From Sphagnum magellanicum (Eukaryota; Streptophyta; Sphagnopsida; Sphagnales; Sphagnaceae), in NCBI GenBank assembly GCA_021904315.1, contig CM038920.1, forward strand, positions 12,648,001-12,712,000: 64,000 nt of DNA, read 5' to 3'. A model generated the notes under the pieces. It saw nothing but the letters and a program-made list of their open reading frames with translations, searched no databases and was not told where the DNA came from. Both the position numbers and the translations under genes were made by a program. This document shows positions 1-64,000 of the stretch, in pieces (position 1 is the stretch's first letter; each line of letters begins with the position of its first letter).

Positions 1-89
1 ACACATTGTTAAAGTGTTATAAAAGCATAGAAACATGGAGGGGGCAAATTTGTGATCAGTAATAGGTAATTAGATGTCAGTCGATAGGT

Positions 90-930
90 AGTATTTGAAG
101 CACCCCAAATTCTTTAGTAGACTCAATTGTGAATCTAAATGTGAAAACAACGGAAAGATAAGGAGTTGGGCCATGCTTTTTAATTCACCCCACTTTGGGG
201 GTACATGGGCGTGCTAGAGCTCCGAAATGTAGACTACGAAGAGTGACAAACACTTCAATTACTCACATGGACCTGCACAAACCAAACAACAAATTGGTTA
301 GTGCATAGTTGGAGCACTTTTGGTGCATGGACGAGCCACGGGCAAACACAAACTCACAAGACTCACCATGGCCTGAACTTAAACGAAGCCATTACCTTCC
401 CCCTTATAGTATTCTTTGTGTTTGGCCACAAGGCTAGCACCCAAATGTCATTTTGTCCCGGGACTCCCAAGTGAAAGTCCTGAAATTCCCAAAATTGGGA
501 CTCCCACAACTTTGGAGGCCCATAACTTTGTTTAAAGACCTTCGATTGAGGTGAGTTTTTAAGCGAAGTTTTAGCCCTTGTCAAGAGCTTTCCAACGGTA
601 TGTGGCACGCCACCTGTATGCAAGGAAATCCGGGTGATTCCTGACTTTTAGTGGTCGATAGTCAAATTGCATTGCTTTTATCCATAACTTGTATTTTAGG
701 TATTCAAATGGGTCATCTGAGCCCATTTTAGACATTTACGTTCCAATAGCTTTCCAATGAAATAAGGAATTCATTAATTCAATGAATTTTGACCCTTGCA
801 ATCGCCCTCCAAAAATTCAGGAGCCCATTGGGACTTTAACTCATAAAGTGGGAGCTCATTTGGGAGTGTGGAGGTTTATTCCCTCACACTCTCTTGCATT
901 CCAAGGAGTCATCATGGTGACATCATTTGC
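90..930 (+). repeat. Dispersed repeat family, copy A
   Basis: First of four diverged copies of one repeat in the window (the others lie at about 2990-3960 minus, 4085-4930 plus and 57340-58330 minus). Shared landmarks, in order, are a segment with 'gtgctagagctccgaaat', a stretch ending 'ttggttagtgcatagtt', the phrase 'cccccttatagtattcttt', 'gggactcccaag', 'gctttccaacggt', 'gacttttagtggtc' and a distal 'tttgacccttgcaatcg'. No protein family is recognisable. A minus-strand reading frame (363-623) is open here and in copy C but is broken in copy B. The ends are approximate because they were set by eye from the points where similarity to the other copies fades. It could be part of an LTR or another non-autonomous element; no terminal repeat or target duplication was found. 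Confidence 0.75.
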
Positions 931-2989
931 AACTAAACACTTATGCATTAAGTGTTTTTTAATCGCATGTATTGATTATAATTTATTTTTAATCATAAAT
1001 TATAATAACAATTTGAGATTTTTCTTTTAATGAATGCTAACAAAGTTGGGGACACATCATATATATAAGTTAAAAAAGACCAAATTATTGATGGGTTGGT
1101 TTATTATTGTGTGAACTTGGGGTATGAAAAATTTGAAACAATTTGTTTTCAATAATTTTTAATGAGCTCAAATTGGAATTTGTAACAATCAAAGCACCAA
1201 ACACCTTTGGGTTGTTGAAATACTAGCCAATTATCCAATTTTGTTTAGGTCATAGTAGGTTTGCAAGTGATCAATGTTCTAATCTTTAGGTTTTTGTTGA
1301 TATGATATTCACGATTTGCAAGTTAGAATGGAACATTTTTGTATCCATAATGGAGTCCAAAAATTTTCATAATGTATTTTTTACATGCCAAAAATATAAA
1401 ATTTTATATTTATAAAATTACTCTTCTTTTCTATAAAATAATGCCACATGTCACTATATAGCATAGCCTAAGTTTCATTTTTTTGAAATTTTTTATCTCA
1501 ATTCCAAAAATGTGAACATGAAGGATTTTGCCTTTTTCATTGTTTTTGGGTGTCATTAAAAGTTCATCAAACTTTCATATGATATTGAAATGGTTAATAA
1601 TGCTTCATTTTGAATTTCAAGTATAGGTTTTGAGTTTTGGAGAGAAAATGATGTTATTTTACTACAAACTATGATTATAATGAATCCATTTCTAACTTAT
1701 TAAGGATTGTGACATTGTAACTTGTCTATGGTTAAAAGTCCCCCATGTGATACATAGAAATATTTATTTTAATGATTTTATTTTTGTATCACAATAAATT
1801 ATATATAAATGAATCTTTTTTCATAAAATGAACAAAAAAATCAACATGAGACATAGTTCAATCCATGAGGGTGTAAAAAAATTGATGCAATGATGTCCAA
1901 AAATGGACATTCTAGCTTGTAAACACCCTAACATGTACTATGAAAATTAAAGAAGATTAGTTAAAAAAATTATAACATGCCAAGTAACACCCAATGATAA
2001 TTAGAAAATTGTGAAAGGGCGACAAGATGTTGTGTGCATTTATTGTGGTGAAGAAGTTGGCCTTGTAATCTTAAAAGACTAACACAAGGGTTGCGATCAT
2101 GCACCCATCTTCCCGAATTCAACTAACCATGTGCAATTGTTGATGTACCCCAATTTCAAGTCTACTCAAAAAACCAATTAAGGAATTAAAACAATTGTTA
2201 ATTGATAAGACATAAAGTTTTCATTTGCACTTAAAACCCAAGCAAAAACTAATGAGGAGAAAAATTGAAAAATCAAAGCAAAAGAAATCATTAGACAAGT
2301 GTGTTCACTTAAAAAATTTGATGTTTGGTGTGAGCAACATAAAGGTTTCCCTTACCTTCAACTTATTTTTGTCTCTTGTGTTCTAATGATACTCCAAATG
2401 GCAAAGGAAGGTGATGAAGGTGCAAATTGCAGATTGTTAATTTAACCAAGTTATTAAAGTTTTGAAAACTCCTTTTACATAGGTTGGAGGCCAAGTTGTT
2501 GGATGTTTCATGAAACCTTACCTCTATTCTACTAATTGTGGACTATGGTAATTTATTCATTGGGTTTACCCTAGAAACCATGGAACTCACTTGTTGAATT
2601 TTTGTGTAGATTGTGAACAACATGCATTATATCAAATACAAAGGTTACTTTGTTCAAAGGACCATGGCACAAAAGGTAATGTTATATAACTTATGTTTAT
2701 TCAAAAAAAAAATTTGGTAGAGAGGTTAAAACTACATGGACACCAAAAAGGTTAATAACATTATTGTTATTTGGGAAAATCTTTTAATGAAACACACCTT
2801 GGACATTGTTCATTGTGAATTTTTTTTTGCAACAACATGATTAAAATGATATTTGGGGAGATAAACACAAATGTTGTCCAAAAACGACATGGAATCAATT
2901 AACAGTTGACCTCATCTATGGTTATGACAAGTAGCCAATGGGTTTTATATTAAGCTAATTGCACCCTATGTCATGACAAATGAGGAAAA
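931..2989. other. AT-rich intergenic DNA
   Basis: No reading frame of note, no splice-linked exons and no repeat boundary were recognised. The stretch is rich in A/T homopolymer runs. A gene is unlikely here, but short non-coding RNAs cannot be excluded by eye. Confidence 0.6.
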
Positions 2990-3960
2990 AAAGATGTTCT
3001 TACAAACTTTCAAAAAGCTCAAGACCCCAATTGTTATAACCTTAGCCTTGGGCTCATAACCAAGGCAAGGGCTTGCAAAGGTGTGGGCCAATAGTGAAGC
3101 TTGGGAGTCACATTTCATGTTCCCGAAAGTGTAGGAAAATGTGAAGGAATGAACCCCCACACTCTTAAATGAGCTTTCACTTTGAAAGTTGGAGTCCTGA
3201 TGGACTTCTAAAATTTTAGAAGGCGATTACAAGGGTCAAAACTCATTAGATTGAAGAGTTATTTATATCATTGGAAAGCTCTTGGATTGTAGATGTTTAA
3301 AATGGGCTTGTATGACCCATTTGGGTACTTAAAATATAAAATATGGCTAAAAGAAAAGCTGGGAGTCGAAGTGCCAATTTGATTCCCAACTACTAAAAGT
3401 CAATAATCACTTTAATTTACTCACGTTAAGGTGGCGTGCCGCATATCTTTGGAAAGATCTTGATGATGGCTACGACTTTGCTTTAGACCTCATCTAAATT
3501 TGAAATCTACACAAGAAGTTAAAGGCCTCCAAATGTCGTAAAAGTCCTAATTTCAAGAATTTCGGGACTCCCAAGTTGGGAATCCTGGGACAAAATGACA
3601 TTTGGGTGTTGGCCCTGTGACCATGCACAAAGAATATTATAAGGGGGAAGCTGGTGGTTTCCCTCAAGTTCAGACCATGGTGAGTTTTGTGAGTCCATGT
3701 TTGCTCGTGGTTCGTTCGTGCACCAAACTATGCATTAATCGATTTGTTATTTGGTTTGTGCAGGTCCATATGAATAATTGACCCACTTGTCAATCGTCCT
3801 ACTCCATATCTTGAAACTTCAACACATCCCTCTACCCCAGAAATGCTATGAGCTAGGGAGCGTGCCCAAATTCCTTATCCTTCCATTATTTTCACCTTAG
3901 ATTCACATTTGAATCTATTAACAAGCTTGGGAGTGCGTCACAACAAATTGTGCAAGAGCG
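2990..3960 (-). repeat. Dispersed repeat family, copy B (inverted)
   Basis: This copy is the reverse complement of the copy A landmarks: 'gggactcccaag' at about 3566, the 'gaatattataagggggaag' block at about 3631-3649, and 'gattcacatttgaatct' at about 3900. It faces copy C head to head with only about 125 bp between them, so the two form a long imperfect palindrome. Reading frames that are open in A and C are interrupted here by stops, so this copy is decayed. Ends are approximate. Confidence 0.75.
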
Positions 3961-4084
3961 TTAAGAAATAGGGTACAAAAGGATAAGAAGTTGAAAGGAT
4001 TAAAATGACATGATTATCACATAATGTTACAACAAATATTTCCTCTACCATTGTACCTTGATGTAAAAAAGAGACCTAGATGTG

Positions 4085-4930
4085 TCTTATAAGTGACGCG
4101 CTCCCAAGTCCCTAGTTAGCCCCAAGTTAGGGCTAAGTCACTCAAGTTGCGGAATTTCTGGGACTTGAGGCACGCGCCCAGTTTCTAGCACTAAAGGGGG
4201 TGAAAGGGGCGTGCTGAAAGCTCCGAGATTAGACCAGGAAGAAGGACAAGCTTACGCAATTATTCAGTCATGCATCAAAATCCAACCAACAAGTTGGTTA
4301 GAATTCATTCTGCACATTTTCAGTGTTGGGACAAGCCATAGGCGACCTTGGACTCACTTGACTCACCACGGCCCGAACTCGGGGGAAGCCACCACCTTCC
4401 CCCATATAGTATTCTTTGCAACTCTCCGCCGCACTTGCATCCAAATGGTTCTTTTTCTTGGGACTCCCAAAGTGGAGTCCCGAAACTGTCTCGGTTTAGA
4501 CTCCCGGGACTTTGGGCGTTCATAACTTTTCGCCCTGAATTCGGATTGGGACGAGGTCTGAACAAAAGTTGTAGCTTTCCTTGAAAGCTTTCCAACGGTG
4601 TGTTGCACTTCACCTGCACACCTTGGAATCAGGTCGATTCCCGACTTTTAGTGGTCATGAGTCAAATTGCCAATTTGACTCCTGGCCCTTCTTTTGACCA
4701 TAACTCGTGCTACAGATGTCCAAATGGCTCATGCAAAGCCATTTTGGACATTTACACTTCAAGACCTTTTCAACGGTATAAATAGCGCCTCAATGCGAGG
4801 TGTTTTGACCCCTACAATCGTGCTCTAAATTTTTGGGATTCTCTAAGGACTCCCAAGTCTCATTTTCGGGAGTGTGAGTGGCGACCTCACAACTCCCTCA
4901 AAGTGGGGTTGCGACAATAAGCCTAAGTGA
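4085..4930 (+). repeat. Dispersed repeat family, copy C
   Basis: This copy has the same orientation as copy A. It is the most GC-rich copy and probably the least decayed: 'cccccatatagtattcttt' near 4400, 'gggactcccaaag' near 4460, 'gctttccaacggtgtg' near 4589 and 'gacttttagtggtcatg' near 4643. It contains overlapping reading frames of 78-104 codons in several frames, which is what a GC-richer non-coding repeat gives by chance. No domain is recognisable in any of them. Its left part (4085-4200) does not match the left part of copy A, so one of the copies is truncated or rearranged. Confidence 0.75.
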
Positions 4931-7900
4931 ATATTCAAAAAAAATTATGCAAAAATAGTTTATCACATTTGTTTAAATTAAAACATTATTATACGGCATG
5001 TGATAGGCGGTGAAATATCATCTTGTGTTGTACTAACCTTTTTTTCTTTATGTGTTTAGGTTCTGATCCATCCTACATGGGTTTACTAATGTTACCCCAA
5101 TTGATTAAAAAACTTGCCCTCCCCTTTATGTGGTGTGACAACTTGTAATCCACTGTTACACAATGTTAGACCATTGATTATACCCTTGTAAACCTTTAAC
5201 TCAATATGGCATGACGTGGAAATACTCATTAATTTAATGTTATAATAGTTACAGTGATTTACAACTTTGCAAATATCTTTTAAAAGGATTATAGATTTGG
5301 TTTGTTTCAAGTTATATCAAAACCCATATATTGGAACTTATGAAATTTATGTAATGTTATAATTTCATGTAGATTGGAATGAAAATTCTTTCATTTGAAA
5401 AGTTCATCTTGTTTTATGGAACAAAAATATGGGTTGAAATTTTGGAATAATCTAGTACAAATTTGAATTGGTTATTGTCAATTTGCCAAAAAGTTGTGAA
5501 TTGTCAATTTCATATTGATTTCATTTTACTAGTAAAAGGCCCCCCTTTTTTAAGTAAAAGTTTTCAACTAGATGTGATTTGCAACAATGTTGCAACTAGA
5601 TTTTTAAAAATTTAAAATAGAATAATGGCAATTACCAATTAAGTCAATTCATTAACTAAATTGGTATATAATTGAAAGTAATTTTCAACTAGGTGGTATT
5701 TTGTCGAATATTCCACTAAATAATACTAGCATCATCAATGTCTCCACGTTGAAATGTTACCATGTTGATAAATAGTGAAAAACAAGTCTTGACTAAAAGG
5801 TCATTATTGAAATATTCATAACATTTAAAGTTCTTTAGTTGGCACATAGTCAAGATATTAACTAATGTTCAACTATTTCGGTGACACCTTCAACACATGT
5901 ACAAATGATAAAATGTAATAAAAGGGATGGATGAAATGCAATCTCATTTTCAATTTTGTTGCAATTATCATTCAACTCGATTAAACAATTAATATATGAT
6001 TTTTTTATACATATGATAGATACATGTTAATATTTATGCTAAATTATGATAACATTAAATTACATGTAAAATTTATGAGTATAATTGAATGGTTGTGTGA
6101 TGTAATTTTTGTGATGCATATAATTATTTAATATAAATTAGTATTTTAATCTTATATATGTTCAAACATGTAATATTTGATTTTTATGTAGATTAAATTT
6201 AGATTACAACATATCAAATAATGATATATAATTAATGATTATATTGTGGAATTTTAATGTTTATTCATTTCTTCTTATGTGATAGCTTACTATTTATTAA
6301 AAATTATGATCAAAATTCATTAAACTAGAATCCCATGTAAATTCTATTTATAAATATAAAAGGTTATGTATGATGAATTTTTTTCCATTTAAATTATAAA
6401 TAAAATCTAAAAATAAAATTTAGTAAATTGAAATATAAGTTGGAAACAATGTGCATTAACATACAAGTTGACAGTAATATATTCAACACATGTAATGATA
6501 GCTTTTTTTATGTAATTAAAATTTTCATCTACAACAAAAATAATCAAACATAATTATGATTATTTGGAATTAATGTAATGATTAATTTAATTTTTTATTA
6601 ATGCAATGAAAAATTTATTTGAGATTAATCTAATAATTAATCTAATGTTAGTTATTGGTTTGAATATATCTAAAAATTATTTATTTCATTATCAATCTAT
6701 TTTATATTTAATATTAACAATAATTGGCATAATTAGTATGAACATTTAATAAATAACTATGTAATTTAGGAAAATATTTTTATTTTAGCAGTACAATATT
6801 TATCTCAATGTTTTTATTTTTATATTTTTATTCAATGTAGATTATATTAATTTTTACTAGTTATAACAAGTTAAATAATAGTACAAACTAAAATAGTTAA
6901 ATAATAACCTAATTCATATTATCTAAAGTAATATTAATAAATAATAACACTTTAATAAATGAAACATTAATATTTTATTATAATATTATAATTAATTATA
7001 TAACATGGAACTTCTTTTTTTGTTGAATATTTATTACATTTAATCAACATAATGAACCAAACCTAGGCTAGGTAAACTATTAGTTTAAGTTTAGGTTTAA
7101 TGAAATTAAAACTAGGTCTTAATTCAATTCGAGGTTGCAATTAATTAAATTGCAATTACATTACCACAAGATTACAACTAGTGTTGTGCAAGTATATAGA
7201 TTTACACATATTAGGCTAGTTTGGTATGTCTAGTATCATGGAAGGGGGGTATGAATATGGTCTGGGTATGTAATTAGAATGATTAAATTAGGTATAAATC
7301 TGATATTAAAACCTAAAATGTGAGACTAAGTATAAATTTGGTACTAATCTTATTTTTAAAAATTAATACTAGTGCATATCAACCTTGGTCTTGGTATGTT
7401 TTCATGATAGTCAAAAAAATTCCAAACCTTAAACAATGCCCCACAATGAACCAACAAAAACAAACAATGTTCCATAATGAACCAATAAATACAAAGAAAA
7501 TATAAACATTGGCACCAATTACACATTGAACCATGCATAAACACATTATATAAATGATTGAAAATTGAGATCATATTTGAAATCTAAAAAGTTTGAAGTT
7601 TAAAATGTTATAAATTTTTTTAGCATGTGAAATTTGAACACTACACAAAATTGATACAAATTGCAAAGTTAAAACTCAAAATGCAAATTGCAAAGACAAG
7701 TTATAATCAAATCCATGTCTAAGGGGAATATAATGTAGCAATTACAAATCCTCCTCAAGTAGCCATATTGGTCAAATTTTTTTCATGGGCTTTAAGAAGG
7801 TCTGTTTTAAAAGTTAAAAACTCCCCAACATCTTTTTTGCAAAGTGGCAACCAATTCGCACATCTTTTGCCTAGTTCTTGTATATCATGATGAAGGCATC

Positions 7901-9299
7901 CAAGTTTGTAAACCCAAATCTACAACAACACGGATTAGTCAAAATTATAACCATAGAGAATGTCCTCTCTGTTTCAATATATGAACTAGGAATTTGCCAA
8001 GGTTTGTTTATAGGCCACATTGGGATATAGCCTAGCATGTTCCCATGTATAAAATCATGTATAGAAATTTACATTTTTGTTTCAAGTTGAATTTTTGGTG
8101 TATTGTTGTTATGTGTATATATGATTGAAAATAAGTTTGCATATTCTAGTAAAGTTGTGTATGCACATTGCAACCACACATGATTTATTCTATTTTTCAA
8201 CAATAAGTTTGGAATTTGTGTGTCATAGTATGATTGAGATGTTTCAATGTCCAATATGAGTTCACATCAAAAAATGTTTTTTTCTTAGCCTTGTTGGTTT
8301 CTATTTGAAGCTAATCTAGAATTTAATTGAACATATTAAATAGTGATGTAGACATGGGATTACCTTATTGTGGCCATTTTTTGGAAAAAATATGTGAACA
8401 CATTTAATTAGAATGAACATCTGCTAGGGAATATTTGTGGATATTACATTCTTTCAAAACATGCATGGGAGCGAGTTCTAGAAACACATATAACTATGTG
8501 TACAAAATTTATTTTAAAAATGTCATGAAAATTATTTGGTGGTTTATATAGTACAATGTTTACCTTTTTTTGACATCCCCACCAATAACCAAGGCTACAA
8601 GTCAAAATGGTTGGTTCATGTTTATGATATTTCATTTGATATTGTCCATTTATAATTATAAACAAATCAATCTCATGGTGTTAATTAAATAACAACACAC
8701 ATGTATTATTCATTGATCATCCATGTTTTATTTACATTCATCCATTTAAAATTATTTTTTTTCATTTTAACTAATGTTTCCAAGCTCCATGTTCATGCAC
8801 AAGCCATCTTCCATAGCTCCCAAGGCCCTTCAAAGGTGGGAAACGTGGTCAAGTTAAGGTATTTACAATAGTTGAAAGTGAGGCTAAGTTGTTCTCCTTA
8901 CAACAACAAGCAAGGAAATTGACAATTCCATTTCACATTACCATTAATGCTAGATTCATTAGATGAATCCCAACTTAAGGATTGTAATGGTTCTTCTAGG
9001 ACTTATTGACCTTGTTGATCATGTTACAAGTCGATTAAAACTTTACTAATTTTCAACACAAATATATGTATTTTTCAAATCAAGCTTAAAATATTGGACC
9101 CTTGGATAGCCAAAAGCCATTATAAAACTCACCAATACATTTGCAAGATAGAGAATAAGAAGAATATCAATGAAAAAAAAATCCAAGCATAAGTGTTGGT
9201 AATTAAACTAAGGTGTTACGAACAATGAAGGGAAGAGACGAAAAAAGAAAAAGACATTAGTACAAAGGTGATGAATGAGGATTATATGTGGTGGGCTAT
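4931..9299. other. AT-rich intergenic DNA
   Basis: About 4.4 kb without a supportable gene. The part from about 5900 to 7060 is extremely AT-rich, with runs of ATTAAT-type words. The reading frames present are short, start in low-complexity sequence and match no family I know. No terminal repeats were recognised. Confidence 0.6.
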
Positions 9300-12200
9300 G
9301 GTTTTTCTTGTGGTTCCAACTCATACACAAAATGTAATTTTATACAATAAAATGGTTTTAAAATTTATTTTAAGGTGGGGTTACCTTTAGGGTGGTGGTT
9401 CTAGGTTGCCCCTTTAGGTTTTTTTTTGGGTGGGGTTGTTTAAAGTGGTGGGTTTTTAGGTTGCTTTTTTAAAAAATTATTTTAAGCTTGTGGGTTTGCC
9501 TAAGGTAGGTGGGCTTTTTGATGAGGGCCATATTTCTTTCAACTCTTGGGCTTCCACGTACCCATTTCTAGTTTGGGTGTGGTTTTTCAAGATTATGACC
9601 CATGTGGCCATTCCTTGTCCCTCAAATTAAAAATGGGGTTCAATGCAATGTCCCTTGTTTTAGTTATGACATTTTTTTAATAATAATGTGGCATGGTTTA
9701 TTACCAAAAACATTGTCAAACTTTTTAAACTTTGCATTCCAATAACATTTTTAACTCCTTGGTCACTGTTTTTGCCCTTTCTCCCTTTGCAGTAACTTGG
9801 GCTTGGATTTTGGCATTGGATCCTTTTAGTGCCTTCCATTTGGGTCTTCTTTGACCTCGTTTACACATACATTATTTTTTTTGCGTCAAAATGTGTAGGT
9901 TACCTTTTGTTTTTGTTCAGAGTAGCTTAGCTAAAATACATTTGATGTGGTTATTTGGTAACTATTGTTATTGTATCCTTAGTGATGTTTCATCCTTTCT
10001 CCTCAAGGTGGAGTGGTCATGCATGGGGAGATGAAGACACATCTTTGATGATTTTTATCCAAGGATTAGGAGGAATTTCAAACAAAACATTTTCTTTGGG
10101 TGTGTCGAAGATTTTGCATGTGTTACTAGGGCTTTTGCCCCTCTTGCGTTGGCTTTAATGTCATCAAAGATTATTTGCACATTATAAACCCTATGTATGT
10201 TTTAGATTCATATTCCCCTTACTCAAACTTCCTTGATGGATTTTCAACTAAACATAGATGTGGAAATCTCTTTAGATTCTTTTAGGTTAATTTTCTTGTG
10301 CATGTCCCATTGTTAGCAAGTGGTCCATTAAACATGGTTTTGGAACATTTTCAAAATTATTTTGACCTTAAGGATTCAATTGGTGGTTTCATTCAATTCC
10401 ATCAGTTGAGTTTTTATGTGGATATTGGCCACGTCCTATAGTCTATGACTTGCATTTTTAGTGCCATTATGCTTTTGACTTTGGCCCAACCTTTAGGTGG
10501 CATTTAGCTAAATGTAGTGGGCAAAGTGCTTAAGGTGACCCACTTGTTAAACCTTTTTTGGCGCTCATTTATTTTCATGTTTTGAATTGTTATTCAAGCA
10601 TTTTTTTCATGTTTCTTTCCTTCTTCGGCAGGTGATACCCATATCTTTGGCCTTACCCATGTTGTTCCTTTTGCCTTTGATCATTTTGCCTCTTAGTTGG
10701 CTTTTGTGTGGTTGGTTGTTTAGTTTTGCAAATGTTTGGTTTGGGCACCTTCAAGTTTGGTTCCTAGGTTTGCCCTCTCAATTCATTTCTATTACCTTAT
10801 TGATGGGATTGGGATTAAAGGTTTGGGTTCCTTTTTTATGTCCTTTTTGTAAAAGGCTTTGGATGAAGATGTTAAATTTGTCATGTTGATGTGCTCTTGA
10901 GGTTAGGGGATATGTAGGTAGCATTTGAGATCTGCTCTAAGTGTTTCGTTTATAGGCTTTCCTTTTTGCTCCATTTTTTTCCCCCTTTTTCAGTAGATCC
11001 AAATTTTTTTGTTGCTTGCCATTTAATTTTTGTGTTGACATTGTGATTTGGGTGGATGGTGTTTGAACGTTGGCTGATGTCATCATCATTAGCCCTATTT
11101 GAACATATTTGATTTTGTGAATAGCTAGTTATATTTTGTGGGGTTGTAGAATTATAGTTGTGATTTAGACTAAGGATGGCCTTTATCACAACTAGAATTC
11201 TACAAACATGTTTGCCTTTAGCCATAAAGGTTTTTGGGTGTTTACATTAGCATGTCAATGGTTTGATTCATTTGCTAACATGGTGTGGAAAAATGAAAGG
11301 TGTTGGATGCTTTCTTTTTTTGGTTTTGAGTTCATTTTACATGCAAAAGGTGTTGGTGGTGTTGCAACGAATGCACGCAACCTCTATTTCAAAACATGTT
11401 ATTATTGTAGGTGAAGGTTATTATGAGTTAATTGTTATTTTAGGTGTTCCTTGCCTCTCTTTATTTGATATGCTCTTCACGGCTACAAGGTTTGAATACT
11501 TGATTTGTTCATGTACCCTAGCGGTTTGCCCCATTTGGTGATTTCTTCGTTTGCCAGGACTTGGGTCCTTCCATCTTGCACCTTTTTCTTCCCCTTTTTT
11601 GGGGTGTTTTGTTTTGTTGTCGAATTGACAAGTTTTCATCAATAAGCAACATTTAAAGAAGCAAAGCCTTCATGTGTGTGGGTCCTATTTAATCTATTTG
11701 TAGCTTTCGGCTAGCATTACCAATGTTGGGTTGGCAATGGTTATTTTCATAGGCAATGAGTTACTGGACTTCTTGGACCAATTATTTATCAAGGCAGTTA
11801 AGGTATTTCTGAGAATTGGGTTGATATGTTATTGAGTCAATAATCCACAATGACTTTTCATGCTTTGTTTGGGGTATGTGTTAAATTAGCTATGAGTGTT
11901 TATTGCAGTCAATACAAGTTTGTTTTGTTAACTTATAATGGCTGGGGCCCACCCTTTCCATTTACCTTCTCCATCCTTGTTATCATCACATTTGACACAA
12001 GTAACCTATAACTATGTATGTTGACAACATGCCATCACCTTGTCATGCATGTTGATATCATACCATGGACCTGATTTCAACCTTTAGGTGTGTTTTTCTA
12101 GTTTTTGATTCCTCTTTTCTTATTTTGTTGCACCCTTTTTTTTCTATATAGTTGGATGGTGTTTATAATTTTAATTGTTGGAAACAAGTTGCATAAGAGC

Positions 12201-13470
12201 AAGTGCACAAACAAGTTTAGATTGCAATTAAAATAACATTTTTCAGACTCTGTTGGGTTGATAATGACTCGTGAAAAGGATTGTATGTTGGCATATAGAC
12301 AACTTTGAGAAATGGAGGGTAACATGGTAGCTTTTTTTCCTTTGGATTGTTGGCTTTGGTTTAAGGATATGAACAATGTGGGGGTTTTTTTTTGGCCACA
12401 ACCAGTGTTGTATCGATTTATTTTACATTCTAACTGATGGTGATGGCAATATCAAGATCACTTCTACTTTATTGCATTGCTGTGATTTGACAATGGAGGG
12501 GTTATCCAAGCTCTTGCCATGCCTCCCTATTTTGGAATTTGGTATTGTTGTGGTGACTTTAGTGTTTTTTAATTAGTGCAGTTCAAATCACGCTCTACCA
12601 AGAACGTCCAAAAGAGTTGCAGGTGTTCCTATCCTTTATTGAAATTGACAGTATTCATTTGTCTGTTTTGAACCCAAACTTAAGTGATGGCAGCAAATGA
12701 AATCTTGAGCTTGATATATGGAGAGTTTGTTGCCTAGATTCTTAGGTTTTGCTGAATTGATGATTGGCGACTTTGTCGGGTCCAACATTTCCTCCTCCCA
12801 CCATGATACTGAAAGACCGTCAATGAACAACTTCTATGTTGTTTCTTCATGATGGCTGAATTCATAACACTGAAGAACAGTTTCCAATCCCTAAATCCCC
12901 AAGTCGGTTAACGTGTAAATTTTCTCCTAGCCTTCAGTCATCCTCAATGAAAATCTGTGGAAATTTTTACTAGTGAGCGAAGTTCTTGTTGAAAATTTTG
13001 TTCAGGGATGCACTGTTGACTTCAACTTGAATCACTTGAGATCTTGAGTGATTATTATCAACACACAAAAGGTTGTGGAACCCTTTGAGATCTTTTTGGG
13101 TGCTGAAATGGTTGTTTTGTTGAAACTAAACTTGTGGGGAGGCGGGTTGTTGGCCTATGCCAAACAAACAATTTTGGAATTGTGGATACCCAAACAATTC
13201 AAGGCTTAAAAATTTCTAATTCTCATCACCCAACAAAAAGAAGCGAGTCTAGGCTACCTTTTGCCTAATTTTTGTGTTGGAAGATGTTTAACACTCACAT
13301 AAAAGAAAGATTGAAGCTCTTTTGGAGCAACATGAAAAATAAATCCAATCATTGATTAAGAAAATTACAGCCTTTCTTGAATCTTCACCATGAAAATGCT
13401 GGAGTAGGGAGTTTTTAAAAAAAATTCTAAAAAATAAAATAAAATTGCAAATAAATTCATTTCTCGCTTA
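9300..13470. other. T/G-rich stretch with no recognisable gene
   Basis: The + strand is rich in T and G (many 'ttttgggt' and 'ggttgcttt' words), so it yields spurious hydrophobic reading frames such as 10587-10889 (Leu/Phe-rich). Local composition differs from the flanking AT-rich DNA and might mark an old, decayed transposable element, but I found no conserved motif or terminal repeat. No exon of the downstream lipase gene was placed here. Confidence 0.5.
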
Positions 13471-13479
13471 GCATTTCTA

Positions 13480-14230
13480 GTTGATATGTACTTTGTACGA
13501 ACTTTCAGGTCTGCATCGTCTAACACGTGTCGCTTCAAGGCGCCATTGATCTTGGCGTCGACAGCCTTTAGGGTTTGTAGTTTGTACAACAACACTATCA
13601 TTTTGCGCGACGAGCGCTGGATCTTGGAGCAATTGCGATTGATGGTTGCAGCATTTAGTGTTCCGGGAAGAATTGAAGAAGAGTTTCCAATTGCGAAGAG
13701 AAGGAGAAGGAAGAGACAGTCTCGAAAAAAGAACTGGAGAATTTCTGTGGGTGTCTGTGGACGATTCTCTCAATGTTTTTTTTCCTGGAGACTTGGAAAC
13801 TGGAGGCGGTTGGTTTCATCGAGGTCTATTTCTCTTCTTTTTCAGAATCGTTGGTTTTGATTAGTTGTGAAGTACATAACAAGGAAGTGCTGATTGTGTA
13901 TTGTAACTATAATAGTAGTTTACCCTCAACCCTCCTTTCCGAGTCTTTTTTCTGCAAATCCCATAGCCTCCTTTTTTTTTCCTTCTTGGCCGCTTCTTAG
14001 CGAAGCCGATTTGGAGAAAAAGATCGAGGTGCTAGGTGGGTTAATGGAAGCTGGAAAGAGCGTTATGGCTATTGGAAAGTGTCAAACTCCGGCTCGTCTC
14101 CCTGATCGCCGTAATTGACTGAAATTGTGATCACGCAACGGTAATGTCTTGTGCAAGCATACATGTTAACATCTATTCGTGGCAGGAAACAGTGGATGTG
14201 AGGGAGTTAAGAATAAGAAGAATCAAGCAG
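13480..14230 (+). promoter_or_regulatory. Probable promoter and 5' UTR region of the lipase gene
   Basis: GC content rises and a pyrimidine-rich stretch (about 13920-13995) appears, as is common around plant transcription starts. The position of the start itself is not resolved. A likely spliced non-coding exon is 14186-14230, preceded by an acceptor 'ggcag' and followed by a donor 'gtattg'. Another possible donor, 'gtaatg', at 14141 would end a first exon. Overlapping reading frames occur on both strands here (for example 13486-13860 plus) but resemble no protein family, and none connects in frame to the lipase. Confidence 0.45.
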
Positions 14231-15197
14231 GTATTGTCTTCTTTTGAGTTCTATCAGCCTCATGTTAGGGTTTCGTTGTGCTGTTACGAATTCAGTTTCT
14301 GATAGTATTCAATTCAGCTTTGTTGGTTCACTGTGGAAACTGCTTATCCATTGTATGTGAATATACAGTTGTTTTTTCTGTGTCACATTTCTTTCACTCT
14401 TGCTGACTGTATGAATCAGATGCTTGGATTTTGGGCTTTTCTCAAGCCTGAACTCACCACATTAGTATAGTAATAAATTTGTGCTTGTTTGTAAGAAGCA
14501 TTATGTTGCGTCAGTTTTAAATGAGATTGATCCTCTCAAAGGCACTTATGTAAAGTCAACTTTGTTGGAATCTGAAGTTTTCAGTCTCCATAACTCTTTC
14601 AGTACTGCAAATTAGTTCAAATCCACTTGTCGTGAAGAACAATCTGTGGTGTCCTGCATGTGGGTGCGTTTTTTGCATTACCACTAAAAATGTTACTAGA
14701 TTGGAGAAGCATGATTGTGAGTCAAGACTTGATTGAGCACAAAATCACAGTCCTTATAGAACTTAGTGGTCATGGTGTTGCAAGTACGATTCCACCAAAC
14801 TTATTTTTGCTGAGTTGAATTCAAATGCTACATTTTTCTGGGTTTGACCAATTTGTTACTGAACAGGTTCAGCTCATAGGGCAGCATCTCACAAGTGATC
14901 TTGCATAACCCAGTACTAGACATGGCCAACTCCAGCTAGGTTTTTTGACCCAGTACTTCACATGGCCACATTGTGGGAGAGCCAAGATTCACAGAGTTGA
15001 GACTTCCCAAATCAAATCCCTAGGTCTAATTTAGACTTAACCTGTCAACCTAGTGTTATTGGCCGTACCTTCTTATGTGTTACTTGTAGATACTGGAGCT
15101 TCCTACATGTGCATGGACTTGTGTGTTTTGCAAGGAGTTCAAATTGCAATTCAAATATTGAAACTTAGTCTTACCAGATTGAAATTTGCACATGCAG

Positions 15198-15310
15198 GAA
15201 GGGTCTATTTGGAAGGACAACTATGACTCATTAGCTGAGGCAGACAAGTTTGAGGAATGCATGGAGCCTTGAGGATAGGAAGAAAACTTGGATGACCTTA
15301 ATCTGGAGTC
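15198..15310 (+). other. 5' UTR part of the first coding exon of the lipase gene
   Basis: An acceptor 'catgcag' ends at 15197. The following 113 bases lead without a break to the lipase ATG at 15311. They contain another ATG (15259-15261) that is followed at once by a stop, so it is at most a three-codon upstream reading frame. The intron that would join this to the exon at 14186-14230 is about 970 bp. This assignment rests only on splice-site shape and position. Confidence 0.45.
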
Positions 15311-18300
15311 ATGGCCACAGCAGCTATGGCAGGTGCAGCGGGTGCTGCAGTTGTTTTGTACTATACAGGCTGGGGTAATCCTTGGGGGGTCTTTGGACGC
15401 CGAGTGGCGGAGGATCCTTATGATGAAGGCACATCTGAAGACAGAGAAGGAGGTGATACTTCTTCAACTGAACGTGCAAGCAGAAGAAGAAGGTTGACAA
15501 TGCCTAGGACAACACGACCTCCTTCAACTTGGTTTGAAGCTCTTTCAACACTATCGGAGACATTGCGGTTTACTTACTCTGAGACTCTAGGGAAGTGGCC
15601 CCTTGGAGACTTGGCTTTTGGCATCAATTATCTCCTGAGACGCCAGGTTTGGGTGCATGTCATTTTCCTTTTTCTGTCCCCTTGATGTTCTGGGCCTCAT
15701 ATCCTTCATCGGATTTTTTCTTTCTTCTCTTTAAACATCGTCTTGACTTTCCCAATGAGCCAAGTCATTGAAGAACTTGAGTTTCTCCAGCTTTGAACTG
15801 CCTTCATTTGAATGCAATGTTTAAACAAGCAAAACAGTATCTGGCATACTCACTACATATCTGCACGGTTCTATTCTCTTTGAGATATTACCTATCTTAA
15901 AGCTTGCATAACACATGAAGTCACCCTAATACCTGTGCACTATTCCAGTTCTGACATTAAAGCTGCATCAGAACCAAGCTAGGATTTAGTATCCAAGGAC
16001 ATCTGGTCAATTAAAAAGCTATGCCCTCCAGCTAGCGCTGATTTAAAATGACATTTGGCTTGGAACCAATGATAATGATATCTGTTAGGCCACCAGAGTA
16101 AACAAAACTTGGGTGCTACAACAATCCTAACTGATTTGATTTGAGACTATACACCATCTCACCAAACAGTGTATCATTTGGCCCATTGTACTGTGTGTGT
16201 AATTTTTGCACCAGTTCAAGGCAAATTGAATGTGAAGGAACCAATTGTGGAGATGACTTGGCTCTGTGAACTGTGGGCTGGCAGGGACAATTGCATGTGG
16301 CAGGAGTCTATGCAGGAGGCGAGAATCAGCAACTCCATGGACCTGGGGTGCTGATAGAAATGCGAGAGTTACTGAGGCTATTGACTTTGTGCATGCATTT
16401 TTCCAAAAAGAGTTTCCCTTTATTTTTGGAGGCTTCTGGGTTCAAAGCAGATCAAGTATTGCTGCAAGAAGGAAAGGCTGGAGTAAGGGATTCCTCAAAC
16501 CATATGTCATCCTCCAACATGTGATTCATACATGAGGGCTCTTGACTGGAACCAGTTTAGAAGTGCATCTTAGCTTCATAGCAGGTTGGTTGTTGTAATG
16601 GTGTAGGTTGGAAAAAGAGGACATTTTGGGGACTGTGTAGTTCCCCTATTACATTGTTTCCTGGAGGGAGGTTATGGGAGATGCCTCTCTTTGTGAGATT
16701 ATAGTACTAAATTGTTGCTGCTTTGGATGGGTGGTGCTTGAGACAGCTTTTGAAACCAGCATTCACAGTACTGGTTGACCACGACTCCCAGGTCATCCTT
16801 CTGTTGATTCGAGGAACTCACAGTATTAAGGATACATTAACAGCGGTCACTGGTGCTGTGGTACCATTCCATCATACGGTTCTTGGGGATGCTGGTGTTG
16901 TAAATCTTGTCCTGGGTTATGCACACTGTGGCATGGTTGCTGCTGCTCGCTGGATAGCTCAGCTTTCCACCCCTCACCTCTTGAAAGCCCTCAAAGATTT
17001 TCCTACCTACATCATCAAGGTTGGTCTGGCTTACTCTGGGTGTGTCTAGTCTTTATCATGCAGTTTTCTTATCTGTATGGGTCAATGAGTGTTGGCCCTG
17101 AGTGGGTGTGGAAGGGTTTCTGTCAATTTTCTTGCACAATCTAGAGGGTGTTCTTTTCTGCATTTTTGGTAGGATTAATTTGCATCAATGGCTTGCAGGT
17201 TGTGGGACACTCTCTTGGAGGAGGGACAGCAGCATTGCTGACTTACATCCTTAGGGAGTGTGAGGTTCTGTCATCAACACAGTGTGTTTGTTTTGCACCT
17301 GGTATGAGAGTCCTGTCTCTTTGTGGGCTATTAGTCTTTCTCTCTATATTTTGCATGCTTGGTCCTTTAGTGTAATTTCTCGACACATAACATGGCATGC
17401 ATTAAGTGCTTGGTGAAGATCAATTTCCTTCTTGTGGGCTCATTTGTGCAGGAGGATGTGTAGGTTTGAAGTGATCGAGTTCTCTGCTTGCATGTATACT
17501 AAAAATGAGTGCATGGATGGATGGCAGCTGCATGTATGACATGGGAGCTAGCAGAGTCAGGCAGTTCGTTTGTGACAACAGTGATTAATGGCTCTGATCT
17601 TGTGCCTTGCTTCTCATCTGCCTCAGTTGATGACCTTCGGGCAGAGGTATGTCCTATTCCCTGTTGTTTTTCACTAGATCAGAAAACCTGATTATTCCTG
17701 AGTCCTAATATTTCAGCAGTGCTGTCTTGAGTGTTTCTCGTGCTGTTATGGTTAAAACACAAGTATTGGATTGCCTAATCTGCTGTGGTCACTGGGTTCT
17801 TGAAAGCAGGTAACTGCTTCGGCATGGGTTGATGATTTCCGGGAGCAGATAGAGCGCACACGCATTCTAAGGACAGTATACCGCTCAGCTACAGCCTTGA
17901 GCAGTCGTCTGCAGTCAATTGCAAGCCTCTCACGAGCAACGCTTCCTTATTCAACTCTGATGGTTGCCAGAGCTGCACAAACTGGAGCAGCTGGTGCTGG
18001 TGCAATCTGGCGACCTGTGTCTAGTGGCACCCAGGTACCACAGATATGTATATTACCCACAATAATGTTCAAGTTGAGCTTCTTCTGTTTTCATATTCTT
18101 CCAACTTGTGAAAAACTGTTTATTGTCCCAAGCATTGGTTATTATTACAAAAACACAACACAAGCTTTACTTTGCATACTTGTTCCAGAGCTGTTGAAAT
18201 TCTCGAAAGTCAAATGTGAAACTGCCTAACCTCCTTTTCTAAAATAAATATATATTTGCTAAAGAATTTCCATTTGTCACTTGTAGGTATGATATTTCTA

Positions 18301-20794
18301 AGGAGAGAGGTAGGCAATCTGGATTCAAGATTTTGTTTTGGTGTGCCATCTCCAGATAATGTTCAGGCAGGCACAAGCAGTGGTGCGGAGACCATCCTTG
18401 GGGGTTTGGTCCTGCATTGGCCCACGACATCGTAATGTTGCTGCAACAACTTCTTCTCAGGCATCTCTGGATGGAGTATCGACTTCATTTGCAGCAAGTG
18501 ATAAGGAGAAAGTTGATAACTCGATTGTAGTCAATGAGTTAAGTAGTGGCTCTGTCACTCAGGCTGACAGTGAACTTCCATCTTCCAGCATGACTTGTGA
18601 AGTTGAAGGGGAAGACCACAATATGGCAGGTTAGGGTTCCTTGCACATATGCTGTCTATTATTACCTGTTTTGGTGACCATTTGTTGAGTCTCTCTGTCT
18701 TAAAGGCACTTTTTACCACTTGTCTTCAAAAGTTTGTTTACATAGCATGGCTATAAGCTCTATTTTCTTCTTCACTTAGTTGTGATATGCCAGCTGGATA
18801 TGTTTGGTGCCTGCTGCTCTTCTTTTCTTTGTGATAGTTGAATTTAGAGCTTGCTGATAACCTACAAGCTCGATTGTTCCCTCTCTGCTGTGATTCCTCA
18901 TCAATCTTAGAGGATTGGCCTGGGTTTTACTGCCTTTCAATAGCTGGTAAATTTCTGGATAGCTGATTACACTAATACTCTTGGCTACTGAATTACTGCA
19001 ACTTTTGTTTGCCACAACAGATTTGTTAATTGCTATCACGAGTGATGATTAGCAAGTTATCTCATCTATAGCTGTAGGAGTAAAAATAATTGTGTCAGAG
19101 CAGATAAGGTATACTCAGGTGAATATATAAGATTTGATGAAATTGAGGCAATCCTATGTGTAGGGTTTCATGAGAGAATTGTTCATTGCAGCTATGTGGG
19201 AGGCTGGTTCACCATGGACTGACAGTGGTTTTCATAGGTTTTCATAGGTCCAGTTGGTTCTCACACACAATTACCTCTGTTTGTATGGTAATTGTTGAGT
19301 GGCTTCTTGTAGGGGGGATTTCAATAGGGTGGAATGCTGGATCTTTGTCTAACTACTTGGTTTGTGAATGCACAGATTCGTATTGGCAAGATTATATGAA
19401 GAAAAGGAGTATGGGAAATAAGTCTGTTGCAAGGGATATACCATCAATCCTGAGTGGGGGGGCTCTTCTCGAGGATGGGTACAAGGAGTTGCATTCACAG
19501 GATGGCAATGAAATGGAGATAGAGGGTGGCATTGTAGGTTCACCAAAAAGTGTGGCAGAGGAACTGGGTGAGGAGTTGTTATGGCAGCATTTGGCCCAGG
19601 AACTCCAGCGGCAACATACCACTGAAGGGGAAATGAGCCGACAAGTCCGGGAAGAAGAGGAGGCCGTGGCACGTGAAATTGCAGAGGAGGAGGAACATGT
19701 TGCTTCTACAGCAGCTTCAGAGTTGGGTCAGGTAGGCATGCAATTTCTTCTTGTTTGCCAAAATATTATCTATTCATGTAGTTCAGAACTTGGATGTTTG
19801 AGAATGGCTGAGTGAACTAGATGATTGCATTGGCTTATTTGTCAATGCCTCTGCAAAGAAATTGCAATATTCAGTACTTGTCACCTTTGGGTTGTTTGTA
19901 CTGTTCATGAGGCTTGTGTCCATTTGCTTTCTTTCATAGAATTCAGATGTGACATCAGATTGAAATAGTTGACCCCTGGTACCTGATTTAATTACCTCAA
20001 TTCTATTGTTTATGATTAAAAAACATGGATTCTGTGATTTTCTTTCTGACTGTTCTAACATACTGAAAGAACCTTTATCAAGGGCAGCTAGCTCTCACAA
20101 ATCACTGTGTGGTTAGATTTCATAGGAAGGAGTTCAACTCAATAGGTGACCTCTAATGCTTGTAGGGCCTCAGTATCATGATCATGAATACAAGTTTATA
20201 GGTGCATGCAACACTAGACCTATTATAGGGATCTAGATACTATGTCCAGATCTGTTAAAATTGTCATGACATATGCCAACTAAAAAAGGTTACCTATCCT
20301 TAGCCACACATATGCCACACACAACACCGCACTTTTGGGGTTGGAGGTTGGTATTGATAACTACTGAATGATTTATTTCCCTTACCTGCGGTGTAGTTCA
20401 TGGATATGATCAAGAAGGAAATGACCATTGCTGTCTGGTGCACTTCTTTGTACAGGATCGTATTGTATCAGAGAAGGAGGAACCTGAGAATGACTTGAGG
20501 CGTTTCTTCCCCCCAGGTCGGATCATGCACATTGTGAGCCCTCTCATGGACAGTAATGAAAGCAATCTTGAGAAAGAAAGTGTAGATAAAAATATGAAAG
20601 TGGGGCTATTCTTAACAGATAGGAGCTTGTATGGAAAAGTACGGTTGTCACGGACCATGGTCTTCGATCATTTCATGCCCACTTACAAACGCGCGATGGA
20701 GAATTCGATTGAGCAACTAGAAAGGGAACTTTGTGAGACTAGTTCCCTTGAGCAAGTCAATGAAGAGACACCACTCCTAGAGAAGGCCATGTAA
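15311..20794 (+). CDS. Class 3 (diacylglycerol-lipase-like) lipase, nine coding exons
   Basis: The product is an alpha/beta-hydrolase of the plant class 3 lipase group annotated as 'calmodulin-binding heat-shock protein'-like (Arabidopsis AT4G16070 / AT3G14075). It probably hydrolyses acylglycerol esters at a membrane. Coding exons: 15311-15646, 16285-16482, 16747-17019, 17199-17301, 17528-17646, 17810-18034, 18356-18629, 19376-19731, 20456-20794. All introns are GT-AG and phases agree, giving about 740 residues against about 650 in Arabidopsis. Residues 2-18 are hydrophobic and could anchor the protein. A conserved segment from about residue 75 to 112 (SETLRFTYSETLGKWP) resembles the lipase-3 N-terminal region. 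The nucleophile elbow GHSLGGG puts Ser at 274; Asp327 in NGSDLVP and His653 in PPGRIMHIV are the likely triad partners. An acidic, Glu-rich linker (about 560-620) precedes the last exon. The start is the first ATG of the conserved N-terminus. Exon 8 could have a further upstream exon near 19192; this is the least certain part. Confidence 0.93.
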
Positions 20795-22870
20795 CAAAGG
20801 GAAAAACCCTCTTGTTGCACCATTTTGTGGGTTTGATCAGAGAGATATCTCCTGAACATGCTCATTATATTAATTTTGTATAGTCTCTTACTTGTGGGAC
20901 AGCAAGTGTCCTTCATTTCATTGCAAACCTGTTGGTCAAATGCCAATAGTTACTCACTTTGTGATGACATCTACATAGTGACAGCTGCCATATCCAGGAT
21001 AATACTACCTTACTGTACTTGTAAGGACTAACTTGTTCATTCCTCCCCAGTTCAATTATAATCCTCAAGGCAACTTCTTTTAGCAATTCTGTGAACTACA
21101 GCCAAATTATGAACTACACAGTTGTGTAGGTGGAGTCAAAAGCATCTCCTTGTTTTATAGCTTATTTTTGCTGTTCATATGTTGTGATCTTGATATGATC
21201 TGGTAATGGACATTTCTGACTACTGATGTGAGGTTGTGTAAAATCCCCATATTTTTATGTTGATATAATCCACACAGTATGTTGATGGTTTTGCATGTGG
21301 AGAAAATGTGAATGGAGGATTTTGAACATCTTGGAGACAGATCTGAGGTGTAAATCTATTGGACTACATGATGAAAGTTTGGTTGCAACATACTTCAGTT
21401 TGGGGGGAGTTTTCAAAAGGTCTAACAAAGATCTCTGAATGCAATTCTCCTTTGTGTACAAAATATAGGAAATTTCTTGTGTGATCTATTATGTAACAAT
21501 GTCATCAAAGTGGCCTGGTTGGAATACTAATGTACAGAACTGGGTACCTCTTCCCTTTGACAACATGAATCTCCAGTTCAGGTTTGGTGAAGCTAAAAGC
21601 CTCAAAAAATGCATTCCCCCGGAGGTTACTTCACTCTGCAACAAAGGCTATGTTTGACAATCTCAATACATGAAGTGGTAATGTTTGGCACCCCTGGAGA
21701 AAATTGAGAAATGTCAAAAGCATATTGATGAAAGTGCAGGTGAATTACACCAACACAGAATGTGTGGTATTTGTAATATTTTGAGGAATTAGTTCAAGTT
21801 GGTGTGAAAGTATGACACAAAGAAAATAGTGATTAATAAATGGGAATGTCATGACATGACATCTATGCCCAAGATGGTTTTTTATCGTTGGATTCTTAGG
21901 CATCTCCAACTGCAGCTATCCAAACTTCCCTGTACCGCCAATTGAAGGCCTGGATGCGGGGGCCACAGTGAACCGGCACCCACCAGCGCGCCAGAGGGGG
22001 GTAACTCATATAGGGCCGGCCCTAACTACAGAATCAAACCCTTACCATTCAGCTGCCATTTTCTGCCTTTATGCCATCTTTCTCATTTTGGCCTCTCCCA
22101 CCTGATTTTTTTTTCCTGCTTTCTCCATTTGTGTTGTGAGCTTCCCTGATTCCTTGAATTGTGGTGAGTTAGGTGGTTGCTATAGTTGTAAGCAAATCTT
22201 GAAGATGATCAATTTGTTGGCTTTGCCTATCAAGGCAAGGATGTTGTGTTTAGATTCATTATAGAGTATAGTAGCCTAATGGATTTTGGCCCCTAGGTAA
22301 TAGGTCTATTTTTATATGAGGATTTTTGAAAGATGATATTTTGGCTTGTGTTGAAACTTCAGATTAGCTATAGAGTTATATTATCTTGAAGGATTTTGGT
22401 TTCTTTTAGAAGATTTTTTGAAGATTATTTTTTTCACATGGTGAAATATTTGAGTTTTCATAATTCTTCTTTTGCCGTAAGATACTTTTTAATGTAAATG
22501 GCAAGGCCACAGTGTGACACACCCCTTGTTGTGATTGTGCTGCCCTTACCTGTAGAGAATATGGCTTGTGGGCTGCATGGTGGAAGTAGGCCAAGTAGAT
22601 GAGCAAATATTGTGAGGGATAGGGTGCTTGGTGATGAAGCAATAGTGTGAGATTATTTTGCCTTTAACCCCATGTACAATGAATGTTGTTTCAGATGTCA
22701 TTTTTGAGTGAGGTGTTTCCTTTTTTGTCATCTTGTTGGACTAGTTAGTATGCAAGATCCATTTTTTGTTTAGAGAAAGGATGCTTGCAATGACATGGGC
22801 TTGTTTATAATCCAAAAGTGTTTTGCAATTATTAGAATGTTAGTCTATATGGCATGGTAACTTTTTTTCT
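20795..22870. other. 3' flank of the lipase gene and intergenic DNA
   Basis: The first few hundred bases after the stop should be 3' UTR, but I could not fix a polyadenylation site. A small GC-rich patch at about 21940-22020 (ending 'gggccggccc') stands out from the AT-rich surroundings and may be a fragment of another repeat. A similar phrase, 'gtgaaccggcac', recurs near 60151. No protein-coding region is recognised. Confidence 0.4.
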
Positions 22871-22879
22871 TTTTTTCAC

Positions 22880-25800
22880 AAAAATCCAATAAAAGATTGA
22901 TGGCCGGAACCATCACAAGGGGGACAAAAAGGCAAGGCTAAAGAAAGGCCAAAAGACATACAACCCATAAGAACAAAAAAAGGGAGAGAGCTAGTCCCTT
23001 TTGTGGTAAGAAGTTATCTCACCCACGGCCCCTCTAATGTCACCTACATGCAAATCATGAGATCTAATAGTAATGGGAGGTTTAGAACAAGCATCACCCA
23101 CCAATGCAACCTTCCTTTCTATAGCAGAGGCTAAAGCATGTTGAAAAGAAATACTAACACACTGCTTGAAAAATTGAATGCAAAAAAACAAGGATAAATG
23201 ACTTGCTAATCACCTATTGTGGAAAAAAGATGGACACACTCCTTGATGAAACGATCCATATCATGCTCGGATGCACTGTGCACCGCCATGGCCATCAAAA
23301 TAAAGTGGTGCCCCTCATGAAACCCTCTATACTTGCAGATCTTAGCAATGGCACTAAGTTTTGTATCTACACCTATTGGTCAACTAATGACATTCGAAGC
23401 CACTATCTTTCACAGCATGTCAGTAACCACCACATCGACAACAAAAAATTGGTCCTTTCAGGTCATGTAAAAATTGGTTCTTAATGAAACTCTTGGCATA
23501 AAGGTGTACCGCCGTTCTCTCTATACAAAGTGTCCACTCTCTCAAACAAAAACATACATGACGTTTTGGATGGCATCATGTGTGGCTATCCGCTAACCTC
23601 CAAACGGACAATGATTTAAGTGTGTGTTAGATGTGTTCAACTTGTATCCACACTCACACATGAAAAGATTAAATGCCAAAGGTTGAATCAAATTAAGATG
23701 AAAACACAACATTGAGGTGAAAGTAGAGTGTGTAATGCAAAACGAATGTATAAATGGCCTAACAACCAACCATAGCCCTTGCCCCCTTGCCTAAACAAGA
23801 ACGAATGCAAGATTTGGATGCTAACGAAATGGAATCATCCTCCAAAATAGACCTAAGGGATGAGTTGTGGTGGATGTCCATAAAAAATGTTTGTAGACTT
23901 GAAACAATGATAACTATCATATTTTCAAAAGAAGGGTGCATCTCATTAGCTACATGAGGAAAGCCATCTTGCACTGCACGTAAGCATGATTGAAGTAGGT
24001 GTGGACCCCCCTCAACCTGAAAAACACACTCTTCCAAAATGGATCTATCGAAAACTTAAAGCACAAATATGGACCCACCAAAACCCAACTCCTTAAAAAA
24101 GTAGATGGGGCACAATCCCCCATAGAGAGAAGGCCTATACCACCAAAGGATATTGGTGGTCGAGCTCGATGCTTCACTAAGGGGCCTTGAAAACTCCCAT
24201 GATCCTGGGCCCATAATGTCCCCACATATTTGCATAACTTTGCTATCGAAACTCACAAAAAAGAACATGAAGGAAAAAGGAAAATGTATTATCCATGTGA
24301 AATAAGAAGGTCAATGAACTACTCATGAAGACAAAACGCCTTAAACAACCTAGGTGTCTTCCAAAAGAAAAAGATCATCAATATGTGCCACATTTTGAAA
24401 TAAAATCTCATCCAAAAAATGCGTGGCAAAGTCTTAAAAACCCACTGGCACACCCAAAATGTGTAAACCATCTGTGACCAAAGTGCAATTTTAAGGAATT
24501 TTTATGCCTAGAGAGATCCTTAATGGACTCCAAAGCTTGCACTTTGACACTTTGACCCTAAGCCCAATTAGGGTTAATTGGGTCAAAAGGTGGTAAAAAA
24601 CACATGTAATCTCATTCATAGAGTGGGTATCGTCCACAAGGGATGGAAAGACGCAATTGGGGGCCCACACGATGATCTTTAGGAGAGTTCAATAATGGGC
24701 CAAAACAAATAAAAGACCTCCCAAGGGGTCACCTTACCTCATGCCTAAAGATGATTCAATAATGGTGACCCCTTCCACATGCCACCCATGTTGGTAATAA
24801 AAAGAAAAATGATCAACATAAAACAATTTAGTAAAGGTATAATGCTCACCAAAGGTCCCTTGACATCACACAATTCTCTAAAAATAGTAGCTCAAGAAAC
24901 GTCATTCAAAACATTTTCGATGTCAACCTACATCACAACCCAATTAGGGAGTAGGTCGAGGAGGGTTCAAATGCCAAAAAGGATGGCCTCATAGCCTCCA
25001 AAGGTCAATACTCCAAACTAATGGGGGGATAAGTGTTCTTAAAACAACCCCTAAAGTTGTAAGACAATGGAGTGACTAATAAGTTGAAAAACAAATTTCA
25101 CTCACGGCAATAGGACAAAGACCACCAATGTCCTTTGCCATTACCAATAACCTGCTAACCCCCAACATTAGGGCCACCAACCTAAGGATATCCCCATGAG
25201 CAATAGTAACAGTACCTGGAATAATTTCGAAAACCCTGAAGATGGGTCTTCTGGTATGAAACATTTCAAGAAATGCTCATATACCATCCCAAAAAGCCCA
25301 CCCAAAGACAAATGGGGAGCAATGGCTAAAGATTGGGCAAACATAATCTTATCAATGACAAAAGTGTGTTTAGGCTAATAGTCAAAAATAGGTGGAAGGA
25401 CAAGGTTTAAAGGAAGGGGGTGTCTTTCAAAGGAATAGTTGGTGTCATGGGGTGGAAAGTTCTAGCAACGCGATTGTATTCACTAACTCTCCTTAAAGTT
25501 AAACATTGATGAAAACAAGCGGTTGAAAAATCTTCCCATGAGTGGTGAAAATGGGGCACACATGAAGCATGTGGAGACTCTTCCTAAAAAGAAGACTAGT
25601 CGCATACCATAAACCTCTTGAGGTGAGTAGAAACCTTTCGTTGACCTGAATGACTTCCTTGAGTATAGTGCAAACACTAATGTGGCAATAGGAGGAAAAG
25701 GAACCATGTTAATTCGTATGTCGGGTTTCGAGCAATTCAGTCAAGGGGTAAATGAAAGCCTACTTGACCTCAGCCTGGATGGCTTGAGGGATTTTATGAA

Positions 25801-26250
25801 ACAAACGTGGGCACATGAAACGAAACTCAAACAACCCCAAAATGGAGCTAAACTAAGCCCAAAGGCAACCCTAAGAAACAAGAAGAATAAAACTAAGGAG
25901 AATCACAAGAAAGGAGGACACTTACAAAGATAAAACAACTTGGCTAGCATGGGAAACAAGGTTAGCAAGAGGGTGAACACTCTTGACATGCTTTGAGAGG
26001 CCGCCTAAAATGAAAAGGCCAAAATAATGAGGACAAGGGGTATCTCGAACTGACAAGGGATGCAAAGAGGGAGCCATTCAAAAAAAGGTTACACCCAAAA
26101 CCCCTAAGAAGCAAAAGCCCAAACAAACCCCCCCCCCCCCCCCCCCCCAAATAATAATAATAATTTATAAATTTAGAAAAGGACAAAAAGTTTCCTAAAA
26201 AAAAAATCGCAACTAATGCAATGGACATACATGTTTGCATAAAAAAAAAT
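22880..26250 (-). pseudogene. Decayed reverse-transcriptase retroelement (non-LTR-like)
   Basis: Several short minus-strand frames follow in the correct N-to-C order for one reverse transcriptase. A fingers/palm segment 'RLLVMAKDIGGLCPIAVSE' lies in 25076-25264. The palm motif with two catalytic aspartates (LVDDTH) is encoded at about 24623-24640. A thumb-side segment 'SFGGIGLLSMGDCAP' lies in 23950-24225, followed by a 'VEGGPHLLQSCLR' segment in 23759-24037. Further upstream, 25483-25707 holds a Phe/Arg-rich segment that also seems to belong to the element. Frameshifts and stops separate the pieces, so no functional protein can be made. The type (RT family common as relics in plant genomes, probably non-LTR) comes from memory of the motif set. 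No LTRs or target duplication were found, and both ends are approximate. Confidence 0.7.
26128..26148 (+). repeat. Poly-C tract, 21 cytosines
   Basis: An uninterrupted run of C near the 5' end of the reverse-transcriptase relic, followed by 'aataataataataat'. Such a run is prone to sequencing and assembly length errors. Confidence 0.95.
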
Positions 26251-29200
26251 GATATTGGAAAGTTTGAATTGTTTTTTCCTAGTGACCAAGGAAGTTTTCA
26301 AACCCATGTACCTTTGACAACAACCCACTAGGAGGAATTTTGAGAGGTAGTTTGAGATTAATTTTAAACATAGGTTTCCAAGTATGTTTGCCTTTGTAGA
26401 CTATGTGCAATATAGATGGAAGAATTGCCCAATAACATGATCCTTTAAATTTTTTAACAAAAATAACAACTATAGTATCATCTTGGAAGCCATCATAGAT
26501 CAAAAACTTTGGTTTTGGCATGTTCATTTTAAATTTCTAGGTGGGAATAAAATCTTTTGAACTATTCACCTTTGATTGTTGACTTGTGGAGTGATATAGG
26601 CAACAATCTTGGGTTTCAAGTGAATAGGAATCCATATTCAAGGTACTACCTATTGGTCAATAGTATCTACTTTCATTGGTCAATATTCCAACAAATTATA
26701 TACAAACCCCAAGACAAAAAAAAGAAAGCACTACACACAACAACATGAAATGGTGCAAAAAAATGTTGAATGAAGCCTTGGGGTCTTACATAATCGATTT
26801 GCAATTATCCAAAACCTTTTTAGTCCTAGAAACTAGGATAGGAACATAGTTTCAAATATTATCTTTGTGTGTGTTACCATTCATAAGTTAATAATAGAAG
26901 ATGAGGAAAGTGAAGGTTTAGAACCATGTTTTGATGCAACCAACATTTACATAAGGTGAAGGCTCTTTCTTTTGAGAACAAAAATGACACTCAAGAAATA
27001 AAAAATGGAAATATGCACTTTAGACTGAACAAAAATTTCATTGATCATCTATGGACTATAAAAGGATAATTTGATTTCACATTTAAATAAACATTGAACT
27101 TGCTTCAAATTTTATCTTTTTCATATTTTTTGATAGCTTCAAATTTCTACTCATGTGTTTCACATTTCTTTTATGCAATATTTTGAGTTTGATGCTATTT
27201 ACAATTTTTTTTTTACATGTGCATCATTTTTCAAATCAATGTTGTTTGGTAAATGGGTTGCAATAGTTGCAAATTTGGTAGTTGAAATTAATGGAGGCAT
27301 TGGAGTTGGGCAAGTTGCAACACTTGAAGCATGAGCTTGCAACTTTTTGAGCTCCTTGGTCTTTTGGAGTTAGAATTATCCACAAGCTTCTTGCAACACT
27401 AATGATCATTGATGCTTTTGACATTGTGAAGAGAACCATCATGTTTTGATTTCCCTAATCATGGTCTTTTTTATTGTGACAATTGCCATGCTTATTATGG
27501 CCATTGGTTGGACCTTGGCAATGCATTTGTTCATGCATTGGATTATTTTATTATTTTTAATTGCCTTTTTGCTTTGTGGTCACTTTTGATGCAAACCCAA
27601 TATTGAATGGTTTAATATTTACTATTTTTATTTCATTTTTGTCAACTTCAAAGATGGCATCAAGTGTAGTTGCTCTTTTGAACTTCAAGGGCATAATTGT
27701 TCACTTGGTTTTGTAATAATACACATCACCCCAACATGGCATGTCATTTAATATCAACCATCAATGTATAAACATGAAACTTAAGTTTTGTGTGTGGTTC
27801 ATTTTGTATTGTTCTAATGCCTTATGTAAGGTGTCATCTATGGTTGTTCCAATTTCACATGACCAAAAGCTCCAACAAATTTGTTGATTCATGTTTGATA
27901 ATCCTTCATTTGTTTCTAAGCACCTTGAAAGCCTTTTCGTACAATTACTAGGAAGTTGATTATTATAGTAGTGTGTGTAAACCTTGTCTTATAATGTTGA
28001 ATTTTTATGACCATTTCTTGTGATTGGATCTTGAGATATTTGCAAAAATAAACAAGCAAGTTATTCATTTTCTTTTGAGACAATTTTTTTTCTTTTCTTC
28101 TTCAAACTATCCAAAATAGCAAAAACAATATCCCAAAGTGTGAATGACATCATAAATGTTGCACCATCAGACCAATACTGTCAATAAAAACAAGTGAAAG
28201 GGATTGTATGTTATTACAAATTATGGAGTTGGGGAAAGAAATTTGTAGTCCCCAACTAGGCTTTTGAAGTAGTGCATCAATAGTGAGGTGCCCAACAAGA
28301 GTGGTGGTGAACAACCTTGAGAAGTGTCATTGGAAGGATTTTTCATGTGAACATTGGAAATGGCCTTAATGTCTATTTGTATGGACAAGTTTTTTTTTTT
28401 ATATTCCATTTCACCAGGATATGAATATCAATAATTACATTCACCTTATAGGAGTTTTCGTCATATATCCAAATTTGATTGTGATCTTGTTTTGAAATTC
28501 ATTGCAAACACATTCAAAATTGTCATCATGGACTATTTCAAACATGTTTATGAACATAAGGTAAGAAGGGCAAGTAGGTGAACAGGTAAATAAATGCATG
28601 TGGGTGAAAGCATGATAAAGTACGCCAATTGATGATCCTTATTAACAAGTAAATAGATTTGGAATCTTTTGTATTTAAAGCATTTTAGTCATGCCATAAA
28701 TTTTGGGGTGTACTTATCATATTAAATAAACCATATGTGATCATTCTTAATGTATATTATTACTATCACTAATTTATTTATTTATTGAAAGTTTATTACT
28801 TTGGCTAATATTGCACATTTTCCAAATCAAACAATTCAAATGATGTTTTACTAATGTTTAAGCCATTATGTACTTTGATACACATTTTCTGGAATTTGAA
28901 TTATTGGATTATGACAATGTGAAGCTCCTCAAAAGTAAGTTTTCCATTAATTCAAATTTGGCATCCAAAACATGTTTTTTATTATGATACTAAAGTGCAT
29001 TGCATGCGTTTGATTCATTAAATCATGCCCCAAACCCTTTCAAAATGTAACATATGGATGAAATTTTCAAATAAATTTTTTTTAACCTACTTTCAATCTA
29101 CTTTCTCACAACATGACAAATTGGCAAATTTTGCAAAGTAAATTGAAAGTAAGCTTTTAAAAAGGTTGATACAACATTTGAAACTTCCAAAAACTTCAAC

Positions 29201-32145
29201 ATATCACATTTGATGCCCTCATGTAGTTCAAAAAGACAATATCATAAGGCATCACCTACTTTCTTATCTACTTGTCACAAATTTGTGTTTTTTTACCCAT
29301 GGAGACTATTTTTTGGTATGTTTTAACATGCTTTCACCCATGTAAAGGGTTAATAGTTTAGAGGGCAAATATGTAGTCAAAGATAAATAGATATATGTAG
29401 ATGGTTTAATTGTAGGTAAAGGCAAGTGCATGGTTAGCACATGAATAAGGGCACATAGGTCTTTAATAGGTCTAGGGCCATTTGTTGATTTATTTTGTTT
29501 TATTACGTGGTAGGAAAAAAATAATGAAAATGGTTTTCAATCTCCATGAACTTCATCACATATTTCTTACCTTTTAATTCATTTGACCTTGTATTGGTGG
29601 TGGTAAACCAATTGAAAAATATGGTTAATTATATTCATTGACAAAACACTAATTGACAAAATAAGAATAAAAATATATTTAGTTCATGTTTTTCAAAATA
29701 TTAGTGTCCCTAAGGATATCATTAAAAAAATTATGGACCTTAATTTGCTTCCAAGTTTTGAAAGAGCATATATATCACCTATTCTTGCTCACTAGGTCTT
29801 TAAGCTGTTTCAAAAGGTTCTTTGAATGGTGGGCCATAAAAAAACTTTCTTGAAATTATTCTCAAACAAACATAAATGGAAATAATTTCCCTTCTTTCAT
29901 CACTTTTAATTGTTTTTGACAATAAATATGGGATCTTATTTTATTTATTTATTTATTTAATTTTATGTTTTTTGTCCTTTCATGACGTTATAATTAAAGG
30001 ATATAATAGACTTTAAGATTTTTGGATAAAAATTGTAAATAACATTTCATTACCAAATTTGATTACCAAAACCCATCATCAAATTTCATTATTGAAAATC
30101 ACTAGTGGATTTTAGAATTGAAATTTGTTATAAAAAATATATTACTAAAAACTATATCTTATCTTTAGAAGCAAAATTTTAATGATGAGTTGCTAACTAT
30201 TAGTTAAGATTTTTTGGTGGTATATAATGTTAGGTATAATCATTTTTGGAGTAGGTTCAAGAAATTAGTTATTTTCAAGGTAATCATCGTTTTGAGGATC
30301 ATATTCCCATCATTGTTTTGAGGTACTTAGGTGTAGGGTTTCTTTTTGTGAGCAACATATCTTATCATTATACTTTGATGTGAAGAAATTGAATTTTATT
30401 CTTGAAATTGTCATCTCAACTACAATTTTGGGGTTTTTCTTTCGAAATATTTCCTTCACAAAATTGAATGTTTAGAATTTCCAAATTGTTACAAAGGTTG
30501 TTATGGATTTTGTCACCATAAAAAATTGGTAGTCTATTTGTACTACCATAAGCATAACTTCTTGTCATTGATTATTTGTCATTTCAATGTTGTAAGAAGT
30601 TTATTTCACTCTTTATTCCTAATTTTTTTAATGTCCAAACTCGGAACATATTCGATGGCCCTACCAATTATGAAGTAAAAGAAGGTCCATTGGTAACAAA
30701 GTTTTTTTGTACATTATATTTTTGTTACCTTGTCTTTTTTTTGTAAGCTAATGCACAAGTAGTATTTGAATTAATGAACATGTGAACTTGTGAATAGATG
30801 AACAAATGAACATGGTACCCTATACAAAGTTTGAATTTTCCTAGCTATTTCTATTCATTAAATTGGTTAGTGACTATTAGAAACTTTTGAACTATTTAAA
30901 TACTACAATAGGAGAGAAGATTGTTAAGGGTAGAAATTCCTAAGCTAATTAGTGTCATTAACATCCTAGTAACTAATTAGTTAATATTTGTAGATTTACT
31001 TACCATCTTTTATTTATTTAGGGGATGAAGTTAACGGGGTGGTTAGTTTTTGAGGATAATGATTGCTATTCAATCAACTAATGGGATGTGTGGAAGAGAT
31101 TAGTGTAAGGAGAAGAAGATAAGTGTGGTGAGCAACCTTTTTTAGTTCCTTATTTATTCTTTGAGGAGGAAGAAGAAAGATTGTAATCATTTTCAAGGTA
31201 GCATGGTAGGATGAGATATGGAAAGGTTAGGAGAGTTGGTAAAATAACCATGTTGTATTTGGTGTTGTGTAATGGAAAATAATTGAAAGTTGTGTGGAAT
31301 TAAATGCATTACTTCTTCATGTTTGTACTAACTTCTAGGAAGGTAGGGAAAATACTTTTGTCTTAGTTGATATAAAATATTAATTTCTTAGTTTGATTCT
31401 TCTATTTTTTTGCAACGAAAGTATTTTCTATACTTACTATTAGAGTATGAAAGTAGGGTTGCTACCACTAGAGAGTAGTAGCATGAAAATAACCATTGGA
31501 CTTAATGGTTGTAGAAGGTAGATTGATATTGTAGATGTTAGGCAATAGTTATAATAGGTCTATGGATATTGCACATAGTAAGCAACAACTACAAGAGGTC
31601 TACAAGTGTTATGGTTCTTTTTTGAAGTCTATAGAAGATTGTAGGTGCAACATGATGGTAATTGTTATAAAACGATAGTTGCTACATGATGGTTTCACTT
31701 TCATGTTTTTCCATTTTTCTTTTTATTTTATTTTATTCAACAACCTTTTCCTTGATGGCAACTAGGTTGCTAGATACTATGGTTTTTCAAGGATGAAGAA
31801 CCATCATTACGATCATCATTACTATGAAAACACTATGAAAAAATGGGTGTTTTGCAATTGGGCTTACAATTTAGTTTTTGAGTTGCACCATTTGTAACTC
31901 ACTTGATTTTTACACCCAAACAAGTTGCATGAATTGCAAGAAATGCAATTAACCATATATACAATCTCATTCTAATGTAACTCATTGCAATTTAGTCACA
32001 ACAACTCCTTTTCAATTATTATGCAACTCCTCTATGATTACAACTACAATGTCATGATGACATCATTTTTCATTCATTCATTAAAATTTTAACACATGGC
32101 ATTATGAAAAAAATTTGGTGAATTTATTTTGAAATATTGATATCA
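26251..32145. other. AT-rich intergenic DNA
   Basis: About 5.9 kb in which I recognise no gene. Reading frames are short and low in complexity. Direct ATTT-type repeats occur near 29940-29960. It ends at the target-site duplication of the CACTA element. Confidence 0.55.
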
Positions 32146-32148
32146 ATT
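32146..32148. repeat. Left target-site duplication (ATT)
   Basis: The three bases ATT directly precede the left CACTA terminus and are repeated directly after the right terminus at 40049-40051. A 3-bp duplication is the hallmark of CACTA (EnSpm/CMC) insertion. Confidence 0.85.
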
Positions 32149-32177
32149 CACTACTAGGAAAGTGTGGTGTAGTTCAC
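32149..32177 (+). repeat. CACTA left terminal inverted repeat
   Basis: Begins CACTACTAGGA and ends AGTTCAC. It pairs with the reverse complement of 40021-40048. The core CACTA plus the next six bases is identical at the two ends; mismatches and a one-base gap fall in the middle. Confidence 0.9.
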
Positions 32178-32310
32178 TACGCTATTTCACTATGCAACCA
32201 TAAAAGTGAATTAAGTTCACTGTAATTTCACTACCCTTACCTTCATTGGTGAAAATGGTTCACTATATGGTGTAAATGTTTACTAAGGGTGAAGTTTGTT
32301 TACTAGGTTT
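32173..32310 (+). repeat. CACTA left subterminal repeats
   Basis: At least five near copies of a 7-base word TTCACTA (also TTCACTG) occur within about 140 bases, on both strands. In CACTA elements such clusters bind the TNPA-type protein. The matching cluster is near the right end. Confidence 0.7.
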
Positions 32311-32865
32311 GTTTTTTTAACATTATTAAAATGATTATTGAAAAATCTTTAGTTAATTGGGTTCAGGGCATCAATAAATTACTTAGTTAAATGTGCATAT
32401 TTTATGTATATATTCCCATTTCAAGCATTGATCATGTGTTTGATGATTATTTCCACCTACATTTTTACTCTTGCTTTTGGGGGAGGGAAAAATTATGGAT
32501 GTGGTGGAAAAATAATGGCTTGACTTTCTTGTCCATGATATTATGGTAGCATGCAAAAGACAAAACCACTCATTCCCATGTGGGACACAATAAAATATGA
32601 AGCTTTTAAATCCTTAAGTTGTGAGATGTCCAACATATGCCAGGTCCACATTGAACTTTTGATGATGCACCAAATACATGTGTGAATGTGGACTAGCTAA
32701 GGCCATAGCCAAAATCACTACATGTTTGTTTTTCCTGCATAAACAGTAGGTTCAACATGGGTATTCAGTTGAGGTAAGTATTGTTGAGAGTCTAGATGCT
32801 GGCCATCATTTGTGAACATGCGAAACACAACATGCTTAGTGATTCTAACACAATAGGCCTCCTCG

Positions 32866-33040
32866 GGCCAGCAGCCCTTACATACATGTAGAATGGGCTT
32901 GGTAGGCCTAGCCCTTATGTACTGTGGAATAGGACTGGTTGGGCTAGCCCTTATGTACTATGGAGCAAGCTTCAGAGGGCCGAGCTTCATACTATGGAAC
33001 CAAGCCTCATAGAGCCAGCCCATATTTACTATGGAATGGG
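32866..33040 (+). repeat. Minisatellite, period about 36 bp
   Basis: About five imperfect units built around 'tagcccttatgtactatgga' can be followed from about 32870 to 33035, at spacings of roughly 34-38 bases. It sits inside the CACTA element between the left subterminal region and the kinase fragment. Internal minisatellites of this type are common in CACTA elements. Confidence 0.7.
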
Positions 33041-33431
33041 TATGCTTTGCAAAGCACTTGCATGATTGGCAAACCCATTAATGCTTCGATTCTCCTGTAG
33101 GAGGGGCATGGAATCTTTTTACTTCCAACAAGCTATAAGTTCTGCCCACTGAAATAAAGGCCCCAAAGGAACTCCAGGAAACAGAAAATAACACAATGAT
33201 ACTGGCAGAATTGACAAATATCCAACCACTTCAGTGCCTCAATTGGAGTTGGCATTTTCTTCTCACTGATTTTCTCATATTTCTACTTCTCAGTCCCTGC
33301 CTTTTTAACCTTTGCCAGGATAGACTGGCACAACCAACAACAGTAAAAGTGTTTCAAAGAAAACATCTATCATTGCAATAAAATCAACATCTTAGATGAA
33401 ATTAGAAGAAAAAAACTTGGAACACACTAAC

Positions 33432-34670
33432 CTGCCCCGCAAGTAGTACATGAGCACATAGCCCAGAGACTCCAAGTCATCCTTTCTGCTTTGTTCTGAG
33501 AAACATACAAGCATCCATTATGGATAAATTGAGGTGAAACTTGTCACAGAGAACATCATTCTCAATCATACAACAAGTTCCTCAAAGAAGACTATTATTC
33601 AACTAGAAAAAAAGAATATTTTGAACAAGTTCAACATGGTTCCAACTGACCAATCCCAAGTTGTGTATTAATGCTGGCATAGCGGACGGTTCCTGTTAAG
33701 TTCTTTTTCTCCTTGGAAACATGCAACTAAATTAATTTTAACCAACACACCAGGAATAGAAATAAGTATTGCCCAGGCTAAAGTTCAACCATAAATGTTA
33801 CATGTCAATGAACATAATGTGAACACACACATGCAGCAAAATCCATAGGCAAAAGCTGCCTATATCATCAGTGAGGTCATCAAACAAGTTCTACCAAATA
33901 GCAATTTGCAATTAACCCTGAAATAACCCTAACTTGTAAGGTATGTGTTGATGTGTTGTTGAATCACCATGCTTTTTGGCAAGACCAAAATCAATGACAT
34001 AAACCTGCAAAAAAACCAGTTCTCAGCAACTAACAGGAGTGCACCCACTCAGCTGCCCAGACGCCCATTCTAATACCAACTCAAAATATAAGACTGAATA
34101 TAACCGATGGACTGTGCTTTATTTGATACTTCAGCCAGTGCAACCTAATTTGCTCACCTCCCAAGCCCCATCAGGAAGTTATCAGGTTTGATATCTTAGT
34201 GAAGGAATCTTTTTGAGTGAACATACTCCACCCTATTGATCTGCAAGGGAAACATCACTTGAGGCCTACTATTTGCCAGTTCAGATGCTAAAATTTAACC
34301 CTCAAATTTCTCTACAAGCATTGGCATAAAATTTCAATAAAGGAAAGTTGCAACTTGATGCAGACCTAAGGAAATGCCAAACAATTTTCCGACAACAAGG
34401 CCACCAAAAATGTATAAAGGAACTAATCATCACAGGATTGAGATAGAAGTAAAGAGACTGCTGCAAATAACCTGCTAGTTGGTCTACCAACATGAGCATA
34501 GTTTTCAAGGATAATGTCCGATTGCAAAAGTTGAACAGATCTTCAAGACTTCACCCCAACAAATCAAGAACCAAAACATTGTAGTCCCCCTCTATCCCAA
34601 ACCACCTGATGTTTGGAATATCCCTGTTGGAGCATCACCACAATAGGATAGTCAAGACCAAATTTCTTGG
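33432..34670 (-). pseudogene. Casein kinase 1 fragment, introns retained, disabled
   Basis: Read on the minus strand, five exon remnants cover the middle of a CK1-type Ser/Thr kinase. 34470-34670 gives IPNIRWFGIEGDYNVLVLDL then, after a frameshift, SLEDLFNFCN. 34158-34240 gives the RVEYVHSK-to-DIKPDNFLMGLG catalytic loop. About 33940-34004 gives [20 protein letters not shown] (DFG). 33651-33711 gives NLTGTVRYASINTQLGIG. 33432-33495 gives [19 protein letters not shown]. Most exon edges still show AG and GT, so this is a genomic copy, not a retrocopy. It is disabled: the Arg codon of the HRD motif is a TAA stop (34196-34198), there is at least one frameshift near 34550, one codon (Phe of YFLRG) is missing, and the N-lobe start and the C-terminal half of the gene are absent. 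It lies wholly within the CACTA element, antisense to the other captured pieces. Confidence 0.88.
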
Positions 34671-35245
34671 TATAGTCACAAAATATCTATACAATTTCAG
34701 ATAAAATCCTAAAATAGTACTATAAAGCTAACCATTGCGTCAGTTCCAACCAAATCAAAACATACACAACAAGATGAGTGTAGTCATAACATTGTGAGTT
34801 TTACTGACAAAGTATCAACCATAATCTTTCATAAACCTAAACCCTGAACCCTAAACCCTAAACCTAAACCCTAAAACCTAAACCCTAAACCTGAAATTCA
34901 AGCATATTGAGCAATTGTGGTGCTAGATATTTGAGATCTTTCCTTCACATCCTAAAGCAATTGTGTGGCATTGCTTGCTAGCATTTTCAATTTGTGTGTT
35001 TGTGTGCCATTTGTGTTGTCCATGTTGCAACTATGAAGTCGGAGTAGGAGCATGAGTGAAGGAGTGAGCTTAATCAAGATCAAACAGTTGTTGAGCTTTT
35101 CAGGTGTGGAAATTTTGGTGAAGAAACAAAAAGAAGATGCCATGGAGGGAAGAGGAGGAGGAGCCACATGGATAGAGGAATGAGTGCTACTTGAGGAGGA
35201 CAGGGTTTGTAAGGAATTAAGAAAGCCATTTGAGCTGCCATGAAG
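34671..35245. other. Spacer between captured fragments
   Basis: Contains the telomere-like tract at 34833-34892 and otherwise no recognised coding sequence. The last 100 bases could include a degraded N-terminus of the PAT10-like copy (a frame reading DRVCKEL followed by a stop near 35233), but this is not secure. Confidence 0.4.
34833..34892 (-). repeat. Interstitial telomere-like tract (CCCTAAA)n
   Basis: About eight CCCTAAA / CCTAAA units, with variants such as CCCTGAA, occupy 60 bases. CCCTAAA is the complement of the plant telomere repeat TTTAGGG. It lies inside the CACTA element between the casein kinase and PAT10 fragments. Such short tracts can arise from repair of a double-strand break or act as telo-box promoter elements; the sequence does not decide between these. 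Confidence 0.9.
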
Positions 35246-35853
35246 CCAAATGAATGGCATCTGGGATGGGGGGTGAAGATAATGTGGGTGGTGGTGCATG
35301 TTGTGGGAGTGGGTGGCCTTCTTGTCCTTGACTCTGACCTATACCATCTGAGTGTTTCCTACTCATGGTGGGCAGCAGGCAGTACTACCTGCTGTTGTTG
35401 GCCACTGTGGTTCAGTATTATTGCACTGCAGGATCATCCCCTAGCTACTTAGCAGATTTGATAAATCAAGAGTATGACTTTGAAGCAAATGGAAGATTGG
35501 TGACAGATGATAGTGTAAGTGGGAAATTGGTTGCAGAAGCTAGGCAGAGTGTACAAGCATCTTCTGCAGATCCTGGTAGCAGTTGAGGGCTAGGTTGCTC
35601 CTCCTCCTCATCATCATCATCAAAAGGTGCAGGAACAAATGGTGATGGTTCACAAATTACACAAGCTAGTCCATTGCTTAGGAAGTCTTTTAATGTGAGG
35701 CGTGGGACTCCAAGTGTGTGTGATGGTCGACACTTGAGCAGGTCATTTGATATTCGCCATCCATCTGATGGCAGTACCATGCAGTGCCCATATTGCCATC
35801 TATGGCAGCCATTGAGGACTAAACACTGCCATGATTGTGACAAGTGTGTACTG
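35246..35853 (+). pseudogene. PAT10-like protein S-acyltransferase, N-terminal part
   Basis: This encodes the front half of a DHHC-family palmitoyltransferase that resembles plant PAT10. A membrane segment (IMWVVVHVVGVGGLLVLDSD) is followed, after a +1 frame change near 35340-35365, by QYYLLLLATVVQYYCTAGSS, a low-complexity Ser region, and the start of the Cys-rich domain (CPYCHLWQPLRTKHCHDCD). There are no introns across this span, which suggests a processed copy, although I do not know the exon map of the parent gene. Damage: the frameshift, and an in-frame TGA at 35584-35586 (possibly from CGA by CpG decay). Homology stops abruptly after 'CVL' at 35853, just before where QFDHHC should follow, because the amidohydrolase segment begins there. 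The remainder of the gene resumes at about 37525. Confidence 0.85.
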
Positions 35854-36011
35854 CGTTCCTGGTCCTATGGACGCGAAGATCCAGAGAAGAATATGCTGTG
35901 AACCTTGGACCTCGACACCCATTTGCACCTTCTTCCTCTCGACCTCGAGATCCACTTGCACCTTCTTCCTCTCAACCCATTTGCACAAAGAAGAAGAAGA
36001 AGACGAAGGCA
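35854..36011 (+). other. Leader of the captured amidohydrolase with a 33-bp tandem duplication
   Basis: Sequence between the PAT10 break and the amidohydrolase ATG. It holds two 33-base units in perfect register (35908-35940 and 35941-35973, starting 'gacctcga') plus a partial third, then a GAA-rich stretch. It is probably the parent gene's 5' UTR and was carried along with the coding exons. The PAT10 frame read through this point stops at 35899-35901. Confidence 0.5.
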
Positions 36012-37496
36012 ATGGAGAAGAAGGAGGATGAGGCGGTTTTGGAAGGCGAAGAAGCCGCTGAAGAAACAAGGCTGCTGCTACACAGTGCATGTATAGTGAC
36101 CATGGGTCCTGATGCCGCAGTTTACAAGGACGGAGCTCTGCTCATCACTGGTGGCAACATCACTGCAATCGGCAAAACGGAAGCGATGCTGGCGCAGTAT
36201 GGATCATCATCCCAAGTACATGATTTGTCAGGTCGCTGGATTCTACCTGGTAAAAAGCTTCAACACCCATCATCAAAATCCCATCACAAACTCTGCTCCT
36301 TTTTGTCTTGAAGCATCTCTGTTGAAGCATCAGCAAGCTTGAAGGAAGCTGAGAATTCTTAAGACACAAATCTGCTTCCATTCTTAAAGACCATCAGTCT
36401 AAAGCTTTTTTCAAATCTCTTCCCAGAGAAAGTGGCAGAGAATCAACCAGACAAGAGACCACAGGGATCCTGTCTGTGTGGAACTTTGAGTGATGATGCT
36501 GATGATGATGCCCAGTCTCTGATGATGAAGAAGTGCAAGAAGACCTCTTTCTGATTTTCAATTCTTGGGTTGCAAGAGAGACTTGGCAGGGTTGATCAAC
36601 ACACATGTGCATACTTCACAACAACTCGGCCGAGGGATTGCTGATGACGTTGACTTGCTCACCTGGTTGCATGGTCGCATCTGGCCATATGAGTCACACA
36701 TGACAGAGGAGGATTCCTATCTCTCCACATTACTCTGTGGCATTGAGCTTATCCACTCTGGGGTAGGCACCCCAACTCCACAGCTCTTATACATAGAGAG
36801 CATTTAGAATAAACATATTATTCCTTGAGCTCTGGCTGCATCAGATCTTTATCAAGGAATATGTGGAGCCATTGATGCAGCTAGTTTGTACAGGTGTTGG
36901 GATGTGGCAGAGCTTTCTTTTCATATGGTGTGTGGATGTTGTTGGGGTGGTGGTCAGGTGACATGTTTTGCAGAAGCAGGCGGACAACATGTACCAGGAA
37001 TGGCCCGTGCAGTTCAGAGACTTGGAATTCGTGCTTGTCTTGCACGCTCAACTATGGACAGTGGAGAAGGATTGCCTAAACTATGGGCTGCAGAGACCAC
37101 AGATTCCTATTTGCAGGTCAGAGATCTGTCATGGTTATTCCATGTTTGTAACATCCCATGATCCTTGCTTGGTTTACACTTTGTATGTCAATCGGTCAGG
37201 ATTTTAGTTAAAGATTGAATGGATACTCTTCATCATCTTGCTGGCATGATGATGATGTTTTGTTCCAGAAATCCCTTCATGAAAAATGAGTTGAGAATAT
37301 CAGGGCTTGCTTACTTGCTTGCTTGTGGTGGGATATGGATGTGCAGATTTAGGAAGATCTGTTTGAACAGTATCATGGAAGTGCTAGAGGTCGTATCAGA
37401 ATCTGGTATGGACTTCGCCAAATTCTGAATGTTTTAGACTCTCTGTTGCTCAGAACTAAAGCTGCAGCTGATAAGCATAAAACTGGTATCCACATG
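36012..37496 (+). pseudogene. ATZ/TRZ-type amidohydrolase, 5' half with introns
   Basis: Four exons encode 238 residues of an amidohydrolase in the ATZ/TRZ group (5-methylthioadenosine/S-adenosylhomocysteine deaminase-like or hydroxyatrazine ethylaminohydrolase-like; the substrate cannot be told). Exons: 36012-36249, 36590-36762, 36958-37116, 37353-37496. All are bounded by AG/GT and in consistent phase, with no stop or frameshift. The first metal-binding pair of the TIM-barrel is present in NTHVHTSQQ (His85, His87), followed by the family blocks DVDLLTWLHGRIWPYE and VTCFAEAGGQHVPGMARAV. The last exon ends at GIHM with a GT donor. The expected continuation (HVAE..., carrying the next metal ligand) and the whole C-terminal half are missing: about 28 bases into the intron the PAT10 copy resumes. 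Family members are usually about 450 residues, so this is a truncated capture and cannot be an active enzyme. Lack of internal damage suggests recent capture. Confidence 0.85.
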
Positions 37497-37524
37497 GTGA
37501 CTATCTTCCACCCCCACCTCTGCT

Positions 37525-37912
37525 GGTCATGTGGACCATAATTGTGTATTTTTCCGCCTTCAATAGAAGCAGTACAGGGAATTGGTTGTTGCAGGATTTA
37601 TTCGTGCTGATTATCATCATTGCTCTCACTACAACTGAAGCATTTCTGATTACCCTTCTTGCATTTCACAGCTACTTGATTATGACCAACCAGACAACAT
37701 ATGAGCTCACAAGACGGAAACGCATTCCATACCTCAAAGGTCTGCCAGACAAAGCGCATCCCTTCAGTAAAGGCCTTAAGGCTAATGTATACTCTTTCTG
37801 CTCAACATCAAGGTCTGAGTACCCAATATATGTGCTCCCAAGCCCTGAAGAGTTAGAGGCAAGGGCTCACTCATCATCATGCTTGGAGCGCCAATTCTGT
37901 AGCTGTTGCTAA
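37525..37912 (+). pseudogene. PAT10-like protein S-acyltransferase, C-terminal part
   Basis: Continuation of the copy that breaks at 35853. It starts at about residue WTIIVYF, then has a transmembrane helix (LFVLIIIIALTTTEAFLITL), the conserved cytosolic motif HSYLIMTNQTTYELTRRKR (the TTxE motif of DHHC enzymes) and the PAT10-type tail ending in a Cys pair and TAA at 37910-37912. It is uninterrupted over 387 bases with no intron. Compared with the family, about 31 residues between the two parts are gone, namely the DHHC catalytic motif and the following CIGxxNHxxF segment. The two parts are in the same orientation and order, which fits insertion of the amidohydrolase segment with loss of about 93 bases. 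Confidence 0.87.
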
Positions 37913-39700
37913 AATGCCACCTTCCTAAAAGGTTTGTAAGCAGGTAGCCCACTTGCAACCCCATGTCTCAGCCTTGTTAAGGGGGGGGGGGTGTTGGGCG
38001 AATAATATGTGTTGTTGAGTGAAGGTTTCACCCTTTTAAAAAAAGGGTTTCTTTGTTCATTTGGTTGTAATGCATATTTCTTTTTCTCCCCCAAGATGTC
38101 ACAAGATTAGATTTTCAGCTTGAGGATTGTGTTCCTTTTTGAGGGATTAGGGTTCCTGAAATGAAACAGTTGCCATAGCAGTTTCGCAAAATAAGGATTA
38201 GAGTCTGGGTAAGAGGTTCAGAGTATAGAGGTGCATAATATGAAGAGGGAATGCTAGATGCACCAATGCAGAAGTTTGCACATAGGTGCATGTTATTCTA
38301 AAGATATTTATGGATAACAAGAAAGTTTCTTTGTGTACATGCTGATGAGCATCAAGCCAAAAGCCTGAGTAGTAGTTGGGACCTATGGCAGCTTTGCAAG
38401 TGGGTATGGGTTCAATTCACCACTAAGCATCTATGAAGTCTGTGGTTGTGTTTGTTCTTAGTCCTTCCCTGTTCTTTTCCCTTTCTGTCTTTCTTTGTTT
38501 TTTTGTCTAGTCTTTGTTGTGGGGTCTTTTGCTAGCCAGTAGTATGGCTGAGTCTTCCCGTTGCTTCCGGAATTGCAGCAGAAACTCAGTTCACAGGATG
38601 GTGCTTGTCACCGGCCTTTACCCACTATACTGCACACACTATGGCACTAGAAAGCACATGAGGCAGACTATTGATGTGAGTTTACATGTTATTAATGTTT
38701 TGGCAGGTGGTGAGACCATTAACACAGACAACAACACACTTACAAGACAAGAAGATAGAGTTTCAGCAGCAAAATTGAGCCAACAAGATGGAAGGCAATT
38801 TATGGGTAATGGACAAAATATCTATTTGCCAGCAAAATCACCTTGTGAGAGTTCCTAAGCCAAGTCTTGAGAATTGTGTAGAAGATATTTGCCTAGTAGT
38901 GTAGATTGATATTGTGTTCAACATGCTAATTATTATTAAGAAAATTGACTGCCTAACTCTACACAACCCTGTTAAAAACCTGCTAGTACAAAATTGAAAA
39001 AACTTTGTTCACTAATTATAATCATGGTGATGCTCAATTGTTTGTTCAGATTTTTTTTAGTTTTTGCAAATGCATTCAATACACTTCATTGGTAATTTCA
39101 TGTTTTTATCTAGTCAGTTACAAGCATGTTATGGCATTGATTTTTTTCTGTTGAATGCTTGCAGTTCATGGTGGTTGGTGGTTTCCAAGCATCAAATGAG
39201 GGCATGATTGTGAGACTATATAGATCTCAAACATTAGTTTACCATTAGTATCGAACAAAATTTGACTTAGAAGACCCATTGGCACATTAAGACCCACTTT
39301 GGAATAAACCACTTAGATGTTGAAACAAGACAAATGTATGGAATTTGGCTTGGTGGGAACTATAATTTCAATTTCTATTAGCTTTTCTCTTATCCACCTA
39401 TCTTCTCACAATTATTGTGTTTCACCAAATTTGTTTCACTCAAATTGTCCATTGTCATAAATTTATTGATGTGGTGTGTCTAGGCAGTCTAGGGCAACAA
39501 AATGTCATCCAAAGGTACTATTGACTCTTCATTTGTATAAATTGCAAGCACACTAAAAGTTCAAACAAGGATCATCAAACCTTACAAGTTTCTATGCATG
39601 TTTCTATACTTGTCATCTTGAGTTCTTAGATGGACACATGGAAATTACAAGATGAAAATACTATGGAGTTAATTACCCATATTTAATGGTTAATAGATGG
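37913..39700. other. Unassigned interior of the CACTA element
   Basis: Starts with a poly-G run (about 37981-37991) and includes a modest + strand frame (38514-38858, 114 codons from a TTG) with no recognised domain. A GC-richer island at 38540-38680 looks exon-like (a VHRMVLVTGLYPLY-type segment) and may be one more captured fragment, but I cannot name it. No transposase motif was seen. Confidence 0.4.
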
Positions 39701-39706
39701 AAAAAT

Positions 39707-39825
39707 CTCCTTAAATTAACCAACCATAATTTGTGAAAAAATTCTCCTAAATTAACTAAACACAATATGAAAAAACAATTTAAATTAACTAACCACACTT
39801 GGTGAAAAAACCCTCTTAAATGACT
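39707..39825 (+). repeat. Minisatellite, period about 35 bp, near the CACTA right end
   Basis: Three and a half imperfect units based on 'ctcctaaattaactaacca' followed by 'gtgaaaaaa', starting at about 39707, 39744, 39778 and 39812. On the minus strand the units give a repeating LVNLxxFF pattern, which is only the shadow of the repeat. Confidence 0.7.
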
Positions 39826-39929
39826 AGTGTTGTAGGTTGATTTAACTAATAGGTGTAATTTCCAACGAAATTTGGGCATCACTTATTGTCATCTTGTTTC
39901 ACTAGCTTAATTGACCTGTCCTAGCAACT

Positions 39930-40020
39930 GGTCCCCGTTCACTACGGGGTTAACATGTTTTACCATGATTTCATATAGTGAATCTGTCCTAGTTCACTCA
40001 AAATCCTAGTGAAATACAAG
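39930..40020 (+). repeat. CACTA right subterminal repeats
   Basis: Several TTCACTA / TAGTGAA words (near 39938, 39976, 39993 and 40009) lie just inside the right terminus, mirroring the left cluster. Confidence 0.65.
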
Positions 40021-40048
40021 GTGAACTTGGCCACATCTCCTAGTAGTG
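40021..40048 (-). repeat. CACTA right terminal inverted repeat
   Basis: Ends TCCTAGTAGTG, the reverse complement of CACTACTAGGA, and starts GTGAACTTGG, which pairs with the inner part of the left terminus. Confidence 0.9.
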
Positions 40049-40051
40049 ATT
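40049..40051. repeat. Right target-site duplication (ATT)
   Basis: Identical to 32146-32148. Confidence 0.85.
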
Positions 40052-41875
40052 GTCCATTATGATTATTCATTTTAGATGGTTTTTAATTTTGACATGTGGT
40101 ACATTCAAAAGTTGCCACATGGCATATTAATTGAATTTTAGAAACCCAAAAAAATAAAATAAATAGTTTAGTACATAACCATAGGTAGGTAAATTTGTAG
40201 CTCTTACATACCAACTTACCTATTTACTTACCTATGTAGGTAGGTAGAAGGGTAGGTGAACTAAAGAATAGCCACATAAATTTTTTAATTTTGTTTTGTG
40301 TTTTGCCTTTAGGGTTAAGCTTTTATGAACTCATCTCAACATGGCACATGTATTTTAGTGTGAGAATGCAAGAAAATATGCACCTTATATAGTTTGTGTG
40401 ATAAGATTTTGAAAACAAAACATATGGGTTAAATAATTTAGTTGCACCCTAGTTGCACTTGAATTGCAACTATAATTTTTTTTCCCACATGCTTTATGTT
40501 TATTTTTATTTTATAATTAATCTAAATTTTATAATTAATCATTTGACATAATTATTTGAAATAGATATCTGATAATCAATTATGTAGATTGATTATTTTC
40601 ATTAATTAAAAGAATTAAAAAATTAGTTATTTAGTTAATATAGATAGTTAATTATCAAAATAATTATTTTGATAATTGACGATTTGAATTCAAATAAAAT
40701 TTATTATCTAAATTATTTGAATTAATTATTCAAATTTAAAGTTAATTAGTTGGTGAATTTATATAATTAATTAGTATTTAATTATCCAATTTTAGATATT
40801 TAATTATTTATTATCTGAATTAACTAAAAAATAATTACTTAAATTTGATTATTCAATTCATATGAATTGTTTATTATTCGGTTGAATTAATTAGTACATA
40901 ATAATTAAATATATTACATATAAATTATTAACAAATAATTCATTATGAAATATTAAATAATAAACATGAATTTGAGTAAAAGGCATTGAAGCATATAGAA
41001 ACATTTCCATATGTACACCTTTATTGAATGTTCAATAAAATATGTACATTCCCTTTAATTTCGATTCAAAAGTAAGCTTTCACCTTCCATGAAATTCTAT
41101 GTTTTGATATGTATGTATGTTAACGTGATGTTGTGGGTTGCAATGTAATGGAATATTATTAATACAACAATTGAACACCAATCACAAAAAATAGGACTAC
41201 AATATTTATAATTTATTTATTTAGTGAATTGTGCAAAAATGAATTATTTGAATTAATTAATTTCACAAATTGTTTGTAGTGACACATATGTAACAACAAA
41301 TGACATCCAAGCGGCCATGTAGTGCCATAGTTGTGGCATAATAGTGGCATAGTAGTGGGCAACTAGTAGTAAATAGTGCCCACTTAGTGGCAACATAATG
41401 GCTAACCAACTACACAAACAAACTTCATAGTTGAAAACCAATTACAAAAATTTGTACCTCATGGATGGTGGGAATGAAGACACATGTTGTAATCACACTT
41501 ATGAAAGCTGTATGCTAATTGTAGAAAAGTTGTTCAATGTGTAGTTCATTTTTAACAATCTTAACTTAATTACACATCATAACTATAATGTAACTTTTCA
41601 AAAAATCAAACATAGTTGACTACATGCATAAATATAGTGCATTTAAATTACCATATATAAAATACATTTAGAACTATGGTGCAACTACTAATCAACTTTT
41701 TTTTTTTTGACGTGGAAATTTATTTATTAAATCACAGTATTTATAAAATGTAGTTGCATAGGAGTTGCACTTTAAAGGATGTAGTTGCAACACAATTGTA
41801 CTTGAGTGGTTTTTGAATTTTAGTTGTAGGGTAATATGGTTTTCGCAAACAAAATTTCTCATAGTGAAGTTGTAG
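40052..41875. other. Very AT-rich intergenic DNA
   Basis: From about 40480 to 40960 the sequence is almost only A and T in ATTAATT-type words. A short local tandem of 'gtggcatagtagtgg'-like words lies near 41330-41400. No gene recognised. Confidence 0.55.
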
Positions 41876-42480
41876 GTATACACATGTATTCTCTTAAGGT
41901 AATTAGATTTCAAAATTTGTGAAAATAACCTAAACCAAAACTAGAATGAACATTGCAAGTATACCCAAATATGATGAGACCCAAACTGGGTAATTGTATG
42001 TCAACATGTATGAAAGTAACCTAAACTAGAATTGAAATGAAAGTTTTAGGTATATCCAAAGATTATAATATTTCCATTAAGGTAATCAAACCTTAAAATG
42101 GTTCAAAATAATCTAAACCAAAATTGAAATTTGTAGGTTGTAGGTATATCCAAAGATGATCAGACTTTAATTAAAATAATTAGATGTCAAAATGTGTGAA
42201 AAGAACCTAAACCAAAACCAAAATGAAGGTTGCAAATATACCTAAAGATAATCAAACCCTAATTAGAATAATGAGATGTTAGTATTATAAAATAAACTTC
42301 AATTAGAACTAAAATGCAAGTTGCAAGTATACACAAAGATTTTCAAACCTTGATTATAGTAACTAGATGTCAAAATTGAAAAATCTGATTTGAACCAAAA
42401 TGAAATGAAAGTTGTAGGTATGCACAAAAAAAATCAAAGTATTCATTAGGGTAATTAGATGTGAAAATAAAAATTAACAT
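41876..42480 (+). repeat. Tandem array, period about 91 bp, 6-7 units
   Basis: The phrase 'aagttgtaggtata' followed by 'ccaaagat' recurs, with gtata-like anchors at 41876, 41959, 42050, 42144, 42236, 42327 and 42418, giving spacings of 83, 91, 94, 92, 91 and 91 bases. Each unit also holds 'taattagatgtcaaaat' and 'aacctaaaccaaaa'. Units are diverged, so the array is old. No coding potential. Confidence 0.85.
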
Positions 42481-45400
42481 AAAAATTGACATGCTTTACA
42501 ACATGGGGTACCTTCCACATTAGAGTTTTTCATTTCACCACAATGCATTGTTTATATAAAGGTTTGTAACCCTAAACTAGAATTAGTATAAGATTCAGTG
42601 TTAAAATCATATGCACTTGACATTTAATCAATTTTTTGCATGCACATGTTTAATAAATAGACTTCAAACTTGAGGCACTTTTGAAAAGATTCCCTACGAA
42701 TTTTGAATTGTGCAATGGTTTGAAGTTACCATGCATGGTTAGTTTGGCAAATCTCAAGTGCATTCCATTGCACATTTTCACCTACAACCTAAGCCATAAT
42801 TTGTTCACTTTACAAAGGTGCCATAACATAGAAGGGCTCAAGGATAGGCATGGGAGGATAGGTTTTAAAACTATGGTGTTTGTGAAACTAGGCAACAAAC
42901 CATTAAGAAATGTTTTTAGTTCCTTAGCTATGGGTTTTGGCAATTGAGACGTTGACAAAGTGAGTGACTGCACTAACAAGAAACTAGTAAGTGTTTAAAC
43001 ATTTTCAAAGAAACTTGCTAAGTAGTCCAAAAATAAACCAAAAAGCCAAGAGGGAATACCCACAAAGTCTAAGTTGTTCATCATGGGTGTCATAAATTTT
43101 TTTGTCACCTTCTACTAACACAATAATGCTATAGCCTAGGGGATTTGGGTTAGTTTTTGCTCACCTCTACAATTTGACAAGGACTGGCTAAAAGTTGCAA
43201 CTTCTTGTAATAGTGTGAGATGAATTCCTGGACAAAACCACAGTTGCACAAACATTAGCACAATCAATAATGCGAAGAGCTCCTCCGCTTTTCCATTTTT
43301 TGCATTTTTCATAGCTACATTCTCCATTTCACTTGTGAAAATTTCACTACTACAATTAGTTTTGCAAATTTACCTCACCTTCACACTATAATGTAGACTC
43401 ACAATAATGTAGCATGACCTTAAAACCTTGGTTGCAATAGAGTTTTATCGAAAAACCTCCAAAACCTCTCACGCTTTCTTGGTTCATGGCATTGTAACGT
43501 TTGCAAACATTTGCACAAACTTGCTTTGTCACGCTCCCTCGTGCAAACAACTCAGTTAGACAAAAAAAACCTTAAAAGAGAACTTGATTGGAGGCTCGTA
43601 GGCTTAGTTGGTTTATTGTGCATCTTGGGCAAATACTTGGCTAGGCAAAAAAAAAAAGGAACACCATGGGAGTTCTTTCTTGAAAAAGAAACATGGGACC
43701 AAACTAGTTTTACCACCAAATTTGGTGGAAAAACTAATTTGGGTCCCATTTATTTTCCTTTATTAAAATCTCCTAACTTGCAAAAATAGGGCCCTCTCAT
43801 CCCCTAACACAGAGACTTTACGGATAACTTTACAATATTGATTCAGTACCTCAGATGTAACACATCACAATAAGGTTGGCAAATACATGTTTTGCCACTG
43901 GTTTCATGCACATAATTGGCCATGCCTCCTTACAGTAGCGCTCCCTGATGTGGATGACTAGCACCTTTGCCAAGTTTCTCGAATCAGAATCACATATTGT
44001 TCTTATATCAACCTTGATTTGTGTGTGACAGAGTAGTATTCTGACACATGCCTTGTTTTTCTTTGGCAAAGGCATTTGTTCCTAGATGTGTTCACTTGAA
44101 CTATTCAGCTTCAATGTCAAAGGGCGGAAATGGATAGACCGCGCACGCCTAGTAGATGCAGCGGTTGTGTTTGAATCTGAGGTTCTTCCAAGCTTAGAAA
44201 CGTTTGACTAGGAAACATTCAGCCAGTCATTGTCCCCTTCCCCAGAGATAAAATACCACTTACTGCTTGCTCCAATAGACATGATTTTGATGTGAATTCT
44301 TACAAATCCTTTGTCTTCTACATATGCACAATATGTGCATGTTTAACACAATGAATACGCTTTCAGATAATGCAACATGCAACGACCATATCTGAGCTGT
44401 AGATTTTTTTTGCCTCCATGCAACATACGTAGAGAAATTATATATTTTGCACCAGCTTTTTTTCTGTCACAATGCCATAGGAAAAGAGACAGTATTTAAA
44501 AGTTCTTGGGGACCTAAACCCCAAACCACCACCGTGGAGCAACTAGGAAAGTTCCAATGTGTCACAAAAAGTTTCTTGTACAAATCTATTCACTCAAACC
44601 ACATTTTGTAGTACTAGAGATCATGGCCTCCAGCCCACTAAGCATTCCTACAAAAACAAATCTGAATTAACATGGTCACATATCCAATGAAATTCAAAAT
44701 TTGCCCATGACGAATTCTTACAAGTTGAAATGTGTTACACCCTGGGTTATCGATGTAATCCATTTCCACCCAAATCACATCATAGGAATCATTCTTCTGC
44801 CCAAGATTCTTCATTGTCTGGAGAACAATGCTCAGTTTATCCACACCCTGAGTATCCTCAAGTAGTACCCAGTCCTTGGCAAACTTAGAATTCTTCCAAA
44901 CTAGGAATGGCCTGAATTTTGGGAGTGCCCTGTCTTGACTGCCTTGCCTCATGTAAAGCTTAACTCAGCATAAGAACCCACCCTCCTTGCATAAGAACCC
45001 ACCCTCCTTACATAAGAACCCGTCATACAAAATCATGCTGTGTGCATGTGCATTGCATGGTTTGTGGCATCCGTCGTTTACACTGCAAACTGTTGTGGAG
45101 GGCTTTATGTGTAGGGTACCAACACCCTGGGAGAAGAAGGGAGTCCCTGAAATAGTCTCCCTGGAGGGGTGGGCCAAGGGGAGTTATTTCAGGACCTCCC
45201 TGCTGCTGCCAGGGAGTTAGTTATCCAACGTAGCCCATTTTCAGGATGAAGAAAAAAGTAACTGAGTGAAGATGAAAAATGAAATCTCTTGATGAAGAAG
45301 CAGGGGGAGAGAACTGGCCAAACAGGATGAAGAAGAGAGGGATCCCCCTGAGCAATTCATAATGTCCCTGGGAGAATAGCTCTTTGTAAAAGCCATCCAT

Positions 45401-45589
45401 TATTAGTGTACTTATTTTGGGCCAGGGCATTAGGTCGCTACTAATGTTTTTGGTATGTTTGAGGTCAGCTTTTAGCTGGTGAGAGCCTTGCATTCCTCAC
45501 ACGTGGTACAAGCTATGTTATTGTGAGGTCAGTTTTGAAAACTTTACCCTTTTCTTCCTTTTTTTGGCATGCAGGTGTGAAGAGCAAAC
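42481..45589. other. Intergenic DNA with two unrecognised minus-strand frames
   Basis: Two minus-strand frames, 44638-44952 (104 codons, ATG start) and 43851-44075 (74 codons), have ordinary amino-acid composition. The first contains WVLLEDTQGVDKLSIVLQTM and the second VDIRTICDSDSRNLAKVL. They could be fragments of a gene or of a transposon protein; I recognise neither. A 21-bp tandem lies at 44969-45021. The rest shows nothing. Confidence 0.35.
44969..45021 (+). repeat. Short tandem repeat, 21-bp unit
   Basis: Two full copies and one partial copy of 'cataagaacccaccctccttg' start at 44969, 44990 and 45011. On the minus strand they would read as a repeating GGFLCKE. Confidence 0.85.
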
Positions 45590-46038
45590 CAGTGTTGTTG
45601 GGCGGGTACGATGCTGGAAACTTGGTATATAGACTGATACTGGCCCTCCTGGTATCAAAGAACTGACCAGACTGGTATTATGCCAAAGCCCAAGGCAACA
45701 CCAAAACCTCGTACTAATAATACTTGTCTAGTAGGGACATGAAGTAAATACCAGCCTCATACCAGGTCTGTAATCTGTACCAATCTCAATACCATGTATA
45801 TAGTAAATACCATATCATATATTGTAAAGGAAGAATGAAGTTTCCCCTGACTCCGGACGGACAGTGGCTACGGACAGTAGCTAAATATAGCGAGGGTGTG
45901 ACTTGACGTCCTGGATGACAGGGACGAGCAGGTTCACGGGGTTCACACTCGTACTATATACATACAAGCAAAAAATCAGCCCTTGTCCATAATACCAGGA
46001 CCAGGCTTGTACAAAAGTTGATACCCGCCCAACACTAG
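45590..46038 (+). mobile_element. Small non-autonomous element with hAT-like ends
   Basis: The left end starts CAGTGTTGTTGGGCGGGTAC. The right end (46019-46038), read on the other strand, gives CTAGTGTTGGGCGGGTATC. The shared core AGTGTTGGGCGGGTA, with a three-base insertion on the left, forms terminal inverted repeats around 449 bp of non-coding sequence rich in 'ataccagg'/'ctggtat' words. CAGTGTTG-type ends are common in hAT-derived miniature elements. I did not find a clean 8-bp target duplication, so the class is tentative. It lies about 620 bp upstream of the trihelix start codon. Confidence 0.65.
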
Positions 46039-46661
46039 TTGTGAACAGACCTCCAAGCTAAACACCACATAATTTCTGGGTGGTTAACTGAAGGTTCGGG
46101 GATGGCGAAACAGAGTAGGTAGATTAGCCAGGTTTAGCCAGCTTGCTGTGTTCAGGACATGGGTATGCTGTTTCTGCAAATTATGCAACCGGCTCTTCAC
46201 CAAACCCTAGAGCAGTGAAGGTTTTGCTGCGTCTTGCTGCTCTAAATGTAGAACATAGCTGCACAATTCCTGCTCCGACAGCAAGGACGACAGACGGAGT
46301 ATCAAACTGGTAACAACAGTGGCCTCCAACCTTGGCAACTGAAAGTTTCGTAGTTCTTCGCTTCTTTGCTCTCAGAGAGTGTTCAGAGAGCCAGCGCTGG
46401 ACTGTCCTTGAGACTCTGAATTCATTCTCGGTTCTTTGGTGCCACCAGGGGGGCCTTATATTATTATTAGTTTTTGAAGCCAAAGATGCAAAATAGTTGA
46501 AACTTCAGGATATCTTTGGCTGAGAAGCTTGGAGGGCACGAAGATGGCAGGGCCATAAGAAAGCTGGTTTTTGGGTGTTTTGTGGCGTAGGAATAGGGAA
46601 GAGGGCCAACCTGGCTTATACAGGCAGACCGGCTGGGCTGACGGGGGAGAATCTGGCAGTG
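46039..46661 (+). promoter_or_regulatory. Promoter and 5' UTR region of the trihelix gene
   Basis: GC-richer than the surroundings from about 46180. The transcription start is not fixed. A short upstream reading frame of four codons (MAGP, 46544-46558) lies about 100 bases before the main ATG and could lower translation. The minus-strand frames here (46181-46483 and 46456-46782) resemble no family and are treated as chance. Confidence 0.4.
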
Positions 46662-48017
46662 ATGGCAATGCTGCCAATGCAGACCTCACCGGATGTAGGA
46701 GGGGGCGACTTTGGGTCCATGACACTGGGCAGGAGAAGCAAGAAGGAGGAACGTATCCCGCAGTGGGGTTACCAAGAGACAAAGGAGTTCATTGCAGTAC
46801 GGGCAGAGCTGGAGAAGGATTTCAGTCAGACAAAGCGGAATAAGACGCTGTGGCAGCTCATTGCTGGAAAGATGAAGGAGAAAGGATTTCATAGGAGTGC
46901 AGATCAGTGCAAATGCAAATGGAAGAATCTTGTCAACCGCTACAAGGTAGGCGGTGTTTCTGTTTTGTTACTTGCTCAATCCAGAAGAAGCCTCGATTGC
47001 ATCTACAGTTTCCTGAATCCCTCATGCCCTCATTCTCTCCACAAAGTAAATGTATTTTGAGGGAATTGGAGAGTACAATGGCTCTAGCGCCCTAGCTTTT
47101 AAAATTTCAAAGGAAAATGTGCAACCAGGATGAGTTTTGTAGAGTCTTTGTGGGTGGCAGGATTCCAATCATTGCTCTTTGAAGGTTTTATTCATTACAG
47201 GTTTCAGACCTTAAGATTGTTTGCTTGAGCCTAGCTTAGTGCTCTATGCTTCCTTGATTTGATGGTTTGCTGATGCAAATGTATGCAGGGAAAGGAGACC
47301 TTTGAGCCTGATTATGAGGTCCATCTCATTTCCCTCCCTGTCTTCACTACACACCCTCAATGCTTTGTGATAGGTTAAATAGTGTTTCCATATTTGCATG
47401 TGAGTCTGCTTTTTCAATCTTCTGTATGCTTCGATGTGATTGCATGTCAATGGCTGCAGGGTAAGGAGACTAGTGAGCCTGACAATGGCAAGCAATGCCC
47501 TTTCTTTGAGGAGCTTGATGTGATCTTCAAAGAGCGTGCAAAGAGTATGGACAGGATGCTGCATGAGGTGGAAGCAGGGGCCAGACCTGGTAAGAAAGGG
47601 AAACGTGGGAGGAGGTCTTCAGATGAGGATAGTGATGATGTTGATGACGAGGATGATAGTGAGGATGACCGCATTGTTGGCAGGAAAGGCAGAAGATCAG
47701 AAAAGGGACAGAGAGTCACAGCTGAAAAGTTTCGGGCAAATAGCATGCAGGAAGTTCTAGAGGATTTTTTCCAGCAACAACAGCAGGCTGAGGTGCAATG
47801 GCATGATGCAGTGGAAAGAAGGGAGCAAGAATGGCGCATGCGGGAACAGGAGTGGAGAGATGCCATGGAAAAACTTGAGCAGGAGCGCATCACAAGAGAG
47901 CAAGGGTGGCGTGAGCGTGAGGAACAGAGACGTGCCAGAGAGGAAGTTCGGGCACAGAAAAGGGATGAGCTCTTTGCAGCCTTATTGAGCAAACTTGCTC
48001 AAGAAGATGATTATTGA
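46662..48017 (+). CDS. Trihelix transcription factor, GT-3a/GT-3b type
   Basis: A DNA-binding protein of the plant trihelix family, expected to act in the nucleus on GT elements. Exons 46662-46946 and 47460-48017 (GT-AG intron of 513 bp, phase 0) encode 280 residues. The trihelix domain spans about 31-95 with the three signature tryptophans Trp35, Trp64 and Trp87 and the GT-3-like block NKTLWQLIAGKMKEKGF, then QCKCKWKNLVNRYK at the exon end. Exon 2 opens with GKETSEPD and CPFFEELD, then a basic patch (GKKGKRGRR, about 139-147) that is a likely nuclear signal, then a run of Asp/Glu (150-165). A long Glu/Arg-rich coiled coil (about 190-275) carries the EWR/EQER repeats typical of the GT-3 C-terminus and ends in AALLSKLAQEDDY. 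The ATG at 46662 is the first in frame; the frame continues upstream only without an ATG. Length fits the family (about 270-320). Confidence 0.93.
47289..47318 (+). other. Possible alternative micro-exon in the trihelix intron
   Basis: Ten codons reading GKETFEPDYE, a near copy of the first eight residues of exon 2 (GKETSEPD), are preceded by an acceptor 'tatgcag' (ending 47288) and followed by a 'gt' (gtccat) at 47319. Thirty bases in phase 0 could be included between the two exons without shifting the frame. It is most likely a local duplication of the exon 2 start. Use in mRNA is not shown. Confidence 0.45.
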
Positions 48018-51000
48018 CAAATGTGAATGATTAGATAACATTCTCTACCACTGTATTTGAAGGATTTCAACATAAGAGAATGATTTAAGAGACTGCAAGT
48101 CTCATCATACTCTTGTCATTTTGGCGGTTTTTTGTATCTTTGATATTTGCAAGCAATGCTAGATATGATAGGTGGCAACACTGGGCCAGCTGTAGGTTAT
48201 GGCATCTCCAGTGTGCATACACATGGCAATATCCATTTCTTGCTCATATGTTGATAAACTGTTTCATTCCATTTTCTGGACGGTGCAAAATTAGTGTGCA
48301 TCACCTTTTGTGGTGCATCTCCAAGCCTACAGATGCTTTCCGAGCTGTGAGAACAAAAGCAGTGCTGTCATCAACTGGAAAGTCTTGTACTGCCTTCCTC
48401 TCTCAACTTGGACATGCTTTGTTGGAAACTGAATTGCAGTGCCGTTTTCCTTTCACATGTTTCTGAATCTGTTTTGGTCCTGGATTTTGTATTTCTCAAG
48501 CACATCCTAGTTTTGGGTCCAGGTCATCAGTTATTGATTTTCTTGTCAACTTTGTGGCTCTGTAGATGCATTGTGATCATCAGAAATTTGGGAACACTGT
48601 ACTCGTGTGTGTATAAACAATTGACCTTCAATGTTGATTTGTTCCATGTCAAAGAACATGGTGCCAGCGTCGATGCACTTATTGCCTTTTCTTGGCAGAT
48701 TCACTTTCAGTTGCTAGGTTAAAGTTTTCTGTTTCATTGCTGTGGATGACAAAGCACAACTTCACTAGCTAACAACACAAAGGAATGGTCAGAGTAGCCT
48801 AATGAATGGTCCAGTCAACAGGAAAGGTTCAGAAGAAAAGCTTAATGCTTATTCCATCTTGTCATATCTCTATGGAAGTTTAATGACATTTGTGTGTCAC
48901 TGCCAGTGTGTTTACTCCCAAAATTTGACCCAACTTTGTCATCAAGAAAGGTTTTGCAGGCTCTTTCTTCACAGGTTGCTGGATGAATGGAGAATGACTT
49001 GGTGGTGGCAAACGAAGTGCTTGCTTCAATTTGAAGTGCAATGCAGAGTCACAGTGTCTCACACTGATCTAAATCACCTTTTCTCATCAAGAGATTGGCG
49101 ACACAGATCACAGATGGACCCAAGGAAGTTGAGCTGCATATGATGGTGATCTTCACCTTCTGGTGGGCTTGCTTTACATCTCAAAGGGTTCCTTTGTATT
49201 TGAAATGTCTCAACTTGCCTTTTCATTGTTGATTCTATATGGGGAGAGGTGCTCTGTACATGCATAGAAATTGTCAATATGGGTGACACTTCTAAACTGA
49301 TGTTGCCCAAAGTTGGTCAAAATGAAGCTGGTTGCTAAACAAGTCCCTTTGAAAGTTAAAATCACAGGCTATATTCATGGGCATCCTTCCAGACAGATCA
49401 TGGGTTGAAGTCTCTGATTGCCATCAGGTTCTATTGAGAAATTGTGGACCTGTGCAGTGACAAGCTGCTGTTTCAGAACCCTTGCCCAGTTATTTGTGGA
49501 ACACTTGCAGATGCAGGAAGGGGAGTTCTTTGCTCACATAAACTAGAAGGCTGACATGCTAATCCCTTTATTAGGATACTGACCACTAAAACATGAGCAG
49601 CAATGCATCTGAACCTGGAGATTCAGAAGGTAAGTTGCTTGATTTTGTGTTGCTCTTCTTTCTACCCTGTCTTTTCTCTGCTGTTCTGTCCTTGTGCAAG
49701 TGGTGTGAGTACTTACCTGCACAATACACATGCTTTTTGAAGGAAAGTTCATGACTGAATCTGCTCCACCTTGGGTCAGTTCTGGCCTGGCAGGAAATAT
49801 CTGTGAGGTCATTCTGTACTACACTGGCAATTGTTATTCAGCATTTTATGATTTCCAAAGAAGGTGACATCTTGCTCTCCTGTGGTCAAGTATACTTGAG
49901 CAAAGTTCTTACCCAGATCATGATTAAGTTTTGTGGATCTATCTTTAGTGCTGATGTCCACAGTATGTTGATGTTTGGATGTCCATGGTTTATAATTTTT
50001 TGGGTTGTGTGCTGTAACTTTGGTTTGCAAATTGCAATTTGATTTTTGTTCATGTTGACCCTTTGCTTGTCAAACTCCATCAGAAAGGGGAGCAAACAGG
50101 AAGTCAGATGATAATTTAGATGTGAACAAGATGTTGCAAATAAGTTTTCACTAATGTCTCGCACTGCAGATTGGGGATTGACAGCTGTATAGTCTAGAAG
50201 ATTTTGGATGGGCTCTGCAAATCTGATGAAGCAATAATGGAGGAGGAATATGTTTGTTTTGTGGATATGGCACTTGTCCAATCTACCAGTTGAGGACATC
50301 AGTGAAGATTGAATTTAATTATATGTGTAAATTCAGCAGGGGAGCAACAGAGACGAGCTAGCTTATCTGCTGGAATCCATGTCTCATTATCTCCTCTTCA
50401 TCTTAGTATGTTGTAGCAAGTGGGTATTATTTGCAGGTGTCCTGATAAAAGTCGAGATGCATGTCATTGTTCTCTTCATCTGACCTATTTGTGCCTGCAT
50501 GAACTTCTACTGAGGTCTTCTAGTCTACTTGTATTAAGATTGTTTCTGGTCTCAATTCTTATCTGGGATATCTGGGTCTGTTTCTTATCCTTGGTTTAGA
50601 GAATTGCCAGGGCACAGCATGAAGGTAAGGTGTGTGCACATTATTCCTCTGTTGGGTTTTAGGAAGGCATGAAGAATCCTCCAGTTCAATCACTTGCCAA
50701 GTTCATAAACAACATGGTTGGGGTTTTGAATTGAAGCTTAGAAAATAGCTTCAGCTGGATTCTCTTGGTCAAAAGGCTGCTTTAAATCTGAAAGGTGGCA
50801 ATCACATCCTGTCATCTTCCTTCAACTTGGTCTAGCAGGAGTGAAAAAATCAGTGAAAATATTTGAGGTTATGCTGTTAATCCACAGAGTGCAGTGCAAA
50901 TTTTAAGAAAGTTTTAACAGTGTCCATGATTTTGAATGATGCCCAGCACTTCTGGAGGGAGAAGAATTAAGCAGGGGATTACTTTGGTGGCACATGAACA

Positions 51001-52150
51001 TCCCCAATACCCATTGATCAAATACATCTACTACTAGAACCCAACAGTATATGTATACATTTTTTATTATCACTGAAAGGCAAGTACATATAGTGAATAA
51101 TTGTCGATCTGGCTGAGTATATGATGCAACAAACTGAAGGATGGTCATCAGTATATATGGATCACGTTTCATTGGCAAAGGAACTGCCTGCCCACAATCT
51201 AGATAGGTATGCATATCTAATTGACTTTGAATGGAATTTCTTTGAGCTTGGAAGGGAACAGTATTTGTTAGTTGTTGTAACAAGAGTTTTGTAATTGCCG
51301 GATTCTGAGTGAAGGTTCAACATGAGCAAGATGACAGCAAACTTAGGAAAGAAGCCAAAAGCAGACATCTCAGATGTAGTTTCAAAAACATAAAAGCATA
51401 TATTGAAATTACTGCATGGTCATGAGTGAAATGGGCTTTGTTAGTAGAGAAGATGATCATGATACCAGATGAGATTACAAAGAGGCATGATTTGAGTTTG
51501 AAATAAAGAGAGCCCACTGTCAATGTTTTTGCTTTTTTTTTTTTTCCTTTCTTTCTTTTGTGTTTTACTGTTTGTGTATATCTCCAAAATCCTTCAATTT
51601 CAAAAGGAAGGGATGTCAGATCTATGCTGGTTTCTCCAAAATCCACTTTTCCTTTATTGTGGTCCCTAGTGCCCACATCCATCATTAGATTAGAATGGAG
51701 TGATGCATTTGTGCTGGGATTCTGGAAAATTATATGCCTCGTGTACCTGTTCTGTATTATATATGCATATCGTCCATGCCCCACTTGCAAAGTTGCAATA
51801 TTCTATTAACTGTACAACCTTACCAAACTCATGAAATATATGTTGCTGTCCACTTATGCCCTGGTAAAATTTGATCTGGGATTCCAAAAACAAACAACAT
51901 GTTTGCACACTGGGTCCCATGTGTTTGTTCAAGATTATATATGTACCAATCTGGTCCTACTAGAATAAATGGTGGGCACCAAGTTGGCTGGCATGAGGCT
52001 TGCAATATTTTACTGAAAATCCTGCCCATAGCAGGATGCACTTCTGGCATGCCACCAATGTTTTTCAGTCCTGAATTTTGCTGTTTTCCTGCATACCAGA
52101 CTTTATGTTACACAAAGCATACTCAGCCTCACTGGAGTTCAGCATGGGTG
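48018..52150. other. 3' flank of the trihelix gene and intergenic DNA
   Basis: The sequence for about 2.5 kb after the stop has balanced composition and many possible splice sites, like transcribed non-coding DNA, but no frame with a recognisable domain. A long 3' UTR or a non-coding RNA is possible. The 157-codon minus-strand frame at 51317-51790 is Lys-rich and matches no family I know. Confidence 0.35.
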
Positions 52151-52156
52151 GCATAA

Positions 52157-52251
52157 CGAGAACATACATAACCGGGAACATGAAGACAGGGTTCTTCCAT
52201 ACTCAATGAGAACACACATAACTGTGAAACATGAAGACAGGGTTCTTCCAT
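52157..52251 (+). repeat. Direct duplication, unit about 45 bp
   Basis: Two near-identical units, 52157-52200 and 52207-52251, both run from 'gagaaca.acataac' to 'gaagacagggttcttccat'. The spacing is about 50 bases. Confidence 0.85.
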
Positions 52252-55200
52252 TTGTGAATGGCAAATTTCAAGGGATGTGTGTCCCCCCCACCCCCCATTG
52301 TCACCCAAGCTCAATGTAGAAAACACCCACAGTATCTTCTGTCAAGTAAGTACACCTTCTGTTTTGTGCAGATGCTTTCAGGATGGTAATATGGCTGCAT
52401 GTGTGGCCGACATAATTGTCACGTCAGTGGTCCTGGAGTCCAACAGCTCTGAAATTGTGCGGCAAACATAATGGGCATGAGTTTGACATTAGAATCATGA
52501 AATCAAACAGTCCTCTGCATCATAACTGTGATCTGAACAATGGTTTCAGTTAAAGCTTCAAAAACCTGCAATGGTGATCCTGCAAACCTGGTCCCCCTTT
52601 TGCGGTGGTTAGGTTTTCTTGTAAACTAGCATAGGTTGTGTTTTTGCTATGAAAGGGTGTTGGATGCCATGCATTCGGCAACGCATGACACAAAAAGTGT
52701 ATTTCTGGGACCCAAAAGCTTTCCAAAATACAATTAAAGAAAGAGAGAAGTTGGGCATGTGTTTGAATTGGAGTTTATTGGATGTCATGCATTCAATCTA
52801 CAAATGCTGAAAGCATTGGGGGACCAAGTACAAAAGAATCATGAGCACGGTAGAGATATCCCAAGGAAGCTTTGGATGATAGGTTGTACAAACTCCTAAC
52901 CAATAAATGTTGAAAAAAATCCACATAGGTTTGTTGATAGCATATGTCCACCTTCATAGTATTTGGCATGCAATATGGTGATGAAAACCTTTTGTTCATC
53001 ATGGACTAGGTTTAAGCCTTTTGTTCATCCTAGATTGGGTTTAAGCTTGAGCAACCAATGATGGGTGGAATCATGATAAGTCTAACTTTGGTTTGGGGTG
53101 CAATCACAAAATAATGATTCACAACTCTTTTTTTTGGTGCTTTGTTTAGAAGTGGTGGGTAAGATAATAAAGATGACATGGTAGAATTGGATTGGACTAT
53201 TAAAAAAAATTTGTCAAAATTATTTTTTACAAGTCAACACAATGAATATATGAGTTAATAATATGATGAAATTTGTATATTTGAATAAATAAATAGGTAA
53301 TCATAAATATGTCAATTTAAAATATTTAAAAATATTTTTTGAAATATTTTAGATAATGAGAGCACTGATTACATTGTTTAGAAAGTGTTTTTGAATATTT
53401 TATATTCATTTCAAATTTAATCAAATATTCCCATAATATTTTTAAAATATTTTTATAAAAATTATATCAAACGTTTAAAACATTGACATGAGTTATCACT
53501 TACAAATACGAAAAATTAAACAGTGGTTACAATTTTCATGAGTCATTATATTGTGATTGCACTCTTTGCTTTCTTCCAAACTCTTTTACTGAGGAAACCT
53601 TTCCCACTATTGTTATTTACTATCCTAGCCATGCATTTACAATGATTTTTCATTTTTCAATTTTCAGTTGTTACATTTAGCTCTTAGATTGGCAATGGGT
53701 TTATTCATGTGAGTGTTGCCATGACACCTAAATTTCATGGAAAACCATTCAAAACTTATTGCACTTTGGCTTGTCATTAGCAAGCAGTGAAGTGTGTTGA
53801 TTTTTCAATTTCTCCTAGAAATGGAAAAATAATTATAACTAATACTCTCTGGAAGCATGTTTCGTTGTGATGTGCATGTTTGTTAGCCCTACGACATCTT
53901 TCAAATAGCCAAGTTAAATAACTGATTTTTTAATTTTTTTTTTTGGTAGCAATTTTTTTGTTATTTTGTAAAATCATTTTTGAGAAAATCTTGAGAAAGT
54001 GTGCTTCTTCAGCAAAAACTCACCACTTTTTTAATATGAAAGAAATGGGAAACAAAAACATGAGTTAAATTGTTAATGAGCTCTTGGAAATTAAATAGTG
54101 TCTTAACAGACTGAACTTTCAAGCCCTTTGGAGATGAAGACAAAAGTGCCTTCCCAACTTCTACTCAGGCAAGTCAACAAATCGACAGATTGGGGGGGGT
54201 TAGAAACAAGTTAAATTGCATGCATTGCAGGACTGGGTCAAGGTATAGTTCTGCAGATTGGAGAGTGTCATTTGTACTGGCAAACAGTGAGTAGCGTACC
54301 TACTTGAAACATTTTTACCAACCCCTTTGGACATGTACCAACAACACCAACTGAGAGTGGTGCAAAATCTCTCAAGAGATAGTGGGGACCAGGCTCAGGG
54401 TTGGGGCATATTACCAAGCAAAATTGATAAGCTTGGATGCTCCAAATTCCTATGATGTTTGTTGTTGGTCACCTCAGCTTCAACCCCGACAAGTTCTTTT
54501 TGTCTGAAGTTATTGTGAGTTGATAGTGGTTCCCTGAAGCACGCAGAGGTATTATTATTCTATGATATCTATATAGTAACTCTAGCCACTTAAGTAATTA
54601 AATTTGCATGCTTCACACATGACACACATGGTCCTTTGGAGAGGCGACCAAGGAAAAAAAAGAACCCACATATAAGAAAAAAACACATACACACACACAC
54701 ACACACACATTTTTGCAAATCCCAACGCACTTAGTTATGCCCATGTGGGTCTTTGAACTGTTCAGGTGACCAGGTCAGATTTCCTTTCAAAATTCAGGGC
54801 AAAAGAAAAACTTTGTAGACTGAGGGACTCGACTGACTGGACAGTGCTGTAGACACATGACAGCTGCATCATGAAAACAAAAGAAAAAACTGCCATTGGA
54901 TCTTTGGTCGATTATATATTATCAGGGATGCCACCAACTCAACTCCAAAAAGGATCATGATTCATCACACTGACCCAGCCAAACCATTCGTACTCAATTT
55001 TATTTAATTAAAACGCAGTTGCTGCTGCTGCTGATGGCAGTCAGAGTGGATCTGCATGAAAAACAGCAGAACCAAAGGAGATGGTAGTATAAGTTCCAAT
55101 TGATTTACTACCAAATACTTCAGATTTTGGAGCAAGGAAAATAGAATGTACATGTATGATCCTCAAAGCAAAGCCAGAGGTATGTGTACTTGGTGAAAGA

Positions 55201-57339
55201 GTGTCACCCTCATTCATGGACTCTTTGGGAGGTGGGATGTCCGAAGTCTGCTCGTAGCTGACATCAATGTTGACTCTTTTGAAGTGAATGGCCACGGGCT
55301 ATCAACAATTTTTTTTATGACAGCCCACTTCTTTGGAAAATCGAGTGCATTGCCTGACTATTCTGAAAATTTCTGACTATGTCCAAACGGAAAGTTGACC
55401 CAAAACTCTTAAGCAACACGATCATGTACAAGCAGCAAAACAAAGAAATAATATGAATGATAATAACTTGCAAGAATGGAATGGAGAATCTGAACACATG
55501 GGCTAGTGCCGGCCATACATTTTTTCTAGGGTCCAATTTCTCACTTTCAACAATAATCATTCCATCATACATATATGTTGATGTTGTGTGCACAAATTTG
55601 AATATGGCTACAACGAATTAATAAATCTCTTTTAAAAACATGTGGATCAAAATAAGTAACTTCATTTAGATGAATCCATAAAAAATACTTTCCAGCATTA
55701 ATGCAGGTAAGAGGATACCATTGTACTTAGTTACTCTTCTATTGTAATTTGTGTGTAGCAAATCAAGATTTGTGACATTTGGACCTTAGTTTGCATCTTG
55801 GTCCTCCAAATCATGAGCTCTCTTTTGAGCTCTTTTTTTTCGGGGGTCTAAACCAATTGATTTTCCCTCCAAAATGGTGCCATGTAGGTTTAGCCTTGAT
55901 TTGCCACTTTTTCGGTCTTGGACCCTCATGTAAAAGGCCATGGGTCCAATTTATGGCTCTCAAGCAAAGCAGGAGGATTGCTCTTTTTCATTGGACCTTG
56001 GACCCCCCACTAAAATGGTCCTAAGAGTGCAATTCAAGAAAATTGGCCAGTAGTGATTGTCCAACATGCTTTATGTTTTCTCATAACTGTGCTACTTTTT
56101 CTTTTCATAAAAACATTTGAATATTACGGGAAACAGAATTGGTCCACAATGACAAAAAGTATTTCCTTTCTAGAATAACACAAGGCAAAGTACTCCAAAA
56201 AATTAATACCAAAAAGATGGAAATTGAAATTGTTAAAGATTCCAATAAAGATAATTGTGAATATTATTTGTCCATCCCATATATCTACACTTCTAATATG
56301 AACCATGTTGACATTTGGCTCCTATGGTCCACCTCCACATCTGGGAATTGAGTTCTACTTGAACATTATGATTTCATTGTGTAGGGAAGCAAAGTTATTC
56401 TTGTGGTTGTGTCATTGTTTTTGCATAGATTGTGAGCTGAAAGCTTTGGCACCCTATTAACCATGGTTTCTTGCAAACATTGACATCCAAAAACAAAATG
56501 TCAAAATAATTTCATTGAAATTCAAAAGAAGATGTACATTTAGATATTATTGTGAATGACATCTACTTACATTTGAATTGTGAGAGGATAGTTGTAGCTT
56601 GAGAGATGAGCTTCTTTCCTTGTCAAGCTCCACATTGGAAGTATTGGATGTTGTACCTTGAAAATTTGGAGTGAAATGTTGATCATAGTTCACTATTGCT
56701 ATCCATATCAAAAATATCCTTCCAACAACTTGACATGCAGATATCCTAGCCCCTAAAGTTTCAAATACTTGTTACCATGAATACATCATTAAAATCAATT
56801 TGAAATACAAGGAGAAACAAAGATAGATTGATGGCATATGCCAGTAGATAATTATAGGTTTTAATGAAGGTTTGCATAAAAACTAGGGACGTTTCTTGTG
56901 CACCATGGAATGCTATCAAACTTGCTTTCATGCACAAATCATCTTACATTTCATTGTTAAATATTAGGTTTTCCTTTATGGGGTGGGTTGATTTTTCAAT
57001 TTTTGTTTTTATCAATTGTCAAAATCAATTGATGCACATCACCTTTGTGCACTCTCAAATGCTTATAATACATTGTTAGACTAATTGTTTGAGAATACAT
57101 GAAATTTCAATTTAAATGTTAATACAATGTTTTTTCATGATGTATAGATTGCAAAGTGTAAGAAAAATCAACTTGAAATCGTAATAACTTAACTATTTAT
57201 AAGCCCACTTGTCTCCCTGGGACAATGTAAAAATGTTAACATAATTCCAAATGTTGATATGTTGTTCTCTCTTCTCTTGGTGTTTATCAACATAATTTAA
57301 TACCAAGAACATTGGATTTCATCATTGAAAATATTTTGT
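52252..57339. other. Intergenic DNA
   Basis: No gene recognised. A C-rich run lies near 52284-52300, a (AC)n microsatellite at 54689-54709 and a G run at 54192-54199. The minus-strand frame 55041-55295 has no known domain. Confidence 0.5.
54689..54709 (+). repeat. (AC)n microsatellite
   Basis: About ten uninterrupted AC units. Likely length-polymorphic. Confidence 0.95.
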
Positions 57340-58330
57340 GATGACTCTAACTTGAGCGTGTAACAACTCCCAAAATGGGGATCAAAGTGTTTTTATCAAA
57401 ATGAAAGAAAGTTCATTATTTTAATGTGGAATTAGGCTAAACAAAATATTGAGATTTGAAACTTAAGAGAATGCAAAATTGTCACAGGAAGTGAAAATGT
57501 ATGGAATCAAATGGAAGCATTATGAAAATTTCCACGCTAAACTCTCACTTTGGCAATGGGAAGTTCTTACATGTTCCAAATGTTTGGAACAAAGTTTTAG
57601 AACCAAACCCTATTTAAATTGAACCTTCTTTAAACTATCAAAAATTTCTGGAAGATTACTCTAATAAATTGGGTTCAAATTTCAAAAACAAACATGTATA
57701 GCATAAATTATGACCATTTGAATCAATAGGAGTCAAACTATCAAAGTGATTCTTGACCACTTAAATGATGATCAAATAATCTCCAATTGAAAAACTTAAT
57801 AATCATAAAAAAACACTTTTCAAGGGTTAAAAGTTTATTTTAAAAAGTTCTTGATTCAAAGGCAAAATGAAAAATTTATGAACCTCCAAATTTGCAAGAT
57901 TCATAACTTGATAGTTTTGGGATTTCATTTGGGAGGGTTCAAAAAATTATAATTTTGTTGTAGTCACATGAAGAACACTTGACAAAATATAATATAGGGA
58001 AAAGACTGGTGGTTTTTCCAGATTCAAATTATGATGAACCTTGCAAGTATGTGATTTGTCCTTGCACCAATTTGATTCCAAATGCACTCTTTTCTTAGTT
58101 TGTGCATTTTAATATGTCCATGGCTAAATTTGAAGAGGTTATGTCAGTTTTGTCTCTAAACTAATAAACAACTTTTTAAAGGTGGAGCTAGAGAGGGTAC
58201 TTAAGGTTTTTAAGAAAATTGCAACACGTTAGAAAATTCATAAAGTGACCATGTTTTTGGACCCTCCTTTCACCCCTTACCCCCTACTTCAACCTCAAAC
58301 CTTGTTATGCACAAATTAAATAAATATTCT
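57340..58330 (-). repeat. Dispersed repeat family, copy D (decayed)
   Basis: Same orientation as copy B. Recognisable blocks are 'gattcttgaccacttaaa' near 57751, 'acctccaaatttgcaagat' near 57882, the 'gggaaaagactggtggttt' block near 57998 followed by a degraded 'gaaccttgcaagtatgtg', and 'tagtttgtgcatttt' near 58098. It is the most diverged of the four copies and the most AT-rich, consistent with great age. Ends are approximate. Confidence 0.6.
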
Positions 58331-60350
58331 TGAATCAAGGCTAGAACTCAATATCACAATATCTAATGCACACAATTCAAAATAATTATGGTAACAATAA
58401 AACTCAACAACAATGATTGCATTTAGGGGAAAAAGACATGGTGAAAATCAAATTACATTGAATCTTGTGATAATTTAAATTTCATTCCCTGTTTAAATGC
58501 AATTTATATTTTATGACAAAAATTTCACCGCCTTTAATGACCAAACTTAAGATATTGATGTTGTCTTTTCTTCACTTTATGGATATCTCTATTGTATTGA
58601 AAAAAATTCCCCAATACCTTGTGGTAGCCTTTAGGGGTGTGTCACTTTTGACAAAATGAAAACTCATAACTCTATAGTACAATTTGTTTAAAAGGTTTTG
58701 ATATGGACACTCACAACCATTTGCAATTAGAAGAATAGACATCGGGTTATCTATCTAATCCATCAAGGGTACAACATTTGCATCAAATTGCAGTAATTGG
58801 TTGTTCAACCACAATTTTGTGCTCATCTCCTTCATTTGATTGGTAGCGTAATAGTTATTAAAATAATCTTCAATGTTGCAAAGGTTGGTTCAAAACTATG
58901 ATCTACATATGAGCAAATAGAATGAACATGTGAAAAGTAGATGAAATACCATTATGCAAAAAGATGTGATCTTGTCACAATTCCTTGAGTGACCTACAAT
59001 GGTGGATCCAATTAGCTCTGAATACATCATATCAATGAAAATCATTTCTTTGGCCAATTCTTCTATATAAAAGCAAAGAAATGTTCTAAGCAAAAGGCAT
59101 GACTTGACCTATGTTTTTCCCGTGACCATGAATCTAATGAGTTGTGTCACCAGTCTTTTGTCTTTTGGGAGATGTCACGAATTTAGTCTTCTCATGCTTG
59201 GTGCAAAGTCCACTCCCAATGCTTTCTTCATCTTCATGTGCTTCTTGAATGAAGTTCAATAAGCACATGAGGCTCCTCCTACTCAATTACAATATGGCGA
59301 CCGTAGGGGAAATCTGATTAACATGTTGAACCTTTGCCCTCAATTCAATTTCCTTCCCAGGAGTTGTGCTTTCTTTCAACCTTATCTCTCATTGATATCT
59401 TCAACAAAGAAAAAAAGCCCTTGCGAATTTGGAGACATGGGTGAGCATTAACTGTTATTCTAAACATCAAATTTCATGAACATATTTAATATATATTTGT
59501 ACATGATAAAAAATTGAAGGGCTCAAATCACAATCTTTTGGAATTTCAAAACACCAAGCTTCTAACATTGAGAGAAAAGTTAATGAGACAATGCAAGCTG
59601 TCAAAATCACCTAATTAAAAGCTGAATGAAACATTACTTATTTGTTATGGAATACCAAAGATTGAAAATGAAGCAGATATTGATGTTATCTGACATTTTG
59701 CAAAATATTCTGGAATGGAACTCTACCCAAGAACTTTAATCATGTTCATATTATTGATGCAAGAACCATTGCTAGAACTTAGGATCCAAAACAATGTCCA
59801 AATTGATGAACGAATCCAAGGACTAACATGGGTAGCATAGAATGTATGAAGTTCTGAACATGCGAGGAGACAACATATATTACTTAGGGTTATATGATAA
59901 AAAGCTTGTGTCTTGAACCGGATCAGCAGGTATAGGCGTGGGTGATATCATCCCTGCTCATTGCAGGTTGTCAGTCTGCTTACAGCCTAGCGGATCTCCT
60001 CCTCTGTCAAATAGCACTTCAGCTAATGAGTGTTTACAACAAATAACTCAACTGAAGAACTTTATGATCAATGAATCAGCTGAAGAGGAGGAGTATTATA
60101 ACCTCTATTAGGTCACTCTTTGTACTTATTGCGTAATCCCTGTGGGCCAGCGTGAACCGGCACTCAACTGATACCTTCATCTTCTTGAGCGAGGCCCCTT
60201 TTTATAATTCACAGAATGTTGAATTTTGGACTTGAAGACCATGAATTAGTATGATATAATGTCTTGAACCACCCCAAACATATTTGAGGTTTTTACTTGT
60301 GTTGGGCAGTTCTTTACTTTTATGGAGAACCTCTGGTTCAGGTTCTGAAA
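58331..60350. other. Intergenic DNA
   Basis: AT-rich to about 59880, then a more balanced patch (about 59910-60200) of unknown nature that includes 'cagcgtgaaccggcactc', similar to a phrase near 21980. I could not match the patch to a tRNA, snRNA or known gene. Confidence 0.4.
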
Positions 60351-60357
60351 AGCAAAT

Positions 60358-60537
60358 TGGAATTGCCTCAGTTCCCGTTCAGACTTCTAAATATAAATTA
60401 CAAGGTTTCAGTTTTTGTTCTGCAGTTTTCTGCAAAATGGTTCCAGTTTCAATTTTTGTTCTGAAAATCAATCCCAGTTTGAATCCAGTTGGAACTGCCT
60501 CAGTTCCTGTTCAGATTGCTAATTATAAATTACAAGG
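60358..60537 (+). repeat. Duplicated 49-bp block, 131 bp apart
   Basis: 60358-60406 and 60489-60537 differ at only a few positions. Both read 'ttggaa.tgcctcagttcc' at the start and end 'ataaattacaagg'. They fall within a 200-codon open stretch on the + strand (60284-60886) that begins at a TTG codon, is low in complexity and has no known domain. I regard this as repeat-derived, not a gene. Confidence 0.7.
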
Positions 60538-60539
60538 CT

Positions 60540-63079
60540 TGAGTGAATCAGCCCCCATGACTGCACCAGTCCCATTTTGGATCGAGGGCAATTCATCCAT
60601 CGACTTTGGGTTGGCCAACCACTTGCAACAATTTCATTTTGCACAGGTTTTTAAAAAAGAAGTCCCTTTTTTTTTACCTTTTTTTTTCAAACCCGTTTTA
60701 CAAACCTACCAACCCCATTCTAGGGCCTGCAACCCCTCTTACTCTTCCCCTTCCTGCATTTTTGGTGGGCCCAACACTCTAATGTCAAGTGTCTCCAGGC
60801 GCAAAACACATAACTCCATTTCTAGCGCCATCACTTGTTCCAGTGTGAGCTCCATTGTGTCATTGCCATCACTTGTTCTAATGTGAGCTCTATTGCACCA
60901 TTGCCATCGCCTATGTCTCGATGTACACTCTACACCTTACCCCCTTTTGTTAATTTTTTTTTTCTTCTTTTATTTTGCATTGTGATGTAGAAGGTAACAA
61001 TGAATAGTTGTTTGTCATTGTCTTCCTCTTCGTGTTGCCCTAGTACAAAAGACAATGATGAGTAGTTGCGTTGCTTGTCATTGTCTTCTTTGTGTTGCTA
61101 AAAGGGTTTTGATATGCAATACCCTCATCATTTCAAAAAGGTGGTGGGGTGCAATATCCTCATCATGTTTACAATAAACTTGCTGATTTTTTTCGCTAGA
61201 TTTTTTTGTAGACTCAATTCCAAACCCAGATCTTGCACTTCAAAAGGTTCCTCCTCCAACGCAAGATGAACATGGAGATGTAATGGAAGAGAATGAATGG
61301 GTTCATGAAGGCTCAAGAAGGTGTTGCAAGGTGAATGCATGCACTAGTTTTTATGTGGCCAAGCGGTTGTTTCATAGACACTTGGACCAAACACATGGCC
61401 TTCAAACGCAATTAGGTAGATTTAGGTGTCCATCTATTCGTCCTAGGGGTCTTAGGTGATAAGACCACACTTCTATGAATGTTGAACAATTCACATGCAA
61501 AGCAAAAATAGAATGAGAAGAAGGCCTTTGATCAAGTAAAAAGAAAACATAATCTAAATGGGATGAACTTCAAACCCAAGTGCAACAAATGCAAAAGGTA
61601 TGGTAGCCTTGGTTGGTATGTTTAACCTCCAACATGTTGGGCATCATTGGCATTTCGCATGGGGGGTGGGGTTCATCCCACAAAGTGCATGGTGTAGCTA
61701 GAAGAAAAATGACAACCTTGTTGAAGCAATTTGAACAAGCATAGTAGCTTATGCAAAACTTTTCAAAGTTGCATGAGGTATTTGGAATTGAACATTGGAG
61801 TCCAATAAGTGTAATTGAATAAAAGAAATGGATGTAATAGCAAAGTATCATGATTCAAAAATTATTCATGGATGTTATGTTTACATATTTAAGCTATTTT
61901 TTCTATTAACATTATTTGCATTTTAAAATTGGAATCTAATTTGTTTTAACATTTTTTTGTGCTAAGCTTTGAGGCACAACAAAGGAGACTTTTGTGGCTA
62001 ATGCGATTTGACTTGCATTTGAACATCATTAGTTGTTCACTCATCATCATGATGCAGCAAAAGCTATGGTAGCTACAACAAATTATCACACCAACATGGA
62101 CATTGCATTTAATTCATCCTCTTTGGATGAATAATCATAAATATGTCATTGTAGTTGAACTTGTAGTGAGGCTTTAATGCATGTACCCACCATTTTTGTA
62201 TCAAGCCATTGTAACTTAACTTGGCATGATATTTTTTTGTCACCATCATTTTTGTAGTGTGGCCGCTTGAACATTTTTATATCAATCTGCTTGTTTTAAT
62301 TTTGAAACCTAATTTTGGGATTTGTAAATTTTGGGATCACTTTATGCCATGTTGCACACAATATCCCTATCCACCACGAATGGATTACATTTACCACAAA
62401 CCAAATGAGCAATAGCTTCATCTAATAGGGTTAACACATTCTATGGCCATGCTAAAGCATTTAAACAAAACCATCATGAATGTAAGTTGAAGGTCATTAT
62501 TAAAATGATAAACTATGCAATATTCTCATTATCCTTATCATGAAATACCTACACAATAACCTTAAGGAAAAAATATATTTTAATACTTTTATATAATTAT
62601 ATTTCCCGCATTCATGAAATGACCTCTTGATGCATAGACCATTTCTTTATGTGGGTATTGTAAACTTTTGATCTTCTATTGTCAATGGTTTGGGTTCTCC
62701 ATAAAGCCCCTCAAATTGCAATACCCACATTGTCAACTAACCCATGTTCATGTTACATTACCTTCATCTAAACTTTTGCTTAATATGTGTTTCTTTTTTG
62801 TTAACATTTATATTATTTTCATGGAATATTTTAAAGATGAATTTATGTATTCACATACACATATGTATAAGGAGGTTCATGTTTTTCTTTTGTCTTTCAT
62901 GATCTACTAAAGGGGAAGAGAATGAAGGTGACTCCATGGCAAAGGTATGAATGATATAAACCTTCCCACTTGTTTTGTTTACATTTTATTAAAGGTTGGG
63001 TTTCTTCCCCCCAAAGGTTTAAAGCACAAGTTTGATTAATACATATATAAAATTGTTTCATGTTTTTATTACACTTATG
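60540..63079. other. Intergenic DNA
   Basis: No gene recognised. Small local duplications occur near 61010-61150 (words 'ttgtcattgtcttc' and 'ccctcatcat' each occur twice or nearly so). The rest is AT-rich. Confidence 0.5.
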
Positions 63080-63540
63080 TATCCAATGTTTATAATTTGT
63101 ACATAATTTAGTGTTATGCAAAAATAATTCCAAAATTAAGTTTAACATTTAGTTATAAAAAAATTGTTAAATTTTAGCATTAAATTATGCAACCAATTTT
63201 TTTTGTGTTTATCTAATTGAGGGTGAATGTAGGGATTTTTTGTTGCAGAAAAAAGTTTTAACTCAACACTTTAGGGTTCATTTGCATTAGTATGCTTAAT
63301 TTTTCAAATTTAAGCCTATGCATCCATTAGGTTGTAATGTTTACATAATTTATGGTTTATGCAAACAAAATTTACAAATTAGGTTAAGGGTTTTTTGGTC
63401 ATTTGTATGAAATTGTTTAGTTTGTAGATGAGGATTAAAGTTTCTTTAGTTCAAATGTTTACATAATTTAAGGTTGATGCAATCCATGTAGGAATTACAC
63501 TGACCTAGATTTGGACATTTGTATTAGATATTAACGATGT
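63080..63540 (+). repeat. Diverged tandem-like repeat, period about 110-120 bp
   Basis: The phrase 'acataattta' followed by 'ggtt.atgcaa' recurs near 63105, 63344 and 63455 within similar context ('gtttacataattt', 'catttgtat'). The spacing suggests about four units of an old array, one of them too decayed to align by eye. Confidence 0.45.
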
Positions 63541-64000
63541 GGGTATTGTAGTTTCTTGAAATTTATGATTGCCCTAACCTAGGTTGTGAATGAAAAAGTA
63601 TTTGGAATACTTGCATCTTCCAACCTTTCTACGACATAAATATAAATCGTAGCAAAAATGATATGGGAATTGCAAGGACTTGGGTTATTTGTATTTCAAT
63701 TTTGTAATGGGTGCCCGATCTTAACATGAGAGTATCACGGAAACTTGGTCCATTGTCATTCAAGTCTCATCACATCATGATTTGTCCAATGTATGCAATA
63801 CCTTTAGTCATAATATTGCCATTGTGATGACAAATATTTTAAAAAAGAAAAGCTAGAATAAAACTATGCAATACTTACATTTGAAGCATAAAATCTTGGC
63901 TGGATTTTTTATGTTTCAAGCAATACCCAAATGTTACGCATAAAATACCCATCATTAATGATATAAAAAAAGTATGATGATAGTTTTGAATTTTTTTTTA
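63541..64000. other. AT-rich end of window
   Basis: Nothing recognised. Confidence 0.5.

What the first reader, a model, noticed from the sequence alone, without database searches (positions are those of the whole stretch)
32149..40048. A complete gene-capturing CACTA transposon ('Pack-CACTA') with pieces of three host genes
Seen directly: inverted termini starting CACTACTAGGA, an exact ATT/ATT target duplication, and subterminal TTCACTA clusters at both ends. Inside are fragments of casein kinase 1 (minus), a PAT10-like acyltransferase (plus) and an ATZ/TRZ amidohydrolase (plus), and no transposase that I can see. CACTA elements in other plants are known to capture genes. The combination of intron-bearing pieces, an apparently intronless piece nested around another, and a telomere-like tract in one 7.9-kb unit is unusual, and I know of no description of this one.
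Basis: partly seen in the sequence, partly recalled or inferred. Interest (0 to 1): 0.82.

Follow-up and report, generated by a model that had tools for sequence, protein, structure and literature searches.

The report
Peat-moss jumping gene carrying gene pieces
This is a cut-and-paste transposon of a peat moss that picked up broken pieces of three ordinary plant genes, one of them spliced inside another, and then spread as a package to 13 places in the genome, where some copies were mistaken for real genes.

Summary
Confirmed, with most of its history recovered. The 7,900-bp unit (32149-40048) is a non-autonomous, gene-carrying CACTA ("Pack-CACTA") element of Sphagnum divinum/magellanicum. 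Its genome holds 13 copies on 8 contigs, 1.0-2.7% diverged. All 12 copies with both ends have exact 3-bp target duplications; two insertion sites have an uninterrupted paralogue.

Parents: PAT10 is an intact intronless gene on C3; the ATZ/TRZ amidohydrolase is a single-copy gene 1.8 Mb away. An 83-bp PAT10 stretch with the DHHC motif was exchanged for 1.66 kb of ATZ exons and introns. The CK1 piece is an older pseudogene, also carried by a 17.2-kb relative on C5 with a tnp2 transposase domain. Relative to that element, the unit lacks about 12 kb (telomere-like filler at the join) and has PAT10-ATZ-PAT10. Junctions J3-J6, the telomere-like tract and two coding lesions are in 13 of 13 copies, so it formed once and spread. 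Copies decay by CG/CHG-biased C-to-T change, without clear purifying selection. Three are annotated as host proteins. The kind is known; the nested capture and its record in a moss are new here.

The parts
32146..32148 (.). target-site duplication, left (ATT)
   Evidence: 12 of 12 copies with both ends have matching triplets, 10 different ones
32149..32159 (+). left terminal inverted repeat CACTACTAGGA
   Evidence: same in 13 of 13 copies
32173..32265 (+). left subterminal TTCACTA cluster (4 copies in the first 200 bp)
32968..34842 (-). casein kinase 1 pseudogene piece, intron-bearing, four in-frame stops; older capture, shared with the 17.2-kb relative on C5 and with a pseudogene at C8:24.2 Mb
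34843..34892 (.). telomere-like (CCCTAAA) filler at the join where the C5 element has 12.1 kb more; 3 to 8 repeat units among the 13 copies
34893..35041 (+). internal CACTA sequence, 95% to C5:17200129-17200277
35042..35054 (.). 13-bp junction filler (J2; not compared among copies)
35055..35855 (+). PAT10, first part: upstream flank from 35055, ATG at 35240, codons 1-204; 2-bp insertion at 35381-35382 and TGA at 35584 (CGA in the parent)
35856..37517 (+). ATZ/TRZ amidohydrolase: upstream flank, exons 1-4 with introns, start of intron 4; replaces 83 bp of PAT10 that hold the DHHC motif
   Evidence: parent C3:6889500-6891168
37518..38459 (+). PAT10, second part: codons 233-362, stop at 37910-37912, then 3' flank
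38452..38608 (+). CACTA-internal piece, 87% to C5:17197424-17197580 just behind the tnp2 domain (out of order relative to that element), joined to PAT10 through 3 bp of microhomology
38609..38616 (.). 8-bp junction filler
38617..40048 (+). right end of the CACTA family, 96% to the C5 element; its last 1.2 kb is shared by many other places
38891..38901 (-). internal near-terminus CACTACTAGGC; also in the C5 element and in 6 of 7 right-end relatives looked at (the seventh, L042, was read on the wrong strand)
39898..40013 (.). right subterminal TTCACTA/TAGTGAA cluster (4 copies)
40038..40048 (-). right terminal inverted repeat
40049..40051 (.). target-site duplication, right (ATT)

Best explanation
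A non-autonomous Pack-CACTA transposon. A CACTA lineage with a tnp2-type transposase had already taken in a CK1 pseudogene. One descendant lost much of its interior, transposase included (about 12 kb compared with the C5 relative), and the break was closed with telomere-like filler. About 780 bp further on were replaced by DNA copied from two genes of one chromosome: PAT10, then part of the ATZ/TRZ amidohydrolase gene, then PAT10 again 83 bp further on, followed by a 157-bp displaced piece of the element itself. I infer error-prone double-strand-break (gap) repair with template switching, from junctions of 0-3 bp microhomology or short filler. Shown: structure, parents of PAT10 and ATZ, junctions, 13 copies with target duplications, paralogous empty sites, decay pattern. 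Inferred: the repair mechanism, movement by transposase supplied in trans from relatives, and silencing by DNA methylation.
For: 13 copies, mean pairwise divergence 2.0%. ATZ-like coding DNA lies at 14 places in the genome, the C3 gene and the 13 copies, with 45 of 45 candidates scored. TSDs match in 12 of 12 copies with both ends; chance about 0.019 each. Paralogous empty sites with one ATT and one TGT. Intact intronless PAT10 parent. Frameshift, CGA-to-TGA/TAA change and junctions J3-J6 in 13 of 13 copies, telomere-like tract in 13 of 13. Same two ends on a 17,184-bp element with PF02992 (6.8e-33) and PF13960 (6.4e-28). Parent-to-copy divergence 2.4-2.5% against copy-to-copy 1.9-2.4% in the same stretches, so capture shortly preceded the burst. 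C-to-T at CG 4.1%, CHG 4.5%, CHH 0.8%, against 0.13% for A-to-G/T-to-C. Two sister pairs are neighbours on one contig: C19 0.59/0.85 Mb (1.00%, support 0.992) and C13 10.04/10.09 Mb (1.74%, support 0.996).
Against: No copy was seen to move. J4 is blunt and no PAT10-only or ATZ-only intermediate was found, so order and number of capture events are open. The C5 element is a relative (94.8-96.0% at the ends), not a proven progenitor; part of its extra 12 kb may be later insertions, and the 157-bp piece is out of order and only 87% alike. Other sister pairs lie on different contigs (C5/C12, C6/C20, C6/C16), and by raw distance C13:10.09 is nearer to C19:0.85 (1.62%), so local spread is only partly supported. 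Methylation is read from substitutions only; the majority base stood in for the ancestor. A PAT10 protein search of the genome did not complete, so PAT10-only relatives are excluded only by the DNA search, which scored 33 of 968 candidates.
Confidence: 0.95

Rival explanations
1. Capture by the tandem-insertion model of Pack-CACTA: two neighbouring elements flanking host genes were mobilised together from their outer ends, and the inner ends were lost.
For: Published model for Arabidopsis and for Pack-TYPE elements (PMC8903248 section 9; PMC13317346 passages). Two neighbour pairs of copies exist. An internal near-terminus lies at 38891-38901. The 157-bp CACTA piece behind PAT10 is out of order relative to the C5 element, so not all CACTA parts are collinear with it.
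Against: PAT10 and ATZ come from places 1.8 Mb apart, and one is nested in the other with an 83-bp exchange. The left 2,694 bases, the 149-bp piece and the right end are collinear with one 17.2-kb element. The internal near-terminus is also in the C5 element and in 6 of 7 relatives looked at. Junctions carry fillers and microhomology.
Confidence: 0.12
2. A functional chimeric gene: the ATZ insert acts as a ready-made intron, and the spliced PAT10 without its DHHC core is a used protein carried by the element.
For: Three copies are annotated as proteins whose models skip the frameshift, the stop and the insert. The GT/AG pairs for the small intron and for the insert are kept in 13 of 13 copies; a P0004-type spliced frame is open in 9 of 13, a P0002-type in 4 of 13. 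In PAT10 233-362 no nonsense change is seen where 2.6 are expected; 63 of 1000 simulations do as well.
Against: Substitutions otherwise fit neutrality: 46/26/7 nonsynonymous/synonymous/nonsense against 50.8/21.8/6.4 expected in PAT10 48-204, 37/20/0 against 32.1/22.3/2.6 in 233-362, 32/18/0 against 30.8/17.3/1.9 in ATZ exon 1. The catalytic DHHC is gone. The models use introns as short as 29 and 51 bp that only avoid lesions. CG/CHG C-to-T decay.
Confidence: 0.06
3. The PAT10 piece is a retroposed (processed) copy that fell into the element.
For: It has no introns.
Against: The parent gene is intronless, and the match runs from about 185 bp before the ATG to about 550 bp after the stop. ATZ keeps its introns.
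Confidence: 0.02
4. A segmental duplication or assembly artefact rather than a transposon.
For: Several copies on one contig (C19 three, C13 three, C6 two).
Against: Exact element borders, TSDs of 10 different triplets in 12 copies, eight contigs, paralogous empty sites.
Confidence: 0.01

Closest known systems
Pack-CACTA elements of Arabidopsis, maize and rice (Pack-TYPE transposons; passages and section 9 of PMC8903248)
   Same: CACTA ends, TSDs, no transposase, sometimes fragments of several host loci, sometimes annotated as genes, local neighbour copies
   Different: Moss host; captured gene nested in another captured gene; transposase-bearing relative that carries the oldest captured piece; junctions that point to filler repair rather than fusion of neighbours
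Tgm-Express1 of soybean (abstract of PMC1947982)
   Same: CACTA element of similar size (5.7 kb) made of several host gene fragments (five) kept as exons and introns
   Different: Tgm-Express1 sits in intron 2 of a flower-colour gene and its chimeric transcripts were shown; here 13 copies, two parents and the junctions are known, and transcripts are untested
En/Spm-type autonomous CACTA elements (family name recalled; tnp2 domain tested)
   Same: C5:17185303-17202486 has CACTACTAGGA ends, TSD TCC, Transposase_21 and DUF4218
   Different: Its tnp2 frame has two stops; whether any relative is active is unknown

Membership tests
CACTA (En/Spm) superfamily | terminal inverted repeats beginning CACTA | tested here: met
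   13 of 13 copies begin CACTACTAGGAA; 11 end CCTAGTAGTG, C12 ends CCTAATAGTG, one lacks the right end
CACTA (En/Spm) superfamily | 3-bp target-site duplication | tested here: met
   12 of 12 copies with both ends
CACTA (En/Spm) superfamily | subterminal short repeats in both orientations | tested here: met
   TTCACTA/TAGTGAA 8 of 24 in the two outer 200-bp ends of the window copy; not counted in other copies
CACTA (En/Spm) superfamily | related element with tnp2-type transposase and the same ends | tested here: met
   C5 element, PF02992 and PF13960; its tnp2 frame is broken
CACTA (En/Spm) superfamily | excision or reinsertion observed | not testable with these tools
   needs plants or several accessions
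Pack-CACTA (Pack-TYPE) | no transposase inside | tested here: met
   (listed rows)
Pack-CACTA (Pack-TYPE) | fragments of host genes whose parents exist elsewhere | tested here: met
   PAT10 and ATZ parents on C3; CK1 genes elsewhere, but the direct CK1 source is unsettled
Pack-CACTA (Pack-TYPE) | present as more than one copy | tested here: met
   13 copies
Pack-CACTA (Pack-TYPE) | capture by fusion of neighbouring insertions (published model) | tested here: inconclusive
   junctions argue against it for PAT10/ATZ, but no native-locus intermediate was seen either way
processed pseudogene / retrocopy | loss of parental introns | tested here: not met
   PAT10 parent has none to lose; ATZ keeps its introns

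The most novel reading that the evidence does not exclude
The PAT10-ATZ-PAT10 sandwich is the track of one repair event in which the copying strand left PAT10 through 2 bp of homology, copied 1.66 kb of a gene 1.8 Mb away on the same chromosome, and returned to PAT10 83 bp downstream in the same direction, then switched to a stray piece of the element. CACTA gap repair would then build gene-in-gene chimeras in a single step by microhomology template switching, an alternative to the fusion model for Pack-CACTA capture.
Probability: 0.35. Interest if true: 0.62.

Novelty: new member of a known kind. Interest (0 to 1): 0.5.

Why it matters
It gives a nearly complete record, from parent genes through junctions to a 13-copy burst, of how a CACTA transposon takes in host genes, in a moss lineage for which I found no description of such elements in the searches made. 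It bears directly on an open question, whether capture comes from fusion of neighbouring elements or from template-switching repair. It also indicates that at least three annotated S. magellanicum proteins (CY35_19G003600, CY35_19G004300, CY35_06G052600) are transposon pieces. Since CACTA is the most abundant classified repeat type in the published Sphagnum genomes (6.8%; passages of PMC9946827), many similar elements may sit unnoticed in their gene lists.

Tried and rejected
Retroposition of PAT10: rejected, parent intronless. Fusion relic at 38891-38901: rejected, present in the C5 element and in 6 of 7 relatives looked at. C8:24.2 Mb as working CK1 parent: rejected, it shares stops and the rearranged exon order with the C5 element; CK1 genes without stops in their best exons lie elsewhere, e.g. 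C5:8.45 Mb and C8:14.85 Mb. Selection on the chimeric frame: not clearly supported. The ATZ splice-site rows used wrong offsets and are not used; splice sites were read. The P0003-type splice model could not be reproduced from the window copy. The 7 viral-contig matches to the terminus pattern were not pursued, as about this many are expected by chance from my own rough estimate; a viral-contig search with PAT10 found no relative. ORF 38511-38855 has no Pfam match and is unexplained. Of the loci fetched by place, only the C5 copy (L049) was looked at.
Full report
WHERE IT IS. The window is C14:12648001-12712000 of a 438,994,042-base assembly in 31 contigs. Among the closest PAT10 proteins are three Sphagnum magellanicum CY35 gene models. 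The length of C6 (26,086,143) equals that of the contig of one of them; C19 (17,457,500) is within 3 kb of that of the other two (17,460,353). The published S. divinum assembly, reclassified within the S. magellanicum complex, is 439 Mb (passages of PMC9946827). I take it to be that genome or a close version of it.

THE UNIT. Exact 11-bp inverted termini, ATT/ATT flanks and subterminal TTCACTA clusters are present and far beyond chance. Searched whole against its genome, the unit gives 11 full or nearly full-length places plus two copies reported in two pieces: 13 copies on C5, C6 (2), C12, C13 (3), C14, C16, C19 (3) and C20, eight contigs (33 of 968 candidates scored). An independent protein search with the amidohydrolase, in which 45 of 45 candidates were scored, finds the same 13 plus the parent gene on C3 and nothing else. 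Every copy with both ends has a perfect 3-bp duplication: ATT, TTT, TTT, AAC, GAA, AAT, TGT, CCA, ATA, GTT, ATT, GAT, i.e. 12 of 12; the 13th (C13:4.86 Mb) lacks its last 40 bp. The joined flanks of 12 copies were compared with the window and the 51 loci held: three alignments span a join, two of them clean. The window site has an uninterrupted paralogue in L041 (75%) with one ATT, and the C13:10.04-Mb site one in L028 (76%) with one TGT; the third (L031, 66%) is too diverged to read.

THE CAPTURED PIECES. PAT10: the parent on C3 (within 5093300-5095700) is an intact, intronless frame of about 362 codons. The unit matches it at 97.6% and 97.0% from about 185 bp before the ATG to about 550 bp after the stop, except for 83 bp that encode FDHHC and the following residues. 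ATZ/TRZ: 1.66 kb of C3:6889500-6891168 at 97.8%, with exons 1-4 and their introns, stands in place of those 83 bp. CK1: intron-bearing, with four in-frame stops. It matches C8:24217399-24219193 at 91.7%, but that locus shares stops and a rearranged exon order with the C5 element, so it is a pseudogene relative, not the working parent. Other CK1 genes exist in the genome.

THE RELATIVE WITH A TRANSPOSASE. C5:17185303-17202486 (17,184 bp, TSD TCC/TCC) has the same ends and, in the same order, the window unit's left 2,694 bases (with CK1), its 149-bp internal piece and its right end. Between them lie tnp2 (PF02992, 6.8e-33) and DUF4218 (6.4e-28); its tnp2 frame has two stops. A fourth shared piece of 157 bp (87%) lies in the unit behind PAT10 but in C5 just behind tnp2, so it is out of order. 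A tnp2 domain without stops (532-residue open frame) lies about 5.4 kb inside a matching right end on C14 near 2.70 Mb; I did not read that element. The genome has at least 152 PF02992 matches.

JUNCTIONS. J1: 50 bp of telomere-like repeat where the C5 element has 12.1 kb more; the tract is in 13 of 13 copies with 3 to 8 units. J2: 13-bp filler (not compared among copies). J3 PAT10 to ATZ: 2 bp shared. J4 ATZ to PAT10: blunt. J5 PAT10 to CACTA: 3 bp shared. J6: 8-bp filler. J3 to J6 were checked by aligned columns and occur in 13 of 13 copies, with single-base variants; so do the 2-bp insertion and the CGA-to-TGA/TAA change in PAT10. So the composite formed once. Similar parent-to-copy (2.4-2.5%) and copy-to-copy divergence (1.9-2.4%) in the captured stretches, and a star-like tree, put the capture shortly before the burst. 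I infer repair with template switching; the data do not prove one event rather than two.

FATE. Of 890 substitutions in columns with at least 11 of 13 copies agreeing, 637 are C-to-T or G-to-A, at 4.1% of CG, 4.5% of CHG and 0.8% of CHH sites, against 0.13% for the reverse transitions: the mark of cytosine methylation, as expected of a silenced transposon (inference; no methylation data seen). Amino-acid changes fit neutral expectation in three stretches, apart from a weak lack of nonsense changes in one (0 against 2.6; 63 of 1000 simulations). Three copies are annotated as proteins: CY35_19G004300 best matches L019 (99.1%), CY35_19G003600 L023 (93.6%), CY35_06G052600 L021 (91.2%). The models of CY35_19G003600 and CY35_19G004300 are reproduced from the window copy by splicing out the frameshift, the stop region and the ATZ insert (96.6% and 97.3% identity); the third was not reproduced.

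KNOWN OR NEW. Pack-CACTA elements with several host loci are known in flowering plants (PMC8903248 passages and section 9; soybean Tgm-Express1, abstract). My searches for Pack-CACTA (18 papers, 17 listed), Sphagnum with CACTA (2 papers), moss with CACTA and gene capture (1 paper), CACTA with captured host gene fragments or transduplication (16 papers), Pack-MULE with Physcomitrella (8 papers) and bryophyte with CACTA and gene fragments (76 papers, 10 listed) listed no paper whose title or abstract start describes a gene-carrying CACTA of a moss. The two Pack-TYPE papers searched inside do not mention mosses. The library is limited to open licences. I therefore call it a new member of a known kind.

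Noticed in passing
C19:590888-598778, C19:853753-861609, C6:8480545-8488445 (L023, L019, L021): Three copies of the transposon appear in public databases as host proteins (CY35_19G003600, CY35_19G004300, CY35_06G052600).
   Followed up: yes
C20:2115874-2124594 (L027, L030): A copy on C20 (4.7 Mb, by number and small size probably the sex chromosome described in PMC9946827) carries an 817-bp nested insertion in the first ATZ intron, bordered by a 7-bp repeat TCACAAA.
   Followed up: partly
C6:18294376-18294446 and C20:2121673-2121743: A 71-bp stretch (unit positions 2862-2932) matches in inverted orientation in these two copies, which are sisters in the tree.
   Followed up: no
window 38511-38855: An open frame of 115 codons near the right end has no Pfam match; it overlaps the CACTA-derived pieces and is unexplained.
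   Followed up: partly
C14:2.57-2.74 Mb: A cluster of related CACTA ends, CK1 pseudogene pieces and tnp2 domains lies here; it may be a nest of the parent family.
   Followed up: no
window 5714-13660: A second CACTA/TAGTG pair with TTC/TTC flanks and 8 exact terminal bases; shuffles give 0.44 such listed pairs on average, so probably chance.
   Followed up: partly
window 41900-42468: Degenerate tandem array of about 91-bp units, 6 copies.
   Followed up: no
window 96-888 against 3140-3940: Inverted repeat of about 800 bp at 74% identity.
   Followed up: no
window 46533-48017: A gene with a Myb/SANT-like (trihelix-type, name recalled) domain, PF13837 at 1.4e-18.
   Followed up: no
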